A stretch of DNA of 64,000 bases from positions 516,614 to 580,613 of the forward strand of contig NZ_GL892006.1 of the NCBI RefSeq assembly GCF_000213575.1. The letters are read 5' to 3'. The DNA is from Dysgonomonas mossii DSM 22836 (GTDB lineage: Bacteria > Bacteroidota > Bacteroidia > Bacteroidales > Dysgonomonadaceae). Every line of letters begins with the position of its first letter. The first letter of the stretch is position 1. The position numbers and the translations under genes are program-made. Below the pieces are notes generated by a model, which was not told where the DNA came from, ran no database searches, and was given only the letters and a program-made list of their open reading frames with translations. Positions 1-64,000 of the stretch are shown piece after piece.

Positions 1-218
1 GATTGATGTTCTTTTTCAACATGAATGAGATTACCGATCTGAATAACTATTCGGACGTTACACACTTCTCTCCGGCATTGACAGACAAAGTACTCGAAAA
101 TATTTATAATCCGGAATATGAACTTAACTCATCCAATATTGATAATAAGATACACCAACTGGATAGTTTAGTGAATATATTTGTAGAACAAAACAAAGAT
201 TGGTTACCCCAAAATTGA
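1..218 (+). CDS. C-terminal fragment of an unknown protein, possibly SGNH-hydrolase-like
   Basis: The frame is open from the window edge to TGA at 216-218, so this is the last ~71 codons of a gene that begins outside. A stretch near its start has the pattern D-x-x-H-F-S-P followed by a short helix-like segment. That arrangement resembles the C-terminal Asp/His block of SGNH-type hydrolases found in polysaccharide acetylation loci (DltD/AlgX-like), but one short motif is weak support. It ends 6 nt before a GT4 glycosyltransferase, so it probably belongs to the same surface-glycan operon. Function is otherwise unassigned. Confidence 0.5.
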   Translation, partial: LMFFFNMNEITDLNNYSDVTHFSPALTDKVLENIYNPEYELNSSNIDNKIHQLDSLVNIFVEQNKDWLPQN

Positions 219-224
219 CATAAT

Positions 225-1286
225 ATGTTTGTAGTTAACGGAAGATACTTGACACAAAAAGCAACAGGCGTACATCGATATGCTTTCGAGATATGTAACA
301 AACTTCATGAAATGGGTGTCGATTTTCATGTAGCTGTACCGAATGAAATCCATCCGGATTATAAGTTCAATTTCAAGGTGGTGAAGTGTGGTTCTTTGAA
401 TACACATCTCTGGGAGCAGATCTCCCTACCTCGCTATCTGAGACGTATTGGCAGTCCATTACTGATAAGCTTCACAGGCTGTGGCCCCCTAAATTACAGC
501 AATCAAATCATGACCATCCACGACGTATCGCATGAGCGTTATCCCGAATGGTTCTCTAAAAATTATTACCGTTTCTACCATTACATGATGCCTCGCATCG
601 GAAAAAAAGCACATGCAGTACTTACCGTCAGTGAATTTTCGAAGAAAGAAATAGTGAATACTTTGGGTATAAATGCCGAAAAGATACATGTAGTACATAG
701 TAACGTACCGTTTCATAATAAGCCAAGTAAGGAGGAAATATTGAGTTTCACACGCAATCCCGAAGCGGAAAGATATATTCTGGCAGTATCATCGATGGAT
801 CCCCGCAAAAACTTTATACGACTTGTAGAAGCTTTTGACAAAATAAAAGACAAGTCGGTGAAACTATATATTATAGGGATGTCGTTCAAAGCGTTCAATA
901 CACCTGATCTGCAAAAGCTGATCGGGGAAAATGTCCACCTTCCGGGCTATATACCCGATGAGAAATTACAAACAATGTATCAGAATGCCTTATTATCTGT
1001 ATACCCCTCGCTATACGAAGGTTTTGGCTTGCCGCCACTAGAATCGATGACATACGGCTGTCCGGCTATCAATTCAGATATACCTGCCTTACGCGAGGTA
1101 AGCCAAGATGCGGCATTATACGTAGATCCTTACAATGTAGACGATATTACTCAAAAGATAGAACAGTTGCTGGTTGATGATCCGCTACGAAAAGAATTAC
1201 AAGAAAAGGGTTTACTACAAATAAAAAAATATTCGTGGGACAAGTCAGCCAAACAAGTTTACGAGTTGGCTCAATTATTTATGTAA
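225..1286 (+). CDS. Glycosyltransferase family 4 (GT-B fold)
   Basis: A 353-residue cytoplasmic glycosyltransferase that would move a sugar from a nucleotide-sugar donor to a glycan acceptor. The C-terminal donor-binding half carries the GT4 signature EGFGLPPLESMTYG at about residue 265, with the E-x7-E spacing of retaining GT-B enzymes. It is followed by the usual loop with DIPALREV and a final amphipathic helix. The N-terminus lacks a signal peptide. An AVSSMDPRKN-type segment near residue 190 is the usual hinge between domains. It follows the upstream fragment by 6 nt (likely one operon) and overlaps the 3' end of a convergent small ORF by 8 nt. Donor and acceptor cannot be told from sequence; capsule or O-antigen assembly is the likely context. 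Confidence 0.9.
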   Translation: MFVVNGRYLTQKATGVHRYAFEICNKLHEMGVDFHVAVPNEIHPDYKFNFKVVKCGSLNTHLWEQISLPRYLRRIGSPLLISFTGCGPLNYSNQIMTIHDVSHERYPEWFSKNYYRFYHYMMPRIGKKAHAVLTVSEFSKKEIVNTLGINAEKIHVVHSNVPFHNKPSKEEILSFTRNPEAERYILAVSSMDPRKNFIRLVEAFDKIKDKSVKLYIIGMSFKAFNTPDLQKLIGENVHLPGYIPDEKLQTMYQNALLSVYPSLYEGFGLPPLESMTYGCPAINSDIPALREVSQDAALYVDPYNVDDITQKIEQLLVDDPLRKELQEKGLLQIKKYSWDKSAKQVYELAQLFM

Positions 1287-1479
1287 ATTTTTGATTCGAC
1301 TCTCTGATTTTATCCTTTACTATTTGCACCAAAGATACAACAAGAAGAATAAGAGAGGCAGCAAAACAAGCGAATCCAAGTACTTTATCCGAATCAAAAT
1401 TTAGAATACCTACTGATGTTAATAATAAAGCAGTAGGGATCAATGCGTATGACATTGTAAAAGGCCTGGAAGTTTTCAT
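1279..1479 (-). CDS. Small two-helix membrane protein, unknown function
   Basis: A 66-residue ORF predicted to hold two transmembrane helices (about residues 10-28 and 34-54), a short turn with FDSDK between them, and a basic C-terminal tail. Composition is that of a real inner-membrane protein. It is convergent with the GT4 gene and overlaps its end by 8 nt. No Bacteroides-type -7 box is visible just upstream. Reality of the gene rests on the clean two-helix pattern only. Confidence 0.5.
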   Translation of the reverse strand: MKTSRPFTMSYALIPTALLLTSVGILNFDSDKVLGFACFAASLILLVVSLVQIVKDKIRESNQKFT

Positions 1480-1961
1480 TATTGGTATTATTTGTGCTTA
1501 TTTATTTATTAGATGCATAAAAAGCCAGAAAGATGCAAAAACATAGATTATTTAAACAAATTTAACAAGAATTATATCTCGCAAATTATGCTACAGTCTC
1601 CAAACAGGTGATTATTACTATAAATAAAACAAATTACGAAAGAAATAGTTCATCTGTGAATCGGGCATTCAAGACATTCGCAAATAAAATTATTCTACAA
1701 TAAGCTGTCATGCCATTCTTTTATCCGCTTTTTTAGAATGTTATCAATACTAAAAAACATTCCGTCACAAGCGATACAGAATAAAACTCATCGATTTTGG
1801 TTCTTTCTATAAAAAGACTATATTTATAAGAACAGAGTGTATTTATGGCTTTATGCTATATCAACCTTAAATACGTATAATATAGGTCAATAAATAAAAT
1901 CGGATATGTTCATATAGTAATTACAGATTTTGCTTTTTGATTAAAAAGCTCTTGCTTTTAC

Positions 1962-1992
1962 TTTGAAAATACCTTTATTTAACCTACTTTTG
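1962..1992 (+). promoter_or_regulatory. Bacteroides-type promoter of the frd/sdh operon
   Basis: TTTG at 1962-1965 is followed after 19 bp by TACTTTTG at 1985-1992. This is an exact match to the Bacteroides primary-sigma consensus TTTG-N19-21-TAnnTTTG. Transcription would start near 1999, giving a leader of about 100 nt before the ATG at 2098. Confidence 0.75.
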
Positions 1993-2000
1993 CAGGGTAA

Positions 2001-2033
2001 TAGAAAAAAGCGATTACGCATGTTTTTTTTCTA
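2001..2033 (+). promoter_or_regulatory. 5'-terminal stem-loop in the frd/sdh leader
   Basis: TAGAAAAAA (2001-2009) pairs with TTTTTTCTA (2025-2033), and the inner GCG (2010-2012) pairs with CGC (2017-2019), leaving a small bulge. It begins within a few bases of the predicted transcription start, so it would cap the 5' end of the mRNA. It is not a terminator in form because no T-run follows the stem. An mRNA-stabilising or regulatory role is inference. Confidence 0.4.
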
Positions 2034-2097
2034 TAATAGTCAACGATCAATACATCTAAAATTAACTATTCTAAATAACTAAAAACAGATTTGATTT

Positions 2098-2799
2098 ATG
2101 AGTTGGTTACTTAAATCTTCTATTGGCAAGAAGTTGATCATGAGTATCTCAGGTATCGCTCTTGTCTTATTCTTGCTGTTTCACGCGGCGATGAATGTAA
2201 CGGCGGTGTTTTCGGAAGAGGCCTACAACACCATTTGTGCCCTTCTTGGTGCTAACTGGTATGCTGTGGCAGGTACTGCCGCCTTAGGAGGCCTTGTTGC
2301 AGTTCACTTCATCTATGCACTTATCTTAACCCTACAAAACCGCAAAGCTCGCGGTAATGATCGTTATGCAGTAAATGTACGCCCTAAAAACGTGCAATGG
2401 GCATCTCAGAACATGTTTGTTTTGGGAGTAATCGTAATTGGATTCCTAGTACTACATTTCAGCCAGTTTTGGTATAAAATGATGTTTGCCGAACTAATGG
2501 GACATCATCATGTAGAATTAGGCGATACTACAGTATCTCCTCAAGATGGAGCTGCTTTTATCAAATACTATTTCAGCCAAGCATGGGTTGTTGTAGCATA
2601 TTTGGTATGGTATGTAGCATTATGGTTTCACCTATCTCACGGATTTTGGAGTGCAGTTCATACCATCGGATGGAACAATCGCGTATGGATGAATCGCTGG
2701 AAAGTAATTGGACAAGTAGTTGCTACTATTATTTGTCTTGCGTTTGCATTTGTAACTATTTACTTCTACGCAAGAGCTACTTTTTGCCCATTTGTTTAG
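2098..2799 (+). CDS. frdC: Fumarate reductase / succinate dehydrogenase cytochrome b subunit
   Basis: A 233-residue integral membrane anchor with about five transmembrane helices, as in the dihaem cytochrome b of Wolinella-type quinol:fumarate reductases and B-type succinate dehydrogenases. Candidate haem-ligand histidines sit in helices: FHAAMN near residue 23, VHFIY near 75, LHFSQF near 121, and HLSHGFW then VHTIGW near 180-190. It passes electrons between menaquinol and the FrdAB catalytic dimer. It is first in the C-A-B operon behind a perfect promoter, 41 nt before frdA. In anaerobic Bacteroidales the complex mainly reduces fumarate to succinate; the direction cannot be read from sequence. 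Confidence 0.93.
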   Translation: MSWLLKSSIGKKLIMSISGIALVLFLLFHAAMNVTAVFSEEAYNTICALLGANWYAVAGTAALGGLVAVHFIYALILTLQNRKARGNDRYAVNVRPKNVQWASQNMFVLGVIVIGFLVLHFSQFWYKMMFAELMGHHHVELGDTTVSPQDGAAFIKYYFSQAWVVVAYLVWYVALWFHLSHGFWSAVHTIGWNNRVWMNRWKVIGQVVATIICLAFAFVTIYFYARATFCPFV

Positions 2800-2840
2800 G
2801 CACTGATTATTTTTGTTAATTGATTAAAAGAAAAACAGAT

Positions 2841-4799
2841 ATGAGTACTATACTAGATCCAAAAAAAGATTCAAAAATACCTGATGGGCCATTAGCAGAC
2901 AAGTGGACCAACTATAAAGACCACCAGAAACTGGTGAACCCTGCTAACAAACGTCGCCTTGACGTTATTATCGTGGGTACAGGTCTTGCAGGAGCTTCAG
3001 CAGCAGCATCACTTGGTGAGATGGGCTTCAATGTACTGAACTTCTGTATACAAGACTCTCCTCGCCGTGCACACTCTATCGCAGCACAGGGAGGTATAAA
3101 TGCAGCAAAGAATTATCAAAACGACGGCGACTCTGTATACCGTCTATTTTATGATACAATCAAAGGTGGTGACTACCGTGCTCGCGAGGCGAATGTATAT
3201 CGTCTTGCAGAAGTATCGAATAGCATCATCGACCAATGCGTAGCTCAGGGAGTTCCTTTTGCTCGCGAATACGGCGGTTTACTTGACAACCGTTCATTCG
3301 GTGGAGCTCAGGTATCTCGTACATTCTATGCTAAAGGACAAACCGGACAGCAATTGTTACTAGGCGCATACTCGGCTCTGAGCCGTCAGGTGCAAAAGGG
3401 AAGCGTAAAGCTTTATACCCGCTACGAAATGGTTGACGTTGTTCTCATCGATGGCCGTGCACGTGGTATTATCGCACGCAACCTTGTAACAGGTAAACTA
3501 GAACGTTTTGCGGCACATGCTGTAGTAATAGCAACAGGCGGATACGGAAATGCATTTTTCCTTTCTACCAATGCAATGGGTTCTAACGGATCGGCAGCTA
3601 TCCAAGCATACAAAAAGGGTGCTTACTTTGCAAATCCTTGTTATGCTCAAATTCACCCAACATGTATTCCTGTTCATGGAGAATTCCAATCGAAATTGAC
3701 ATTGATGTCAGAATCTCTTCGTAATGACGGACGTATATGGGTACCTAAGAAAAAAGAAGATGCCGAAGCAATCCGTGCAGGTAAATTAAAACCAACTCAG
3801 ATTGCAGAAGAAGACAGAGACTATTATTTGGAAAGACGTTATCCTGCCTTCGGTAACCTTGTACCACGCGACGTTGCATCTCGTGCAGCCAAAGAAAGAT
3901 GTGATGCGGGATATGGAGTAGGATCTACAGGTCTTGCCGTATATCTTGACTTCAGCGATGCCATCAAACGTCTTGGACGCAACGTAGTAGAAGCTAAATA
4001 CGGTAACTTGTTCCAAATGTATGACAAAATCGTTGACGAAAACCCATACGAAACACCGATGATGATTTATCCGGCTATCCACTATACAATGGGTGGCATC
4101 TGGGTTGATTATGAATTGATGACTTCTATCAAAGGTTTGTTTGCACTGGGAGAAGCTAACTTCTCTGATCACGGAGCAAACCGTCTTGGAGCATCAGCAT
4201 TGATGCAGGGACTAGCCGATGGATATTTCGTATTACCATATACTATTCAGAATTATCTAGCCGATCAGATTACTGTACCTCGTTTCAGCACAGACCTTCC
4301 TGAATTTGCGGAAGTAGAAAATGAGATCAAAGAAAAGATAGCTAAACTGATGGCTATAAAAGGAAAACGTTCTGTCGACTCTATTCACAAGCAGCTGGGT
4401 CTTATCATGTGGGATTTTGTGGGTATGGCACGTACAAAAGAATCTCTTGAGAAAGCGATCGAAGAACTGAAAGCTGTCAAAAAAGAATTCTGGTCTAATG
4501 TTCTTATACCGGGCGAAGCCAATGACCTGAACACAGAATTGGAAAAAGCTCTACGCTTGGCAGACTTCATCGAAATCGGTTTATTAATGGCTTATGACGG
4601 ATTGAATCGTAACGAATCGTGTGGTGGTCACTTCCGTGAAGAATACCAAACTCCTGAAGGAGAAGCGATGCGTGACGATGAAAATTACTCTTATGTTGCA
4701 TGTTGGAAATATCAGGGCGAAGAATCAGCTCCTGAGCTTGTAAAAGAGCCACTAGACTATGAGTTTGTAGTAAGACAACAACGTAATTACAAGGCATAA
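2841..4799 (+). CDS. frdA: Fumarate reductase / succinate dehydrogenase flavoprotein subunit
   Basis: A 652-residue FAD subunit that interconverts fumarate and succinate. The dinucleotide-binding motif [11 protein letters not shown] lies at about residues 45-55. The covalent FAD attachment site is His78 in [10 protein letters not shown]. Downstream, HPTCIPVHG and later [10 protein letters not shown] and [10 protein letters not shown] match the substrate-binding and FAD-binding blocks of the family. I place the start at ATG 2841 because MSTILDP matches the expected N-terminus; an in-frame extension to 2820 would need a TTG start. It is followed 11 nt later by frdB. Length and motifs are those of the Bacteroides/Wolinella type. 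Confidence 0.95.
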
Positions 4800-4810
4800 A
4801 ATAAACGACA

Positions 4811-5566
4811 ATGGAAAAACTAATAAATATAACATTAAAAGTTTGGCGTCAAAGAGGTCCACAAGTAAAAGGGGCTTTTGAGACATATTCACTTGATGGT
4901 ATTTCAGTAGATAGTTCATTTCTTGAGATGCTTGATATTCTGAATGAAACCCTTATAAACCAAGGAAAAGAGCCGGTAGTATTTGACCACGACTGTCGTG
5001 AAGGTATTTGCGGTATGTGTAGTCTTTATGTAAACGGACATCCACACGGACCGGATGAAGACATTACAACTTGCCAGTTGCACATGCGTAAATTTAAAGA
5101 TGGCGAAACTATCACGATCGAGCCATGGCGTTCGGCAGGATTCCCTGTTATTCGCGACTTGATGGTAGATCGTAATGCTTTCGATAAAATCATTCAAGCT
5201 GGTGGATATGTAAGTGTAAATACCGGAGGTATACCTGATGCCAATGCTATCCCTATCCCTAAGGTAGATGCTGATGAAGCAATGGATTCGGCTTCTTGTA
5301 TCGGATGTGGAGCTTGTGTTGCTGCTTGTAAGAACGGTTCGGCTATGCTCTTCGTTTCGGCGAAAGTAAGCCAGTTGGCACTTCTTCCTCAAGGACGTGT
5401 AGAAGGTGCTCGCCGTGCTAAAGCAATGGTGGCTAAAATGGACGAACTGGGATTCGGAAACTGTACCAATACAGGCGCATGTGAAGTAGAATGTCCTAAG
5501 AACATTTCTATTAGCAATATCGCTCGTCTTAACCGCGAATTCTTATCAGCTAAATTTAAAGACTAA
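4811..5566 (+). CDS. frdB: Fumarate reductase / succinate dehydrogenase iron-sulfur subunit
   Basis: A 251-residue electron-transfer subunit linking FrdA to the membrane cytochrome. Three clusters can be read off. The N-terminal [2Fe-2S] cluster uses Cys62, Cys67, Cys70 and Cys88. The [4Fe-4S] cluster uses Cys163, 166 and 169, with Cys173. The [3Fe-4S] cluster uses Cys218, 224 and 228 in the [13 protein letters not shown] block. It is the last gene of the operon, with a strong terminator 20 nt after the stop codon. No anomalies were seen. Confidence 0.95.
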
Positions 5567-5586
5567 TAATCTTTATAAATATATGG

Positions 5587-5618
5587 AAAGCGACTGCCTC
5601 ATGGTAGTCGCTTTTTTT
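5587..5618 (+). terminator. Intrinsic terminator of the frdCAB operon
   Basis: AAAGCGACT (5587-5595) pairs with AGTCGCTTT (5606-5614). The stem extends inward by further G-C pairs around a 4-nt loop, and a run of seven T follows. Confidence 0.85.
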
Positions 5619-5646
5619 GTAATATTGTATAATGAGACCTAATATT

Positions 5647-6429
5647 ATGAAAAAATATTTTCTAATCTTATTTAGTATCGCTTTCATCTATGCATGCAAG
5701 CGATCTGACACCACTTTTCCGACTGTAATTAAAGAAATAAACAATGAGGATATTATCATACAATGGCTAAGCAACTCTGAACTAGCCCCACAAAAAACCG
5801 AAGTGATTATAGCCAAAACAAAAAAACTCGTTGACACTATTTGTATTGCCGACAATATAGTCGATGTATCATTTTATAATGGGATTTTGGGAGAATGTAA
5901 TATCATTGTTATTGGCTTTTTAGGTACTCCTTATAATAATACACAACAAACAGACATAAAGAATAAAACATTTAACTATCAAATACTAATAGACCACAAC
6001 TACTTCGAGATACATCAGATGAACGAGAGAAAGATTATTCATGGAGGAATAATAGATAAAGGGACATCTACTTGGCGTGATTTTGAAGGACAAAAAGAAC
6101 GTTATACCCCAACACTAGATGATGTAAAATATACTGAGAAAATCTTGACGGACAGTATTGTTTATATAAAGAGAGAAGAACCTTCCCATTCAGACTTTAT
6201 AACAAAGAACCTAAATCGTTATTTAAGACAATATGTAGGATTTATGAATGAAAATGGAGACAAAATCGTTTGGATTAACTTTCTATATAAAAATGACAGT
6301 TTTATAAATACAGCTTATCTAAACGATGCTGTGATAACGGTAAATGACGGTGGAGAATATTATTGGTCTATTAAAGTAAATATAACAAAGAATAAATTAT
6401 ACGACATCGCAGTAAATGGAGATGCATAA
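5647..6429 (+). CDS. Lipoprotein of unknown function
   Basis: A 260-residue exported lipoprotein with a lysine start, a hydrophobic stretch and a lipobox ending FIYAC, so Cys17 would be lipidated. I chose ATG 5647 over ATG 5632 because it starts directly at the signal peptide (MKKYFLIL). The mature part is mixed alpha/beta and rich in Asn, Asp and Ile, with no recognisable domain or catalytic motif. It lies between the frd terminator and a PanE-like gene that starts 25 nt downstream, so the two may be co-transcribed. Confidence 0.7.
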   Translation: MKKYFLILFSIAFIYACKRSDTTFPTVIKEINNEDIIIQWLSNSELAPQKTEVIIAKTKKLVDTICIADNIVDVSFYNGILGECNIIVIGFLGTPYNNTQQTDIKNKTFNYQILIDHNYFEIHQMNERKIIHGGIIDKGTSTWRDFEGQKERYTPTLDDVKYTEKILTDSIVYIKREEPSHSDFITKNLNRYLRQYVGFMNENGDKIVWINFLYKNDSFINTAYLNDAVITVNDGGEYYWSIKVNITKNKLYDIAVNGDA

Positions 6430-6454
6430 AACCATATCTTTATAATAAAAAATT

Positions 6455-7384
6455 ATGTCTCTAAAATATGCAGTAATAGGAACCGGAGCTATAGGTGGAT
6501 ATTATGGTGGAAATCTAGCTCACTCAGGACAGGAAGTTCACTTTTTGTTTCATTCAGATTATGACTATGTAAAGGAACATGGGCTACAGATTGATTCCAT
6601 TAACGGAAACTTTCATTTATCGGATGTTCTGGCCTATCGCAAGACAAAAGACATGCCTGCATGTGATGTTGTTTTGGTTGCGTTGAAATCAACAAACAAC
6701 AGCCTCTTAAATGAACTGCTCCCTCCCCTCTTACATCAAGACACAGTAGTAATATTGATACAAAATGGATTGGGATTGGAAGCTGATCTACAAGAAACTT
6801 TTCCTGAATTACAAATTGCAGGCGGCTTGGCTTTTATCTGCTCCAGCAAGATCGGAAAGGGGCATATAGGGCATTTTGATTATGGAAAACTCAATTTGGG
6901 ATCTTACTCTTGTAGAGATTCTAAAGTGTTGGAACAGGTGTGCTCCGATTTCGAAGGAGCAGGAATAGAATCAAATATTCTTGAACTTGAGTTAGCACGG
7001 TGGATGAAGCTTGTTTGGAACATTCCGTATAATGGCATGACCGTTGTATTGAATACAGAAACAGACATACTGATGAATCATCCGTCAACTGCACAGCTAT
7101 TGAAAGAGATGATGCTCGATGTGATACGTGGTGCTAATCATGTAGGACAAGGAAAGTTTATCATACCAGAATCTTACGCTGATGAAATGCTACAAATGAC
7201 GCAACAAATGAAACCGTATTCACCAAGCATGAAACTTGATTTTGATGCTCATCGCCCTTTAGAAATCGAGTATATCTATACACGCCCGATAATAGAGGCA
7301 CAGAAAGCAGGATACGAGATGATCCGGGTTTCTATGTTGGAGAAACAATTGAGATTTATTCAGGATCAATATATAAAAAAATAA
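6455..7384 (+). CDS. 2-dehydropantoate 2-reductase family protein (PanE/ApbA)
   Basis: A 309-residue NADPH-dependent reductase of the ketopantoate reductase family. The Rossmann motif GTGAIGGYYGG is at the extreme N-terminus (about residues 9-19). ALKSTNN near residue 76 corresponds to the family's conserved Lys region, and IQNGLG follows near residue 102. The C-terminal helical domain has an ELARWMKLVWNIPYNG block (near 180), where the family keeps its catalytic Lys and substrate Asn. The best-known reaction is ketopantoate to pantoate in CoA synthesis, but several paralogues act on other 2-keto acids, so no symbol is given. A shared terminator separates it from the convergent OmpA-like gene. 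Confidence 0.85.
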   Translation: MSLKYAVIGTGAIGGYYGGNLAHSGQEVHFLFHSDYDYVKEHGLQIDSINGNFHLSDVLAYRKTKDMPACDVVLVALKSTNNSLLNELLPPLLHQDTVVILIQNGLGLEADLQETFPELQIAGGLAFICSSKIGKGHIGHFDYGKLNLGSYSCRDSKVLEQVCSDFEGAGIESNILELELARWMKLVWNIPYNGMTVVLNTETDILMNHPSTAQLLKEMMLDVIRGANHVGQGKFIIPESYADEMLQMTQQMKPYSPSMKLDFDAHRPLEIEYIYTRPIIEAQKAGYEMIRVSMLEKQLRFIQDQYIKK

Positions 7385-7412
7385 GCGAAAACTTGGTTTC
7401 CGCTTATTTTTC
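7376..7412. terminator. Bidirectional terminator between panE-like and ompA-like genes
   Basis: AAAATAAGCG before and CGCTTATTTT after a short GTTTC/GAAAAC-containing loop form a symmetric stem with A/T runs on both sides. It serves both convergent genes. Confidence 0.75.
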
Positions 7413-7429
7413 ATATTTTATATTGCTAT

Positions 7430-8083
7430 CTATGGATTTATCAAAAATAACACAGCACGATTTTTATCGTTTTCCAATTGGAACGGCTGTAATCCATCGC
7501 CTTTCCAGTTCACAGATATTCTATTTTTGGCAATACCATATTTTGTTTCCAAAGCTTTTGCCACCTCATTAGAACGTTGTTCCGATAGCTTCATATTTAT
7601 TTTAGCAGTACCTGTTTTCTTATCCGCATATCCTGTTACGACAACAGTCGAACCGGGATGCTCGTTCAAATAATTCACAGCCAACTCAATCTTAGACCAT
7701 TCGGATGCATCTATCACATATTTATTTATACGGAAAAAGACAGGGTTAGGCAAAAAGAAAGGATCTTTCTTGACAGGTGCTATAACCGGATCGGGATTTT
7801 TGATAGGTCTGGTCTCCGCCTCTATTGGAGGAGCATCTTTTACCGGCGCACACAGTGATGGTATACTGTCGGGACAGCCAAAATACTTTCTCCTGTTGCT
7901 GGCAGCATTCGACAATACAACAGTTTGCCCCGGAGTATCTCCTCTCAATATTGTTACACGATCATCACTGATTAATTGCACAGCCGGATCATTCGATGTA
8001 GATGTGGTAGTTGCATTTTGAGCTTTTACGGGGAATACAAATAGCCCCAAAAGCATAAATGACAGTAGAAGTCTTAGTTTCAT
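7430..8083 (-). CDS. OmpA-family outer-membrane protein with C-terminal peptidoglycan-binding domain
   Basis: A 217-residue secreted protein. I use ATG 8083 because it puts the signal peptide (KLRLLLSFMLLGLFVFPVKAQ) at the N-terminus; the ORF extension to 8137 adds 18 residues before it. The middle is Pro/Lys-rich and disordered-looking. The last ~110 residues form an OmpA-like domain, with a TGYADKKTGTAKINMKLSEQRS block and a final NDKNRAVLFLI strand that fit the diaminopimelate-binding loop. No beta-barrel domain is present, so it is probably a periplasmic or lipid-free linker protein. It is convergent with the panE-like gene. Confidence 0.8.
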   Translation of the reverse strand: MKLRLLLSFMLLGLFVFPVKAQNATTTSTSNDPAVQLISDDRVTILRGDTPGQTVVLSNAASNRRKYFGCPDSIPSLCAPVKDAPPIEAETRPIKNPDPVIAPVKKDPFFLPNPVFFRINKYVIDASEWSKIELAVNYLNEHPGSTVVVTGYADKKTGTAKINMKLSEQRSNEVAKALETKYGIAKNRISVNWKGDGLQPFQLENDKNRAVLFLINP

Positions 8084-8288
8084 AATGATATACTTGGTGT
8101 TAAGGTAAATACCTATTTTGTTTGTATTAATTGACAAATTTAATATATTTCTTATATTATAGGAAATATTTTAAGAAAAGATTTATGAAATGTAAAAAAT
8201 GAGATAAATCTCCTCTCTTTTTTGAATAAAATGCTTGATATTAATTCTTTATTCCGGAATACTGCAAGCACCGACATACGACTTTCAT

Positions 8289-8296
8289 TATCTTTG
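8289..8296 (+). promoter_or_regulatory. -7 promoter box upstream of the ModF-like gene
   Basis: TATCTTTG matches TAnnTTTG exactly, 17 bp before the ATG at 8314. No clear TTTG element lies 19-21 bp upstream. Confidence 0.4.
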
Positions 8297-8313
8297 TAAC
8301 TTAGTTCTTACTT

Positions 8314-9774
8314 ATGGATAAAAAGATTGTAATTGAAATAAAAGGAGCGACTCCTCGCATTGATAGTTTAAGATTTAATCATCCCGTAAACTGGATGATT
8401 AAAGAAAACGAACACTGGGCGGTTATTGGTCCAAATGGCGGAGGAAAAACACTCTTAGTAGATATATTGTTGGGTAAATATGCACTTAAAGAGGGCGAGA
8501 TTGTCTGTACTAGTGAATCCGGGGCAAATCGATCCGTATCATCTGTTGTAAAAAGTGTTGCTTTCAGGGATATATATAGCATTATTGATACACAGAACAG
8601 CTACTACCAACAACGATGGAATAAGGGAGATGAGCAAGAAGTACCTCTAACAAAAGATTTGGTACAGAATGCCGATCAAACATGGTTGAATACATTGGTA
8701 GAGTGGTTTAGGATAGAAGACCTGATGAATAAAGAGGTTAATCTTCTATCGAGTGGAGAGCTCCGTAAATTCTTGATTGTGTGCTCTCTTTTATCGAAAC
8801 CCCGCATTTTGATACTCGACAACCCGTTTATCGGACTCGACACGTCGTCCCGAACGATTTTGAAAGATTTACTTACCCGATTATCCGAACTCGATAATCT
8901 GCAGATTGTATTGATCCTATCCAACCCCAACGATATACCGGATATGGTTACCCATATTCTGCCGATAAAAGACAAACAGATATACCAACCGATGTCTCAC
9001 ATGGCTTTTAAGGAAGATAGAGAGTTTGTAACTTCATTATTCCCCTCAGTCGGTATCGAAGGACTGGAGACACTTAAGCAAACACCTAATGACGAAGAGA
9101 CCAAGGCTTATGAGAATGCCGCTATTCTAAAAAACATTCATATCCGATACGGACAACGAACAATATTAAAAGATCTGGATTGGGAAATCAAACGAGGTGA
9201 AAAATGGGCTCTGCTTGGAGCCAATGGGGCGGGCAAATCAACCCTATTGAGCTTGATATGCGGTGATAATCCGCAAGCCTATGCAAATGACATAACGTTA
9301 TTTGACCGTAAAAGGGGCACAGGTGAAAGCATCTGGGATATAAAAAAGCGAATTGGATACATCTCTCCCGAGATGCATCTTTACTATCTAAAGAATGTGA
9401 GATGTCTCGATGTTGTTGGATCAGGCTTTTTCGACACTATCGGTTTATACAGAAAGTGCGACACAGAACAAGAGGTCGTGGCTCTAGAATGGATGAAGCT
9501 TTTCAGAGTGGAACATCTCAAAGATGTATCTTTTCTGAACGTGTCTTCGGGAGAGCAACGCCTGATATTGTTAGCCCGGGTCTTTGTGAAAAATCCCGAT
9601 CTCCTTATACTCGACGAACCGCTGCACGGACTGGATATAATTAATAAAGGTAGAGTAAAGGAAATCCTTGAAAAGTACTGTGATTCAAACAAGTCGCTAA
9701 TCTATGTCACTCATTATGAAAACGAAATCCCGAGCATAGTGGACAGGCGGAAAGTTTTGATAAAAAATGAATGA
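8314..9774 (+). CDS. Tandem ABC ATPase, ModF/PhrA-like
   Basis: A 486-residue cytoplasmic protein made of two ABC nucleotide-binding domains and no membrane segment. The first domain has Walker A GPNGGGKT (39-46), signature LSSGELRK (about 144) and Walker B RILILDNP, where Asn replaces the catalytic Glu. The second has GANGAGKS (about 302), signature VSSGEQRL (about 408) and LLILDEP with the Glu intact. This pattern matches ModF, the E. coli protein encoded by the molybdate operon, and related ABC-F-like soluble ATPases. There are no molybdate transport genes nearby, so the substrate is unknown. It is monocistronic, with its own -7 box. Confidence 0.82.
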   Translation: MDKKIVIEIKGATPRIDSLRFNHPVNWMIKENEHWAVIGPNGGGKTLLVDILLGKYALKEGEIVCTSESGANRSVSSVVKSVAFRDIYSIIDTQNSYYQQRWNKGDEQEVPLTKDLVQNADQTWLNTLVEWFRIEDLMNKEVNLLSSGELRKFLIVCSLLSKPRILILDNPFIGLDTSSRTILKDLLTRLSELDNLQIVLILSNPNDIPDMVTHILPIKDKQIYQPMSHMAFKEDREFVTSLFPSVGIEGLETLKQTPNDEETKAYENAAILKNIHIRYGQRTILKDLDWEIKRGEKWALLGANGAGKSTLLSLICGDNPQAYANDITLFDRKRGTGESIWDIKKRIGYISPEMHLYYLKNVRCLDVVGSGFFDTIGLYRKCDTEQEVVALEWMKLFRVEHLKDVSFLNVSSGEQRLILLARVFVKNPDLLILDEPLHGLDIINKGRVKEILEKYCDSNKSLIYVTHYENEIPSIVDRRKVLIKNE

Positions 9775-9840
9775 AAGTTATAAAGTAATTCTACTTTCCT
9801 ATCCCTGCATTTATTTTGCAGAAATGTTGTAAAAAATTAT

Positions 9841-9848
9841 TATTTTTG
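9841..9848 (+). promoter_or_regulatory. -7 promoter box upstream of the pRiA4 ORF-3-like gene and miaA
   Basis: TATTTTTG matches TAnnTTTG. A TTTG at 9815-9818 lies 22 bp upstream, one base beyond the usual spacing. The ATG follows at 9877. Confidence 0.4.
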
Positions 9849-9876
9849 AAGCAGAAATAAATAAGCATAAATTAAA

Positions 9877-10428
9877 ATGATATTCCGTTTTTTACTTTTA
9901 TCAGATGAAGTTGAAGACTTCAAGCGTGAGATTCAAATAGATGCAGATAATACTTTTCTTGATCTGCATCAGGCAATTATTAAGTCGGTAGATTATAAAG
10001 ACGGTGAGATGACTTCATTCTTTATCTGCTCTGACGACTGGGAAAAAGAACAAGAAATCACCCTTGTGGAAATGGATACAAGTTCGGACGAAGATTCGTA
10101 TACAATGGAAGAATCTATCCTGAACGATTTTCTGGAAGATGAAAGACAAAAATTGATGTACGTATTTGATTATATGACAGAGCGTGCATTCTTTATGGAA
10201 CTACGAGAAATCATTACAGGAAAAAACCTCGAGCAGGCCATATGCACTAAATCTACAGGAAACCCTCCTACTCAGTTTGTTGACTTCGAAACAATTGCTG
10301 CAAGTTCTACATCGTTGGATACGGGTGAGACTTTCTATGGCGACGAAGGATACGACATGGACGAACTGGATGCCGAAGGCTTTGACGGATTAGACGATGT
10401 TCAGTTGCCTAGCGACGAAGAATATTAA
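9877..10428 (+). CDS. Plasmid pRiA4b ORF-3-like protein
   Basis: A 183-residue acidic cytoplasmic protein. The N-terminal ~110 residues match the pRiA4b ORF-3-like/IS1096-associated family. They include [18 protein letters not shown], a [14 protein letters not shown] block, and [14 protein letters not shown] near residue 50. The C-terminal third is very rich in Asp and Glu. Despite the family name, chromosomal copies in Bacteroidota are stable neighbours of housekeeping genes, and nothing here suggests mobility. Its stop overlaps the miaA start (TAATG at 10426-10430), so translation is probably coupled. Molecular function is not known. Confidence 0.75.
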
Positions 10429-11336
10429 TGAAACGCCTGATAGTACTGCTTGGCCCCACAGGAGTGGGGAAAACAGCACTAAGTCTCAACTTGGCTGAGC
10501 ACTATCTGTCGCCTATCATATCAGCCGATTCCCGACAATTTTTCAAAGGACTTGAAGTCGGCACAGCTGCGCCGACTACAGCTCAAAAAGATCGTGTTGT
10601 ACATCACCTTGTTGGTATGCTTGATGTTACCGACTACTATAGTGCCAGCGAATTTGAGCGTGATGCCCTGAATATAATAGAAGATCTTCATAAATCGCAC
10701 GATGTACTTATAGCCACTGGCGGTTCTATGATGTATATCGATGCTCTCTGCAATGGTATCGACGATGTACCCACAATAGATGAGAGCCTTCGCAAAGAGG
10801 TCTATGAATTGTACGAACGAGAAGGTTTGGAACCGATACGGGCACAACTAAAAGTACTAGACCCTGATTTTTATAACGAAGTAGACCTAAAGAATTATAA
10901 GCGTGTGATTCACGCTTTGGAAGTTTGCCTGATGACGGGCAAGCCTTATTCATCATTCCGAACACAAACAAAAAAAGAACGTCCGTTCGAAATTATAAAA
11001 ATAGGATTGACTCGCGACAGAGCCGAATTGTACGAAAGGATAAACAATCGTGTAGATGAAATGATTTCTTCGGGGCTGCTAGAAGAAGCCGAACGTTTTT
11101 ATCCACAACGGCACCTCAATGCATTAAATACGGTCGGATATAAAGAGTTGTTCAAATATATGGATGGCGAGTGGACTCTTGATTTTGCTATCGAAAAGAT
11201 AAAACAAAGTACACGGATTTACTCTCGCAAACAAATCACATGGTTTAAAAGAGATAAAGAAATTCACTGGATAAACTTATCTGAAACAAGTGAAGATGAT
11301 GCGTTAAAAAAAATAATATCCATTAGCGGATATTAA
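10428..11336 (+). CDS. miaA: tRNA dimethylallyltransferase
   Basis: A 302-residue enzyme that transfers a dimethylallyl group to N6 of A37 in tRNAs reading UNN codons. The P-loop GPTGVGKT is at residues 9-16. [10 protein letters not shown] (about 33-42) holds the family's conserved Asp and Gln that bind the target adenosine. [15 protein letters not shown] near 98 matches the DMAPP/tRNA-contact block, and a [12 protein letters not shown] block lies near 235. It overlaps the preceding gene by one base and ends without an obvious strong terminator. Length is normal. Confidence 0.95.
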
Positions 11337-11406
11337 CAAAAAGTGGGCTTTTGTTGTTTAATTAAAATAGAAGCTGTATTTTTAACAATCATAAAAAAAC
11401 TATTAT

Positions 11407-11904
11407 ATGAGAACAAGGCTATACAAGTATTTAGTTATCTCTCTTTTGACAGTATTTGGCATTACCGGATTAACGGGTTGTGGAGACGATATTACCGAAC
11501 AATATTATGTAGGTTCGGAAGTTAAAACAAGAGACTTTAAGGTAGAAAAAAATCAATGGGGATGGAATGACGTTTACAATCGCTATGAATCAACTATAAG
11601 CGTAAAAGAGATAGATGAGAGATTGTATAAATTTGGTACAATTGCTGCAACTGTCTTTGTAAATGAAGAAGCTCCGGATGGAAGTATTTATGAAGTACAA
11701 AAAAACTTACCTTTCGTACAAGCATATAAAGACTTAGCAGTTCCTTATACCGAGTATATAGGTTTCGACATCTTTTATGGAAATGGGACTGATCCTTCTG
11801 TAACCTTTTATATTCAAACATCGGATGGTTCTCCTGACACTCCTGTTCTACCCAATGCTTACAATTTCAAGCTTGCTTTGATATGGGATAGTGAATCTTA
11901 CTAG
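11407..11904 (+). CDS. Lipoprotein of unknown function
   Basis: A 165-residue lipoprotein: a basic N-terminus, a hydrophobic core, and a lipobox LTGC that puts the lipidated Cys at about residue 25. The mature part reads as a compact beta-rich domain with many aromatic residues and no catalytic motif. It resembles small conserved Bacteroidales lipoproteins with a YVGSEV-type start, a loose impression only. It is alone between miaA and a strong terminator. Confidence 0.7.
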   Translation: MRTRLYKYLVISLLTVFGITGLTGCGDDITEQYYVGSEVKTRDFKVEKNQWGWNDVYNRYESTISVKEIDERLYKFGTIAATVFVNEEAPDGSIYEVQKNLPFVQAYKDLAVPYTEYIGFDIFYGNGTDPSVTFYIQTSDGSPDTPVLPNAYNFKLALIWDSESY

Positions 11905-11921
11905 ATGCTTTTAAAATATAC

Positions 11922-11955
11922 AAAACAGGCATAATCAACCCATGCCTGTTTTTTT
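11922..11955 (+). terminator. Intrinsic terminator after the 11.4-kb lipoprotein gene
   Basis: AAACAGGCAT (11923-11932) pairs perfectly with ATGCCTGTTT (11942-11951), with a 9-nt loop and a T-run running to 11955. Confidence 0.85.
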
Positions 11956-12233
11956 ATGCCTTTATGAAAAAAATATCTCTTAGTGAGGTATTGCTATAAT
12001 TGTATCAAAATAAAGTAACAATAAAAACATACCGTAAAAGTGTTACTTTTGTTACTTTTACATACGCTTTGCTCCTGTGACCGCTGGTTGTTACTTTTTG
12101 GAATCGAGATGTTTTTTACTAAGCAAGTATTTAAAATACAAATTATAGCTAAATACACAATTTACAAGGCTTTCGGCCGTTAATTAAAATAAAATGTACT
12201 TACTTTGCACTCCATTATCACTGGCATTTGTGA
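11956..12233. other. Intergenic region upstream of porP
   Basis: No ORF of note. It holds the left arm of the 51-bp inverted repeat (12050-12100), preceded by a diverged extension from 12012. A TTACTTTG sequence near 12200 is one mismatch from a -7 box for porP, 26 nt before its ATG. Confidence 0.5.
12050..12100 (+). repeat. Left arm of a 51-bp perfect inverted repeat
   Basis: These 51 bases are the exact reverse complement of 20602-20652. The unit begins and ends with GTTACTTTT in direct orientation (12051-12059 and 12090-12098), and a third copy abuts it at 12042-12050. Outward of the arm (12012-12049) similarity to the other copy continues in diverged form. Confidence 0.95.
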
Positions 12234-13205
12234 ATGAAACTTAACTATATAACATTATTCTTTCTGTTTTTCACTCTAGGTTCGGGTGTTGTATATGGTC
12301 AGTGGGATTCCCAGATCAGCCAATATTGGAATATGAAGAACTTTTATAACCCTTCGTTTGTTGGAGAAAGAAATGTTATAGAAAGTTCTTTGCTACATCG
12401 CCGTCAGTGGACAGGTCTCGACAGAGCACCGGTAACATCGTTGGTTTCATTGAATATGCCTATGAACTTTTTGGGCAAGGAACATGGAGTGGGTGCAATG
12501 GTTATAACTGATAAATTCGGATTATTTACGAATACCTCCACCATGCTGCAATATGCCTATCAATTTAAGTTTAAGAAAAACAGATACCTGAGAGTGGGCT
12601 TACAAGGGGGGATGATGAATATAGACTTCGATGCTTCCGGGATAAAGAATCCACCAAGCGGAGAAGGAGGAACAGGAAACGGATCTGAAGGAGAAACAGA
12701 CCCTACAAACCCAACCACAGCTATAGGCGAAAAGAAGTTTGATATGGGACTTGGTGTATCGTGGATCACCCCTACCTATTACTTAGGGGCTTCTATAACG
12801 CACCTAATGCAGCCTAAGTTTGATATAGATGAGCAAACTACCTCTTTTATTTCTCGTATCTATTATCTGACAGGAGGATACAATATAAAGCTGGGAAATC
12901 CGTTGATAGAATTGCAACCATCTGCTCTCTTTAAATCTGATGCTGTGACCTATCAATTGGAAGTTACAGCTAAAGCCGAATATAAAAAGATGTTCAATGG
13001 AGGAATATCTTGGAGAAAAGGAGACGGTTTTGTATTTTTGCTTGGTGTGAAAATAAAAAATATAGATGCAGGCTATTCATACGACCTTTCTACATCGGAG
13101 ATATCGAAGGTCAGTCATGGAAGCCATGAATTGTTTATACGCTACAGTATGCCGTTAGAAAGGCGAAAAGACAGACATTCGGGCAAAAGTATAAGGATAT
13201 TGTAA
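12234..13205 (+). CDS. porP: Type IX secretion outer-membrane protein, PorP/SprF family
   Basis: A 323-residue outer-membrane beta-barrel-like protein with a signal peptide ending at VVYGQ. The N-terminal WDSQISQYWNMKNFYNPSF is the family hallmark, and alternating hydrophobic strands with a terminal strand (HELFIRYSM) follow. In P. gingivalis PorP heads the porP-K-L-M-N operon and is required for T9SS function; SprF is the gliding counterpart. A Gly/Pro/Thr-rich loop of about 25 residues lies near residue 140. The gene precedes porK by 80 bp. Assignment to the PorP/SprF family is firm; which paralogue it is cannot be settled from sequence alone. Confidence 0.88.
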   Translation: MKLNYITLFFLFFTLGSGVVYGQWDSQISQYWNMKNFYNPSFVGERNVIESSLLHRRQWTGLDRAPVTSLVSLNMPMNFLGKEHGVGAMVITDKFGLFTNTSTMLQYAYQFKFKKNRYLRVGLQGGMMNIDFDASGIKNPPSGEGGTGNGSEGETDPTNPTTAIGEKKFDMGLGVSWITPTYYLGASITHLMQPKFDIDEQTTSFISRIYYLTGGYNIKLGNPLIELQPSALFKSDAVTYQLEVTAKAEYKKMFNGGISWRKGDGFVFLLGVKIKNIDAGYSYDLSTSEISKVSHGSHELFIRYSMPLERRKDRHSGKSIRIL

Positions 13206-13285
13206 TTATAAAAAAGACGAGTATACAAACTTACAAGTAGAATAAATAAAAAAGTTGACTGACAGAATCAGATCATAAAAGAAAT

Positions 13286-14707
13286 ATGAAACATTTGTTT
13301 TTTGCAATTATAACTTCACTCATCCTGTTTACATCTTGTGGTAAATCGGTAGGATCAAGTATCGGCGGTGAAGTGGTTGGCGAAAAAGGATCGTCGTGGG
13401 CCGAACCTACACCTTATGGTATGGTACTGGTCTCGAGAGGTTCTATAGAAATGGGACCGGCCGAGAACGATTCCCTATGGGATATACAAGCCAATCCGAA
13501 AGGGGTTTCGGTAGATAATTTTTGGATGGACGAGACAGAAGTCACCAATTCCAAATATCGCCAATTTGTCTATTGGGTACGCGATTCAATTATTCGTGAA
13601 CGCCTGGCCGACCCTTCCTACGGAGGAAACGAAGCATTCAAAATCACAGAAGACAGATACGGTGACCCGGTAAAACCATACCTCGATTGGAGGAGACCGA
13701 TACCTAAACGCCCTTTGGAAGAAGAGGAGTTGGCAATAAACAGCGTGACTTTTATACACCCCATAACAGGAGTTAGAGGCCTAGACCCTCGTCAGATGAA
13801 TTTCAAATATGAATGGTTCGATTATACCGAAGCAGCAAAACGTAGAAACCGTTTGATACCTCAGGAACGAACCCTCAATACAGATATTGCAATAGACGTC
13901 AATCAAGTAGTGATGATATCAAAAGATACTGCTTATATCAATGAAGAAGGACGTCCTGTAAACCAAACAATCGTTCGCCCTCTAAGCTCATTATTCGATT
14001 TTGTACATACCAAGATTGTAAACATTTATCCCGATACTACTGTTTGGGTAAACGATTTCAACAATGCTTACAATGAGCCATATATGCGCATGTATTTTTC
14101 TCACTCGGGGTATAACGATTATCCGGTTGTAGGTGTAACTTGGGAACAGGCTACTGCTTTCTGTGAATGGAGAACCATGTTCTACAAAATGGGACAACCA
14201 AAAAATGGACGTCCGATCGAAAACTTCCGATTGCCCACAGAAGGAGAATGGGAATTTGCCGCACGTAATGGTAAGACCGAAAATAAATATCCGTGGGATA
14301 AAGAAGGTACAATGGATGAGAAGGCTTGCTTTATGGCAAACTTCAAACCCGGAGAAGGAAACTATACGAAAGACGGGAACCTTATCCCTGCTCGGGTAGC
14401 ATCTTATGTACCGAATCGTTTTGGTATATATGATTTGGCCGGTAACGTTTCCGAATGGACTTCTACCGCTTATACCGAATCGGGTACAGCAATGATGAAT
14501 GATATGAATCCTCAATACAAATACGATGCTGCCAAAGAAGACCCATACGCTATAAAGAAAAAAGTAGTAAAAGGGGGATCGTGGAAAGATATAGGGCGAA
14601 ACATCAGAGGAGACATGCGTGAAGGCGAGTTCCAAAACCAACCACGCTCGTATATCGGATTTAGATGTGTAAGAACTCAGGTAGGATTTGCAAAATCTAA
14701 GAAGTAA
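13286..14707 (+). CDS. porK: Type IX secretion lipoprotein PorK/GldK
   Basis: A 473-residue lipoprotein with a lipobox ending TSCGK, so Cys19 or so is lipidated. The body is a formylglycine-generating-enzyme (SUMF1) fold. It has FWMDETEVTNSKYRQF near residue 85, GVTWEQATAFCEW near 290, LPTEGEWEFAARNG near 315, and GIYDLAGNVSEWT followed by KGGSWKD and YIGFRCVR at the end. PorK/GldK forms the periplasmic ring with PorN on the inside of the outer membrane. Length matches PorK/GldK (~460-490). Only 5 nt separate it from porN, where PorL and PorM genes would be expected. Confidence 0.92.
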   Translation: MKHLFFAIITSLILFTSCGKSVGSSIGGEVVGEKGSSWAEPTPYGMVLVSRGSIEMGPAENDSLWDIQANPKGVSVDNFWMDETEVTNSKYRQFVYWVRDSIIRERLADPSYGGNEAFKITEDRYGDPVKPYLDWRRPIPKRPLEEEELAINSVTFIHPITGVRGLDPRQMNFKYEWFDYTEAAKRRNRLIPQERTLNTDIAIDVNQVVMISKDTAYINEEGRPVNQTIVRPLSSLFDFVHTKIVNIYPDTTVWVNDFNNAYNEPYMRMYFSHSGYNDYPVVGVTWEQATAFCEWRTMFYKMGQPKNGRPIENFRLPTEGEWEFAARNGKTENKYPWDKEGTMDEKACFMANFKPGEGNYTKDGNLIPARVASYVPNRFGIYDLAGNVSEWTSTAYTESGTAMMNDMNPQYKYDAAKEDPYAIKKKVVKGGSWKDIGRNIRGDMREGEFQNQPRSYIGFRCVRTQVGFAKSKK

Positions 14708-14712
14708 AGAAA

Positions 14713-15765
14713 ATGAATAAGATATATAAAATACTAGCTATCGTTATTTGCGGATTGAGCTTTATCTCTGTGCTGCATGCACAAGAACAGCCCGAATCGC
14801 TTCGAGACAGAATAGCCAAAAGGCAACAGCAACAACAGGGTAATACCCAGCAAAACAACAACGGGCCAAAAGTTCCTCAATTGTCTGTTCGTGCAGAAAT
14901 GATGAACGACACACAGACACAGGATTTATCGAATGCGACATGGATCAGAGAGGTGTATCGATTCTTAGACCTTACAAAGGGAAAGAATGCTGCCCTGTAT
15001 TATCCGGTACAGCCTATTGGTAATCAGATGAACTTCTATACAATGATCTTTAAACTGATGGGTGATGGAAACCTCGTTGCTTATGATTGGAATAATGGCA
15101 CTGACCTTTTTGTGGATAATCTGAAAATCAATTTTGGAGACGTACTCCAAAGGCTCGAAATACCTTATCAAAAGAATGGCAATGCTTATTCTTATGATGA
15201 ATTCAGCATTCCCAGCAACGAAGCACTAGGATATTATATAAAAGAAGCTTGGTACTTCGACCAGTCTAACTCTGTGCTAGGTGTGAAAACAGTAGCTATC
15301 TGCCCCGTACTGTTTCGTCAGCAATACGTTGATGGTATAGACTTCGGAACATCTACAAACCAAGGCTTAAAAGAACCTCAGTTTTGGATACCATACGAAA
15401 ATATACGCCCGTATGCAGCCCGTATGCCTATTATGGCTTCGGATAAGAACAACGTAATGAATAAAACCATTGACGACTACTTCCGTATGCGCTTGTATGA
15501 AGGTGAGATATACAAGACTACCAATATGGAGAATAAGTTCCTCAATCAGATATATACGACTCCTGAAACATTGAAAGAGGCTCAAAACAAAATAGAGGGC
15601 GAATTGAAGGAGTTTGACAAAGAGTTGTGGATAGTAAACGATTCTATCAATCAAGTTCAATCAGGCAATACAAAAAGCACAAAGAAGAGCAACTATAAAG
15701 CACCCAAGACAAAGAAAGCTAAAAGTACCTCTGCTATCTCGTATTCGGCCAGAGACAGACGATAA
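14713..15765 (+). CDS. porN: Type IX secretion periplasmic protein PorN/GldN
   Basis: A 350-residue periplasmic partner of PorK. The signal peptide ends near VLHAQ. A Gln/Asn-rich linker (residues 35-55) is followed by the conserved domain, which has TWIREVYRFLDL (about 77-88), NAALYYPVQP and NQMNFYTMIFKLM. The C-terminus is Lys/Ser/Thr-rich. It starts 5 nt after porK and is ended by a strong terminator, so porP-porK-porN form the transcription unit. The protein is full length, so the missing porL-porM pair is not explained by a fusion. Confidence 0.92.
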   Translation: MNKIYKILAIVICGLSFISVLHAQEQPESLRDRIAKRQQQQQGNTQQNNNGPKVPQLSVRAEMMNDTQTQDLSNATWIREVYRFLDLTKGKNAALYYPVQPIGNQMNFYTMIFKLMGDGNLVAYDWNNGTDLFVDNLKINFGDVLQRLEIPYQKNGNAYSYDEFSIPSNEALGYYIKEAWYFDQSNSVLGVKTVAICPVLFRQQYVDGIDFGTSTNQGLKEPQFWIPYENIRPYAARMPIMASDKNNVMNKTIDDYFRMRLYEGEIYKTTNMENKFLNQIYTTPETLKEAQNKIEGELKEFDKELWIVNDSINQVQSGNTKSTKKSNYKAPKTKKAKSTSAISYSARDRR

Positions 15766-15788
15766 TAAATAAACTGATATATTTTAGA

Positions 15789-15824
15789 GAAGAGGTTGTT
15801 TTGCAAAAAGCAACCTCTTTTTTT
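15789..15824 (+). terminator. Intrinsic terminator of the porP-porK-porN unit
   Basis: AGAGGTTG (15791-15798) pairs with CAACCTCT (15811-15818), followed by a run of seven T. Confidence 0.85.
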
Positions 15825-15942
15825 ATTTAAGTTTGCCACACTGACATATCAAAAAGCACACTTATAGGTTTTATATATATCACATTGACTATTAATATGA
15901 CTTTTTTGTGTTAAAATATTTTACTTTTAAATAAATACATCT

Positions 15943-15950
15943 TATCTTTG
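15943..15950 (+). promoter_or_regulatory. -7 promoter box for the leader RNA and the small secreted protein
   Basis: TATCTTTG matches TAnnTTTG. TTTT at 15919-15922 lies 20 bp upstream, a one-mismatch -33 element. Predicted start is near 15957. Confidence 0.5.
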
Positions 15951-15956
15951 CAAAGA

Positions 15957-16085
15957 GTTTTAGGTTATTACTATACAAGATAATTAAACAGAGAGTACCA
16001 TGATAAATAACAGGTATTCTCTGTCTTTTTTTGTCTTATAGGTTTAGGTTATTAAAGTAAAGATTGTTTATTAAAAAAATTGGTT
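15957..16085 (+). ncRNA. Candidate attenuated leader or small RNA
   Basis: From the predicted start near 15957 to the ATG at 16086 there are about 129 nt containing a complete intrinsic terminator (15988-16030). Transcription from the box at 15943 would therefore either stop after about 70 nt, giving a small RNA, or read through into the gene. The 12-mer TTTAGGTTATTA occurs on both sides of the hairpin (15959-15970 and 16043-16054). No known riboswitch class was recognised. Confidence 0.4.
15988..16030 (+). terminator. Intrinsic terminator inside the leader of the 16.1-kb gene
   Basis: ACAGAGAGTACC (15988-15999) pairs with GGTATTCTCTGT (16013-16024), a 12-bp stem with one G-U pair and a 13-nt loop, followed by C and seven T. 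It lies between a promoter box and the gene it would serve. Confidence 0.75.
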
Positions 16086-16442
16086 ATGAAAAGGTTATTA
16101 ATTTTATTTGTAGCTGTGCTTGGATTAGGAGCCAGCTCTTACGCGCAAAACGATTATGATGTTCTTTGGGTATTGAACAACAAATCAACATTCGAAACTG
16201 TTGCAGAATATGTGAATGCAACTTCCAATCAGAAAGAATACATGAGAGCTATCTTCTATGATTCTATTGAAAAACTAAAAAGCGCGTTGATCGACAATGA
16301 TAAAGAAGCGGCAGAAAAAGCGCTATTCTTTAATTTGGCTAATGTAAGATCAGTTTTGTCTGAAAAACAGTATAGAAAGTATTTGACAATATTAAATACT
16401 ACTATCAACGATCAGCAAGGCAAGTACATGGCTAGCAAATGA
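16086..16442 (+). CDS. Small secreted protein of unknown function in the Por locus
   Basis: A 118-residue protein with a clear Sec signal peptide ending at SSYAQ (about residue 20). The mature ~98 residues are mostly helical and charged (ATSNQKEYMRAIFYDSIEKL, then LSEKQYRKYLTIL). I chose ATG 16086 over the TTG at 16080. It lies between porN and the porE-porD operon, in its own unit with a promoter, an attenuator-like leader and a terminator. No family was recognised. Location suggests, but does not show, a link to type IX secretion. Confidence 0.75.
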   Translation: MKRLLILFVAVLGLGASSYAQNDYDVLWVLNNKSTFETVAEYVNATSNQKEYMRAIFYDSIEKLKSALIDNDKEAAEKALFFNLANVRSVLSEKQYRKYLTILNTTINDQQGKYMASK

Positions 16443-16463
16443 GAAAAACGAGATTGAAGATAG

Positions 16464-16496
16464 AGGATGTTTCTTAAATAGAGACATCCTTTTTTA
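16464..16496 (+). terminator. Intrinsic terminator of the small secreted protein gene
   Basis: AGGATGTTTC (16464-16473) pairs with GAGACATCCT (16481-16490), followed by TTTTTT. It overlaps the stop codon of the convergent gene on the minus strand. Confidence 0.8.
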
Positions 16497-17559
16497 TTTT
16501 ATCCTTCTTCATCTTATCAATCATCCAGATCAATAGCAAATAGATTGGCATAACAACAGGATATAGCAAAAAGAGAAGGAATACATATCCATGCCTTCCC
16601 GAAGCATACTCTCCTATCACTGCATCTATTAAAGAATATGACCACACAAACAAACACAAATAAAGGATAGGTGCTAAGATACCTCCAACTATCACAACAG
16701 GGGAAAAACGTTTTGTGGGCTTCCTGGTCCGATATTTCAAAGTAAGATAAACATGTATAATACCCAGTACTAGAATAAAAGCAAGCACTAACCAGTGCCC
16801 AATTACCACAAAAATATTAGCAAACCATCCTACTTGAGGTGTGTAAGTTATAACAAATTCATCTGACGGTATCTCCGAAAAATGCAAGTGTGTTACAGCA
16901 TCGGTAAGGCTTGTTTTTTCAGCAGGTAAATTCGTTTCGAATGTGCCGTCCAGCCCTGTTATATCTATCTCAATATCCAGTCCTCCGAATGTACGCCAAA
17001 AACGAACCGGCGCAAGATTGTACCTCAACGTAAATTCTCTGACAGGATTACCGACATACACATTCGCACGCACTGTATACTCCACCCTGATAGCATGCTC
17101 TCCCTCAGAAAGATCAACTTCAAAATATTTGAGTCCGATCAAATTCGGAACATTTTCTTTCGAGTACAAAAGATGATTATCCAAAGAATCTATCCACGAA
17201 AGAGCCGCCTTGTTTTCATACGAAGAAGGTACTTTTGAGACCTCAGCTTCTTTATCATCTACCCACACACGAAAGGCATCGTCTTGCGAAACATCCGTCA
17301 TCGTGTCAAAAATGAGGGGAATCTGCTTCCCTGCCCTATCTGATTTAATTGTATAGATCACCGTATACTTAGCTGTATAAAAATCGATAATGCGGACATG
17401 TAAAGACTCATGCAGAATATCTATATCCTTGCTCGAATAAGCCTCACTCATCGGGTTGCCTCCGATCCACGGAGACGCCATATTCGCCGAAGCGGATACG
17501 CAAGCAATTATCAAAGAGAATAGAAGTAAAAATCTTTTTAGCATAGTTTTGTAAAACAT
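16474..17559 (-). CDS. Membrane protein with exported beta domain, in the porE-porD operon
   Basis: A 361-residue protein I do not recognise. It has an N-terminal signal sequence (about residues 6-24 if M6, at 17544, is the true start). An exported domain of about 210 residues follows, rich in beta strands and Asp/Glu. Three transmembrane helices sit in the C-terminal third (about 245-265, 283-305, 320-345), and the tail is Lys-rich and cytoplasmic. The ATG at 17559 directly abuts the porD stop (TAAATG), so it is co-transcribed with porE and porD. It could anchor a periplasmic assembly in the inner membrane. A T9SS role is inferred from context only. Confidence 0.75.
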   Translation of the reverse strand: MFYKTMLKRFLLLFSLIIACVSASANMASPWIGGNPMSEAYSSKDIDILHESLHVRIIDFYTAKYTVIYTIKSDRAGKQIPLIFDTMTDVSQDDAFRVWVDDKEAEVSKVPSSYENKAALSWIDSLDNHLLYSKENVPNLIGLKYFEVDLSEGEHAIRVEYTVRANVYVGNPVREFTLRYNLAPVRFWRTFGGLDIEIDITGLDGTFETNLPAEKTSLTDAVTHLHFSEIPSDEFVITYTPQVGWFANIFVVIGHWLVLAFILVLGIIHVYLTLKYRTRKPTKRFSPVVIVGGILAPILYLCLFVWSYSLIDAVIGEYASGRHGYVFLLFLLYPVVMPIYLLLIWMIDKMKKDKIKKDVSI

Positions 17560-18456
17560 TTATTTAAGGTTATTTATAAGATAACCTTTCGTCGGAAATA
17601 TTTGGTTAAGTTGCTTTTTTATAGCTTGCTTCTCTTCGGCTGTAGCCTGAGAACAGATGCGTACTATTTCATCCAGCTTAGTTTCTCCGATAATTAACAA
17701 CAATGGAGAAGACGGACGCGAATCGTACAACTTTTGCAAGTCTGCCATTGCTTCTATAATACGTATTCTCCCACGTGAAGCATTGGCAGCCATTTCGTCC
17801 AACCCATTGCGATGATAATTGTACCAGAAAGAATGAAAAGCTTTAGAGCTCTCATCGGTAAGAGCTACGGCAAGATCATACCTGTTATCATTTTTGCCGG
17901 AAAAAGGCTCCCACCCTTTTGTATTCAATGATTGAGCCATATTAGCTATTTCCATCGCCCTCGCAAAATACGGAGCACCGCCATTTAAGGAAAACGAATC
18001 AAAATCGAGCCCTATCACAACATAAGCATAAAAAGATATTACTGCCACCAAATTATTAGAAAGTGTAATATTGCTCAAGTCGAGAGATTCTCCCGGTGTA
18101 TAATTAAACTCAAACTTAGTATCTCTATAGTTGATCAGAGTAGTTATATACGTCGAATTATATACAGGGCGGCGTGAAGTAACCTGCATTTCTGCAACAA
18201 AACTATTATCCGAAGTCATTTCACTTATCGAGATGTTCACTGTGCAATCAATACGCTCATTTCTGTTGAACGAGGTATTTGTCCATGTCTGGTCATTCAA
18301 CAACTGATTGAGTGAGCTCTCCATTGCCGAAAACAGATTTTGATTTGCCGCAGGAACTTTACTACTGTTTATAGTTAGCTTCGCGTTCAACTCCTGTGCC
18401 TGTATTGTAGCAAAAGAGATTATCGCAGATATTATAAATAAAGCCAGCCTTAACAT
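17560..18456 (-). CDS. porD: Type IX secretion protein PorD (DUF4835)
   Basis: A 298-residue secreted protein with a signal peptide ending near IQAQE. The family's conserved features are visible: an N-terminal LNAKLTINSSKV block, an RIDCTVNISISEM strand near residue 70, and a YAYVVIGLDFDSF segment near 160, where DUF4835 members keep a Tyr/Asp-rich motif. PorD is needed for T9SS in P. gingivalis, though its exact role is unclear. It starts one base after the porE stop and abuts the following membrane-protein gene, so the three form one operon. Confidence 0.85.
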   Translation of the reverse strand: MLRLALFIISAIISFATIQAQELNAKLTINSSKVPAANQNLFSAMESSLNQLLNDQTWTNTSFNRNERIDCTVNISISEMTSDNSFVAEMQVTSRRPVYNSTYITTLINYRDTKFEFNYTPGESLDLSNITLSNNLVAVISFYAYVVIGLDFDSFSLNGGAPYFARAMEIANMAQSLNTKGWEPFSGKNDNRYDLAVALTDESSKAFHSFWYNYHRNGLDEMAANASRGRIRIIEAMADLQKLYDSRPSSPLLLIIGETKLDEIVRICSQATAEEKQAIKKQLNQIFPTKGYLINNLK

Positions 18457-18457
18457 A

Positions 18458-20440
18458 CTATTCGAGATTATATGTAATACTCAACACCTTAAACTCTGTC
18501 CGGCGGTTTACCTGATCAGCCATCTCCTGTTGCTCTGAGGTGAGCCCTTCTATAAACTCCTCATTCAGTATATCACCCTCTTTCAGAAAGTCATACTTCT
18601 TTACGATAGCTTTGGTAACCGTCTTAGGCTCACTTTTACCTTTGCCCACAGCCGTTAGTCGATCTTTGGATATTCCTCCGGCTATCAGATAATTGACCAC
18701 AGATTCAGCCCTGCGTTGCGAGAGTTTAATATTATAGTCGTCCGACCCTTTTCTGTCGGCATGAGCCGATAGTTCGATTGTTACATTCGGATTGGTATTA
18801 AGCAAGTCGATCAAACCATCCAATTCTTTTTTAGACTCGGGGAGTAATGTCGCCTTGTCGAACTCATAGAATATATTTTCCAATACCACCGGCTTATTGA
18901 TCGGAGTAAGGATGAAATCTAACAGGTAGGTTGAATCCTTCTCTATCGCTATAGTTTTGAGAGACATACGTGTATTCAAGTGATCTTTGGCACTTGCCAG
19001 AAACACATAGTCTACCCCTTGCTTTACGTCCATTTTGTAAGTCCCGTCGTTCTTTCCGGGAAACCTCATATTCGTTCCGTCACGCCCTACAACGCGTATA
19101 GTAGCATTGGTTACAAACTCATCGTCTGTATCCACAATATATCCTTCAGCTATAGTTGTAATTACCGGATATGCAAAAGAATATATATGATCAAATCCTT
19201 TGCCATCGCCACGGTTGGAGCTAAAAAATCCACTTTCTTTGTTTCCTTCGAATGTTATACCAAAATCATCGGCCTGCGAATTTATAGGGAACTTCATATT
19301 CTCTACCTTCCAGCCTTTAGACTTCTTGTCATATTCAGCCTTATATATATCCAGACCACCCATCCCTACATGTCCGTCCGAAGAAAAATAGAGCGTAGAG
19401 TCGTTTCGCATATACGGAAACATTTCGTCTCCTGCGGTATTGATATCCGGCCCCAAATTCTCAACAAATTCGACCAGATCGCCAACCATACTTGCCCGCC
19501 AAATATCTTTACCGCCATAGCCTCCGGGCATGTCGGACACAAAATAAATGTAGTCACCCGAAGGTGTTATCGACGGATGAGCATAAACACTGGTTGTATC
19601 ACGTTTGTTTATTTCTATTTTCGTGCCCTTTCCCCATGATCCCGACGAACGGTATGAGACATATATAGATGGAAAGGATGTATTTACCGAATCGAGTTTT
19701 GTTTGTGTAAAATACATTGCAGAGCCAGTAGCCGAAAATGAAGTTGTGCCCTCGTCAGATGAAGTATTTATCGGTGAATCCAAATGCTCGGGTTTCATCC
19801 AGTTTCCACTCTCGTCTTTGCGAGACATGAATATATCATTGAGCTTAGATCCTGTAATATTGCTTATCGTATCTCCTATAACACCTTCTCGGTTAGATGT
19901 AAAGTACAACTGATCGTAATCGGGAGGAAGCAACATCGGACTAAACTCACCCCGATTGGAATTAAACAAATCCATCCTCTTCACTGTATATAATGTCGGA
20001 TTAGCTTTCCACTCAGGGGCTACCTTTGTACCTTCCAGCCCGTTAAGAGCAAATTTATTATCAGGGAAAAGCTTTAAGAAATCAGCGTAGTAACGAGCAG
20101 CTTGCTTATAATCTCCCACCTTCTGCAACGATCTGGCATATTGCAGATTCAGAGTGCTGTCGTTCACCTTATATCTAACAGCATTAGCATACGCCGCATT
20201 CGCTCGCAGTGGATTGTTTATCAACCTGTAACTCTCCGCCATACGCAAAGCGACTTCTCCTCTTAACTCTCTCTTCTTTACTGGAATGCTGCGGTATATC
20301 TTGCGATACATGTCTGCCGCAACAAAGTATTCTCCTTGTGCAAATTTACGGTCTGCATCTTCCAGTTTTACCTGTTTACAAGAATATGCAAACAATAAAA
20401 GAATAAGGATACTAAATATGTAAGATATAGATCTTTTCAA
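18458..20440 (-). CDS. porE: Type IX secretion OmpA-family lipoprotein PorE
   Basis: A 660-residue lipoprotein (lipobox AYSCK, lipidated Cys about residue 21). Domains in order: TPR repeats (about 30-135), a WD40/PD40 beta-propeller with YFTSNREG-type blades (about 165-425), a carboxypeptidase-regulatory-like Ig domain (about 430-510), and a C-terminal OmpA peptidoglycan-binding domain with FDKATLLPESKKELD and LSAHADRKGSDDYNIKLSQRR (about 530-655). This order is that of P. gingivalis PorE, which ties the secretion machine to the cell wall. It heads a minus-strand operon with porD and the unknown membrane protein, and has a -7 box 39 bp upstream. Confidence 0.9.
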   Translation of the reverse strand: MKRSISYIFSILILLLFAYSCKQVKLEDADRKFAQGEYFVAADMYRKIYRSIPVKKRELRGEVALRMAESYRLINNPLRANAAYANAVRYKVNDSTLNLQYARSLQKVGDYKQAARYYADFLKLFPDNKFALNGLEGTKVAPEWKANPTLYTVKRMDLFNSNRGEFSPMLLPPDYDQLYFTSNREGVIGDTISNITGSKLNDIFMSRKDESGNWMKPEHLDSPINTSSDEGTTSFSATGSAMYFTQTKLDSVNTSFPSIYVSYRSSGSWGKGTKIEINKRDTTSVYAHPSITPSGDYIYFVSDMPGGYGGKDIWRASMVGDLVEFVENLGPDINTAGDEMFPYMRNDSTLYFSSDGHVGMGGLDIYKAEYDKKSKGWKVENMKFPINSQADDFGITFEGNKESGFFSSNRGDGKGFDHIYSFAYPVITTIAEGYIVDTDDEFVTNATIRVVGRDGTNMRFPGKNDGTYKMDVKQGVDYVFLASAKDHLNTRMSLKTIAIEKDSTYLLDFILTPINKPVVLENIFYEFDKATLLPESKKELDGLIDLLNTNPNVTIELSAHADRKGSDDYNIKLSQRRAESVVNYLIAGGISKDRLTAVGKGKSEPKTVTKAIVKKYDFLKEGDILNEEFIEGLTSEQQEMADQVNRRTEFKVLSITYNLE

Positions 20441-20478
20441 GCTTTTTTCAGGTTATTACAATAAGTTATTACAGTTTA

Positions 20479-20486
20479 CAAATATA
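20479..20486 (-). promoter_or_regulatory. -7 promoter box of the porE-porD operon
   Basis: CAAATATA on the plus strand is TATATTTG on the minus strand, an exact TAnnTTTG, 39 bp before the porE ATG. No clear -33 element. Confidence 0.4.
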
Positions 20487-20601
20487 ACTCATTTCTGCTT
20501 AGAATATTGCTTCCCCAAACGGGAAACATGACAGGCTAATTATCAAGCCTTTATTCTTTTTCGCAGAACTTTACATTTCCTGCCAAGAGAATCCTATTTC
20601 T

Positions 20602-20652
20602 CAAAAAGTAACAACCAGCGGTCACAGGAGCAAAGCGTATGTAAAAGTAACA
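20602..20652 (-). repeat. Right arm of a 51-bp perfect inverted repeat
   Basis: Exact reverse complement of 12050-12100. The copies are 8.5 kb apart and enclose porP-porK-porN, the small secreted protein gene and the porE operon. The bases just outside both ends differ between copies, and diverged similarity continues only on the ACATACGC side. Confidence 0.95.
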
Positions 20653-20768
20653 GTATTTTACTGCTTTTTATGTGTCACTTTCTTTCTTAATCTTTCCCCT
20701 CATAAGGGAATACTATTCACCCTATTAATAAGATAAATTCAATAAAAACAAATATATCTAAATAATAA

Positions 20769-20799
20769 GAAAGGGATACTCTATGCGAATATCCCTTTC
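20769..20799 (-). terminator. Terminator of the serC-serA operon
   Basis: GAAAGGGATA (20769-20778) pairs perfectly with TATCCCTTTC (20790-20799). On the minus strand it is followed by an interrupted T-run (TTATTATT). Confidence 0.65.
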
Positions 20800-20827
20800 A
20801 AAAAAGTATAGTTAGATAGGTGTTATC

Positions 20828-21751
20828 TTACTTTCCATTTACTCTGAAACGTTCATTACCGTTCTTAATGAAGTCTACTATTTGATTGGCTGCAGCAATA
20901 CCGGCATTGATATTTGCCTCTTCGGTTTGCGCACCCGATTTTTTAGGTGTAGAGAAATATCTTCCTGCAAATTTTTCTGTCATTTCAGCATGATTGCCGG
21001 GAAGTACATCTGTTACATATTTGAAATCTTTACGTTCTTCCATTACCTTCACTATCGAAGCTTCATCTACTACTTCTTTACGAGCAGTATTCAGCAGCAA
21101 TGCATTTTTAGGCATTTTGCTAATCAACTCATAGTTTATAGAATTAGCGGTTTCGTCTGTAGCAGGCATATGCAAAGATACGTACTGACATGTAGTGTAT
21201 AATTCTTCGGCAGAACCAACAGCTTTTACGCCTTCTTTTTCGATAGCTTCTTTAGACAGGAACGGGTCGAAAGCATAAACTTCCATACCAAAGCCTTTGG
21301 CTATACGAGCAACATTGCGCCCTACATTTCCATAAGCGTGGATTCCCAGTTTTTTGCCCAAAAGCTCTGTTCCCGATGTACCTTTAAAGAAACTGCGAAT
21401 AGCGTATACAGCAAGACCAAAGACCAACTCTGCAACAGCGTTAGCATTCTGTCCCGGAGTATTCATCACGCATATCTTGTTTGCTGTAGCAGCTTCCAAA
21501 TCTATATTATCATAACCTGCTCCTGCACGTACAACAATCTTTAGATTCTTAGCAGCATCCAATACTTCCTTGTCGAAGATATCGCTACGAATAATTGCAG
21601 CATCAACATCAGCTACCGCATCTAGCAATTGTTTCTTCTCTGTGTACTTTTCGAGCAAAACCAATTCAAATCCGGCTTTCTCTATAACTTCTCTGATTCC
21701 AGTTACAGCCTCAGCAGCAAATGGTTTGTCTGTAGCAATAAGTACTTTCAT
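20828..21751 (-). CDS. serA: D-3-phosphoglycerate dehydrogenase
   Basis: A 307-residue NAD-dependent enzyme that makes 3-phosphohydroxypyruvate, the first step of serine synthesis. The D-2-hydroxyacid dehydrogenase family motifs are present: VVRAGAGYDNID near residue 91, GKKLGIHAYGNVGRNVA near 131 with the Rossmann glycines, NTARKEVVDE near 222, and a catalytic His in the LPGNHAEMTEKF block. It lacks the C-terminal ACT domain of long SerA forms, as is usual in Bacteroidota. The start overlaps the serC stop by one base (TAATG), so translation is coupled. Confidence 0.9.
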   Translation of the reverse strand: MKVLIATDKPFAAEAVTGIREVIEKAGFELVLLEKYTEKKQLLDAVADVDAAIIRSDIFDKEVLDAAKNLKIVVRAGAGYDNIDLEAATANKICVMNTPGQNANAVAELVFGLAVYAIRSFFKGTSGTELLGKKLGIHAYGNVGRNVARIAKGFGMEVYAFDPFLSKEAIEKEGVKAVGSAEELYTTCQYVSLHMPATDETANSINYELISKMPKNALLLNTARKEVVDEASIVKVMEERKDFKYVTDVLPGNHAEMTEKFAGRYFSTPKKSGAQTEEANINAGIAAANQIVDFIKNGNERFRVNGK

Positions 21752-22824
21752 TATTTAGCTATTTTCTTTTCAAATTCTTTCATTGCATCCACCAATGCCT
21801 GAACACCTTCGATAGGCATAGCATTGTAAATAGATGCACGGAAACCACCAACAGAGCGGTGTCCTTTTAGTTCACACAATCCACGTTCTTTCGCAAATTC
21901 TAAGAATGCTGCTTCGTTTCCTTCATATTCGGAGGTCATCACAAAACATACATTCATCAACGAACGGTCTTCAACCTGACATGTACCTTTAAACACGGAG
22001 CTACGATCGATTTCGTTATATAGCAATGCAGCCTTTTCTTTGTTGCGTTTATACATTGCATCAAGACCTCCATTCGCTTTCAGCCATCTCAATGTTTGCA
22101 TTGCAGCATATACAGGAACAACTGGAGGCGTATTGAACATCGAACCGTTTTCGATATGCGTACGATAATCCAACATTGTTGGGATAGGGCGATTTACCTT
22201 TCCTAATATTTCATCTTTTACGATAACGAAAGTCACTCCCGATGGAGCCAGATTTTTCTGAGCACCACCATATATCAAAGCATATTTTGATATATCTACC
22301 GGACGAGAGAAAATGTCTGACGACATATCTGCAACCAACGGCACCGGAGAATTGAGATCGGTATGTATCTCTGTTCCGAAAATCGTATTATTGGTAGTGA
22401 TGTGGAAATAATCCGCATCGGTAGGAATTGTATAATCTTTTGGGATATAAGTATAGTTAGCAGCCTTAGATGATGCCACTTCAACTACTTCACCAAACAG
22501 TTTAGCTTCTTTCTGAGCTTTACTTGCCCACGTCCCCGTATTCAAATATGCCGCTTTTCTTTCTAGTAAATTAAAAGGTACCATGCAAAATTGCAAGCTA
22601 GCACCTCCTCCAAGGAAAAGCACCGAGTAGCCCGACGGAATTTCTAATAATTCCTTAAACAGTTCAACTGTTTCGTCCATTACAGCCTGAAAATCCTTGC
22701 TCCTGTGGCTTACCTCCATTAAAGAAAAAGAAGAACCATTAAAATCCAGAATAGCTTTTGCTGTCTCCTCCATTGTTTGTTGGGGAAGGATTGATGGCCC
22801 TGCACTAAAATTATATTTCTTCAT
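21751..22824 (-). CDS. serC: Phosphoserine aminotransferase
   Basis: A 357-residue PLP enzyme converting 3-phosphohydroxypyruvate to phosphoserine. It starts with the family signature [27 protein letters not shown] (about 68-79) holds the phosphate-binding GGGAS. The PLP lysine is in [12 protein letters not shown] near residue 197. [16 protein letters not shown] near the C-terminus matches the substrate-binding Arg block. It is first in the serC-serA operon and is followed in opposite orientation by the DUF1015 gene that commonly accompanies it in this phylum. Confidence 0.95.
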
Positions 22825-22877
22825 TTTATATATTAAATTAGGGAATTAAGAACTCTTCAATATTATTTTTTGGACTT

Positions 22878-22885
22878 CAAAATTA
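22878..22885 (-). promoter_or_regulatory. -7 promoter box of serC-serA
   Basis: CAAAATTA on the plus strand gives TAATTTTG on the minus strand, an exact TAnnTTTG, 54 bp before the serC ATG. The -33 element is not evident. Confidence 0.3.
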
Positions 22886-23018
22886 CTAATTATATATGAA
22901 ATACTGTGATTAAGAATGACTTTTATTGATTTTAATTTCAAGAATCTAGCAAAATGCTTTTTGTATCAGAGGTATTTGGATTTTTTACATATTATGATAC
23001 TTTTAGCTATTGTTTTTA

Positions 23019-23026
23019 TATATTTG
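23019..23026 (+). promoter_or_regulatory. -7 promoter box of the DUF1015 gene
   Basis: TATATTTG matches TAnnTTTG, 76 bp upstream of the ATG at 23103. No TTTG at the usual distance. Confidence 0.35.
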
Positions 23027-23102
23027 CATATAGCAAAAAGTAAGATAAGATTGCATTGCCTTAGTTGATTTTTAACCTTATAATCCATTCAATTCAAACA
23101 GC

Positions 23103-24347
23103 ATGGCCCTAATAAAACCGTTTAAAGGAATAAGACCACCCAAAAGTATTGTTCAGCAAATTGCCTCACGCCCCTACGACGTTTTAAGCTCTCTGGAAGC
23201 TCGGCTCGAAGCAGAAGGCAACGAAAAATCTCTTTACCGCATCATAAAACCGGAAATAGATTTTGAAGAAACAATAGATGAACATCATCCCGACGTATAT
23301 CAACGTGCAGTACAGAATTTCAAGAAGTTTCAGGAAAAAGGTTGGTTGGAGCAGGATCCGGAAGAATACTACTATGTATATGCGCAAACCATGAATGAAA
23401 AAACTCAATATGGGCTGGTAGTATGCTCTCATGTAGATGATTACATGAATGGAAAGATAAAAAAACACGAACTCACACGCAGAGATAAGGAAGAAGACCG
23501 CATGAAGCATGTACGTGTGAATAATGCGAATATAGAGCCTGTATTTTTTGCCTACCCTGACAATAAAGACTTGGACAAGATAATAACAAACGCAATATCT
23601 ACTCCGGCCGAATATGACTTTGAAGCAACAGACGGTGTAGGGCATCATTTTTGGGTAATAAAAGATCAAGAGGACATACAACAAATAACGGATATATTTG
23701 CAACTATACCTTACCTGTATATCGCCGACGGACACCATCGCTCAGCAGCGGCAGCACTGGTAGGAGCAGAAAAAGCGAGACTAAACCCTCATCATAGGGG
23801 AGACGAAGAGTATAACTACTTTATGGCTGTTTGCTTTCCTGACAACCAACTCAATATAATAGACTACAACCGTTTGGTAAAAGACCTGAATGGATTAAGT
23901 GTTGCCGAATTTCTCAAGAAACTAAAAGCACATTTTATAATAGAAGAGAAGGGTTCTGACATTGAAAAGCCCACCGCTTTACATAATTTCTCCATCTTTC
24001 TTGACGGCAAATGCTATAGCCTGACTGCAAAAGAAGATACTTACGACGACAACGACCCTATAGGCGTCTTGGATGTGACTATATCTTCGAAGTATATATT
24101 GGACGAAATTTTAGGCATAAAGGATTTGCGTTCCGATCAGCGTATCGATTTCGTAGGAGGAATTAGAGGATTGGACGAACTGAAAAAACGTGTAAACAGC
24201 GGTGAGATGAAGCTGGCACTGGCCTTATACCCGGTCACCATGAAGCAACTGATGGACATTGCCGACTCGGGCAACATCATGCCACCAAAAACAACATGGT
24301 TTGAGCCTAAACTACGGTCGGGACTTGTTATTCACAAGCTCGAATAA
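23103..24347 (+). CDS. DUF1015 family protein
   Basis: A 414-residue cytoplasmic protein of the DUF1015 family. Recognisable blocks are KPFKGIRPPK at the start, ASRPYDVLSS (about 21-30), RIIKPEIDF near 56, and the family's YIADGHHRSAAAALV near residue 205 with two His in a row. In Bacteroidota this gene is habitually encoded beside serC and serA, as here, where it is divergent from them. Family members have been described as possible kinases of amino-acid or sugar metabolism, but no activity should be assumed for this one. Terminator-like hairpin follows at 24391. Confidence 0.88.
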   Translation: MALIKPFKGIRPPKSIVQQIASRPYDVLSSLEARLEAEGNEKSLYRIIKPEIDFEETIDEHHPDVYQRAVQNFKKFQEKGWLEQDPEEYYYVYAQTMNEKTQYGLVVCSHVDDYMNGKIKKHELTRRDKEEDRMKHVRVNNANIEPVFFAYPDNKDLDKIITNAISTPAEYDFEATDGVGHHFWVIKDQEDIQQITDIFATIPYLYIADGHHRSAAAALVGAEKARLNPHHRGDEEYNYFMAVCFPDNQLNIIDYNRLVKDLNGLSVAEFLKKLKAHFIIEEKGSDIEKPTALHNFSIFLDGKCYSLTAKEDTYDDNDPIGVLDVTISSKYILDEILGIKDLRSDQRIDFVGGIRGLDELKKRVNSGEMKLALALYPVTMKQLMDIADSGNIMPPKTTWFEPKLRSGLVIHKLE

Positions 24348-24390
24348 TATATTTTTTCGCTAAACCTCAAGTATAAGAAAGTAAAAATAA

Positions 24391-24429
24391 GCCGATGTTG
24401 CAGAACTCTACAACATCGGCGTTCTTTAT
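24391..24429 (+). terminator. Terminator after the DUF1015 gene
   Basis: GCCGATGTTG (24391-24400) and CAACATCGGC (24411-24420) form a perfect 10-bp stem with a 10-nt loop, followed by a weak T-rich stretch (GTTCTTTATT). Confidence 0.65.
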
Positions 24430-24445
24430 TTGTTATATAAAAAGG

Positions 24446-24453
24446 TATATTTG
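24446..24453 (+). promoter_or_regulatory. -7 promoter box of pncB
   Basis: TATATTTG matches TAnnTTTG, 32 bp before the pncB ATG. The -33 region holds only TTCT at 20 bp spacing. Confidence 0.35.
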
Positions 24454-24485
24454 TCAATTATACAATTTAACACCACCACAGAATT

Positions 24486-25649
24486 ATGATAATAAAACAT
24501 TTTACAGACAACGATCTGTACAAATTTTCCGTCATGTTAGCTATCCAAAAACTATATCCGTGGGCATACGTCCGATATGCTTTCACGAACCGGGGGAAGA
24601 CTCAATTTCCTGAAGGATTCGCCGAACGGATGAAGGAAGAAGTAGCGTCTATGGCTAACCTGCAATTAACAGCCGAAGAGAAGAAATTTATAAAAGCTAA
24701 ATGTTATTTCTTCGATCCCGTATTTGTAGACTTTCTTGAAGGATTCAGATATAAACCGGAGGAAGTGACCATTACTCAAGAAGGAGGAGACCTCAGCGTA
24801 GTAATAGAGGGCTATTGGTACAGAACTGTACTTTGGGAAGTTCCGCTACTGGCAATTATCTCCGAGCTTTATTTTCAGATGACAGGAGCTACCCCGCAAA
24901 ATGTAGAAGAAAATGCAATCATAAAAGCAAAAGCCCTGAAAGAAATGGAAGCCGATTATTCCGAATTTGGTACTCGCAGACGTTTTTCTTTCGACGTAGA
25001 AGATAAAGTTATAGGAGCGCTTCAGGCTCATTCGGGAAAGTACTTCAAAGGGACGAGCAATGTATATTTTGCGATGAAACACAATACGATTCCTATTGGT
25101 ACAATGCCGCACGAATGGTTTATGTTTCATGGCGCAATATTCGGTTATCGGTCGGCAAATATCAAGGGATTGGAAGCATGGGTAGAAGTCTACGACGGCA
25201 GTCTGGGTATTGCATTGACAGATACATACACTACCGATTCTTTTTTCAACTCGTTTAGTCTCAAACAGGCCAAACTATTTGACGGAGTACGCCACGATAG
25301 CGGAGACCCTCTTGTTTTTGCAGACAAGGCGATCTCTTTTTATCAACAAAACCGTATAGATGCTACTTCCAAAACATTAGTATTCAGCGATTCGCTAAAT
25401 CTAGATACTGTAAAAGAAATAAAAGATCATGTTGCCGGACGTATACACGACACGTATGGTATCGGCACATTCTTTTCGAACGATGTAGGATCTAAAGCGT
25501 TGAATATCGTTATCAAACTAACGGATGTAAAACTACATAAGAAAGATGCGAACTTCATGAAAGCCGTAAAACTTTCGGATGTAGCAGGAAAGCACACCGG
25601 AGATCCGAGAGAAATAGATCTAAGCATAAAAACATTAGGACTGGAATAA
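24486..25649 (+). CDS. pncB: Nicotinate phosphoribosyltransferase
   Basis: A 387-residue enzyme joining nicotinate to PRPP to give nicotinate mononucleotide in NAD salvage. FTDNDLYKFSVMLA at residues 5-18 is the N-terminal signature. GTMPHEWFMFHGA near 203 contains the family's phosphorylatable His region, and GVRHDSGDP near 270 is the PRPP-binding acidic block. GIGTFFSNDVG follows near 325. Length agrees with E. coli PncB (~400). It is followed after 14 nt by the Old Yellow Enzyme gene, so the two are likely co-transcribed. Confidence 0.94.
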   Translation: MIIKHFTDNDLYKFSVMLAIQKLYPWAYVRYAFTNRGKTQFPEGFAERMKEEVASMANLQLTAEEKKFIKAKCYFFDPVFVDFLEGFRYKPEEVTITQEGGDLSVVIEGYWYRTVLWEVPLLAIISELYFQMTGATPQNVEENAIIKAKALKEMEADYSEFGTRRRFSFDVEDKVIGALQAHSGKYFKGTSNVYFAMKHNTIPIGTMPHEWFMFHGAIFGYRSANIKGLEAWVEVYDGSLGIALTDTYTTDSFFNSFSLKQAKLFDGVRHDSGDPLVFADKAISFYQQNRIDATSKTLVFSDSLNLDTVKEIKDHVAGRIHDTYGIGTFFSNDVGSKALNIVIKLTDVKLHKKDANFMKAVKLSDVAGKHTGDPREIDLSIKTLGLE

Positions 25650-25663
25650 TAAACAAATAATAT

Positions 25664-26725
25664 ATGTCTAAGCTATTTAGTAATTTATCGATACGTAATC
25701 TTACTCTCAAAAATAGGATTATCATGTCTCCCATGTGTCAATATTCGGCGCATGACGGTTTCGCTACCGATTGGCACCTTGTCCATTATACCAGTAGAGC
25801 TGTAGGTGGTGTAGCAGCCGTTATACAGGAAGCAACCGCCGTTTGTCCCGAAGGTCGTATATCCTATGGAGATTTGGGTATATGGAAAGATGACCATATC
25901 TCAAAACTCAAGGAAATAGTAAAAGTAATCGAAGAAAACGGCTCTATACCGGGAATACAACTGGCTCATGCCGGGCGTAAAGCAAGCTGCGAACTCGGAT
26001 GGAAACGTGGAGAGCAAATAAAAGAAGGCGAAAACAGTTGGCAGACTGTAGCACCCTCCCCTATCCCTTTTTATGAGACAGACAATACTCCGGCAGAATT
26101 GACAGAGGTTGAGATCGAAAAAATCATATACGATTTCGCTCTCGCTGCCCAAAGGTCTATAACAGCAGGATATAAGATAATAGAGATACATGCGGCTCAT
26201 GGATACCTTATCCATCAGTTCTTATCTCCTCTTACCAACCAAAGAAAAGATCAATATGGCGGCACATTCGAGAATAGAATTCGGTTATTGATTAGGATAG
26301 TGGATGCTGTAGGGTTATTATTAGATGAAAGCCACTCGTTATGGGTAAGGATATCAGCTACCGACTGGGTAGACAATGGTTGGAATCCGGAAGAATCGAC
26401 ACAACTAGCATCGTTATTGAAAGATAAGGGAGTAGATGTTATCGATGTATCGTCAGGAGGTAATCTGCCGCACGTAAAAATACCTGTAGGGAAAAATTAT
26501 CAAGTACCTTTTGCCAAAGAAATAAAAAGCCGAACAGGAATACTTACAGGAGCTGTAGGGCTTATTACTGAAGCAAATCAGGCAGAGGAGATTTTACAAA
26601 AAGAGGAAGCCGATCTTATTTTTATCGGCAGAGAATTATTAAGAGATCCTTATTTTGCGCTTCATGCAGCAAAATCGTTGGGAGATGATCTAAAATGGCC
26701 TCTTCAATACGAGAGAGCAAAGTAA
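25664..26725 (+). CDS. NADH:flavin oxidoreductase, Old Yellow Enzyme family (YqjM-like)
   Basis: A 353-residue FMN-dependent TIM-barrel ene-reductase. The Cys in SPMCQYSAHDG (about residue 26) is the redox-tuning Cys of the thermophilic-like YqjM/NamA class. HAGRKA near 104 and EIHAAHGYLIHQFLSPLTNQ near 176 hold the His/His substrate-anion pair and the active-site Tyr. YGGTFENRIRL follows near 205. It reduces activated C=C bonds in vitro; the physiological substrate is unknown. It is 14 nt downstream of pncB and separated from the next convergent gene by a symmetric terminator. Confidence 0.9.
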   Translation: MSKLFSNLSIRNLTLKNRIIMSPMCQYSAHDGFATDWHLVHYTSRAVGGVAAVIQEATAVCPEGRISYGDLGIWKDDHISKLKEIVKVIEENGSIPGIQLAHAGRKASCELGWKRGEQIKEGENSWQTVAPSPIPFYETDNTPAELTEVEIEKIIYDFALAAQRSITAGYKIIEIHAAHGYLIHQFLSPLTNQRKDQYGGTFENRIRLLIRIVDAVGLLLDESHSLWVRISATDWVDNGWNPEESTQLASLLKDKGVDVIDVSSGGNLPHVKIPVGKNYQVPFAKEIKSRTGILTGAVGLITEANQAEEILQKEEADLIFIGRELLRDPYFALHAAKSLGDDLKWPLQYERAK

Positions 26726-26737
26726 AAGTATAAAATT

Positions 26738-26790
26738 AAGCGGCTGTAATGGGAAGGATGACAAACCCTTTTCATTACAGCCGCTTCTCT
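26738..26790. terminator. Bidirectional terminator between the OYE gene and the 26.8-kb gene
   Basis: AAGCGGCTGTAATG (26738-26751) pairs perfectly over 14 bp with CATTACAGCCGCTT (26773-26786). On the plus strand a T-rich tail (CTCTTTATT) follows. Confidence 0.8.
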
Positions 26791-27432
26791 TTATTCTTCC
26801 ATCAAATCGAGGACTCTATCATATCCCCATTTTTCGGCAACATCGTCATCGGACGTGAATCTATTTTGCCATTTAAAGTCTACAACTTCAATACGCTTCG
26901 ATGCCGAGCCATCCCATTCCACAGTAAAGCCCTGATTCTTGAGTTGGGCGACAATTTTGTTACCTATCAATATGGCTTCCTTGTCGTTCTTCTCTTTTTC
27001 TCCATAAAAACCAATACTTAGCACGCCGGTTTGTATTACACGTTCCAAATCCTGCCCGTGATAATAACAATATCCAATAGGTTTTACCCCATTATCTTCC
27101 AGGTCTTGCCATACATCCTGCACATCATATATAGCTTCAGATTGTGTATATCCGGCATTGTGCAATGCTACGATTTTCTCTTTACAAAGGTTGTCGAAAA
27201 CTGTATGCAGCTTATCCGTATCAGTAGGGCGTTGCCATGTTTCACTTTCAGATTCATTTTTCGCATACTCCTTGCCAAAAATATCCCGAATCCACTCTTC
27301 AGAGATTTCGCTTTCCCAGCCTTCATCTTCTACAGCTTCAATAGCCTCTGTAATAATATCTTCTAAAGATTCAAATCCTGATTTTATACTAATAAGGAAA
27401 TGATCATAGAGATACTTTTCATTTTCTGTCAT
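26791..27432 (-). CDS. Conserved hypothetical protein, possibly DUF6891
   Basis: A 213-residue acidic cytoplasmic protein. The N-terminal ~75 residues are helical and Glu-rich, with a W at about 51 and at about 67. The second half has an alpha/beta pattern with KIVALHNAGYTQSEAIYDV (about 86-104), then YCYYHGQDLERV, and ends in VDFKWQNRF. The layout resembles proteins annotated DUF6891, which I could not confirm. No catalytic motif is visible. It stands alone, convergent with the OYE gene and 94 nt downstream of murA on the same strand. Confidence 0.65.
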   Translation of the reverse strand: MTENEKYLYDHFLISIKSGFESLEDIITEAIEAVEDEGWESEISEEWIRDIFGKEYAKNESESETWQRPTDTDKLHTVFDNLCKEKIVALHNAGYTQSEAIYDVQDVWQDLEDNGVKPIGYCYYHGQDLERVIQTGVLSIGFYGEKEKNDKEAILIGNKIVAQLKNQGFTVEWDGSASKRIEVVDFKWQNRFTSDDDVAEKWGYDRVLDLMEE

Positions 27433-27526
27433 AGTGTAAAAAAATTAAGACACTTCCCATCCTTCAGAAACAAAAGAATGTGTACTTGTTTAGTTAGGTA
27501 TCAATTATTTAAAGTTAATATCAATT

Positions 27527-28831
27527 CTAGTCCAGCCTCATAATATTAGCGCCCAGCTGATTAAGACGTACGTCGATATTCTGATATCCACGGTCTATCT
27601 GCTCTATATTGTGTATCGTACTTTTTCCATCGGCACACATAGCGGCAATAAGCAAAGCTATACCGGCACGTATATCCGGTGAGGTCATAGTTGTGGCACG
27701 CATAGGACGTTTTCCTGTACCAATTACCGTTGCACGGTGCGGATCGCATAGTATAATCTGTGCTCCCATATCGATAAGTTTATCCACAAAGAACAAACGG
27801 CTTTCAAACATCTTCTGATGTATCAACACACTGCCTTTGGCCTGAGTAGCCACAACAAGAAGCACACTGATTAGGTCGGGAGTCAACCCCGGCCATGGAG
27901 CATCGGCAATAGTAAGAATCGACCCGTCGATAAATGTATCTATAGTATATTCTTTCTGTGCAGGAATATATATATCATCTCCTCTGCGTTCCAACTGGAT
28001 ACCCAAACGGCTGAATGTATCGGGGATAATACCCAAATCATCGTAGGCTACATCTTTAATTGTAACTTCTGATCCTGTAATAGCTGCCATACCGATAAAA
28101 CTACCGATTTCGATCATGTCAGGCAATATACGATGTTTTGCAGCACCCAAAGAAGTTACTCCTTCGATACGCAACAGGTTAGACCCCTGCCCGTCTATCT
28201 TGGCTCCCATCTTGGTAAGCAAACGGCAAAGTTGTTGTATATATGGTTCGCAAGCTGCATTATAGATTGTGGTTTCTCCTTCGGCTAATACCGCAGCCAT
28301 AACAATATTAGCTGTACCGGTAACAGAAGCCTCATCGAGAAGCATATATGTACCCTTCAGCTTTTCGGCTGATATATTATATATCTGTTCTGCGTCGTTG
28401 TAATTAAATTCAGCACCTAGTTTTTGTATCCCGACAAAGTGAGTATCGAGACGGCGGCGACCAATTTTGTCTCCTCCCGGCTTAGGCAAAATAGCCCTGC
28501 CAAAACGAGCTACAAGAGGTCCTATAATCATCACCGAACCACGCAAAGAGGCACTTCTCTTCAAGAATTCCGATGTTTCCAGGTAGTCTATATTTACATT
28601 TTCGGCCTTGAATGACCAAGTATCTTCTGCCAACCTTTTGGTTTCGACACCCATATCGCCCAATAGACGTATCAGGTTGTTTACATCCAGAATATCCGGA
28701 ATATTTTCTATAATAACTTCCTCTGCGGTAAGCAATGTCGCACAAATAACCTGCAATGCTTCATTCTTTGCTCCTTGTGGAATAATTTCTCCACTCAAGC
28801 GACAACCTCCCTCTATTATAAATGATGCCAT
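27527..28831 (-). CDS. murA: UDP-N-acetylglucosamine 1-carboxyvinyltransferase
   Basis: A 434-residue cytoplasmic enzyme that adds enolpyruvate to UDP-GlcNAc, the first committed step of peptidoglycan synthesis. GAKNEALQVICA (about 20-31) contains the Lys-Asn pair of the active site, and SLRGSVMIIGPLVAR (about 95-109) binds substrate. At the loop where E. coli has Cys115 (PGGC), this protein has PGGD with Asp121. Asp at that place is active but does not form the fosfomycin adduct. It is last in the apparent rfbB-(acidic protein)-murB-murA operon, 21 nt after murB. Confidence 0.95.
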   Translation of the reverse strand: MASFIIEGGCRLSGEIIPQGAKNEALQVICATLLTAEEVIIENIPDILDVNNLIRLLGDMGVETKRLAEDTWSFKAENVNIDYLETSEFLKRSASLRGSVMIIGPLVARFGRAILPKPGGDKIGRRRLDTHFVGIQKLGAEFNYNDAEQIYNISAEKLKGTYMLLDEASVTGTANIVMAAVLAEGETTIYNAACEPYIQQLCRLLTKMGAKIDGQGSNLLRIEGVTSLGAAKHRILPDMIEIGSFIGMAAITGSEVTIKDVAYDDLGIIPDTFSRLGIQLERRGDDIYIPAQKEYTIDTFIDGSILTIADAPWPGLTPDLISVLLVVATQAKGSVLIHQKMFESRLFFVDKLIDMGAQIILCDPHRATVIGTGKRPMRATTMTSPDIRAGIALLIAAMCADGKSTIHNIEQIDRGYQNIDVRLNQLGANIMRLD

Positions 28832-28852
28832 GTTTTTAGCTAATATATTTTT

Positions 28853-29860
28853 TTAATAAATTCTAACTTCGGGTTCAAGCTCGATACCAAATTTATCGTT
28901 CACTGCCCCCTGCACTTCTTTCATAAACCTGACGATGTCGTTTCCATCTGTTGTGCCATAATTGACTATAATAAGCGGCTGGTTGGGATATGTTCCTACG
29001 TCGCCTATTCTTTTTCCTTTATATCCTACTTTATCGATAAGAAATGCGGCTGATGTTTTTACCAACCCATCTTTATACGGAAAAACAGGCAGAGTCGGAT
29101 ATTCTACTAAAATCTTATCCGCAGACTCTTTTGTAATATACGGATTTTTAAAGAAACTTCCGGCATTTGGCAGTACCCTTTCATCCGGTAGCTTTCTTTG
29201 ACGAACACGTATAACAGCATTGCGTACATCCTCAACTGTAGGTTCTTCTATCTCTTCTAGTTCTTTATTCAGATCGGCATACTTGGGAGTGTAAACGAAA
29301 GAACGTTTCAGGTGAATAACAACAGATACGATCAAATATTTATTTGTCCTTTTGAAGATACTGTCACGATATCCGAACTCACATTCCGCGTTCGAAAACG
29401 AAACAATCTTCCCTGTTTCCATATCTATTGCAACAACTTCACGTATCACATCTTTTACTTCAGCCCCATAAGCGCCTATGTTTTGTATAGGTGCAGCACC
29501 TACCGTACCGGGAATCAGCGAAAGATTTTCGAGCCCTACGAAACCACGTTCCACACAATAAGCGACGAGTTCATCCCAGTTTTCGGAAGCGTTGACTTCC
29601 AGAAATACATCATCGTCTTCGTCATCATCGTCTGATATTTCACGAAGCCCTTTGATATGGGGATAAATCACCAGTCCATCAAAGTCTTTGGTAAAAAACA
29701 GGTTGCAACCGCCACCTATTATCAGCTTTTTTTCGTCCGGGTAATCAGATAAACATTTGCGAAGCTCTTCGATTGTAGTGGGCTTGCAAAAAATCTTTGC
29801 TTGAGCTTCTGTTTTTAATGAATTGTAATCTTTTAATTGGGTTTGCCTATAATAGTCCAT
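28853..29860 (-). CDS. murB: UDP-N-acetylenolpyruvoylglucosamine reductase
   Basis: A 335-residue FAD enzyme that reduces the MurA product to UDP-MurNAc. Type I features are visible: KLIIGGGCNLFF (about 45-56), SLIPGTVGAAPIQNIGAYG (about 115-133) for FAD binding, and the proton-donor Ser in LPNAGSFFKNP near 235. The C-terminal EPEVRIY is the family's usual end. An acidic stretch (SDDDDEDDD, about 77-85) sits in a surface loop before the FAD domain core and is longer than in most MurB. It lies 21 nt before murA and 33 nt after the acidic membrane protein gene. Confidence 0.95.
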   Translation of the reverse strand: MDYYRQTQLKDYNSLKTEAQAKIFCKPTTIEELRKCLSDYPDEKKLIIGGGCNLFFTKDFDGLVIYPHIKGLREISDDDDEDDDVFLEVNASENWDELVAYCVERGFVGLENLSLIPGTVGAAPIQNIGAYGAEVKDVIREVVAIDMETGKIVSFSNAECEFGYRDSIFKRTNKYLIVSVVIHLKRSFVYTPKYADLNKELEEIEEPTVEDVRNAVIRVRQRKLPDERVLPNAGSFFKNPYITKESADKILVEYPTLPVFPYKDGLVKTSAAFLIDKVGYKGKRIGDVGTYPNQPLIIVNYGTTDGNDIVRFMKEVQGAVNDKFGIELEPEVRIY

Positions 29861-29893
29861 TTCAGGAATTATTGATTCTACATAAATCCGGTA

Positions 29894-30628
29894 TCAACGC
29901 TTTCGCTTCAACCAGAAAATTAATATACCCAGTGCGACAACAATTCCAAGAACAATGAGAACTGTCTGCCAATGGGTCATGATGAATTTGATGATAAATA
30001 TTAAAGCTATGACGGCAAGAATAATGCCTACTATTTGCAAAACTCTGCGGATTGTCTGCTTTCTTTTTGCGGCTTTTTCTTCTTCGCTTATATCGAGAGA
30101 GTCATCCTCTTCGCTTTCACTACTTTCTTCTATATCAACATGCTCTTCCGCTTTCACATCTTCAAATGGAACGTAACCTTTTACAACATCCTCCGAAATA
30201 GATTCGATCTCCTCAAAATCTACATCTTCAGTCTGAACCAAGGCTTCTTCCTCCCCCTCGTATATTTCCATCGGAATATCATCAGGATTGATATAGCTGT
30301 CTTCGGTTTCATCCAACAGTGATTGATCTTCTACACCAGTCGGCTCAACAATCTGAGGCGTAACCTTAGCGGCTTGCGCCCTTTCGGTATCAGCAAGACG
30401 GATAATTGTATCTACACGAGATGAAGCCACCTTTGTATCAAAGTCCCCATCCTCAACCATAGATATCAGTTCATCTTCTATAGCCGGATACTTGATCATA
30501 AAAGACTTCAATGCATTCGCAAAATCACGAAAGCGTTGTATTTTTTCTATTTTTGCCTTTACTTCTTCCCCACTTCCTGAGGACAAGTCAAGCACTTTAT
30601 CTGCCAATATAGATTTTAAGCGCTCCAT
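29894..30628 (-). CDS. Acidic membrane protein of unknown function in the rfbB-murB-murA operon
   Basis: A 244-residue protein with three parts. The N-terminal helical segment (1-70) has an IEKIQRFRDFANALKSFMIK stretch. A very acidic middle (about 95-190) has many Glu, Asp and Ser. Two close transmembrane helices at the C-terminus (about 197-215 and 218-238) end in KRKR. There is no signal peptide, so the long N-terminal part should be cytoplasmic with a tail anchor. Spacing of 22 and 33 nt to its neighbours indicates one operon with envelope-precursor genes. I do not recognise a family. Confidence 0.75.
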   Translation of the reverse strand: MERLKSILADKVLDLSSGSGEEVKAKIEKIQRFRDFANALKSFMIKYPAIEDELISMVEDGDFDTKVASSRVDTIIRLADTERAQAAKVTPQIVEPTGVEDQSLLDETEDSYINPDDIPMEIYEGEEEALVQTEDVDFEEIESISEDVVKGYVPFEDVKAEEHVDIEESSESEEDDSLDISEEEKAAKRKQTIRRVLQIVGIILAVIALIFIIKFIMTHWQTVLIVLGIVVALGILIFWLKRKR

Positions 30629-30650
30629 AAATAATTAATCAGAAATATAT

Positions 30651-31787
30651 TTATCTGTTTCCGTACATTTGCTCGTAATACTTCATATAGTCGCCCGAAG
30701 TAACTTCTTCAACCCATGCCTGATTGTCGAGATACCAGTATATTGTTTTCACAATACCTTTATCGAAGGTCGTCTCGGGCAACCATCCCAATTCGTTCGA
30801 TATTTTAGCAGGGTCGATAGCATAACGTTGGTCATGCCCCTGACGGTCTTTCACAAAAGAGATAAGATTGTCGTTGATCCAGCTTATATCGATGCTTCCA
30901 TCGGCGGCGATTTCTTTTTTCTTCAATACGTCACGATACTTAGGTTCTTTCTCCATTATATCGTGTATTGTTTTTATTACCAGTTTAACGATCTCAATAT
31001 TTTTTCGCTCGTTATGTCCTCCTATATTGTACACTTCGCCTAAACGTCCTTTGTGCAAAACAATGTCGATAGCCTTACAGTGGTCGTCCACGTATAGCCA
31101 ATCTCGCACATTGCTGCCATCGCCATACACCGGAAGTTGTTGTCCTGCCAAAATATTGCGTATAATGAGCGGAATAAGCTTTTCAGGGAAATGGAATGGT
31201 CCGTAATTATTCGAACAACGGGTTATATTAATCGGCATCTTATAGGTTTCGCCATAAGCTTTTACAATCAGGTCGCCACCTGTTTTTGCTGCACTATAAG
31301 GAGAACGGGGATCTAAAGGAGTTTCTTCTGTAAAGTAACCTTCTTCGCCCAACGATCCGTATACTTCATCTGTAGATACCTGCAAGAATTTCACGCCTTC
31401 GCGCCAAATCGGATAATTATTTTCATCTTTGCCTACAGTCCAAAATTTTCTCGCTGTATCCAATAAATTCTGAGTACCAAGAATATTCACCTGCAAAAAC
31501 AACTGAGGATTCTCGATACTTCTATCAACATGACTCTCTGCCGCAAAGTTGACAACATAGTCTATCTGATGATCCGAAAAAACTTTCTCCGTAATATTTT
31601 TATCACAGATATCTCCCTTTACGAATGTCACGCGGGAGTCCTTCAACTCCTCTGCAAGGGTTCCAAGATTTCCGGCGTATGTAAGTGCATCAAATATAAC
31701 GAGTTTTGCTTCAGAATGTGTCGCCAACATGCGTTTCACAAAATTCGAGCCTATAAATCCGGCTCCGCCTGTGATTAAGTATGTCAT
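30651..31787 (-). CDS. rfbB: dTDP-glucose 4,6-dehydratase
   Basis: A 378-residue extended SDR enzyme that makes dTDP-4-keto-6-deoxyglucose, the branch point to dTDP-rhamnose and related sugars. TGGAGFIGSNF (7-17) binds NAD. The catalytic block is TDEVYGSLGEEG near 133, and YSAAKTGGDL near 168 holds the Tyr-x3-Lys pair. TRCSNNYGPFHFPEKLIP follows. The protein is longer than the ~355 usual in E. coli RmlB, because of an insertion near residue 110 and another near 275-300. rmlA, C and D are not in this window. It is first in its operon. Confidence 0.93.
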   Translation of the reverse strand: MTYLITGGAGFIGSNFVKRMLATHSEAKLVIFDALTYAGNLGTLAEELKDSRVTFVKGDICDKNITEKVFSDHQIDYVVNFAAESHVDRSIENPQLFLQVNILGTQNLLDTARKFWTVGKDENNYPIWREGVKFLQVSTDEVYGSLGEEGYFTEETPLDPRSPYSAAKTGGDLIVKAYGETYKMPINITRCSNNYGPFHFPEKLIPLIIRNILAGQQLPVYGDGSNVRDWLYVDDHCKAIDIVLHKGRLGEVYNIGGHNERKNIEIVKLVIKTIHDIMEKEPKYRDVLKKKEIAADGSIDISWINDNLISFVKDRQGHDQRYAIDPAKISNELGWLPETTFDKGIVKTIYWYLDNQAWVEEVTSGDYMKYYEQMYGNR

Positions 31788-31816
31788 TGTTTTATATTGT
31801 TATTTATTATTCATCA

Positions 31817-31824
31817 CAAAAATA
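31817..31824 (-). promoter_or_regulatory. -7 promoter box of the rfbB-murB-murA operon
   Basis: CAAAAATA on the plus strand reads TATTTTTG on the minus strand, 30 bp before the rfbB ATG. No clear -33 match. Confidence 0.35.
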
Positions 31825-31951
31825 AGAAAAAAACAATATTAAAAACATTCGCAAGGGTATTATATGAGGTAAATTTATTTATCTCAATCCTTCCATTTTG
31901 AAAAAATGCCACGTTTGTGTTGTATTTTTTAACAAATAGACATTTTTTTCA

Positions 31952-31959
31952 TATATTTG
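31952..31959 (+). promoter_or_regulatory. -7 promoter box of gdhA
   Basis: TATATTTG matches TAnnTTTG. TTTT at 31927-31930 lies 21 bp upstream. It falls inside the N-terminal extension of the ORF, which supports ATG 31992 as the real start. Confidence 0.5.
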
Positions 31960-31991
31960 TGGCATCCATAAATCAAAACCCGTTTTTTATA

Positions 31992-33326
31992 ATGAAGGCA
32001 GAATTAGTATTACAAGACTTAAAACGCAGATTTCCGAACGAACCTGAGTACCATCAGGCTGTTCAGGAAGTATTAGAATCCATTGAGGAAATTTACAATC
32101 AACACCCTGAATTTGAGAAGGCAAACTTAATAGAAAGACTATGCATCCCTGATCGTATCTTTTCTTTCCGTGTAACATGGGTTGACGACAAAGGCAATAC
32201 GCATACCAACATGGGATATCGCATACAACATTGCAATGCCATAGGCCCATACAAAGGTGGTTTACGCTTACATGCTTCTGTAAATCCGTCTATATTGAAG
32301 TTCCTTGCTTTTGAGCAAACGTTCAAAAACTCGCTTACAACCCTACCTATGGGAGGAGCAAAGGGAGGTTCGGACTTTAGTCCTAAAGGGAAATCTACCG
32401 CAGAAATCATGCGTTTCTGTCAGGCTTTTATGCTCGAACTGTGGCGCAACATTGGTCCCGACACAGACGTTCCGGCAGGAGACATCGGCGTAGGTGGCCG
32501 CGAAGTAGGATATTTCTTCGGAATGTACCGCAAGTTGGCTCGTGAATTTACAGGAACATTCACAGGTAAAGGGCTTACATTCGGTGGTTCGCTCATCCGC
32601 CCCGAAGCTACAGGTTACGGAAATGTATATTTCCTACTCGAAATGCTGAAAACAAAAAACATTGACATAAAAGGCAAAAAATGCCTTGTTTCAGGTTCAG
32701 GAAATGTAGCGCAGTATACTTGCGAAAAATTGATAGAGTTGGGAGCAATACCTGTTACATTATCTGACTCTAACGGGTACATCTACGATCCTGAAGGAAT
32801 CACAATCGAGAAGCTGGAGTATGTAAAAGAGTTGAAAGAGCTTTACAGAGGCCGCATCAGCGAGTATGCAGAAACATACGGTTGCAAATACGTTCCGAGT
32901 GCACGTCCTTGGGGAGAAAAAGGCGATATCGCACTACCATCGGCAACACAGAATGAAATAAACGGAGAGGATGCTAAGAAACTTGTTGCAAATGGCGTTA
33001 TTGCAGTATCGGAAGGAGCAAACATGCCGTCTACACCTGAAGCTATAGAAGTATTCCAACAAGCGAAACTACTCTATGCACCGGGAAAAGCAGCCAATGC
33101 CGGAGGAGTTTCTGTATCGGGACTGGAAATGACACAAAACTCGGAGCGCATAAGCTGGTCTGCTGAAGAAGTTGATAAGAAGCTGAAATGGATTATGCAA
33201 AACATCCACGAAAATTGTGTGAAATACGGCACAGAAAAAGACGGATATGTAAACTATGTAAAAGGTGCTAACATAGCCGGATTTATGAAAGTTGCCAAAG
33301 CCGTAATGGCTCAAGGCATCGTATAA
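31992..33326 (+). CDS. gdhA: Glutamate dehydrogenase (hexameric, NAD(P)-specific)
   Basis: A 444-residue enzyme that interconverts 2-oxoglutarate plus ammonia and glutamate. GPYKGGLRLH (substrate Lys) lies near residue 88, and the catalytic Lys is in PMGGAKGGSDF near 121. The Rossmann motif SGSGNVAQYT is near 235, and EGANMPST near 342. The length equals the small hexameric class of E. coli GdhA (447). I start at ATG 31992 because a promoter box lies upstream of it, and the ORF extension to 31917 has no plausible coding character. Coenzyme preference was not deduced. It is monocistronic, with a strong terminator. Confidence 0.95.
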   Translation: MKAELVLQDLKRRFPNEPEYHQAVQEVLESIEEIYNQHPEFEKANLIERLCIPDRIFSFRVTWVDDKGNTHTNMGYRIQHCNAIGPYKGGLRLHASVNPSILKFLAFEQTFKNSLTTLPMGGAKGGSDFSPKGKSTAEIMRFCQAFMLELWRNIGPDTDVPAGDIGVGGREVGYFFGMYRKLAREFTGTFTGKGLTFGGSLIRPEATGYGNVYFLLEMLKTKNIDIKGKKCLVSGSGNVAQYTCEKLIELGAIPVTLSDSNGYIYDPEGITIEKLEYVKELKELYRGRISEYAETYGCKYVPSARPWGEKGDIALPSATQNEINGEDAKKLVANGVIAVSEGANMPSTPEAIEVFQQAKLLYAPGKAANAGGVSVSGLEMTQNSERISWSAEEVDKKLKWIMQNIHENCVKYGTEKDGYVNYVKGANIAGFMKVAKAVMAQGIV

Positions 33327-33346
33327 AGCCGTTTTATAAATAAAAG

Positions 33347-33382
33347 AGGCTGAGTAATTACTTTTACTCAGCCTTTTCTTTT
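33347..33382 (+). terminator. Intrinsic terminator of gdhA
   Basis: AGGCTGAGTAA (33347-33357) pairs with TTACTCAGCCT (33364-33374), an 11-bp perfect stem with a 6-nt loop, followed by TTTCTTTT. Confidence 0.85.
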
Positions 33383-33408
33383 CGCTGAAATCCATAAAAA
33401 TTAATTTA

Positions 33409-33416
33409 TATCTTTG
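33409..33416 (+). promoter_or_regulatory. -7 promoter box of the nitroreductase gene
   Basis: TATCTTTG matches TAnnTTTG, 31 bp before ATG 33448. The -33 element is weak. Confidence 0.4.
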
Positions 33417-33447
33417 CAATACTTCAACAATAAAACATCTGCCAAAC

Positions 33448-34047
33448 ATGAATAAAAAGTATATACTTTTCGGACTTATTATTATTTGCAGTATCACTTT
33501 TATGAGTTGTTCTCAAAAAGATGAAAAGCAAATAACGAAAAAGGAAGCCGCCTTATCTGTAATCTATAACAGAAAAAGTGTACGCAGTTTTATCAAAGAC
33601 AGACCTGTTTCGGAAGAAGATATTCAGTCACTCATAAAGGCCGGCATGTCTGCACCTTCGGGAAAAGATACGCGTCCGTGGGAATTTGTGATTATAAATG
33701 ACAGGGCTATATTGGATAAAATGGCAGAAGAACTGCCTACAGCCAAGATGTTATCTCAAGCGCCAATGGCAATTGTTGTTTGTGGAGATACTATCCGTTC
33801 TTCGTACTGGTATCTCGATTGTTCGGCTGCAACAGAAAACATTCTTCTGGCTGCCGAAGCGATGGAGCTGGGGGGCGTGTGGACTGCCGCTTACCCATAT
33901 CGGGACAGAATGGCAACAGTGATAAAGCATACGAATATGCCCGCACAAATTTTACCTTTGGTTGTAATACCAATAGGCTACCCAATGGGAAACCATTCGG
34001 TAAAAGATAAGTATGACGAAAAGAAAATACACATGAATAAGTGGTAG
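33448..34047 (+). CDS. Nitroreductase-family protein with lipoprotein signal
   Basis: A 199-residue flavoprotein-family member. The N-terminus is a lipoprotein signal, with MNKKYILFG, a hydrophobic core and lipobox FMSCS (Cys about 21). The body is a nitroreductase fold: NRKSVRSFIKDRPVSEED near residue 47 and SAPSGKDTRPWEFVI near 70 are the FMN phosphate and ring-binding segments. ENILLAAEAMELGGVW (about 132-147) is the dimer-interface helix and Gly-Gly-x-W loop. Family enzymes reduce nitro, quinone or flavin substrates with NAD(P)H. An exported copy is unexpected because NAD(P)H is cytoplasmic. Confidence 0.85.
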   Translation: MNKKYILFGLIIICSITFMSCSQKDEKQITKKEAALSVIYNRKSVRSFIKDRPVSEEDIQSLIKAGMSAPSGKDTRPWEFVIINDRAILDKMAEELPTAKMLSQAPMAIVVCGDTIRSSYWYLDCSAATENILLAAEAMELGGVWTAAYPYRDRMATVIKHTNMPAQILPLVVIPIGYPMGNHSVKDKYDEKKIHMNKW

Positions 34048-34074
34048 TTTTATAAATCTACCTGAAATAATCCG

Positions 34075-34082
34075 TATTTTTG
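34075..34082 (+). promoter_or_regulatory. -7 promoter box of the SUI1-addA-like unit
   Basis: TATTTTTG matches TAnnTTTG, 21 bp before ATG 34104. Confidence 0.4.
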
Positions 34083-34103
34083 TAATGAACAAATACCATC
34101 GAT

Positions 34104-34442
34104 ATGAATGATTGGAAAGACCGTCTGAATGTTGTGTATTCCACAAATCCGGACTTCAAATATGATACAGACAAAGAAGAGGAGCAAGACACCCTCCCGA
34201 AAGAAAAACAGCAATTACGCATCCAGCTCGATAAGCGCAACCGCAAAGGAAAAGCGGTGACTCTGATCACAGGATTTGTAGGAACAATCGAAGATCTCGA
34301 AGAGTTGGGTAAATTCTTAAAGGTAAAATGTGGTGTTGGCGGATCGGCAAAAGACCACGAGATAATTGTACAGGGAGATCTCCGTAACAAAGTATTAGAA
34401 CTACTCCAAAAAGAAGGGTATGTCAAATCACGCATCATTTGA
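34104..34442 (+). CDS. SUI1/eIF1-like translation factor (YciH family)
   Basis: A 112-residue protein whose C-terminal ~75 residues are the SUI1 fold: QQLRIQLDKRNRKGKAVTLI, then GTIEDLEELGKFLKVKCGVGGSAKD, then EIIVQGDLRNKVLELLQKEGY. The bacterial homologue, E. coli YciH, binds the 30S subunit and affects initiation fidelity, particularly under stress. The N-terminal 35 residues are acidic and probably flexible. Its 3' end overlaps the next gene by 23 nt in another frame, so the two are probably translationally linked. Confidence 0.9.
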   Translation: MNDWKDRLNVVYSTNPDFKYDTDKEEEQDTLPKEKQQLRIQLDKRNRKGKAVTLITGFVGTIEDLEELGKFLKVKCGVGGSAKDHEIIVQGDLRNKVLELLQKEGYVKSRII

Positions 34443-37400
34443 TGATGAAATAAACTTATACGTATATAAAGCCTCTGCCGGCTCGGGAAAAACACACCGA
34501 CTGACAGAGAAGTATCTTAATTTGCTCTTCTCATCTCCCTTTGCATATAGGCATATACTCGCAGTAACCTTTACCAATAAGGCTACAGACGAGATGAAAA
34601 GCCGTATAATAGAAGAGTTGGCAAATATCGCCACAGGGCAAGAATCGGATCATATAAGTTTTCTCTCGAAAGAATATAAATACAACGAAGAACAGGTAAG
34701 AAAAGAAGGTCGGGATATATTGGTACGTATCCTGCACGACTATTCTTCTTTTTCGGTAAGCACTATCGACAAGTTTTTCCAACAAACAATGCGGGCTTTT
34801 ACCCGTGAAATAGGTTTAGGAGGCGGATACAATGTAGAACTCGATACCAACAAAGTATTGGGCGAAGCTATCGACTCCATGCTGTACGATCTGGAACGGA
34901 CAGATAATAAACTATTGTTGGATTGGTTGATTCGTTTTTCGGAAGAAAAAGTAGAAAACGGAGAAACCTGGAATATCCGCAACGATATACAATCCCTATC
35001 GTCCGAAATATTTAAAGAAAGCTACAAAGCATATAGTAATCAGGTGCAAACAGACATCAACAACAAGCAACTGATGACCGACTATAAAGATATGCTGTTT
35101 ACCATTATCAGGGATTTTGAAAAAGCATCGCAGCAGATCGGAGAAAAAGCATTGAACATAATGTCTCGCTTCGGGCTCAAAGGTGAAGATTTTAAAGGAG
35201 GAACCCGCTCTCCGTTTCTTAATTTCTTGAAATGGGCTAACGGAACGATTGCCGAACCAACGGATACGTTCCGCACGTTAGCCGATAATCTTAGCGGATG
35301 GTACACCAAAACAACAGGCTCAGCAACACGAGATAAAATAGAAAATGTATATCCCGAACTCAACATCTGTGTGTGCGAAATTATAAACCACTATGACAAC
35401 TCACTTATCTATCAGACAGCATACGAAATAAACCGTTACTTCTTCACATTAGGGATACTGGGAGACGTAGATAAAAAAATTCGGGAATATAGTACCGAGA
35501 ATAATATCATGCTAATTTCGGATACGACCGAACTGCTAAACCGTATCATAGAGGGCAATGAATCTCCGTTTATATACGAAAAGGTCGGTCAACGAATCAA
35601 CAATTACATGATCGACGAGTTTCAAGACACATCGGGCATGCAGTGGCAAAACTTTCTCCCATTGGTAAAGGATAGTCTCGCTAGCGGCAACAAAAACTAC
35701 ATAGTAGGCGATGTAAAGCAAAGTATTTATCGTTGGAGAAACTCAGATTGGAAACTTCTGGATGAACAACTCGATATAGATTTCCGAACCGAAGGCATAG
35801 AACATGATACGCTGGACACCAATTGGCGGAGTTCCTGCAATGTTATTAATTTCAACAATGCAGTATTTTCTATTGGTTCGGCGTTGTTGCAAGATACATT
35901 CAATAAATCGTTGCAAGATCTTGATAATGCAAAACTCAAGCCATTCCTCACACGAATAACAAAAGCTTATGACGAGCTGTATCAGGAGATACCCGAAAGC
36001 CATAAAAACAACGAAGGGCGAGTAAGAGTAGAATTTATTGATACAGACGAATATATATGGCAGAATTATGTATTGGATCAATTACCTATAGAGATAGAGC
36101 AATTGCAAGAAAGAGGTTACAGCCTCAAAGATATTGCTATACTGGTACGTACCAAAAAAGAGGGAGCAGATGTAGCAAATTGCCTGTTGGAATATAAAAA
36201 GCTGCACCCGGACTCAAAATATCGTTATGACATTATATCGGATGAAGCGCTGTTTGTAAGCAACTCAAAGAGCATCAAACTTATAATTGCCCTACTAAAG
36301 CATTTGCACAATCCTTTGGATAAATCACTGAAGGCATTGGCTGTTTTCGAATATTTCAAATACAGCAAGCAAATGAATGCCGAAGAGGCGCTGCTCAAAT
36401 ACTTCTCGGCAAAAGACGATCTGCCTCAACAGATAGAGGACAGGCTGAGCCATATACGAGAACTACCATTGTATGAAATGACAGAAGAGATCTTCAATTT
36501 GTTTCGTGAGGCAATGGAAAACGATGAGCAAGTATATATACAATCGTTTCTGGACATGGTGCTCGACTTCACTGTTCGTAATTCTTCCGATCTGGATGCA
36601 TTTCTCAGATGGTGGGACGAGACAGGTACAAATAAGACTATTTTTACCCCGGATGGTCAAGATGCAATACGGATTATGACAATACACAAGTCGAAAGGGC
36701 TGGGTTTTAATGTTGTACTAATTCCGTTCTGCAACTGGGAAATAGATCATAAGCTAACAACGATACTGTGGTGTCACCCACAAACAGAACCGTTCAACAG
36801 ACTACACCTCGTTCCTGTAAAATATTCACAAAAGCTAAAAAACACCATTTTTGCTTACGAATATTTCGATGAGCGGCTTCATGCCTTCATCGACAATATC
36901 AATGTATTGTACGTGGCATTTACTCGTGCAAAAAATGAACTGATAGCTTATGCCCCCAAGCCGAAAAAAGAAGAGGTGAACAATATATCGTCTTTGTTAT
37001 GGTCTACAATAAACAGCGGCTCTTTAGGTGATGGCAAACAAGCTTACACAGACTTATCTCAACACATAGATGAAGAAACTGCGACTTTTGAAATAGGTGA
37101 AAATTATGTACCAATCAAAAAAGTTACGCACAGATCGGTAGAAGAAATCAGTGTAGATAGCTTATCTAGTATTCCTTATGACGAAAGAGTGAAACTATTG
37201 TTGAAAAACAAGTACTTTTTCACCGATACCGGACAGCGAGACTACGGTACTCTGATGCACGAAATTGTGAGTAAGGTAAAAACAATTGACGACGTACAGA
37301 AAGCTGTAGAAGAATATCACATTGTGGGAGAAGTGACTACAAGTGATAAGAACAAGATAACAGGACTATTAGAAGAATACCTTTCCAATCCTCTGGTTGC

Positions 37401-37656
37401 CCCGTGGTATAGCGGTGAATACAAGGTATTGAATGAGATACAGATATTACAGCCCAAAGGCAAGTTTGTTCGTCCCGACCGTGTGATGATAAAGGGCAAG
37501 GAGGTTATTGTAATTGACTATAAATTCGGAGAAAAGGAAGACAAGAAATATATCCGCCAGGTGAAATATTATGCCGATCAGATCCGTAAAATGGGCTACA
37601 CCGACATAAAAGGATATATTTGTTATATCACGTTAGGTAAAATTGTAGAAATATAA
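34420..37656 (+). CDS. UvrD/RecB-like helicase-nuclease (AddA-like)
   Basis: A 1078-residue superfamily 1 helicase with a C-terminal RecB-type nuclease, as in AddA/RecB proteins that resect double-strand breaks. Motif I ASAGSGKT is at about 13-20 and motif Ia FTNKATDEMK near 49. Motif II is IDEFQDTSG near 400 and motif III VGDVKQSIYRWR near 430. Motif V is IMTIHKSKGLGF near 753 and motif VI VAFTRAKNEL near 835. The nuclease core is RPDRVMIKGKE followed by VIDYKFGEKE, then a QVKYYADQ block (about 1020-1060), matching PD-(D/E)xK residues. The usual AddB-type partner gene does not follow; a pseudogene and der do. Confidence 0.9.
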   Translation: MSNHASFDDEINLYVYKASAGSGKTHRLTEKYLNLLFSSPFAYRHILAVTFTNKATDEMKSRIIEELANIATGQESDHISFLSKEYKYNEEQVRKEGRDILVRILHDYSSFSVSTIDKFFQQTMRAFTREIGLGGGYNVELDTNKVLGEAIDSMLYDLERTDNKLLLDWLIRFSEEKVENGETWNIRNDIQSLSSEIFKESYKAYSNQVQTDINNKQLMTDYKDMLFTIIRDFEKASQQIGEKALNIMSRFGLKGEDFKGGTRSPFLNFLKWANGTIAEPTDTFRTLADNLSGWYTKTTGSATRDKIENVYPELNICVCEIINHYDNSLIYQTAYEINRYFFTLGILGDVDKKIREYSTENNIMLISDTTELLNRIIEGNESPFIYEKVGQRINNYMIDEFQDTSGMQWQNFLPLVKDSLASGNKNYIVGDVKQSIYRWRNSDWKLLDEQLDIDFRTEGIEHDTLDTNWRSSCNVINFNNAVFSIGSALLQDTFNKSLQDLDNAKLKPFLTRITKAYDELYQEIPESHKNNEGRVRVEFIDTDEYIWQNYVLDQLPIEIEQLQERGYSLKDIAILVRTKKEGADVANCLLEYKKLHPDSKYRYDIISDEALFVSNSKSIKLIIALLKHLHNPLDKSLKALAVFEYFKYSKQMNAEEALLKYFSAKDDLPQQIEDRLSHIRELPLYEMTEEIFNLFREAMENDEQVYIQSFLDMVLDFTVRNSSDLDAFLRWWDETGTNKTIFTPDGQDAIRIMTIHKSKGLGFNVVLIPFCNWEIDHKLTTILWCHPQTEPFNRLHLVPVKYSQKLKNTIFAYEYFDERLHAFIDNINVLYVAFTRAKNELIAYAPKPKKEEVNNISSLLWSTINSGSLGDGKQAYTDLSQHIDEETATFEIGENYVPIKKVTHRSVEEISVDSLSSIPYDERVKLLLKNKYFFTDTGQRDYGTLMHEIVSKVKTIDDVQKAVEEYHIVGEVTTSDKNKITGLLEEYLSNPLVAPWYSGEYKVLNEIQILQPKGKFVRPDRVMIKGKEVIVIDYKFGEKEDKKYIRQVKYYADQIRKMGYTDIKGYICYITLGKIVEI

Positions 37657-37830
37657 TTTGTGGAGAATCCTTTACAAGAGCCGACTTCAGGCAGTACCGA
37701 CATTCCAATTAACTAATTATTTAACTATTTTACTATTTTTAATACAGTGTAAATAAACTATTTACGCATATCCCACGTTTATATTATGTGTTTTTCATAG
37801 TATTAGATTTTAAGGTTAACAATAAAGATT

Positions 37831-37860
37831 GGTTGTCGTGATGACAACCTTTTCTTTTTT
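37831..37860 (+). terminator. Intrinsic terminator downstream of the AddA-like gene
   Basis: GGTTGTC (37831-37837) pairs with GACAACC (37843-37849), 5-nt loop, followed by TTTTCTTTTTT. It lies 175 bp after the stop. Confidence 0.75.
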
Positions 37861-37899
37861 ATATAACCTTTAATACAATAAACGATTAAATAATATCAA

Positions 37900-38566
37900 C
37901 GATTGGTATCCGGACTGCTTTATTCAATCGACCATTACAACTCTTACCGACCTTATTTTATCCATTTAGGGAAAAGAGTAGCGAGAGAGGAAGCATATAA
38001 GGCAAATATCGAAAAGATATCATATCTGACAAGTTTAATCAGAGGGTCTCAAAGACAGATAATCCCTGTATTCTCAGATATTGTTTAGCCACGAGTGCAG
38101 CCCGAACATAATTTCCCGGAGCCAAAATCATCAAACCAAAGCCAAGGCATAATCCGATCAAGCCTGCGACTGCCTATTTAAGGAGCTTCAAGTTTTTCTT
38201 ATAACAATTGCAAATCAGGTACATTGAACAGATCAGCAATACATAAGCCAATGTATTTAGTATATCATTGAAGGGTGTGCCTATCCACAGAAGAAATTGG
38301 GCTATGAAGTGAACAACTGAACGCCCACCCCAATTGACATAATGGGCATACTAAGATTAGAGTATATCTTTAAAACTCGCTATCTTTTCATTCCTGGAGG
38401 GGAAACCATAATCGACCAGTACCTCTTTAAATGAGTACGCCCAATCGTCGGCTTGCAGAGGGAATAAATAGTTAAAGAAATAGATAGTAGCACCAATACA
38501 AAAAAGTACAACTACAAATAGAAATCTTTGTAGTTGCAATTTTTTTGTATTTAGTTTATCTATCAT
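37900..38566 (-). pseudogene. Decayed polytopic membrane protein, DUF6056-like
   Basis: The intact start (ATG 38566) encodes a signal-anchor helix and LFPLQADDWAYSF, typical of DUF6056-like/glucosyltransferase-type membrane proteins. Reading straight on in the same frame gives more family-like blocks, HYVNWGGRSVVHFIAQFLLW and GLMILAPGNYVRAALVAKQY. In-frame stops interrupt it: TAA 38357-38359, TAG 38351-38353, TAG near 38174, TGA near 38040 and TAA near 37956. I found no frameshift. Roughly half of a normal ~500-residue protein remains, so the 3' half is gone or unrecognisable. The region up to 37657 holds nothing else but the terminator listed. Confidence 0.75.
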
Positions 38567-38575
38567 ACATAAATT

Positions 38576-39889
38576 TTATTTCTCTCTGATAATGATGCTG
38601 ATCGGAGTACCCGACAAATCCCAATTATCACGAATACGGTTTTCGAGAAAACGTTTGTATGGATCTTTTATCCATTGAGGAAGGTTGCAAAAGAACACAA
38701 ACGTAGGAACATGTGTATTGGGTAACTGCGTAATATATTTTATCTTGATATATTTTCCTTTATTCGCAGGAGGCGGAGTGCGCTCTATGATAGGGAGCAA
38801 TATCTCATTCAGCTTATGTGTAGGAATCTTAGTTTTTCTACGGCCATACACTTCTTTGGCTGTTTCTAAAACTTTCAGAATACGTTGTTTGGTCATAGCC
38901 GAAGCAAAGATGATCGGAAAATCGGTGAAAGGAGCTAAACGTTCCCGAATTGCATTTTCGAAAGTCTTTATTACAATTAGTTCCTTATTCTCTACCAAGT
39001 CCCATTTGTTTACACAAACAACAAGTCCTTTACGGTTTTTCTGTATGAGAGAAAATATATTCATATCCTGACTCTCTATCCCTTGGGTAGCATCAATCAT
39101 CAGGACACAAACGTCTGAATTTTCAATCGCTTTTATAGAACGAATCACCGAGTAGTATTCTAAATCTTCGGTAACCTTTCCTTTCTTACGGATACCCGCA
39201 GTATCTACAAGATAAAAGTCCAGATTAAACTTATCGAAACGTGTATAGATCGAATCACGTGTTGTGCCTGCTATATTGGTTACAATATTACGCTCCTCAT
39301 CCATCAAGGCATTTACCAAAGATGACTTCCCTGCATTAGGTCGACCAACGATAGCAATACGTGGTATATCTTCGAGATGTTCTTCTTCACTTTTTTTGGT
39401 AAACTTGGTTATTATCACATCCAAAAGATCACCTGTTCCCGAACCGTTGATCGCCGAAATATTAATAGGATCACCTAAGCCGAGAGCATAGAACTCTGCC
39501 GACTGAGCGTGCAAATTAAAGTTATCTGCTTTATTGGAGACAAGGAGAATTGGTTTCTTTGAACGGCGAAGCATGTTTGCAACACTCGAATCCAAATCTG
39601 TAAGCCCGTTCATTACATCTACCATAAACAGAATTACATCAGCTTCTTCTATAGCAATGGCTACTTGCTTATTTATTTCATTTTCAAAAACATCCTCAGA
39701 ATTCACAACCCATCCGCCTGTATCCACAAGCGAAAAATCCTGACCACCCCACTCTACTTTTCCGTATTGGCGGTCACGGGTCGTACCCGAAGTTTCATCG
39801 ACTATAGCCTGGCGACTTTCTGTCAATCGATTAAACAGGGTTGACTTACCCACGTTGGGGCGTCCAACTATAGCTACTAAATTTCCCAT
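38576..39889 (-). CDS. der: Ribosome biogenesis GTPase Der (EngA)
   Basis: A 437-residue double-GTPase needed for 50S subunit maturation. The first G domain has GRPNVGKST (about 8-16), DTGGW (about 56) and NKAD (about 118). The second has GRPNAGKSS (about 182), DTAGIRKKG (about 229) and NKWD (about 294). A C-terminal KH-like domain follows, with [11 protein letters not shown] set the start at 39889 ([11 protein letters not shown]) because the ORF extension to 39982 has no family similarity and contains a promoter-type box. It lies 10 nt from the pseudogene start on the same strand. Confidence 0.95.
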
Positions 39890-39917
39890 ATTTGTATATT
39901 GTACTCTAAATTTTGTG

Positions 39918-39925
39918 CAAAGGTA
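39918..39925 (-). promoter_or_regulatory. -7 promoter box of der
   Basis: CAAAGGTA on the plus strand reads TACCTTTG on the minus strand, 28 bp before the der ATG at 39889. Confidence 0.4.
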
Positions 39926-39952
39926 CGTATTTTTATTGAAAACACTTTCAAC

Positions 39953-39980
39953 GAAAAAGGCTTGCGTGTGCAAGCCTTTC
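39953..39980 (-). terminator. Terminator of the 40-kb lipoprotein pair
   Basis: AAAGGCTTG (39956-39964) pairs with CAAGCCTTT (39971-39979), extended by C-G at the loop. On the minus strand a T-run follows. Confidence 0.75.
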
Positions 39981-40000
39981 ATATTTTTATAACTTATATC

Positions 40001-40549
40001 CTATTGAAAGTGTGATACTCGTGTAATCCACATAATCGTATCGCCTACAGGCAGGCTGGTTTTGTGGGCACTTTTAAGAGCATCATCCAACGTGAACGTT
40101 TCTGTCGGTATGCCCTCAAATAGAAAAATATTCTTATCTGTACTCTTATATCCTACATAATGCTGTCTTATCCTCAGATTTTTTTTATTACCACTACCAT
40201 AATATTGCTCTATGCCTCCTGTAGTAATATACAACAAAGTATCATTAAGGAAGCGATACTGGCTGCGTTCTTTGACTACATCACCTTGGTTTACATAAAC
40301 AAAATCATCATCGAACAAGATATATGTATCAGTAGGGTATTGTTCATAGAGACGAGTAAAGACGGTTGCGGGATCAAATTTCTTTGTAAGAACTGTATCA
40401 GAACCCGATACTGTGCCTTTATAGATACTAAAGTCTGTAATAGACGAACTAATGTATCGTATATTATCCGTCTTATTTTCGTTGCTGCATGCTATCAACA
40501 AAATTGCAGATAAGACAAAAAGTATATATCGTTTTTTAGAAAAAATCAT
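40001..40549 (-). CDS. Lipoprotein of unknown function, paralogue of the next gene
   Basis: A 182-residue lipoprotein with lipobox LLIACS (Cys about 21). The mature part has a TDFSIYKGTVSGSDT start, several strand-like segments, and a DTIMWITRVSHFQ end. A similar layout and ending (DTLVWCNAIYQFK) occur in the adjacent 40575-41153 product, so the two appear to be diverged tandem paralogues. They lie 25 nt apart on the same strand. Function is unknown; the small-barrel look would fit a calycin or ligand-binding fold, but that is a guess. Confidence 0.75.
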   Translation of the reverse strand: MIFSKKRYILFVLSAILLIACSNENKTDNIRYISSSITDFSIYKGTVSGSDTVLTKKFDPATVFTRLYEQYPTDTYILFDDDFVYVNQGDVVKERSQYRFLNDTLLYITTGGIEQYYGSGNKKNLRIRQHYVGYKSTDKNIFLFEGIPTETFTLDDALKSAHKTSLPVGDTIMWITRVSHFQ

Positions 40550-40574
40550 CTTACGGTCAAGTTAGATTTACGAA

Positions 40575-41153
40575 TCATTTGAACTGATAAATTGCATTAC
40601 ACCACACAAGGGTATCCTTCGGGTCGGTCATCTCGCTCAGTGAAGAAAGCCCTCTCATTTCGAGCGTTTTCTCCAAGCTTACAGCCTGATTAAACGAACG
40701 TATAGTATCATTACCTCTTTCGTTACGATAACGTACCAAAGCTTTAATCCTATATAAGTTATCAGCATTACCAAGAGCCACAAATACTTTATGCCAAGTA
40801 TTGTTTACAGTATCAAGTTTATTTATAAATAGAGAATCTTTTTCATAAACATAGCTGGATACTATTTTTTTAAGCCCTAAAGAATCAATATAGGTCAATT
40901 TATCATTGTCAAATTGAATCCTTATATTATCATATAAATCATATTTATACGAACCTTTAAAGAAATAATTTGCCAAGTCAGTTCTTCTCAATTCATTAAA
41001 TTGCACTTGCTTTCCCCCAGTAGCCGAACCCGCATACACGGCGAGGCTAGACAAGTCTACATTTGTTACCTGTAGTACACCATCCACTTCTTCCTCACTC
41101 GAACAACTGACAAAAAAAAGCGCGCAAAATACGATATATAATATATTTCTCAT
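40575..41153 (-). CDS. Lipoprotein of unknown function, paralogue of the previous gene
   Basis: A 192-residue lipoprotein with lipobox FFVSCSS (Cys about 17). The body starts VDLSSLAVYAGSATGGK, parallel to the IYKGTVSGSD segment of its neighbour. It then has YKYDLYDNIRIQFDNDKLTYID in the middle and a DTLVWCNAIYQFK terminus. It is the first gene of the pair in transcription order and lies 33 nt downstream of the fucosidase gene on the same strand, so the three may be one operon. No catalytic motif is seen. Confidence 0.75.
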   Translation of the reverse strand: MRNILYIVFCALFFVSCSSEEEVDGVLQVTNVDLSSLAVYAGSATGGKQVQFNELRRTDLANYFFKGSYKYDLYDNIRIQFDNDKLTYIDSLGLKKIVSSYVYEKDSLFINKLDTVNNTWHKVFVALGNADNLYRIKALVRYRNERGNDTIRSFNQAVSLEKTLEMRGLSSLSEMTDPKDTLVWCNAIYQFK

Positions 41154-41186
41154 TATCTAGCTTGTTTTTCAAAAACGTAAAGATAA

Positions 41187-43055
41187 TCAAAACAGTTTTA
41201 TTCCTGCCACAAAATAGTTATCACCTGAATCGACAGTCTCTATCGGTTCTAGTTTTATATAACGGGCCTTCTCTGATTTCGTTGCAAACAAAGTAACATC
41301 TTGTTTCACCGGATTGTTAGCTATATTATTAAAAATAGCGTTCTTCTTCACTTGTGTCCAGCTTTTACCATCTAAACTGATATAAAAATTATATCTGAGA
41401 ATATTTGATGATTGTACTTTATTGAAAGGAATATAAGTAAAACCTTTGATTAACTCAGCTTCTCCTAAGTCGATCACCAATGGAGTTTTTTTCTTTACTT
41501 CGAGGAAAGTATTATCATCAGTATCAGTAATTTTTGACAAATCAGCAACAGGCGATACTAATTTCCATTTAGATGTAGAAAGGCTCTTATTATTTTCTTT
41601 ATTTACTCCTTCTGTTGCCGAGAATGATTCAGGAGCATTATATAAACTTACTTTGCTTATTAGCGGACAAGCAAGAGCAGTAAGGCTTATTTTCAGTTTT
41701 TGAGTAGAGATCGTAGGGAAACGCAAAATGCGTTTGTAGCCTATTGTTGTAGCCTCCGTCAAGTCTTTCCAAACTCCGTTATCCCAATATTTCACACTAA
41801 ACGATGCTACTCTTTGCCCCAATGGAATATATTCTTGTAAAGCCAAACGGTTGAAAGTCTTCACTTGTTTCAAATCAATTTCAATAGACGGATTTAATTC
41901 GCTATCGTCTGTAGCCCAATACGTATTATAGTTATCGTCAAGCAGGTTTGCAACAGAATATTGGACAGCGTTGTCTCTCACATTGCTTGCTTTTATTTCA
42001 GCACCTTCAATCAAATCTTTACCAAATGACTCTTCTCTTGCTTTACGAAACTCCATCAAACGAATAGAGTCGTTGGCATGAATACGCCCTGTGCGATCGG
42101 GAGGAACATTCAGCAACAAGTTAGAGTTACGTCCGACTGAAGTATAATATATATCCATCAGTTTATCTACCGACTTTACCTTATCGTCTGTAGACGGACT
42201 ATAAAACCATCCCGGACGAATAGAAACATCCGTTTCGGCAGGAACCCATGCCTCGCCACCTTGCACTCCTGTATTCAAAATATCTACAGACGGTGCACCG
42301 CGTCCCGGTTCATAGCCCTTGATATTGAGTGTAGACCAGTTAGTCTTACCCGCAACACCCTGCTCATTACCCATCCAGCGACAGCCGGGACCTACATCAC
42401 TGAATATTACAGCTTGAGGTTGATTTCTATATACTGTATTGTGAAATAAATTCCAATCATAGACTTGTTTTTTGCCATCTTTTCCTTCTCCGTTTGCGCC
42501 ATCAAACCATTGCTCGAACACTTCTCCGTATCCTGATAGCACTTCGTTTAATGTATTTGCAAAAACCTGATTATATTCAGGAGTTCCATAAGCAGGGTGA
42601 TTCTGATCCCAAGGGGACAAGTATACTCCAAACTTTAAACCATATTCGCGGCAAGCTTCAGAAAGCTCTTTCAACAGGTCACCTTTTCCATCTTTCCAAA
42701 GGCTTTCTCTTACTGTATGCGTACTATATTTACTTGGCCACAAGCAAAAACCATCGTGGTGCTTTGCCGTGATAATAATACCTTTCATACCTGCAGCCTT
42801 GGCTGTAGCTGCCCATTGACGACAGTCCACATTGGTAGGATTAAACACTTTCGGATCTTCCTTTCCATTTCCCCATTCTACATCGGTAAAAGTATTAGGT
42901 CCAAAATGGGTGAACATATAGTATTCCATTTGTTGCCAGTCAACCTGATCTTGCGTTGGTATCGCTCCATAAGCCTTTAGTGGTTGATTCTGGGAATTAG
43001 CAGTTTGATATAAAAATAAAAAAAGGAAAAAGGTTAAACTTAATTTGAATTTCAT
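41187..43055 (-). CDS. Alpha-L-fucosidase, GH29, with F5/8 type C-like modules
   Basis: A 622-residue secreted glycoside hydrolase. Signal peptide is about residues 1-21 (ends ANSQ). The GH29 barrel has the KHHDGFCLWPS block (His 99-100, substrate binding) and EQWFDGANGEG with Asp185 as the expected nucleophile, and YSPSTDDKV and NLLLNVPPDRTG follow. Two discoidin-like carbohydrate-binding modules follow at about 355-475 and 500-622, each ending in a strand with KARYIKLEP or KLKISLTAL. It cleaves terminal alpha-fucose from glycans such as mucin or milk oligosaccharides. No SusCD pair is nearby. Confidence 0.92.
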   Translation of the reverse strand: MKFKLSLTFFLFLFLYQTANSQNQPLKAYGAIPTQDQVDWQQMEYYMFTHFGPNTFTDVEWGNGKEDPKVFNPTNVDCRQWAATAKAAGMKGIIITAKHHDGFCLWPSKYSTHTVRESLWKDGKGDLLKELSEACREYGLKFGVYLSPWDQNHPAYGTPEYNQVFANTLNEVLSGYGEVFEQWFDGANGEGKDGKKQVYDWNLFHNTVYRNQPQAVIFSDVGPGCRWMGNEQGVAGKTNWSTLNIKGYEPGRGAPSVDILNTGVQGGEAWVPAETDVSIRPGWFYSPSTDDKVKSVDKLMDIYYTSVGRNSNLLLNVPPDRTGRIHANDSIRLMEFRKAREESFGKDLIEGAEIKASNVRDNAVQYSVANLLDDNYNTYWATDDSELNPSIEIDLKQVKTFNRLALQEYIPLGQRVASFSVKYWDNGVWKDLTEATTIGYKRILRFPTISTQKLKISLTALACPLISKVSLYNAPESFSATEGVNKENNKSLSTSKWKLVSPVADLSKITDTDDNTFLEVKKKTPLVIDLGEAELIKGFTYIPFNKVQSSNILRYNFYISLDGKSWTQVKKNAIFNNIANNPVKQDVTLFATKSEKARYIKLEPIETVDSGDNYFVAGIKLF

Positions 43056-43147
43056 GTTATCTCAGTTTATTAGAACTATAAAAATAAGATTGGTTATTCT
43101 TTTGCTTGAACGAAACAAAAGGACTAAATATTATGAGCAGGCTAATT

Positions 43148-43669
43148 TTATCTACCGAGCGCTTCTATATTTGCAGCCTGCAACTGTTTAGGGAAAGTAC
43201 AACTTTCATCTATTATATAAACCCACTTCGGATTTTTTATTATCTTCTTCGAATTTGAGCTACCAAACGTACGATCACCATCTTCTACAGGATCAAAATA
43301 TTCGGAAAAGTCCACTTGTTCGTTTTCTTTACACGAAATAATAAATATACGATTCGTCATAATGAAGTAACCATAAGTCTTTTCTCCCGGCTCATACATT
43401 TTGTTCCATTCATTATCAAGTGCTGTAATATCCAGTTTCAATACGCCTTTGTCTTTCGAAAACAAAATTTTGGTTACCGGCCAAAGATATCCGTTTTTTC
43501 TGCGAAAAATGAAGTTGCTGATATCGGAAGCTAAGTGTCCTATCTTATCATTCTTCAACGAGTAACATGATAAAGTCAGTTTATTTACATCACCGTCAGA
43601 ATGAGAAATGGCGAATATCTCGGATAAAAAACAGATACAGAAAATTGTTAAGATTGCAGCTTTTTTCAT
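43148..43669 (-). CDS. Secreted protein of unknown function
   Basis: A 173-residue protein with a Sec signal peptide (KKAAILTIFCICFLSEIFA, cleavage near residue 20). The mature region is small and mixed, with IGHLASDISNFIFRRKNGY in the middle and several Cys (SCYSL, ISCKENE, DESCTF). No family was recognised. It stands upstream of the fucosidase gene on the same strand, 92 nt away, with a -7-like box at 43694-43701. Confidence 0.65.
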   Translation of the reverse strand: MKKAAILTIFCICFLSEIFAISHSDGDVNKLTLSCYSLKNDKIGHLASDISNFIFRRKNGYLWPVTKILFSKDKGVLKLDITALDNEWNKMYEPGEKTYGYFIMTNRIFIISCKENEQVDFSEYFDPVEDGDRTFGSSNSKKIIKNPKWVYIIDESCTFPKQLQAANIEALGR

Positions 43670-43693
43670 AACAGTACTAATATTTCAGCATCA

Positions 43694-43701
43694 CAAAAAT
43701 A
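43694..43701 (-). promoter_or_regulatory. -7 promoter box of the 43.1-kb secreted protein gene
   Basis: CAAAAATA on the plus strand reads TATTTTTG on the minus strand, 25 bp before the ATG. No -33 element recognised. Confidence 0.3.
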
Positions 43702-43782
43702 CACTATTTTTTCTCTTTTTTGTGCTTAATATTATAAATGCTATAAATAGTTAATCTTTTTTATCAGATCAGACTAATAATT

Positions 43783-43790
43783 TATTTTTG
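43783..43790 (+). promoter_or_regulatory. -7 promoter box of the apbE-rnfCD unit
   Basis: TATTTTTG matches TAnnTTTG. TTTT at 43759-43762 lies 20 bp upstream. The first gene of the unit starts at 43817. Confidence 0.45.
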
Positions 43791-43816
43791 TATAAAGTTA
43801 TAAAATAGTTAAAGGC

Positions 43817-44242
43817 ATGAATAATATTGTCCAGATATTGAAACGAATCGGCCTTTTTTTATTTGGAGTTTTGTTAGTGATTTGGGGCTATAAGGTAAAT
43901 GCCGCCAACGCTGAAGAAAAAGCCAAAGAGGAAAAAGAAAAGAATACAAAAGAAGTTGAACAGCCCATCGTCTTACCTCCTGCTGACGAACCCAAAATCG
44001 AAGAGCAGCCCGTAAAAGAAGAGGTAAAGAGTTTAACTGCTCCGGCTAAAGTATCGTCTGAAAAGAAAAAAACAGAAGATGTCAAGCCGAAAGCTTCCGC
44101 CACACCCCAGACAAAAAAATCAGCAACAGCTGTAGAAAGTAAAAAAGAAAAGGAAATTCAGACGGAAGAAGAAAAGGTAGAGGAAGTCAAGCAAACCGTT
44201 ATAGAAAAAGCAACACCCGAAGAGTCGTCAGGAACAGAGTAA
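43817..44242 (+). CDS. Single-helix membrane protein with Lys/Glu/Pro-rich tail
   Basis: A 141-residue protein. A hydrophobic helix at about 10-29 (LKRIGLFLFGVLLVIWGY) is followed by about 110 residues of low-complexity sequence rich in Lys, Glu, Pro, Thr and Ala. The tail has coiled-coil-like EEKAKEEKEK near the membrane and repeated charged blocks afterwards. Whether the helix is cleaved (VNAANA could be a cleavage site) or is an anchor is undecided. It starts the apbE-rnfC-rnfD unit and is 8 nt before apbE. No TonB or RnfG-like domain is present. Confidence 0.7.
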   Translation: MNNIVQILKRIGLFLFGVLLVIWGYKVNAANAEEKAKEEKEKNTKEVEQPIVLPPADEPKIEEQPVKEEVKSLTAPAKVSSEKKKTEDVKPKASATPQTKKSATAVESKKEKEIQTEEEKVEEVKQTVIEKATPEESSGTE

Positions 44243-44250
44243 CCCTGTAA

Positions 44251-45156
44251 ATGGAATTATTATACAAAGCCCAGACCCGATTCTTATTCCATTCGCATAT
44301 AAAAATCAAGCTATCTGCTTTTTACGAAGAAAGTATATTTGATGAATTATTTGCGGTTCTCGAACATGTGGATAAGAAATACAATTCGTATCAAGCAGGT
44401 TCTTATTTCGACATAATAAATAAGAACAGCGGTAGCTTTGTAGATGTTGATGAGGAAACTGTAAATATATTAAATCAGGCAATTACAATCTCCGATTTCT
44501 TTAATGGGACTTATGATATTACAGTCATGCCACTTATTAGACTCTGGGGATTCTACAAAGATGAGCAACGGCAAATACCCTCAATCAAAGAAATAGAAGA
44601 TATAAAGAAACTGGTTGATTATAGAAGGATAGAGATAGACGGAAAAAAAGTCAGGATAGAAAAAGGACAGGAAATCATTACAGGCTCGTTCATTAAAGCC
44701 TATGCTGTAGATTGTCTGGCTGAAAGAATGCTAAAACTGGGAATAAATGATGCGATAATCAATGCCGGAGGAAGTACGATAATGGCAATAAATAACGAAT
44801 CGCACCCACAATGGCAGGTCATGGTGAGACATCCCCAAACAGAAGAAGTCTTATTTAAGTTAAACATTGCAAATCAGACATATTCGACGTCATCGCAGGC
44901 TAAAACTTTTGTAAATATAGATGGTAAAGAATATGGACATATACTAAATCCTATTACGGGTTTCCCGTCGGCAAACAAGCAGGTGGGAATTGTCAGCGAC
45001 AATTGTATGATCGGCGATATGATCTCTACGGCGCTGTTTAACGAATCGGCGGAAGGGTTCTTAAAAAAGATTGATCTACTATCGGAACATTACAACATAC
45101 AAGGTTTTATGCTCGATAGTGATAATAATATTATATACACTCAAGATTTCAGATAG
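44251..45156 (+). CDS. apbE: FAD:protein FMN transferase (ApbE family) without export signal
   Basis: A 301-residue enzyme of the family that links FMN from FAD to Thr or Ser in target proteins. TYDITVMPLIRLWGF near residue 90 matches the NPTV-type N-terminal block, and TGSFIKAYAVD (about 143-153) the GG-x-KG-x-A-x-D site. NAGGSTIM near 172 is the substrate-binding loop. YGHILNPITGFP near 230 and IGDMISTALF near 254 hold the metal-ligand residues. Unusually, no signal peptide or lipobox is seen and a stop codon precedes the ATG, so no longer start exists. The gene sits 8 nt after the tail protein and 27 nt before rnfC. Confidence 0.87.
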   Translation: MELLYKAQTRFLFHSHIKIKLSAFYEESIFDELFAVLEHVDKKYNSYQAGSYFDIINKNSGSFVDVDEETVNILNQAITISDFFNGTYDITVMPLIRLWGFYKDEQRQIPSIKEIEDIKKLVDYRRIEIDGKKVRIEKGQEIITGSFIKAYAVDCLAERMLKLGINDAIINAGGSTIMAINNESHPQWQVMVRHPQTEEVLFKLNIANQTYSTSSQAKTFVNIDGKEYGHILNPITGFPSANKQVGIVSDNCMIGDMISTALFNESAEGFLKKIDLLSEHYNIQGFMLDSDNNIIYTQDFR

Positions 45157-45183
45157 TTATTTCAAATTAATATAACAAAAGCT

Positions 45184-46476
45184 ATGATAATGCACATACT
45201 TTCGATGAAAGGGAAAACCAAGAAGAAGAGTATTCAGGCTATTGAAGACGCTCCATTTCTATACATTCCCCTCGCTGAATATTTAGGCTGTGCTCCTACT
45301 CCTGTTGTCAATGTTGGCGATAAGGTAAAGAAATATCAATTGATAGGAGAAGCAAAGGATAAGTTTGCGACCAAAGTACATGCGCCTGTATCGGGTGTGA
45401 TTTTGGAAACAAAAGACTATCCTTTTGCAGATGGCTCTTCTGTAAAAACCATCGTTATACAGAACGACTATGAGAACGAAGAAGTAACCGGCATTTCGTA
45501 CAAAGATTACAACCAATGTAGCCCCGAAGAGTTGATAGAGCGAATTAAGGATACAGGCATAGTAGGACAAGGTGGAGCTCAATTTCCGACAGCTATAAAA
45601 TATAGTGTTGGGGAGCATAAGATCCATACCTTTATTGTAAACGGTGCAGAGTGCGAACCTTACCTTACATCAGATTATTCGCTGATGGCAGAGCGTACCG
45701 AAGAGCTATTTAAAGGAATTGATATCATAAAAAAGATACTCAATGCCGACAATGTTATCATTGGTATAGAGCATCAGAATAGAGAACTTCTAAAAGCATT
45801 TGCTCCATATCTGCAACAGAAAGAACATAAGGGCTACAAAGCAATATTATTGCCGGATCAGTACCCTCAAGGTGGCGAGCTGCAATTGATAAAGTCTGCC
45901 ACAGGCATTGAACTACCAAGATCGAAGCGACCAGCCGAAGCGGGAATAATAGTGAGTAATATCGGCACTATCTATTCTGTTTATCAGGCCGTAGTAAATC
46001 ACAAACCTGTTATCAGCCGGATAATAACAATCTCGGTTGAGCGATCTACCAATTATGGCAATTACGAGGTGAAAATAGGAACGCCGATAAGACATATCAC
46101 AAAGTCGCTAGGGATAGAAACTTCGGGTAACACCATCGTACAGGGAGGCCCAATGATGGGAAAGGCAATACAAGACCTGTCGATACCCGTAACCAAAGGA
46201 GCATCGGGAATACTATTTCTAAAGAAAGAAGAAGTAAAACGGAGTAATTGTATTTCGTGTGGTTATTGCGTCGATGTATGTCCCATGCGGCTGATGCCAA
46301 TGAAGTTTGAAGAAAATTACAGAAAGAAGAAATACTTCAATCTTGAAAAATACAACATCAGCAGTTGTATCGAATGTGCAGCATGTGAGTATATCTGCCC
46401 AAGCAATGTACCGCTTATAGAAAGCATAAAAGAAGGAAAAGTAAAACTTAAAGAACTAGCAAATGCAATCAGATAA
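45184..46476 (+). CDS. rnfC: Electron transport complex subunit RnfC
   Basis: A 430-residue NADH-binding subunit of the Rnf type. Features in order: an N-terminal barrel-like segment (about 18-70), the GQGGAQFPTAIK Rossmann-like flavin/NADH region near residue 129, a SLBB-type domain, and two [4Fe-4S] motifs near 355-370 (CISCGYCVDVCP) and near 393-408 (CIECAACEYICP). Canonical RnfC passes electrons from NADH or ferredoxin to RnfD/G. Here the genes for A, B, E and G are absent. Its stop overlaps the rnfD start by 14 nt. Confidence 0.9.
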   Translation: MIMHILSMKGKTKKKSIQAIEDAPFLYIPLAEYLGCAPTPVVNVGDKVKKYQLIGEAKDKFATKVHAPVSGVILETKDYPFADGSSVKTIVIQNDYENEEVTGISYKDYNQCSPEELIERIKDTGIVGQGGAQFPTAIKYSVGEHKIHTFIVNGAECEPYLTSDYSLMAERTEELFKGIDIIKKILNADNVIIGIEHQNRELLKAFAPYLQQKEHKGYKAILLPDQYPQGGELQLIKSATGIELPRSKRPAEAGIIVSNIGTIYSVYQAVVNHKPVISRIITISVERSTNYGNYEVKIGTPIRHITKSLGIETSGNTIVQGGPMMGKAIQDLSIPVTKGASGILFLKKEEVKRSNCISCGYCVDVCPMRLMPMKFEENYRKKKYFNLEKYNISSCIECAACEYICPSNVPLIESIKEGKVKLKELANAIR

Positions 46477-47536
46477 AACAATATTTGCACCCTTTGTCAG
46501 AAAAAGTGACAGTACCAGCCGTGTAATGGCAGATGTTATTTTAGCATTGCTTCCATGTATAGCCATGTCGTATCTGGCATTCGGGTTTGTACCTGTCATG
46601 GTAATCTTGGTGGCAGTAGGAAGCGCGCTATTAACAGAATTCCTGTTCTCTATTATCTTTTCCAAAAACACGGAATCTCTTTCTGATGGGTCAGCCATTA
46701 TTTCGGGAATTCTACTTGCATTCACGATAGCGCCTTTCACCCCTCTCTATGTTGTTGCATTTGGGGGAAGCATGGCCGTTCTGTTCGGAAAACTACTCTG
46801 GGGTGGCTTAGGACGCAATATATTCAATCCTGCGCTCATCGGACGAGAGTTTATGACTGTATTCTTTCCCGCTGTGATGGCTTCACGTACTATTTGGTAC
46901 GACAAGACAGCAGTAAATATAAGTGAGCTCAATATTTTCAACGATAGTTTTATAAACCAACTATTTTATAAAGCATCGGGAGCAATAGGCGAATATTCGA
47001 TATTCTTTTTGGTACTAGGAGGTTTGTTCTTGTTGATTAGGCAAAGAATCTCATGGCATATACCATTTGCCTTATTAGCGGCTTTCACTGTATTGCTTCT
47101 TACCGTGTCTAATCTGACCGAATATACAATACAATTCTCTCTGGGAGGCTTATTGCTGGGTACTATATTTATGGCAACAGACATGCCCACAAGTGCAAGT
47201 ACCAACTATGGTAAGTTATATTATGGAGCAATGATAGGTCTAACAGCAATACTCTGCATCATCAATGATGTGAAGTATGAATACATGTCTTACTCAATAC
47301 TATTGTTGAATGCCTTCGTTGTACCTATCAACTGGGTATTTCGCCCGAATGTATGGGGACAAAAATTAGACATCCTTACCCGCTTGTGGCAAGGTCTGTC
47401 ACTTACGGCATGTATACTAATGGCGACATTCGCTGTTATCTATCTGCATCATACAGGGTTGATAATGTATCTTGTATTTATTTATATTGCTTATTGCATC
47501 ATAAGGTTCATAGCGAAGGGAATAAAAGCCGAATAG
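46463..47536 (+). CDS. rnfD: Electron transport complex subunit RnfD
   Basis: A 357-residue membrane protein with about nine to ten transmembrane helices, of the RnfD/NqrB family. The family hallmark is TDMPTSASTNYG, which corresponds to the D-x6-T flavinylation site where the last Thr carries FMN in RnfD and NqrB. GRNIFNPALIGREF near 112 and NPALIGR-type loops also match. The nearby ApbE would be the enzyme that attaches the flavin. It overlaps rnfC by 14 nt and ends before a bidirectional terminator, so the unit finishes here with no further rnf genes. Confidence 0.9.
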   Translation: MQSDKTIFAPFVRKSDSTSRVMADVILALLPCIAMSYLAFGFVPVMVILVAVGSALLTEFLFSIIFSKNTESLSDGSAIISGILLAFTIAPFTPLYVVAFGGSMAVLFGKLLWGGLGRNIFNPALIGREFMTVFFPAVMASRTIWYDKTAVNISELNIFNDSFINQLFYKASGAIGEYSIFFLVLGGLFLLIRQRISWHIPFALLAAFTVLLLTVSNLTEYTIQFSLGGLLLGTIFMATDMPTSASTNYGKLYYGAMIGLTAILCIINDVKYEYMSYSILLLNAFVVPINWVFRPNVWGQKLDILTRLWQGLSLTACILMATFAVIYLHHTGLIMYLVFIYIAYCIIRFIAKGIKAE

Positions 47537-47554
47537 CGGAGGAAAATATAAATA

Positions 47555-47590
47555 CAAAAAAAGAGCAGACCGTCAGATCTGCTCTTTTCT
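47555..47590. terminator. Bidirectional terminator between rnfD and nuoN
   Basis: AAAAGAGCAGA (47559-47569) pairs with TCTGCTCTTTT (47578-47588), an 11-bp perfect stem with an 8-nt loop, A-run on one side and T-run on the other. Confidence 0.85.
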
Positions 47591-47610
47591 ATTTCTTATA
47601 TCTTATCTAA

Positions 47611-49002
47611 TTATAAGTTCAGTCCCATAATTACAGAAGGAAAAATTCCAAGTAATAAATTCAAAGATATAGCGATTACAGCTACAGCTTTATATTCGAA
47701 AGGAACTCTTAGAGGCTCTTCCGTTTCGCTTTCTTTGGTAATCATTATATTTGCTACTCCCAGATAATAGAACACTGCTATAATCGAATTTATAATACCG
47801 AATATAACAAGAACTAAGTGTCCTGATTGTAACATCTGATCAAACACAAAGAACTTAGCAAAGAAACCTGCAAAAACAGGAATTCCACTTAATGACAACA
47901 ATGCACAAATAAAGATTGCGGTCAACACCGGCTGACGTTTTACCAAGCCAAAGAAGTTTGTCATATCCTCATTGTCTTTTCCCCGGCAAACACCAAGTAT
48001 TACAGCAAATGCAGCAATCCCCGCCAAGCTATATGCTGCGGCATAATACAATACGGTATTTGCTGATGTACCTATTGCAAGCAAGGTCATCATCATAAAT
48101 CCGGCGTGCGATATACCCGAATAGGCCATCATACGCTTTATGTTTTTCTGCTTCATTGCAGTTACGTTTCCGACTGTCATTGTCAGTATAGACAATACAA
48201 TCAGTACAATCTGATATACAGGTGTTACCGCAACAGACAATATTGTTATTACCTTAAACAATGCTCCTATTGCAGCCACCTTCACCAAGGTGCTCATGAG
48301 AGCAGTAGAAAGTGTAGGTGAGCCTTCGTAAACATCAGGCGCCCAAAAGTGGAACGGTACGATAGATGCTTTAAACATCAAACCGACAGTCAACATCACA
48401 AAGCCAAGACTAAACCATATAGGTAAAGATCCTCCCTGAGCAGTAGATGCAATAGCAACTGTAGCTATATCGAATGAACCAAATGCACCATATATGAGAG
48501 CAATACCGAACAGAATAAAGCTGGATGCAAATGCACCCATGATGAAATACTTCATACCGGCTTCGTTACTTCGCAAGTTCTTCGGATCGCTGGCTGCCAA
48601 GACATAAGCGGCAATAGACAATACCTCGAGCCCCACGAAAAACATAATGAAGTTTCCGAAAGAGACCATAGCCACAGCTCCGGCCACAAGAAAGACCTTG
48701 AGGGCTACATAGTCGGCAATCTTATCTATTCTGTCTTGATAAAACTTGGGACTCATCACAAGAATCAGTACAGCAAGAATAATAAACAGGATAGAGAATC
48801 CTTGCGAAAATCCTGTTGATACCAACATATTGTACTTATCCGTACCAAGGAAAGATTGTCCTAAGTAAAACTCGGTAACAGTCAACCCCAATACAGCAAT
48901 CAGTCCGATAAGTGTAACTGGTATAAGGATTTTTCTCAAATTGAATATCTCTAATAAAAGGCAGATTATACCTAATGCTGAGATGGCTATCAATGTACTC
49001 AT
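47611..49002 (-). CDS. nuoN: NADH-quinone oxidoreductase subunit N
   Basis: A 463-residue antiporter-like membrane subunit of complex I with about 13-14 helices. The MrpD-type blocks are visible: a LEVLSIAAYVLAASD segment near 120 with the conserved Glu, FKASIVPFHFWAPDVYEGSPT near 210 with a helix-borne Lys, and MAYSGISHAGFMMM near 290. It is the last gene of the nuoA-N operon and ends at a terminator shared with rnfD. It would move one proton per cycle. Confidence 0.92.
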   Translation of the reverse strand: MSTLIAISALGIICLLLEIFNLRKILIPVTLIGLIAVLGLTVTEFYLGQSFLGTDKYNMLVSTGFSQGFSILFIILAVLILVMSPKFYQDRIDKIADYVALKVFLVAGAVAMVSFGNFIMFFVGLEVLSIAAYVLAASDPKNLRSNEAGMKYFIMGAFASSFILFGIALIYGAFGSFDIATVAIASTAQGGSLPIWFSLGFVMLTVGLMFKASIVPFHFWAPDVYEGSPTLSTALMSTLVKVAAIGALFKVITILSVAVTPVYQIVLIVLSILTMTVGNVTAMKQKNIKRMMAYSGISHAGFMMMTLLAIGTSANTVLYYAAAYSLAGIAAFAVILGVCRGKDNEDMTNFFGLVKRQPVLTAIFICALLSLSGIPVFAGFFAKFFVFDQMLQSGHLVLVIFGIINSIIAVFYYLGVANIMITKESETEEPLRVPFEYKAVAVIAISLNLLLGIFPSVIMGLNL

Positions 49003-49019
49003 TATATATCTGGCTATTT

Positions 49020-50453
49020 TTATCTGTTAATATACATTACTATCTCTGTCAGGCTTGTAGACACCAAGTCTGTAACCGGCTTCACATACACCCCGAAAAA
49101 TATAAGTACTCCTATTATTAAGGCGAAAACTACCGTTTCGGTCTTCGATAAATCCCTAAACGGATTCACTGACGGTTCTCCTAACATCACCTGCTGATAC
49201 ATTCTCAACATGAACAGAGCGCCAAGGAACAATGCTGTTCCTATTGTAAGGGCGTACCAAAGATTTACTTGATACAATCCGAACATTATTGTAAACTCTC
49301 CGATAAAGTTAAACGTAAGCGGTATACCGATAGAAGAAAGGATGCTTATAAAGAACGCCACCGCAAACTTTGGAGCATGTTCTTTAATACCACCCATCTT
49401 ACTTATAGTCAATGTATGCATACGTGTTTGGATTACATCTGCGGAATAGAACATACCCACAATACCAAAACCATGAGCCAGGATAAGTATTACAGCTCCT
49501 TCGAGGCCATCGTATGTCAACGCATAAGAGCCAGCCGCAATAAATCCTACGTGAGACAATGATGCATACGCTAAGAATCTTTTCAAGTCATCTTGACGCA
49601 GCGCCATTATAGCTCCGTATACAACTCCAATGATACACAGAATCACAATTACTGTTCTAAACTCGTTTGAAGCGTAAGGAGTTATCGGCAACTGCCAACG
49701 AATAACGCTATATGCTCCCATCTTAGACATGATACCCGCCAGTAACATAGTACCTATTGCCGGTGCTTTCTGATACACATTTGCCTGCCATGTATGGAAA
49801 GGGAAAATCGGTATCTTAATCGCATAAGCAAGGAAGAATGCCAAGAATATCCAGATTTGTTCTGTTTGGCTCAGACTCGCATTATAGAATGCTTCGAGCT
49901 GAAAGCTTCCCGTTTTTGTATACATGTATATAATAGCGGCAAGCATAAACAATGATCCGGCAAATGTAAAGAGGAAGAATGTCATCGCCGCCTTACGTCT
50001 TTTGACGATCTCGCCGTTACCCCACAGTACGATGATGAAATAGATGGGGATAAGAGACATTTCCCAAAACACATAATACAAAAGGGCGTTACTGCTTAAG
50101 AATGCACCTACCATAGCAAAAACCATAAACATGACTAAGCTATACAGCATCTTTTCATTCTTAAATTCGCGCGATTGCGTACCCAGTATAATTATAGGCA
50201 GCAGTATCGTCGTCATTAATATCATAGCCATCGACAAGCCGTCGGCCTTTAACGAAAACGAGATATTAGGCTTACTAATCCAGTCTATGCTGAAATTTGC
50301 TCCTGCTGCTCCGTATTTAAGACATAATGCTACCGAAAAAATAGCTGCGGCAACACCAAACAGCATAGCTACTTTAGAGGCAAATCTATTTCCTGATAAA
50401 TAAGTAAGAATTGCACCTACCAATAATATGATTAATATAATAGTGATATTCAT
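49020..50453 (-). CDS. nuoM: NADH-quinone oxidoreductase subunit M
   Basis: A 477-residue antiporter-like complex I subunit. Characteristic stretches are LLYYVFWEMSLIPIYFII near 123 (conserved Glu), KIPIFPFHTWQANVYQKAPA near 215 (Lys and His), and KRFLAYASLSHVGF near 290. It has about 13-14 helices. It lies between nuoL and nuoN in the expected order, 17 nt from nuoN, and length agrees with E. coli NuoM (~509) given a shorter tail. Confidence 0.92.
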   Translation of the reverse strand: MNITIILIILLVGAILTYLSGNRFASKVAMLFGVAAAIFSVALCLKYGAAGANFSIDWISKPNISFSLKADGLSMAMILMTTILLPIIILGTQSREFKNEKMLYSLVMFMVFAMVGAFLSSNALLYYVFWEMSLIPIYFIIVLWGNGEIVKRRKAAMTFFLFTFAGSLFMLAAIIYMYTKTGSFQLEAFYNASLSQTEQIWIFLAFFLAYAIKIPIFPFHTWQANVYQKAPAIGTMLLAGIMSKMGAYSVIRWQLPITPYASNEFRTVIVILCIIGVVYGAIMALRQDDLKRFLAYASLSHVGFIAAGSYALTYDGLEGAVILILAHGFGIVGMFYSADVIQTRMHTLTISKMGGIKEHAPKFAVAFFISILSSIGIPLTFNFIGEFTIMFGLYQVNLWYALTIGTALFLGALFMLRMYQQVMLGEPSVNPFRDLSKTETVVFALIIGVLIFFGVYVKPVTDLVSTSLTEIVMYINR

Positions 50454-50469
50454 GTTTCTTTTTTAATTT

Positions 50470-52344
50470 TTATACAAGAAATAAACAGATGATTAGTGCA
50501 CTGAATCCCAATACAAAGAAAAACAGATAAAAACCAAGACTTCCATTCTGTAGTCTTCGCGCCGGAACTGTCAACAACTCGACCAAGCCTCCGAAGCTTT
50601 TCAGTATATTTTTTAATGCTTTCTCTACTACACGTTCAAAGAAGCCGGCTAAAGCATAAAGAGGTTTTACAAACAATGCATTGTATATTTCATCAATGTA
50701 ATATTTGTTGTAAGACACTTTAGCAAGTCCCGAAATCTCATCATCCTCAGCAGGAACTTCAGATTTCTTTATATATTTAAAGTATGCCAGCGCAATACCA
50801 ACGATAGCGATTATAGTAGAAATTACCATTGTCAACACCATCTGGTCTACAGGAGCATGCTCGCCTGTTATACCCGGTAATATTGGCTCTAGGTAAGCGT
50901 TCAACCAGCTAAGTCCTCCGAAAGGAATACTGATAAGCCCTCCGAAAAATGCTAAGAAAGCCAGCACGATAAGCGGCAGAGTCATACTACTTGGCGATTC
51001 GTGCAAATGATGTTTCTGTTCTTCTGTACCTCTAAACTCTTTGAAGAATGTAAGATATAGCAAACGGAACATATAGAATGCAGTAAGCAAAGATGCTAAT
51101 GCTGCTAAAATCCATAAGAAGATATTATGCTCGAAAGCAGTCAGCATGATTTCATCTTTGGAGAAGAAACCTGCCAAAGGCGGAATACCTGCAATTGATA
51201 ACGTAGAGATCAAGAACGTATAATACGTCGTCTTCATCTTATTCTTAAGGCCTCCCATCTTGCGCATATCCTGTTCGCCTCCCATAGCATGGATAACTGA
51301 ACCTGAACCAAGGAATAAGCAAGCCTTAAAGAATGCATGTGTGATCACATGGAATACTGCCACGTGATAAGCACCCAGCCCAAGAGCCAAGAACATAAGC
51401 CCGAGCTGCGATACGGTAGAGTATGCAAGTACTTTCTTTATATCATTTTGTGTAAGAGCTATCGTTGCAGCAAATAATGCTGTTACAGCACCTACAATAG
51501 CAATCAAAGTCTGAATATCGGGAGTGAGATCGAAAACAAAGTTCAATCGAGTCACCATAAATATACCCGCTGTAACCATCGTTGCAGCATGTATCAGTGC
51601 CGATACAGGAGTAGGACCTGCCATCGCATCGGGCAACCAAGTATATAACGGGATCTGTGCACTTTTACCTGTAGCTCCGATAAACAATGCCAATGTAGCA
51701 ACGCCCAATAATGGGTCGGGACTGGTAACAAGATCTTTTAACGAAACGTAGTCCACCGTTTTGAACATATATCCCAGTGTAAAGATACCGATAAGGAAGC
51801 CTAAGTCTCCGATACGGTTCATCACAAAGGCTTTCTTTGCCGCATCGTTGTTCTTGTGATTTCTCGACCAAAAACCAATAAGCAGATAAGAACACAAACC
51901 TACACCTTCCCAGCCGATAAACATAACGAGAAGGTTACTTCCCGAAACAAGTATCGTCATAAAGAAGATAAATAGATTCAGATATGAAAAATAACGGTCT
52001 ATATTTTCATCATCGTGCATATACCCCATCGAGTAGATATGTATCAGCGTACCTATACCTGTCACAAACAGTAACCATACTAGAGACAGTTGGTCGAGCG
52101 TGAAAGACAGATCGGTGGTAAACTCGCCTAAGGCAATCCATTGAAACAGGTTGACATTGAAAACCTGACCTGTAGAAAGATTCTGGATGAAAAGGTAAAG
52201 AGATATTACAAAACTTAAAGCTACTGCTACGGTAGCAATAATTCCCGGTAATGTACGCCCCGTTAGTTTTTTACCAACCAGCAAATTAATTGAGAAACCG
52301 ATAAACGGACTAAGCAAGAGTATTAATACTAATATTGTTTCCAT
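50470..52344 (-). CDS. nuoL: NADH-quinone oxidoreductase subunit L
   Basis: A 624-residue complex I subunit with about 16 helices and the long C-terminal lateral helix expected of NuoL. FIGWEGVGLCSYLLIGFW near 143 holds the conserved Glu. IPLYTWLPDAMAGPTPVSALIHAATM near 213-238 is the proton-channel block with the Lys/His residues. VLAYSTVSQLGLMF follows near 310. Length is near that of E. coli NuoL (613). It is 6 nt after nuoK. Confidence 0.95.
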   Translation of the reverse strand: METILVLILLLSPFIGFSINLLVGKKLTGRTLPGIIATVAVALSFVISLYLFIQNLSTGQVFNVNLFQWIALGEFTTDLSFTLDQLSLVWLLFVTGIGTLIHIYSMGYMHDDENIDRYFSYLNLFIFFMTILVSGSNLLVMFIGWEGVGLCSYLLIGFWSRNHKNNDAAKKAFVMNRIGDLGFLIGIFTLGYMFKTVDYVSLKDLVTSPDPLLGVATLALFIGATGKSAQIPLYTWLPDAMAGPTPVSALIHAATMVTAGIFMVTRLNFVFDLTPDIQTLIAIVGAVTALFAATIALTQNDIKKVLAYSTVSQLGLMFLALGLGAYHVAVFHVITHAFFKACLFLGSGSVIHAMGGEQDMRKMGGLKNKMKTTYYTFLISTLSIAGIPPLAGFFSKDEIMLTAFEHNIFLWILAALASLLTAFYMFRLLYLTFFKEFRGTEEQKHHLHESPSSMTLPLIVLAFLAFFGGLISIPFGGLSWLNAYLEPILPGITGEHAPVDQMVLTMVISTIIAIVGIALAYFKYIKKSEVPAEDDEISGLAKVSYNKYYIDEIYNALFVKPLYALAGFFERVVEKALKNILKSFGGLVELLTVPARRLQNGSLGFYLFFFVLGFSALIICLFLV

Positions 52345-52350
52345 CCAAAT

Positions 52351-52674
52351 TTATCCTTTTAAGTTTTTCAATTCATCAATATCTATCGTGCCTATGTTTC
52401 TGTAGATGGCAACCAAAATAGCCAACCCTACAGCCACCTCAGCCGCAGCTACGGCCAATGAGAATATCACAAACATTTGTCCGCTGGTATCCTGATGATA
52501 CACAGAAAAAACAGCCAACAACATATTGGCGGCAGCCAGCATCAATTCTACCGACATCAACATCACAATCGTACTCCTACGATACAATATTCCAATTGCA
52601 CCTACACAAAACAAGAGTATGCAGAGGTAAATGTAATTGTCAATTCCTACTTGTTCTAATATATTATTCAGCAT
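52351..52674 (-). CDS. nuoK: NADH-quinone oxidoreductase subunit K
   Basis: A 107-residue subunit with three transmembrane helices. The second helix has VMLMSVELMLAAANML with the conserved Glu of the proton half-channel, and a second Glu lies in helix three (AAAEVAVGLAI). Length is normal (~100). It follows nuoJ by 3 nt. Confidence 0.92.
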   Translation of the reverse strand: MLNNILEQVGIDNYIYLCILLFCVGAIGILYRRSTIVMLMSVELMLAAANMLLAVFSVYHQDTSGQMFVIFSLAVAAAEVAVGLAILVAIYRNIGTIDIDELKNLKG

Positions 52675-52677
52675 AGC

Positions 52678-53181
52678 TTAAGCTTTTTTCTCTTTTTTAG
52701 AAATAAGTACTGCCCCGATCATGGCCGTTATAAGCAATATAGCAGCAAATTCAAATGGCACTAAATACTCGTCAAGCAGCACCTGACCAATAATATTTAC
52801 CGACTGATAGTCTAACCCCTCGGCTTTGTATGTTTCTATCACAGGCGTAGCCTTCAGAAGCGCAGCCAACAGGACAATTCCCATCAAGCAGCTCGATATT
52901 GTAGCCGCCACACGACTGATCACTTTTTTCTTTGGCTCGTGGCTTTCACTCAGGTTCATAAGCATCAGAGTAAATAGCAATAATACCATGATAGCTCCGG
53001 CATAAACCACAATATTTATAACCGATAGAAACAAAGCATTCAGCAGCAAAAAGTGCCCCGATATGGAGAAAAAACAGATAATCATATACACTGCACTATG
53101 AATGGGATTCTTAGACAATACCGTCAGAAGTCCCGTACCGAGTGTTATGGTTGCCAGAATATAAAAAATTATTGTAATCAT
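52678..53181 (-). CDS. nuoJ: NADH-quinone oxidoreductase subunit J
   Basis: A 167-residue subunit with five hydrophobic helices. The family pattern LKNPIHSAVYMII-like is near residue 24 and VYAGAIMVLLLFTLML near 60. After helix three a polar loop (ESHEPKKKV) is followed by two more helices. It sits between nuoI and nuoK. Length matches other NuoJ proteins (~165-185). Confidence 0.9.
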   Translation of the reverse strand: MITIIFYILATITLGTGLLTVLSKNPIHSAVYMIICFFSISGHFLLLNALFLSVINIVVYAGAIMVLLLFTLMLMNLSESHEPKKKVISRVAATISSCLMGIVLLAALLKATPVIETYKAEGLDYQSVNIIGQVLLDEYLVPFEFAAILLITAMIGAVLISKKEKKA

Positions 53182-53206
53182 ATCATTATTTATCTCGTAT
53201 CTCTAT

Positions 53207-53740
53207 TTAATCATATTTGCGTGCTTTGGCATCCTCTACCGAAATCACGAGTTTATCTTTACCATAGATAAAGTCTTCACGTTCTAATTTCGGCTTCACC
53301 AGAAGCTTAGACTTGGTTAAGAAAATAGCTTCTTTCGGACAAGCCTCTTCGCATATTCCACAAAATATACAGCGTAGCATATTTATTTCATATTCCGAAG
53401 CATATTTTTCTTCACGGTACAGATGTTCTTCTCCTTTTTTACGCTCAGCAGCCACCATCGTGATTGCTTCTGCCGGACAAGACAAGGCACACAACCCGCA
53501 TGCCGTACAGCGTTCGCGTCCCTGATCGTCACGCATCAATACATGCTGACCACGATATACAGGGCTGAATTCGCGTTGTTGCTCAGGATACTGAACAGTC
53601 GCCTTCTTCTTGAAAAAGTGCTTAATTGTAATTATAAGCCCTTTTATCACAGCAGGAAAGTATATCTTCTCTGCGAAGGTCATGTTTTTATCAACAACCT
53701 CCGTCTTTCTTCCTGATAATGATATTTTTTCTATTGACAT
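53207..53740 (-). CDS. nuoI: NADH-quinone oxidoreductase subunit I
   Basis: A 177-residue peripheral subunit carrying clusters N6a and N6b. Two [4Fe-4S] motifs are visible, CTACGLCALSCPAEAI near residue 82 and CIFCGICEEACPKEAI near 127. The N-terminal ~45 residues hold an amphipathic helix that anchors it to the membrane domain. It lies 16 nt after nuoH. Confidence 0.93.
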   Translation of the reverse strand: MSIEKISLSGRKTEVVDKNMTFAEKIYFPAVIKGLIITIKHFFKKKATVQYPEQQREFSPVYRGQHVLMRDDQGRERCTACGLCALSCPAEAITMVAAERKKGEEHLYREEKYASEYEINMLRCIFCGICEEACPKEAIFLTKSKLLVKPKLEREDFIYGKDKLVISVEDAKARKYD

Positions 53741-53756
53741 CGCTAATTTCTTATTT

Positions 53757-54800
53757 TCATTTAAAAATCAGGACAAAAATTCCTACCAAGATGATATTTA
53801 CTATCGCCAACGGAAACAGCATCTTCCATCCCAGTTTCATCAGTTGGTCGTATCTGAATCTCGGTATTGTCCAGCGCACCCACATATAGAAGAAAATGAA
53901 GAATGAGGTTTTGGCTAAAAGTGATAGCACTCCCAGTAGACCAGCTATATTTACACCCCAGTTTTCTGTTACCCAATCTATTCCCGGATAATTGTATCCT
54001 CCAAAGAAAAGAACAGAGATAAATGCAGATGAGAAAAACATGCTCGCATATTCGGAGAACATATAGAATCCCATACCCAACGATGAATATTCGACATGGT
54101 GTCCGTTAACCAGCTCCGACTCACATTCTGCAAGGTCGAACGGTGTACGGTTACATTCTGCAAACGAACAAACAAGGAAAATAATAAAGGTCAATGGCTG
54201 ATAAATCACATTCCATTGCATACCATGCCAGCCACTTTGCTGCTGAGTGATTTCTACCAGACTCAAAGAACCTGTCATCATAATCAGCGCAATAAGAGAA
54301 AGCCCCATTGCTATTTCATACGAAATCATCTGTGCTCCGGCACGGATACTTCCCATCAGGGAATATTTATTATTTGATGCCCATCCTCCGATTACAACAC
54401 CATATACGCTTGTAGATAATACAGCTACAATATATAGAATAGCCACATTTACATCTCCGATGTAAGGTTTAACCTCTCCATAGCCTGCTATAACAAATTT
54501 CTCTGCCCACGGGATCAACGCCCCCCCAAGCAAAGAGACTGTCATAGCAACAGCCGGACCTACAACAAAGAGAATCTTATTCGGCGTATTTGGCATGAGG
54601 TCTTCTTTGGCAAACAACTTTGCTCCATCGCAAAGAGGCTGTAGCAAACCAAAGATACCTGCACGGTTCGGGCCGAGACGATCTTGTAAAAAACCGGCTA
54701 CCTTACGTTCTGCATAAGTAGAATACAACGCAAAAAGCATTGTGACAGCAAACACAAGAACGATAAGGATCAACTTTTCTAAAATAAGTGCAATCTCCAT
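53757..54800 (-). CDS. nuoH: NADH-quinone oxidoreductase subunit H
   Basis: A 347-residue membrane subunit with about eight helices that, with NuoB and NuoD, forms the quinone chamber. ERKVAGFLQDRLGPNRAG (about 31-48) and QPLCDGAKLFAKED are the most conserved N-terminal loops. ECNRTPFDLAECESELVNG near 220 carries the Glu residues needed for coupling. MWVRWTIPRFRYDQLMKLGWK near the C-terminus completes the match. It is 8 nt downstream of nuoG. Confidence 0.94.
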   Translation of the reverse strand: MEIALILEKLILIVLVFAVTMLFALYSTYAERKVAGFLQDRLGPNRAGIFGLLQPLCDGAKLFAKEDLMPNTPNKILFVVGPAVAMTVSLLGGALIPWAEKFVIAGYGEVKPYIGDVNVAILYIVAVLSTSVYGVVIGGWASNNKYSLMGSIRAGAQMISYEIAMGLSLIALIMMTGSLSLVEITQQQSGWHGMQWNVIYQPLTFIIFLVCSFAECNRTPFDLAECESELVNGHHVEYSSLGMGFYMFSEYASMFFSSAFISVLFFGGYNYPGIDWVTENWGVNIAGLLGVLSLLAKTSFFIFFYMWVRWTIPRFRYDQLMKLGWKMLFPLAIVNIILVGIFVLIFK

Positions 54801-54808
54801 TATTTTAT

Positions 54809-55852
54809 TTATTCTTTTGTTTTCTTTATAGCTTCCAACTCCTCTGCATCATAAGGAGAACCAGGCATGCTTATTTTCTTCTGATCTTCTTTACGACCTT
54901 CCAATACAAGTTCGTCTGTATTTATCTTTACTTTATGTATCGGCTCTGTATAGTTGTTTACATTGATTACAGATGGCTTCTCAAATTTGCGAGGGCCTTC
55001 TATAGTCCAGTCTTCAACATTCTTATGTTCGAAACGACACTCGTTACAGATAAATTCTTCAACTTCGTGCCATTCGTCTTTGCGGGCTGTCACACGTTGA
55101 ACTTTGTCGCCAAACATCCATAGCACTACTTTCCCCGAACATTTAGTACAATGACGATGTGCATTAAACGGTTTGTTGAACCAAACACGAGACTTGAATC
55201 GGAATGTTTTATCGGTAAGAGCTCCTACAGGACAAACATCGATCACATTACCCGAGAAATCGTTATCGATCGCACGTTCTATATATGTGGAAATCTGAGC
55301 ATGATCTCCCCTTCCCACTACTCCATGAACACGTTCAGGCGTTAATTGATCAGCCAGTTTTACACAACGGTAGCAAAGAATACAACGATTCATGTGCAAC
55401 TGTATGTATGGTCCTATATTTTCGGGTTCGAATGTTCTTTTTTCTTCTATATAACGCGACTTGAAGTTATTATTACCATAAGCAAGGTTCTGCAAATCGC
55501 ACTCTCCCGCCTGATCGCATACCGGACAGTCGAGAGGATGGTTGATCAACAAAAATTCGGTTACAGCCTTTCGTGCCTCCAGAGCTCTTTCGGATGTAGC
55601 GCTTTTCACTTCCATACCGTCCTGAACAGCTGTTACGCATGACGGCTGAAGCTTAGGCATAGGACGAGGGTCTCTTTCGCTACCTTTGTTTACCTCCACC
55701 AAGCAACAACGACATTTGCCGCCGCAGTCTTCCAGCTTAGAGTAATAGCACATTGTAGGAGGAACACTGGCTCCGCCTATCATACGTGCCGCCTGCAACA
55801 CTGTGGTTCCAGGTTCGACGTCTAAAACATGTCCATCTATTGTAATTTTCAT
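54809..55852 (-). CDS. nuoG: NADH-quinone oxidoreductase subunit G, short form
   Basis: A 347-residue iron-sulfur subunit against ~780-910 in E. coli or Thermus, because the molybdopterin-oxidoreductase-like part is missing. The N-terminal [2Fe-2S] domain has CYYSKLEDCGGKCRCCLVEV (about 35-54). HPLDCPVCDQAGEC near 104 binds cluster N5 through His and Cys, and CILCYRCV near 155 with CPVGAL near 208 binds N4. A C-terminal four-Cys pattern (CTKC near 236 and CNEC near 270) may bind a further cluster or metal. Short NuoG proteins of this kind are common in Bacteroidota; the gene is complete and in frame. Confidence 0.9.
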   Translation of the reverse strand: MKITIDGHVLDVEPGTTVLQAARMIGGASVPPTMCYYSKLEDCGGKCRCCLVEVNKGSERDPRPMPKLQPSCVTAVQDGMEVKSATSERALEARKAVTEFLLINHPLDCPVCDQAGECDLQNLAYGNNNFKSRYIEEKRTFEPENIGPYIQLHMNRCILCYRCVKLADQLTPERVHGVVGRGDHAQISTYIERAIDNDFSGNVIDVCPVGALTDKTFRFKSRVWFNKPFNAHRHCTKCSGKVVLWMFGDKVQRVTARKDEWHEVEEFICNECRFEHKNVEDWTIEGPRKFEKPSVINVNNYTEPIHKVKINTDELVLEGRKEDQKKISMPGSPYDAEELEAIKKTKE

Positions 55853-55858
55853 ATTGCT

Positions 55859-57214
55859 TTACTTCAAAAGGTGACGAACTTTTTCCATAGGCTCGTCTAC
55901 AAAATGATCTCTATTTTTTATCTTTTCAGGGAAGCGTACATGGTATTCGAACTCTTCGCGGAAATGGCGTATTGCTGCTGCAACCGGCCATGATGCCGCA
56001 TCACCGAGAGGACAAATCGTATTGCCTTCAATCTTACTTTGTATGCTCCATAGCAGGTCGATGTCTTCTTCTCTACCCTGTCCTGTTTCGATGCGATGAA
56101 GTATTTTATCCATCCATCCTGTACCTTCACGACACGGAGAACATTGCCCACAGCTTTCGTGATGGAAGAAACGAGAAAAATTCCATGTATTACGAACGAT
56201 ACATGCTGTATCATTGTACACGATGAAACCTCCCGATCCGAGAGAAGAGCCGGTTACGAAACCACCGTCAGCCAGTGATTCATAGCTGATCAAACGATCT
56301 TCACCATTTGCTGTTTTAAATATATATTGAGGAGGTAAGATCGGAACCGAACACCCGCCGGGTATTACAGCCTTTAGCGGACGATCGTCTAGCATACCAC
56401 CGCAATATTCGTCTGAATTGAAAAATTCATCGACAGTCAAACCTAATTCTATTTCATACACACCGGGATTCTTAATATGACCCGAAGCTGACATCAGCTT
56501 GGTTCCTGTAGATTTTCCTACACCAATTTTAGCATATTCAGCACCGCCATTGTTTATAATCCACGAAACAGTAGAAATAGACTCCACATTGTTCACCACT
56601 GTAGGCTCACCCCACAACCCGCTAACAGCAGGGAATGGCGGTTTGATACGCGGATTACCACGCTTACCTTCGAGTGATTCTATCAGGGCTGTTTCTTCTC
56701 CGCAAATATATGCTCCTGCTCCGCAATGTACATACAAGTCGAGATTATAGCCTGTACCCAATATATTTTTGCCCAGCCAACCATTGGCATAAGCTTCCTT
56801 TATTGCTTTTTCTAATATCTTGAATATCCACATATATTCGCCGCGGATATAGATATATGATAAATTAGCTTCTAATGCGTAACTGGAAACAATAGCACCT
56901 TCGATTAGCAAATGCGGAATATGATGCATCAAGAAGCGGTCTTTGAATGTACCGGGTTCCGATTCATCGGCATTTACAACCAAGTGGCGAGGCTTGCCGG
57001 ACTTCTTATCGATAAAGCTCCACTTGAGCCCCATCGGGAAACCTGCACCTCCACGGCCTCTTACCCCTGAGGTCTTCACTTCTTCTACAACCTCATCGGG
57101 GGTCATAGTTTTCAGCGCTTTCTCCACAGACGCATATCCGCCATTCTTGCGATAAACTTCGTATTCCGCTATTCCCGGAATATCTAATTTCTCTAATAAT
57201 ATTTTTCTAGCCAT
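55859..57214 (-). CDS. nuoF: NADH-quinone oxidoreductase subunit F
   Basis: A 451-residue subunit that binds NADH and FMN and carries cluster N3. GRGGAGFPMGLKWSF (about 53-67) is the FMN/NADH loop, and VNADESEPGTFKDR near 80 and GAYICGEETALIESLEGKRG near 166 are family blocks. The Cys motif ESCGQCSPCREGT near 342, with a later Cys near 385, binds N3. It follows nuoE by 5 nt. The presence of F, with E and G, means this complex should use NADH directly. Confidence 0.95.
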   Translation of the reverse strand: MARKILLEKLDIPGIAEYEVYRKNGGYASVEKALKTMTPDEVVEEVKTSGVRGRGGAGFPMGLKWSFIDKKSGKPRHLVVNADESEPGTFKDRFLMHHIPHLLIEGAIVSSYALEANLSYIYIRGEYMWIFKILEKAIKEAYANGWLGKNILGTGYNLDLYVHCGAGAYICGEETALIESLEGKRGNPRIKPPFPAVSGLWGEPTVVNNVESISTVSWIINNGGAEYAKIGVGKSTGTKLMSASGHIKNPGVYEIELGLTVDEFFNSDEYCGGMLDDRPLKAVIPGGCSVPILPPQYIFKTANGEDRLISYESLADGGFVTGSSLGSGGFIVYNDTACIVRNTWNFSRFFHHESCGQCSPCREGTGWMDKILHRIETGQGREEDIDLLWSIQSKIEGNTICPLGDAASWPVAAAIRHFREEFEYHVRFPEKIKNRDHFVDEPMEKVRHLLK

Positions 57215-57219
57215 CGCAA

Positions 57220-57750
57220 TTAATATAGGTTTACTTTTCCTTGTTTACAATCTTCGATCAGTGTATCAATCTTTTCTTTGTTAAGATTTTCATGATAGTT
57301 GTCTCCCAACTGAAGCATAGGACCGTAGCCACATGCTCCAAGGCACTCTACCCCTACTACACTGAACATCCCGTCAGGTGTTATTTCACCGGGTTTAACA
57401 CCCAGTTTCTGACAGGTATATTCCATTAAGTTTTCGCCACCACGCAAGCCACAACAAGCGGTACGGCAAAACTCAAACATATATTTAGCTATCGGTTTCT
57501 GATTGAACATCGAATAAAATGTTACTACTTCATAAACTTCGATAGGTGTAATCTCCAATATCTCGGCTACTTTATCCATCAGTTCGAGGCTCAGCCAATT
57601 GTCATGAGCATCCTGTACGGCATGAAGCACGGGTAGTAAAGCAGATTTCTTTTTATCGGCAGGGTAATGGCTCAACAATTCATTGATACGGGCCATCAGG
57701 CTCTCCGACATATTTATTACTTGTGTATATTCTTTAGTTTCCATTGACAT
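57220..57750 (-). CDS. nuoE: NADH-quinone oxidoreductase subunit E
   Basis: A 176-residue thioredoxin-like [2Fe-2S] subunit (cluster N1a). The four Cys ligands appear as CRTAC near residue 96 and CLGAC near 137, spaced as in the family. EVVTFYSMFNQKP near 74 is the conserved helix-strand junction. It sits 2 nt after nuoD and precedes nuoF. Confidence 0.93.
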   Translation of the reverse strand: MSMETKEYTQVINMSESLMARINELLSHYPADKKKSALLPVLHAVQDAHDNWLSLELMDKVAEILEITPIEVYEVVTFYSMFNQKPIAKYMFEFCRTACCGLRGGENLMEYTCQKLGVKPGEITPDGMFSVVGVECLGACGYGPMLQLGDNYHENLNKEKIDTLIEDCKQGKVNLY

Positions 57751-57752
57751 GA

Positions 57753-58988
57753 TTATGCATCTAATTCTCCGGCAATAACATTAATACTTGAAAGCGTGGC
57801 AACAGCATCCGAAAACATCCCGCCTTTTATCATTTCAGGGAACGCCTGATAATAGATAAAACACGGTCTGCGGAAGTGCACCCTGAAAGGAGCTCGTGAA
57901 CCATCGGTAATAAGATAAATACCCAGTTCTCCATTAGCACCTTCTACGGCGTGATATACTTCTGCTATAGGAACAGGAACTTCACCCATCACAATCTTGA
58001 AGTGTTGGATAAGCTGCTCCATCTGTGTATATACTTCTTCTTTTGGAGGAAGGTAATAGTCTGGTACATCTGCATGGAAGCTACCATCAGGCATATTATC
58101 GCGAGCCTGACGAATTATGCTCAAGCTTTCTTTTATCTCTGCTGCACGTACACACCAACGATCGTATGTATCGCCGGATGAGCCTACAGGTACTTTAAAA
58201 TCAAAATCTTGGTATGAACTATATGGATTCGCTACACGCACGTCGTAATCGACTCCGGCAGCACGCAGGTTAGGTCCTGTAAACCCATAGTTTATAGCCT
58301 TTTCGGCTGATATAGCACCTACACCAACGATACGATCCATAAAGATACGGTTGCGGATAAACAGTCTCTCCAACTGATCCCATGCTTTAGGGAAGCCTTC
58401 GATAAACTCGTCTAACTTACGCCATGCAGCTTCGCTCCAGTCTCTTTCGAATCCACCTATACGCCCCATGTTTGTAGTCAAACGTGCACCACATATTTCT
58501 TCATAAATCTCGTATGCCAACTCCCTGTATTGCATTACATACAAGAAAGGAGTATATGCACCAAGGTCGACCCCCAAGATAGAGTTACATATCAGGTGAT
58601 CGGTAATACGTGCCAGTTCCATCACGATAACACGCATATATTGCGCACGTTTAGGAACTTCTACGCCAAGTGACTTTTCTACAGTCATCCACCATGCCAT
58701 ATTATTGAGAGGGGCAGAACAATAGTTAAGACGATCGGTCAGGGTTGTAATCTGATAGAAAGTGCGGTGTTCTGCAATCTTCTCAAATGCACGGTGAATA
58801 TAACCGATAGTGGTATCCGCATCCAGAATGCGCTCGCCATCCATCAGCAATATATTTTGAAACACACCATGGGTAGAAGGGTGAGTTGGCCCGAAGTTAA
58901 GAACGGACAACTCTTTATCATCCCCAAAGGCTTGTTCTTTTATCATTTTCGCAAAGCGATGTTCCGGATTTATTAGTTGATCTGACAT
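57753..58988 (-). CDS. nuoD: NADH-quinone oxidoreductase subunit D
   Basis: A 411-residue 49-kDa-type subunit that lines the quinone site. FGPTHPSTHGVFQN (about 32-45) contains the His that, with a Tyr, holds the quinone headgroup. GYIHRAFEKIAEHRTF near 64, RIGGFERDWSE near 176, and EGANGELGIYLITDGSRAPFRVHFRRP near 352 are the remaining family blocks. It is separate from nuoC, unlike the fused NuoCD of enterobacteria. Confidence 0.95.
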   Translation of the reverse strand: MSDQLINPEHRFAKMIKEQAFGDDKELSVLNFGPTHPSTHGVFQNILLMDGERILDADTTIGYIHRAFEKIAEHRTFYQITTLTDRLNYCSAPLNNMAWWMTVEKSLGVEVPKRAQYMRVIVMELARITDHLICNSILGVDLGAYTPFLYVMQYRELAYEIYEEICGARLTTNMGRIGGFERDWSEAAWRKLDEFIEGFPKAWDQLERLFIRNRIFMDRIVGVGAISAEKAINYGFTGPNLRAAGVDYDVRVANPYSSYQDFDFKVPVGSSGDTYDRWCVRAAEIKESLSIIRQARDNMPDGSFHADVPDYYLPPKEEVYTQMEQLIQHFKIVMGEVPVPIAEVYHAVEGANGELGIYLITDGSRAPFRVHFRRPCFIYYQAFPEMIKGGMFSDAVATLSSINVIAGELDA

Positions 58989-59000
58989 TTCCTTACTTTG

Positions 59001-59534
59001 CTATTTAGTTTGTTCATAATTATTGGGAGTCCTACCAAAGAAGCGGTCATCTTTATCCGTGCGCCCGGCATCCTCAAGCGGATGATCTTTACGCATCGGA
59101 AACGACACCATTCCCTCATCATTAAGTATACGCTTAAGATTGGGATGCCCTTTGAAAATTACCCCGTAGAAATCATAAGTCTCGCGTTCCATCCAATTGG
59201 CTGCGGCAAAAACGTCCACTACAGATTCAACATACGGCCTGTCTCCATCAAGAAACGTTTTCACTCGTACACGCACATTGTCGATCCAGTTGTGAAGCAA
59301 ATAAACAACAGCAAACTGAGCCTTCTTGTCATTATCAGGATAATGCACCCCACATAAGTCTGTCAAGAAGTTGAAACGCAGAGTTTCATCATCTTTCATA
59401 AAACGGATTACTTCTTTGATTACCGCCGGAGCAGCTTCGAAAGTAAAAATATCCCGTTCCATTCTGAAATTCATCACTTCGGTTCCGAATTTCTCGCTCA
59501 TCTTATTTTCAATAACTGTAGTATCGAGAGCCAT
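59001..59534 (-). CDS. nuoC: NADH-quinone oxidoreductase subunit C
   Basis: A 177-residue 30-kDa-type subunit. The family signature ERETYDFYGVIFKGHPNLKRIL lies at about 120-141, followed by the HPLEDAG end region. It starts one base inside the nuoB stop (TAATG), so translation is coupled. A 12-nt gap separates it from nuoD. It has no cofactor of its own and links NuoD and NuoB. Confidence 0.93.
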   Translation of the reverse strand: MALDTTVIENKMSEKFGTEVMNFRMERDIFTFEAAPAVIKEVIRFMKDDETLRFNFLTDLCGVHYPDNDKKAQFAVVYLLHNWIDNVRVRVKTFLDGDRPYVESVVDVFAAANWMERETYDFYGVIFKGHPNLKRILNDEGMVSFPMRKDHPLEDAGRTDKDDRFFGRTPNNYEQTK

Positions 59535-60085
59535 TATTCAAATTTATATGATTCCAGAAGCTCCTGATATCTTTCCGAGCCTCTACGAAGAATAGATTCA
59601 TGTTTTACTAACTCCTGCAATTGCATTACGCCATCCAATATCTGTTCAGGACGTGGAGGGCATCCGGGAACATACACATCTACCGGAATTACCTTATCGA
59701 TACCTTGCAAAACCGAGTATGTATCGAAGATACCTCCCGACGAAGCACATGCACCTACTGCAATTACCCATTTAGGTTCGGCCATTTGTTCATATACATG
59801 GCGAAGGATAGGAGCCATCTTTTTAGAAATAGTCCCCATTACCATTAACATATCTGCCTGACGTGGCGAAAAGCTGTTACGCTCTGCCCCAAAACGTCCC
59901 ATATCGTAAGTAGCAGCCATTGTAGCCATAAACTCAATCCCGCAACAGGATGTAGCAAATGGCAAAGGCCATAGGGAATTGGCACGAGCCAAACCTATGA
60001 CGTAGTCAAATTTTGTAGCAAAAAATCCATGCCCCCTATATCCATCCGGAGCAGGCACTACATTTATATTAGAAGAATTGCTCAT
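59534..60085 (-). CDS. nuoB: NADH-quinone oxidoreductase subunit B
   Basis: A 183-residue subunit holding cluster N2, the electron donor to quinone. The adjacent Cys pair is in [10 protein letters not shown] near residue 46, a third Cys is in [10 protein letters not shown] near 112, and the fourth is in [10 protein letters not shown] near 142. [17 protein letters not shown]-type sequence lies between. The start is 13 nt downstream of nuoA. Confidence 0.95.
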
Positions 60086-60098
60086 ACTTGTAAAATTT

Positions 60099-60467
60099 TT
60101 ATCTCTCCCAATCCAAAGCCTTACGTTTAGCTTCGTACAAGAAACCTACCACAATAATTCCGATAAAGATTCCCATCTTACCAAATCCTTCCCAACTAAG
60201 CTCTTTAAAGTTTACAGCCCATGGGTACATAAAAATGATCTCGATGTCGAAAAGGACAAACAAGATCGCAACAAGGAAATATTTAACAGGGAACGGAGAA
60301 CGAGCATCGCCTATAGGATCGAGACCGCACTCGAAATTTGCATTTTTCCGTGCACTCCTACGACTTGGACCTAACATCTTAGAAATAAATACCGTAGCAA
60401 ATACAAATATCGCAGAAAACGCGATTTGCATCAGAATAGGTATAAAATCATATATACTTGAATTCAT
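60099..60467 (-). CDS. nuoA: NADH-quinone oxidoreductase subunit A
   Basis: A 122-residue membrane subunit with three helices. [36 protein letters not shown]-like sequence begins near residue 41 (loop with the conserved Cys, then helix two with Asp/Glu). It is the first gene of the fourteen-gene operon and has a -7 promoter box 36 bp upstream of the ATG. Confidence 0.94.
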
Positions 60468-60503
60468 ATCCTTAATTTTAACACACTTTGTTTTTACAGA
60501 TTA

Positions 60504-60511
60504 CAAAGATA
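60504..60511 (-). promoter_or_regulatory. -7 promoter box of the nuoA-N operon
   Basis: CAAAGATA on the plus strand reads TATCTTTG on the minus strand, an exact TAnnTTTG, 36 bp before the nuoA ATG. The -33 element is not clear. Confidence 0.45.
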
Positions 60512-60953
60512 CTCTATTTATTTCTCAAAAAAGAACAAAATGACTCATATATTTTATCAATAAGTCAATAAACAAATGGCATCAGAAGCCAAAATGCAGC
60601 ATTTTGTCAAGTGCAGTTTGCAATATTGTCTTTATAAAAAAACATTATTATTGTGAAAAGAATAACATCAATTTAAGAAATAATTTTTTAACATTTAAGA
60701 CTATTTTAGATCTATTTTAGATGCAAGTTTTCATTTGCGAAAATGATTTATTTAAACCAACAGCCCCAATTGTGCTATACACACAGAGATTGCCACGGAG
60801 AGTAATACGCAAAGATAGATATAGAGACAATATCAGACAGTTTTCCATAAACAAAAAAAATGTTATAAGACATAGCTATCTTTTAACATAATTAATATTT
60901 TATTTCATACATTTACATAATTTATGATCTATCAACATCTCAATAACCAAACA
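60512..60953. other. Intergenic region between nuoA and the DUF3857 gene
   Basis: About 440 bp, AT-rich, no supported ORF on either strand. A TATCTTTT one mismatch from a -7 box lies near 60876. Nothing else was recognised. Confidence 0.5.
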
Positions 60954-62942
60954 ATGAAGACAACTTACTTATTAGCTATAATGCTATGTTTTATTTTTCT
61001 GTTTCAGGTTCAGGAAAGTCATTCCCAGTCTAAGTATGGCAATGCAACTATGGATGAACTGAATATGACCGTATATCCGGAGGACACAACAGCCTCGGCA
61101 GTTATCCTACTCAAAAAAGGGGACTTAAGGTTTATCTTTAGCGAACTGTATGGATTTCAGTTTGAATACGCCATACAAGTTAAAATAAAAATCTTGAAGA
61201 CAGAAGGTCTTGATTGGTGTAACCAAGAAATATCATACTATGAGACCAATAGATCAACGAAAGAGCAAATTAATGGCCTATCGGGTACAACATACAATCT
61301 TGAAGATGGAAAAATTACAAAAACAAAACTTGCGAAGGAATTCATTACCGACGAGGATATTGACAACACATTGAAAGTAAAGAAATTCTCTATGCCTGCG
61401 GCAAAAGTAGGATCTGTGATCGAGTATAAATATACAATCGTATCAGACTACTATTACAACTTAAGAGACTTCCGATTTCAAGAGTCTATCCCTATTGCTT
61501 ATGTGAACTTTGAGGCTAAAATTCCGGAATACTTCCGATACAACATCAACTATCAGGGATATGCCAAATTAAACTCCGTTAAAGAGCCGGACAATGAATC
61601 TTTCCATATAAGATATAAAGACGACTATGGACGTTTACAAGCAACGACCGTAAGATGTAATGCCGAAACGCTAAAAAGCGAAGGCTTCAATATTCCGGCA
61701 ATGAAAAAAGAAGCATATCTATGGACGATAAATGATTATATAACACAAGTATCCTTTGAGCTAAAAAGTATACAAATGCCGTATAGTATGACAAAAAACA
61801 TGTCTAACTCATGGGAAACTATAGACAAAGATATCCTTTCGAGCTCACTTGGAAGCAACATGAAAAAGGCCGATCTGTTTAAAGAAGAAATAGCTAAAGG
61901 AGAGACGACCCTTAAACGGGCAAAAGAAATACAAGATATGGTTAAATATCGGGTAAAATGGAATGATAAGAGAGCTATCGTTCCGGGTAATCTAAAAGAT
62001 GCTCTTAAAGATGGCATAGGCAGCAGTGCTGATGTAAACTTTTTACTCATAAATGCTCTAAAAGCAGGAGGATTCGACGCATACCCTGTTATACTCAGTA
62101 CCAGAACAAACGGAAGATTGCCAATATCCCATCCTAGTATAACGGCATTTAATTATGTAATTACAGCACTGAAGATAGATTCACTTATGTACTATACCGA
62201 TGCGTCTGCTAAGTATGGAGACTGGAACTTACTGCCTGAAAAGTGCATGGTCCCTCAAGCACGTATAATGAGTGAGAGTGGCGGCAGATGGGTTAATCTT
62301 AGCAACGTTTCGAATGGCTCTGCATTAAAAACAGCAAAATTCATATTCAATGACTCCAAATATATAGGAACTATAACAGATACCAGAAAAGGTAATGCAG
62401 CCTATGACTTGAAAGTATCTTATTACAATCACAAGAATAAAGAAGACTTCATCGAATCATTAGCAAAGAAGACAAATTGTAAGATCGACAGTTTTTCAGT
62501 TTCAGCTATAGATGATACTTCAGCTCCTATAAAGATGGAATATACACAGGTTGCGGACGCCAGCTTAGGGGATGATTTCTTATACATCAATCCAATGATG
62601 GAAAAACATATTGCCGAAAATCCTTTTCAAAGGGAGAAAAGGGAATACCCTGTAGAGTTCGATTATTTGACAAATTACCTCCAAGTTGTAGATATAGAAA
62701 TACCTGAAGGATATGTAGTCGACGAGTTGCCGCAGGCTGCTAAATTAGTATTAAATGATAACGATATCGTTTTGACATATCGTCTGGCTCAGGCCGGAAA
62801 TGCAATTAAATTGCATTATCAATTCCAATTAAAGAAATTAACGTTCTTACCTGAAGAGTACGAGTCATTAAAAGACTTTTATGCTAAAATTGTAGCTAAA
62901 AACAGCGAGCAGATCGTTTTGAAAAAGGCCTCTGCAATTTAA
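60954..62942 (+). CDS. DUF3857 / transglutaminase-like secreted protein with degenerate active site
   Basis: A 662-residue exported protein. I start at ATG 60954, which begins the signal peptide (cleavage near HSQS), rather than at 60924. The N-terminal DUF3857 domain spans about 50-230 (KVKKFSMPAAKVGSVIEYKY is typical). A transglutaminase-like domain follows at about 300-430. Where active family members have a Cys in a G-x-C-K-x2 block, this protein has GIGSSADVN (Ser at about 357), and the FNH-type His is Tyr in FNYVI, so catalytic activity is unlikely. The C-terminal beta domain (about 550-650) resembles the usual third domain. The next gene is a paralogue. Confidence 0.85.
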   Translation: MKTTYLLAIMLCFIFLFQVQESHSQSKYGNATMDELNMTVYPEDTTASAVILLKKGDLRFIFSELYGFQFEYAIQVKIKILKTEGLDWCNQEISYYETNRSTKEQINGLSGTTYNLEDGKITKTKLAKEFITDEDIDNTLKVKKFSMPAAKVGSVIEYKYTIVSDYYYNLRDFRFQESIPIAYVNFEAKIPEYFRYNINYQGYAKLNSVKEPDNESFHIRYKDDYGRLQATTVRCNAETLKSEGFNIPAMKKEAYLWTINDYITQVSFELKSIQMPYSMTKNMSNSWETIDKDILSSSLGSNMKKADLFKEEIAKGETTLKRAKEIQDMVKYRVKWNDKRAIVPGNLKDALKDGIGSSADVNFLLINALKAGGFDAYPVILSTRTNGRLPISHPSITAFNYVITALKIDSLMYYTDASAKYGDWNLLPEKCMVPQARIMSESGGRWVNLSNVSNGSALKTAKFIFNDSKYIGTITDTRKGNAAYDLKVSYYNHKNKEDFIESLAKKTNCKIDSFSVSAIDDTSAPIKMEYTQVADASLGDDFLYINPMMEKHIAENPFQREKREYPVEFDYLTNYLQVVDIEIPEGYVVDELPQAAKLVLNDNDIVLTYRLAQAGNAIKLHYQFQLKKLTFLPEEYESLKDFYAKIVAKNSEQIVLKKASAI

Positions 62943-62957
62943 AATGCTTGTCTCAAT

Positions 62958-64000
62958 ATGAATATCAGATATATATTTGCATGTGTTCTCTTATTTATCC
63001 TATCCCAAACGCAAGCCTATGGGCAATTTGTTATACAAAAGGTTGATAGTTTGCGAGAGAACGCATGTGCCATCGTAGATAATTATTCTGCAGTATTTAG
63101 TCAAACTGATTTGAATAATGCAACACTGTCAGTGAGTAAGGTAATAACTATCCTAAATGAACAGGGAGAGGAATATGGTTACTTCAACGAAACGTATGAT
63201 AAATTCAGGGAATTGAAGGATTTCTCGGGTGTAATAAAAAACATGTCGGGGACTGTAGTCAAGAAAATAGGAAAAAAAGACTTGATATCTTCATCCTTAT
63301 CTGAACATTTAAGTACCGACGACTACTCTATGTTCTATGAATATAAGAACCCTACATACCCTTATACTATAGAGTATACCTATCAGGAAAAATGGAAGAA
63401 TGGTATTTTATACTATCCAGCTTTCGCACCAATCAATGGAAGTCTGTTATCTCTAAAACAAGCTAGCTATAAGATTGAACTCCCGATAGGAATGAATCTT
63501 CGCTACCATACTAATTATTCTTGTAATATCAAAGATGAAACTGTAGGCAATAAGCATATATATTCGCTATCACTCGAAAACATAAAAGCGATCGACAGGG
63601 AACCGTATGCTCCTCCATTCCGCGAAATAGTACCAAGAGTATTGTTAATGCCGAATGATTTCTGCTACGATTCAACCTGTGGCAATTTGTCAAACTGGGA
63701 AAATCACGGCAAATGGATATCAAGCTTGTTAACAGGGAAAGATATTCTTCCTGCCGATTTTGTGATTAAAATCAAAGATCTCACAAAAGATGCAAAAAAC
63801 GATAGAGAAAAGGTGGCGATTCTTTATCAATATCTACAGAATAACACAAGATATGTCAGCATACAATTGGGTATAGGAGGCTATCAACCTATCGATGCAA
63901 CATCTGTAAGTAAAAGTGGATTTGGCGACTGTAAGGGCTTAACCAATTTAATGATGGCCATGCTAAAAGCCGTTGATATACCTTCCAATTACAGCATAGT
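62958..64000 (+). CDS. DUF3857 / transglutaminase-like secreted protein (partial, runs off the window)
   Basis: The frame opens at ATG 62958 and is uninterrupted to the window end, 347 codons and more. A signal peptide (hydrophobic stretch, then QAYGQ) is followed by the DUF3857 domain. A transglutaminase-like domain follows, with RYVSIQLGIGGYQP and FGDCKGLTNLMMAML. Cys325 is the expected nucleophile and is present, unlike in the upstream paralogue. It lies 15 nt downstream of that gene, so the pair is co-transcribed. Substrate unknown; such proteins are periplasmic or surface-exposed in Bacteroidota. Confidence 0.85.
   Translation, partial: MNIRYIFACVLLFILSQTQAYGQFVIQKVDSLRENACAIVDNYSAVFSQTDLNNATLSVSKVITILNEQGEEYGYFNETYDKFRELKDFSGVIKNMSGTVVKKIGKKDLISSSLSEHLSTDDYSMFYEYKNPTYPYTIEYTYQEKWKNGILYYPAFAPINGSLLSLKQASYKIELPIGMNLRYHTNYSCNIKDETVGNKHIYSLSLENIKAIDREPYAPPFREIVPRVLLMPNDFCYDSTCGNLSNWENHGKWISSLLTGKDILPADFVIKIKDLTKDAKNDREKVAILYQYLQNNTRYVSIQLGIGGYQPIDATSVSKSGFGDCKGLTNLMMAMLKAVDIPSNYSI

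Follow-up and report, generated by a model that had tools for sequence, protein, structure and literature searches.

In the available excerpts of two papers, the NAD limb of the Rnf complex (RnfABCDGE, C. tetanomorphum 7ZC6) has the cofactor path riboflavin, [4Fe-4S], FMN and NAD (PMC9588780, PMC12174285). The former places FMN of RnfD on Thr153 in an extracellular linker and assigns Asp248, within the segment TDYATSPIT, to the riboflavin/Na+ site. In Na+-NQR, NqrB is described as handing riboflavin electrons to quinone, at a site that uses two N-terminal amphipathic helices (PMC12174285). In two-subunit Nqr/Rnf-like complexes, as far as the excerpts of PMC8238504 and PMC11334425 describe them, the RnfD/NqrB-like membrane protein lacks the flavinylated Thr, is fused to an NAD domain of NqrF type (PF00175) and acts alongside an NqrC/RnfG-like subunit that is flavinylated; these complexes have been proposed to move electrons one way, from NAD(P)H outward. 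For ApbE enzymes, the excerpted review PMC12052999 gives the consensus D-x-x-[ST]-G-A-[ST] and a Ser-His-Asp triad, and describes a cytoplasmic ApbE of Klebsiella that lacks a signal peptide and acts on a fumarate reductase, itself soluble and cytoplasmic, with the standard motif. The literature searched, comprising titles, abstract openings and few subscription papers, contained no description of a stand-alone ApbE-RnfC-RnfD module.

Such a module is encoded in Dysgonomonas mossii DSM 22836, within an analysed stretch of 64,000 nucleotides (the window). Positions 43,817–47,536 contain four forward-strand ORFs in the order g1-apbE-rnfC-rnfD, just where an earlier note on this DNA had located a four-gene unit. 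The 141-residue product of g1 (43,817–44,242) has an N-terminal transmembrane helix (hydropathy peak at residues 4–22), a Lys/Glu/Pro-rich tail and the C-terminus EESSGTE. It is followed by genes for an ApbE-type FAD:protein FMN transferase (44,251–45,156; PF02424, 181 bits), for RnfC with a NuoF-like FMN/NADH domain and two [4Fe-4S] motifs (45,184–46,476; TIGR01945, 441 bits, cut-off 246), and for an RnfD-like subunit of 357 residues (46,463–47,536; PF03116, 250 bits). The proposed limits of the unit, a −7 box and a terminator 22 bp past rnfD, could both be located on the same strand. The TAnnTTTG-like box at 43,783–43,790, 26 bases upstream of the g1 start codon, was read by eye and resembles the Bacteroidota −7 type. 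The hairpin at 47,559–47,588, 22 bases past the rnfD stop, is a terminator-like consensus match and weak as a pattern alone, with four such sites in the window versus 2.7 ± 1.6 in shuffles. It separates the module from nuo, a convergent operon lying tail-to-tail with it, in which NuoE-, F- and G-like genes were identified by inspection. Complex I was rejected as a partner of the module, as nuo has these genes of its own and only position links the two.

The window RnfC carries the C..C..C...C motif twice, at residue 356 and at residue 395, in line with the earlier reading, and aligns with C. tetanomorphum RnfC at 297 bits. Two [4Fe-4S] motifs were found in all 43 full-length RnfC sequences (42 module loci and L100). 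By its TIGR01945 match and Cys motifs, the protein thus has the Rnf-type combination of an FMN/NADH domain with two [4Fe-4S] clusters, unlike the cofactor-free NqrA of Na+-NQR. The RnfD-like subunit shares the fold of C. tetanomorphum RnfD (Foldseek against 7ZC6, probability 1.00, 32% identity) and is homologous to NqrB by alignment, and its score on TIGR01946, the RnfD model, is 194 bits, under the cut-off of 207. PF03116 was the only domain found in its 357 residues; unlike the membrane subunit of the two-subunit complexes, it has no fused NqrF-like PF00175, and the NAD subunit of the module is the separate RnfC. Its C-terminal extension (47,372–47,533) contains two predicted transmembrane helices (residues 304–330 and 334–356) that are absent from the canonical RnfD compared.

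The segment TDMPTSAST (residues 239–247, codons at 47,177–47,203) had been read as a retained Thr flavinylation motif. This assignment was rejected, since the alignment pairs the segment with TDYATSPIT of C. tetanomorphum RnfD, making it the riboflavin/Na+-site motif around Asp240. Counted along the alignment, the flavinylated Thr153 corresponds to Val151 (residues 149–153, codons at 46,907–46,921). The linker flavinylation motif occurred in 0 of 60 RnfD-like rows (51 distinct) versus 30 of 30 canonical RnfD of the same family. The FMN-pocket residues Arg128, Gly229 and Ser276 were kept in 42/42 sequences and Glu177 in 41/42, and riboflavin-site Asn122 and Asp240 in 42/42; because the locus search patterns FMATDMP and GREFM[TA][VI]F contain Asp240 and Arg128, the invariance of these two in L053–L099 is partly imposed. 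All of these residues were also invariant in 19 family sequences collected with Pfam, without the motif search. As the known flavinylation site is lost, RnfD would be expected to be negative for UV fluorescence, and the candidate fluorescent band would be g1.

The D. mossii genome (99.99% complete, 28 contigs) gave no matches to PF02508 (RnfA/E, NqrD/E), PF04205 (RnfG/NqrC, FMN_bind) or PF04060, the sole mark used for RnfB, which was positive in 5 of 14 control genomes. PF03116 was present as a single copy. Nqr was searched for as NqrC, D and E, none of which was found. By these domain searches, the absence of RnfA, B, E and G noted earlier extends to the genome, and a split canonical complex, with these subunits at a separate locus, was rejected. 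Among 20 module genomes of the family (two only 55% and 62% complete), 17 lacked a PF02508 match and 17 an FMN_bind match, and the three with FMN_bind were the same three that carried PF02508 and an NqrB. Among the known ApbE substrate domains, which also include DUF2271 and DUF3570, the search covered FMN_bind.

The neighbourhood check proposed in the earlier note revealed contiguous apbE-rnfC-rnfD in 45 of 51 distinct loci, counting L053 and L061, in which the rnfC frame is short or split. These module loci span Bacteroidota, Fusobacteriota and Pseudomonadota. The module RnfD-like proteins group in a single clade (branch support 100/100) that excludes canonical RnfD, and within the genus they share 76–98% identity with the window protein. 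The reduced flavin-based membrane redox module suggested from the window is real, with a recurring gene order and no separate RnfABEG set detected, although its postulated RnfD flavinylation at TDMPTSAST was not upheld. Parts of the module can separate: rnfC was not found in L050 (= L081), rnfD stands alone in its stretch in L075, and L091 and L092 have neither apbE beside rnfCD nor a detectable g1. In the latter two, the protein after rnfD combines a hydrophobic N-terminus, a DAISGAS motif, which is a textbook motif, and a PNPOx-like domain. L091 comes from a metagenome-assembled genome of 8.0 Mb and is near-identical to Neptunitalea, suggesting a mixed bin. An order-wide search (E up to 1e-60) matched 108 of 393 genomes, four above 490 bits (module type) and the others at or below 232 bits (canonical-like), among which weaker module members may hide. 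In a separate search, a partial match of similar score in G085 (profile positions 1–203) was excluded as a truncated canonical RnfD.

No Pfam or NCBIfam family matched g1 above cut-off. Its relatives are single-helix proteins with a variable tail that usually ends in E-x-[AS]-x-x-[ST]-x; mean identity is 0.40 over the last 12 residues and 0.10–0.11 over positions −48 to −24. The C-terminal motif was present in 35/35 script-found relatives, and L. hongkongensis g1 has three copies of its core. The Ser/Thr that we propose as FMN acceptor is usually the penultimate residue. g1 adjoins apbE in 39 of 42 loci with ApbE, 35 found by script and four (L065, L069, L070, L095) added by eye; the script also missed L055, split by a frame change, and L079, which begins too close to apbE. 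No g1 was found in L093, which counts against the carrier model set out below. In two Leptotrichia, g1 and apbE lie together, apart from rnfC-rnfD, and in O. formigenes, M. guanonis and two Leptotrichia the g1-linked ApbE was the only ApbE matched.

Visual inspection and hydropathy served to assess signal peptides, lipoprotein sites and orientation. The window ApbE has no apparent signal peptide, an in-frame TAA lies directly before its ATG, and its Ser214, His230 and Asp256 correspond to the FmnB triad in an alignment made by eye. No signal peptide was seen in the other module ApbE proteins with one exception, L157 (from the genome of L075), whose hydrophobic N-terminal stretch counts against the model. 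As in ApbE-linked extracytosolic electron transfer, a cytosolic donor module, a transmembrane carrier and an apbE gene share one cluster. The g1 tail is a likely ApbE substrate that would replace RnfG. However, its motif, though conserved, differs from the known ApbE consensus, is internal in L095, and is missing from the C-terminus in Leptotrichia 879 (L156), where only EKAAAS occurs near residue 40; each of these counts against a flavin tether. So does topology: the positive-inside rule predicts an external g1 tail, whereas ApbE looks cytosolic, so that attachment of FMN would have to precede export, unless the tail is on the inner side.

A lipoprotein-type nitroreductase gene lies directly 3′ of rnfD in 19 of 47 module loci. 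No nitroreductase adjoins the module in Dysgonomonas, which counts against the model; the candidate extracytosolic acceptor in the window, a lipoprotein-type nitroreductase of 199 residues (33,448–34,047, forward strand), has only a suggestive link to it. Eight nitroreductase loci, from 11 matches, were counted in this genome, and three ORFs were inspected, so other exported ones may exist. Across genomes, lipoprotein nitroreductases occurred in 7/20 with the module versus 3/81 others (p = 3.7e-4), and within the genus in 5/10 versus 3/19 (p = 0.083). The association with the module is weak. A group of 21 exported nitroreductases was delimited by BLAST clustering, with three of them checked against Pfam.

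The sequences establish the gene order, the losses, the conserved motifs and the lack of matches to the other subunits; electron direction, the flavinylation of g1, the side on which it lies and the acceptor are inferred. The operon is probably the NAD limb of Rnf alone, a one-way conduit from NADH through RnfC and the RnfD-like subunit to periplasmic flavoenzymes. NADH would reduce FMN of RnfC, and electrons would pass over two [4Fe-4S] clusters and the riboflavin of the RnfD-like subunit to an outer-leaflet FMN site. With the covalent Thr gone but its pocket retained, FMN at the outer site would be either non-covalent or, more likely, delivered by g1, on whose flexible tail the apparently cytosolic ApbE would flavinylate the conserved Ser/Thr motif. 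This tethered FMN would hand electrons to periplasmic flavoenzymes with no access of their own to NADH, which in operons of the Flavobacteriia type would be the lipoprotein-type nitroreductase encoded next. Lacking RnfABEG, the module would receive no electrons from ferredoxin and probably would not pump ions in the manner of Rnf. More tentatively, and short of an even chance, g1 may be a new kind of flavin carrier: a minimal, membrane-anchored, disordered tether that receives FMN from a dedicated cytosolic ApbE reading the new motif E-x-[AS]-x-x-[ST]. The tail would then be threaded out, dock in the vacated FMN pocket of RnfD in place of RnfG, and carry electrons from NADH to periplasmic lipoprotein flavoenzymes. 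The module differs from the two-subunit complexes in that g1 is new and no FMN_bind match was found, and from canonical Rnf in the presence of g1 and of an ApbE without apparent signal peptide.

The same conduit could operate with an unflavinylated g1, its tail being an assembly or docking peptide for the RnfD-like subunit or an envelope protein, the outer FMN non-covalent, and ApbE modifying another protein. Conserved short peptides at a C-terminus frequently act in docking, and the deviations of the g1 motif from the ApbE consensus, its internal place or absence from the end in L095 and L156, and the topology conflict would all be accommodated; nevertheless, g1 and ApbE are neighbours in 39/42 loci and remain paired in Leptotrichia where rnfCD lies elsewhere, 17/20 genomes have no FMN_bind protein, and in four genomes the g1-linked ApbE is the sole match. 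We regard this reading as possible but doubtful. It is improbable that the module is an NADH:menaquinone oxidoreductase in which RnfD riboflavin reduces quinone as in NqrB, with the extra helices as quinone site and g1 and ApbE as maturation factors. The two new helices could be enlisted for such a site and NqrB offers a precedent, but the RnfD-like N-terminus is too short for the amphipathic helices that NqrB uses, the genome already has a nuo operon, RnfC, in contrast to NqrA, retains the FMN/NADH domain and the FeS motifs, and ApbE, g1 and the nitroreductase would be left unexplained.

Flavinylation of the RnfD-like loop TDMP[ST]SA[ST] by cytosolic ApbE, on the face opposite the known site, is very unlikely. 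By homology the loop lies on the cytosolic riboflavin side, where ApbE also seems to reside, and TDM-x-[ST]-x-A-[ST] fits 23 of 60 rows; the other 37 do not fit, with Pro and either Asn or Thr there in many Flavobacteriia rows, Rnf/Nqr subunits that carry FMN elsewhere share the T-D-x-x-[ST] core, and Asp240 belongs to the riboflavin site. Subunit absences and the missing (L050/L081), short or split (L053, L061) rnfC frames might suggest that the module is what is left of a canonical Rnf operon in decay, yet the single 100/100 clade separate from canonical RnfD, the gene order kept across phyla, the [4Fe-4S] motifs intact in 43/43 RnfC and the RnfD identity within the genus leave this reading a negligible probability, and it was rejected.

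If the NAD-limb conduit with a g1 carrier holds, Rnf would consist of two separable limbs, and the NAD limb alone would power extracytosolic chemistry across phyla, in Bacteroidota, Oxalobacter and Leptotrichiaceae. g1 would then be an ApbE substrate in genomes without an FMN_bind match, and may represent a route by which an exported protein acquires flavin without periplasmic FAD.

The four ORFs of the module, g1-apbE-rnfC-rnfD, lie on one strand (43817–47536, +) and encode proteins of 141, 301, 430 and 357 aa, respectively. The unit described in an earlier note was thus present as stated, with ApbE, RnfC and RnfD each named by Pfam and NCBIfam; g1 matched no family above cut-off in either collection, and the terminator-like hairpin 22 bases beyond the rnfD stop is a consensus match only. 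The nuo operon (47611–60467, −) is arranged tail-to-tail with the module, its NuoE-, F- and G-like genes being recognized by eye; in four fetched loci from other genomes (L039, L042, L043 and L049), weak ferredoxin matches to the RnfC query suggest that nuo genes lie close to the module there as well. An alpha-L-fucosidase-like protein with an F5/8 type C domain (41187–43055, −) adjoins the module, with no sign of a link.

Profile searches of the D. mossii genome (3.95 Mb, 99.99% complete) returned a single PF03116 (RnfD/NqrB) match. None was obtained with PF02508 (RnfA/E, NqrD/E), PF04205 (FMN_bind; RnfG/NqrC) or PF04060 (RnfB), each of which matched in 4 or 5 of 14 control genomes; the reported lack of RnfA, B, E and G therefore holds genome-wide for these models. 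A divergent RnfD occurred in 20 of 101 Dysgonomonadaceae genomes, spread over five genera, and scored 240–260 bits against PF03116, whereas canonical RnfD reached ~390 and NqrB ~345. Neither PF02508 nor FMN_bind was matched in 17 of these 20 genomes (two of the 20 being 55% and 62% complete). Both were present in the remaining three, all of one genus (g3), which also hold an NqrB.

The apbE-rnfC-rnfD order was kept in the 19 family relatives fetched, except L050, and with a short or split rnfC in L038 and L042. In these relatives g1 lay upstream of apbE (for L047 as judged from L065; in L036 the frame was broken). Locus L050 (7157–9209, identical to L081) reads g1-apbE-rnfD, with rnfC not found and a long-branched RnfD carrying TDMPTCAKT. 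A scan of named genomes gave 48 loci, comprising 47 RnfD-like loci, 16 of which repeat family loci, and the canonical-like L100. The three genes were contiguous in 41 of the 47 and, adding the window, L037, L043 and L048, in 45 of 51 distinct loci, which establishes recurrence of the order elsewhere; contiguity was broken in L075, L081, L091, L092, L097 and L099. Carriers include Dysgonomonas, Parabacteroides, Prevotella cerevisiae, Flavobacterium, Myroides, Zunongwangia, Pontibacter, Oxalobacter formigenes and Leptotrichiaceae. The spread is patchy, with a module-level score in 4 of 393 genomes of an order-wide sample. In the maximum-likelihood tree, a branch with 100/100 support separated 51 RnfD-like sequences from 10 canonical RnfD, the placement of the long-branched L100 being unsure. 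Judged from sequence, the operon is a unit.

According to the available parts of the C. tetanomorphum Rnf structure paper, Thr153 of RnfD, to which FMN is attached, belongs to the extracellular five-helix linker, the flavin ring is close to Arg130, Glu185, Gly237 and Ser284, and Asp248 and Asn124 are located at the riboflavin (PMC9588780). Counted along a pairwise alignment, Thr153 corresponds to Val151 in the window RnfD, the ring-contacting residues to Arg128, Glu177, Gly229 and Ser276, and the riboflavin-site pair to Asp240 and Asn122. All six retained residues were invariant in 19 family sequences; among 42 aligned RnfD-like proteins five were invariant and Glu177 was found in 41. The linker motif D-x-x-[ST]-x-A-[ST] was present in 30/30 canonical RnfD of the same family and in 0/60 RnfD-like rows. 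Consequently, the covalent anchor has been lost and the pocket retained. TDMPTSAST, previously read as the flavinylation motif, instead corresponds to the C. tetanomorphum Asp248 segment, and an ApbE-like pattern fits only 23 of the 60 rows. The predicted structure of the window RnfD (mean pLDDT 85) matched exclusively RnfD and NqrB chains (15 matches, E up to 0.001) and has two added C-terminal helices (residues 304–330 and 334–356). The C-terminal part measures 70–86 residues in the family module type versus 15–21 in five canonical RnfD.

In the module ApbE, only ~3 to 35 residues precede the conserved domain. Judged by eye and with the hydropathy of 42 N-termini, it lacks an apparent signal peptide; an exception is L157, which has a hydrophobic N-terminal stretch and is the sole ApbE match in the L075 genome. 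This ORF (L157:1303–2382, one MAG only) also contains an NAGAT segment and is perhaps a g1-ApbE fusion. Ser214, His230 and Asp256 of the window ApbE align with the FmnB triad. A cytosolic location of the g1-linked ApbE would require a substrate accessible from the cytosol or prior to export. No ApbE other than the g1-linked one was matched in 5 of 18 genomes examined (Oxalobacter formigenes, Myroides guanonis, two Leptotrichia and a 1.2 Mb Leptotrichiaceae MAG). D. mossii has a second ApbE (L032:1441–2409, 278 bits), whose ORF likewise shows no signal peptide, as do L149, L152, L160 and L162; no FMN_bind protein that could be its substrate was matched in D. mossii.

In the named-genome scan, g1 stood beside apbE in 39 of 42 loci having apbE (35 by script, 4 by eye). 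The protein has one N-terminal helix preceded by basic residues and an unalignable tail, which by the positive-inside rule would lie outside. Mean ungapped identity was 0.40 over the last 12 residues, compared to 0.10–0.11 between −48 and −24. Glu at −7, Ala/Ser at −5 and Ser/Thr at −2 were invariant in the 35 script-found g1, and Ser/Thr at −4 occurred in 31. In loci L091 and L092, the searched stretch contains no apbE and no g1; the gene after rnfC-rnfD there encodes a protein that combines a hydrophobic N-terminus with DAISGAS, which matches the ApbE consensus exactly, and with a PNPOx-like domain (just below Pfam cut-offs in L092). L092 comes from a Neptunitalea genome that encodes, in addition, an ApbE whose N-terminus is signal-like (L144). 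ApbE works best on seven-residue tags that lie at a protein terminus (PMC12052999). Taken together, the g1-apbE pairing, the conserved C-terminus, the sole-ApbE genomes, the L091/L092 pattern and the terminal-tag preference make g1 the leading candidate substrate of ApbE, though its motif differs from the known one. Against this count the internal motif of L095 g1 and that of Leptotrichia 879 (L156), where only EKAAAS is found, near residue 40. On the supporting side, g1-apbE in Leptotrichia forms a separate pair, apart from rnfC-rnfD, and L. hongkongensis g1 (L158:2406–2966) has three copies of EKA[ST]xS, perhaps several flavins on one tail. A Leptotrichiaceae MAG (L070:3875–4544) has two tandem g1-like genes before apbE.

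The module would work like ApbE-linked extracytosolic systems and published Nqr/Rnf-like complexes, as far as the available text describes the latter (PMC8238504, PMC11334425). However, it has neither of their defining features, a fused NqrF domain and an FMN_bind partner, nor those of Rnf or of Nqr. No description of it was found in the literature searched, judged from listings with partial coverage. The 2021 survey retained a cluster only where one of the survey's four target genes encoded a signal peptide or lipidation site (PMC8238504), a filter that could explain why the module was missed.

NADH would give its electrons to the FMN and two [4Fe-4S] clusters of RnfC, from where they would reach the riboflavin and outer FMN site in the RnfD-like protein. 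This route corresponds to the second limb in the known path through Rnf, taken in reverse (PMC12174285, PMC9588780). Run outwards, the NAD limb would be a one-way conduit, and the most economical replacement for RnfG would be g1 with FMN on its tail. A cytosolic ApbE would fit an external g1 tail only if modification precedes membrane crossing. Small adducts can pass SecYEG. Alternatively, the g1 tail may stay inside.

Upstream of g1 in L061, L062, L064 and L067, a PepSY-type membrane protein (4/4) and a TonB-receptor-like gene (3/4) were named by eye, possibly an iron-uptake neighbourhood. In two Flavobacteriaceae loci (L073:4314–5432, L080:4261–5379), the gene immediately before the module encodes an aldo/keto reductase that carries a Tat-like signal (Pfam run on L080 only). 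As for a candidate acceptor, a nitroreductase-family gene directly followed rnfD in 19 of 47 module loci of the named-genome scan. Clustering gave 21 exported-type members, in all of which a Cys follows the hydrophobic N-terminus (recognized by pattern in 17 and by eye in 4); the three run against Pfam all matched PF00881. The window encodes a lipoprotein-type nitroreductase (PF00881; 33448–34047, +) 10 kb upstream of the module; only some of the Dysgonomonas genomes hold a close relative. Matches to it (at least 40% identity, near full length) occurred in 7 of 20 module genomes versus 3 of 81 others (p = 3.7e-4) and, within the genus, in 5 of 10 versus 3 of 19 (p = 0.083), so that the link in Dysgonomonas is only suggestive. 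Since NAD(P)H is lacking outside the cytosol, an electron conduit is what a nitroreductase located there would need.
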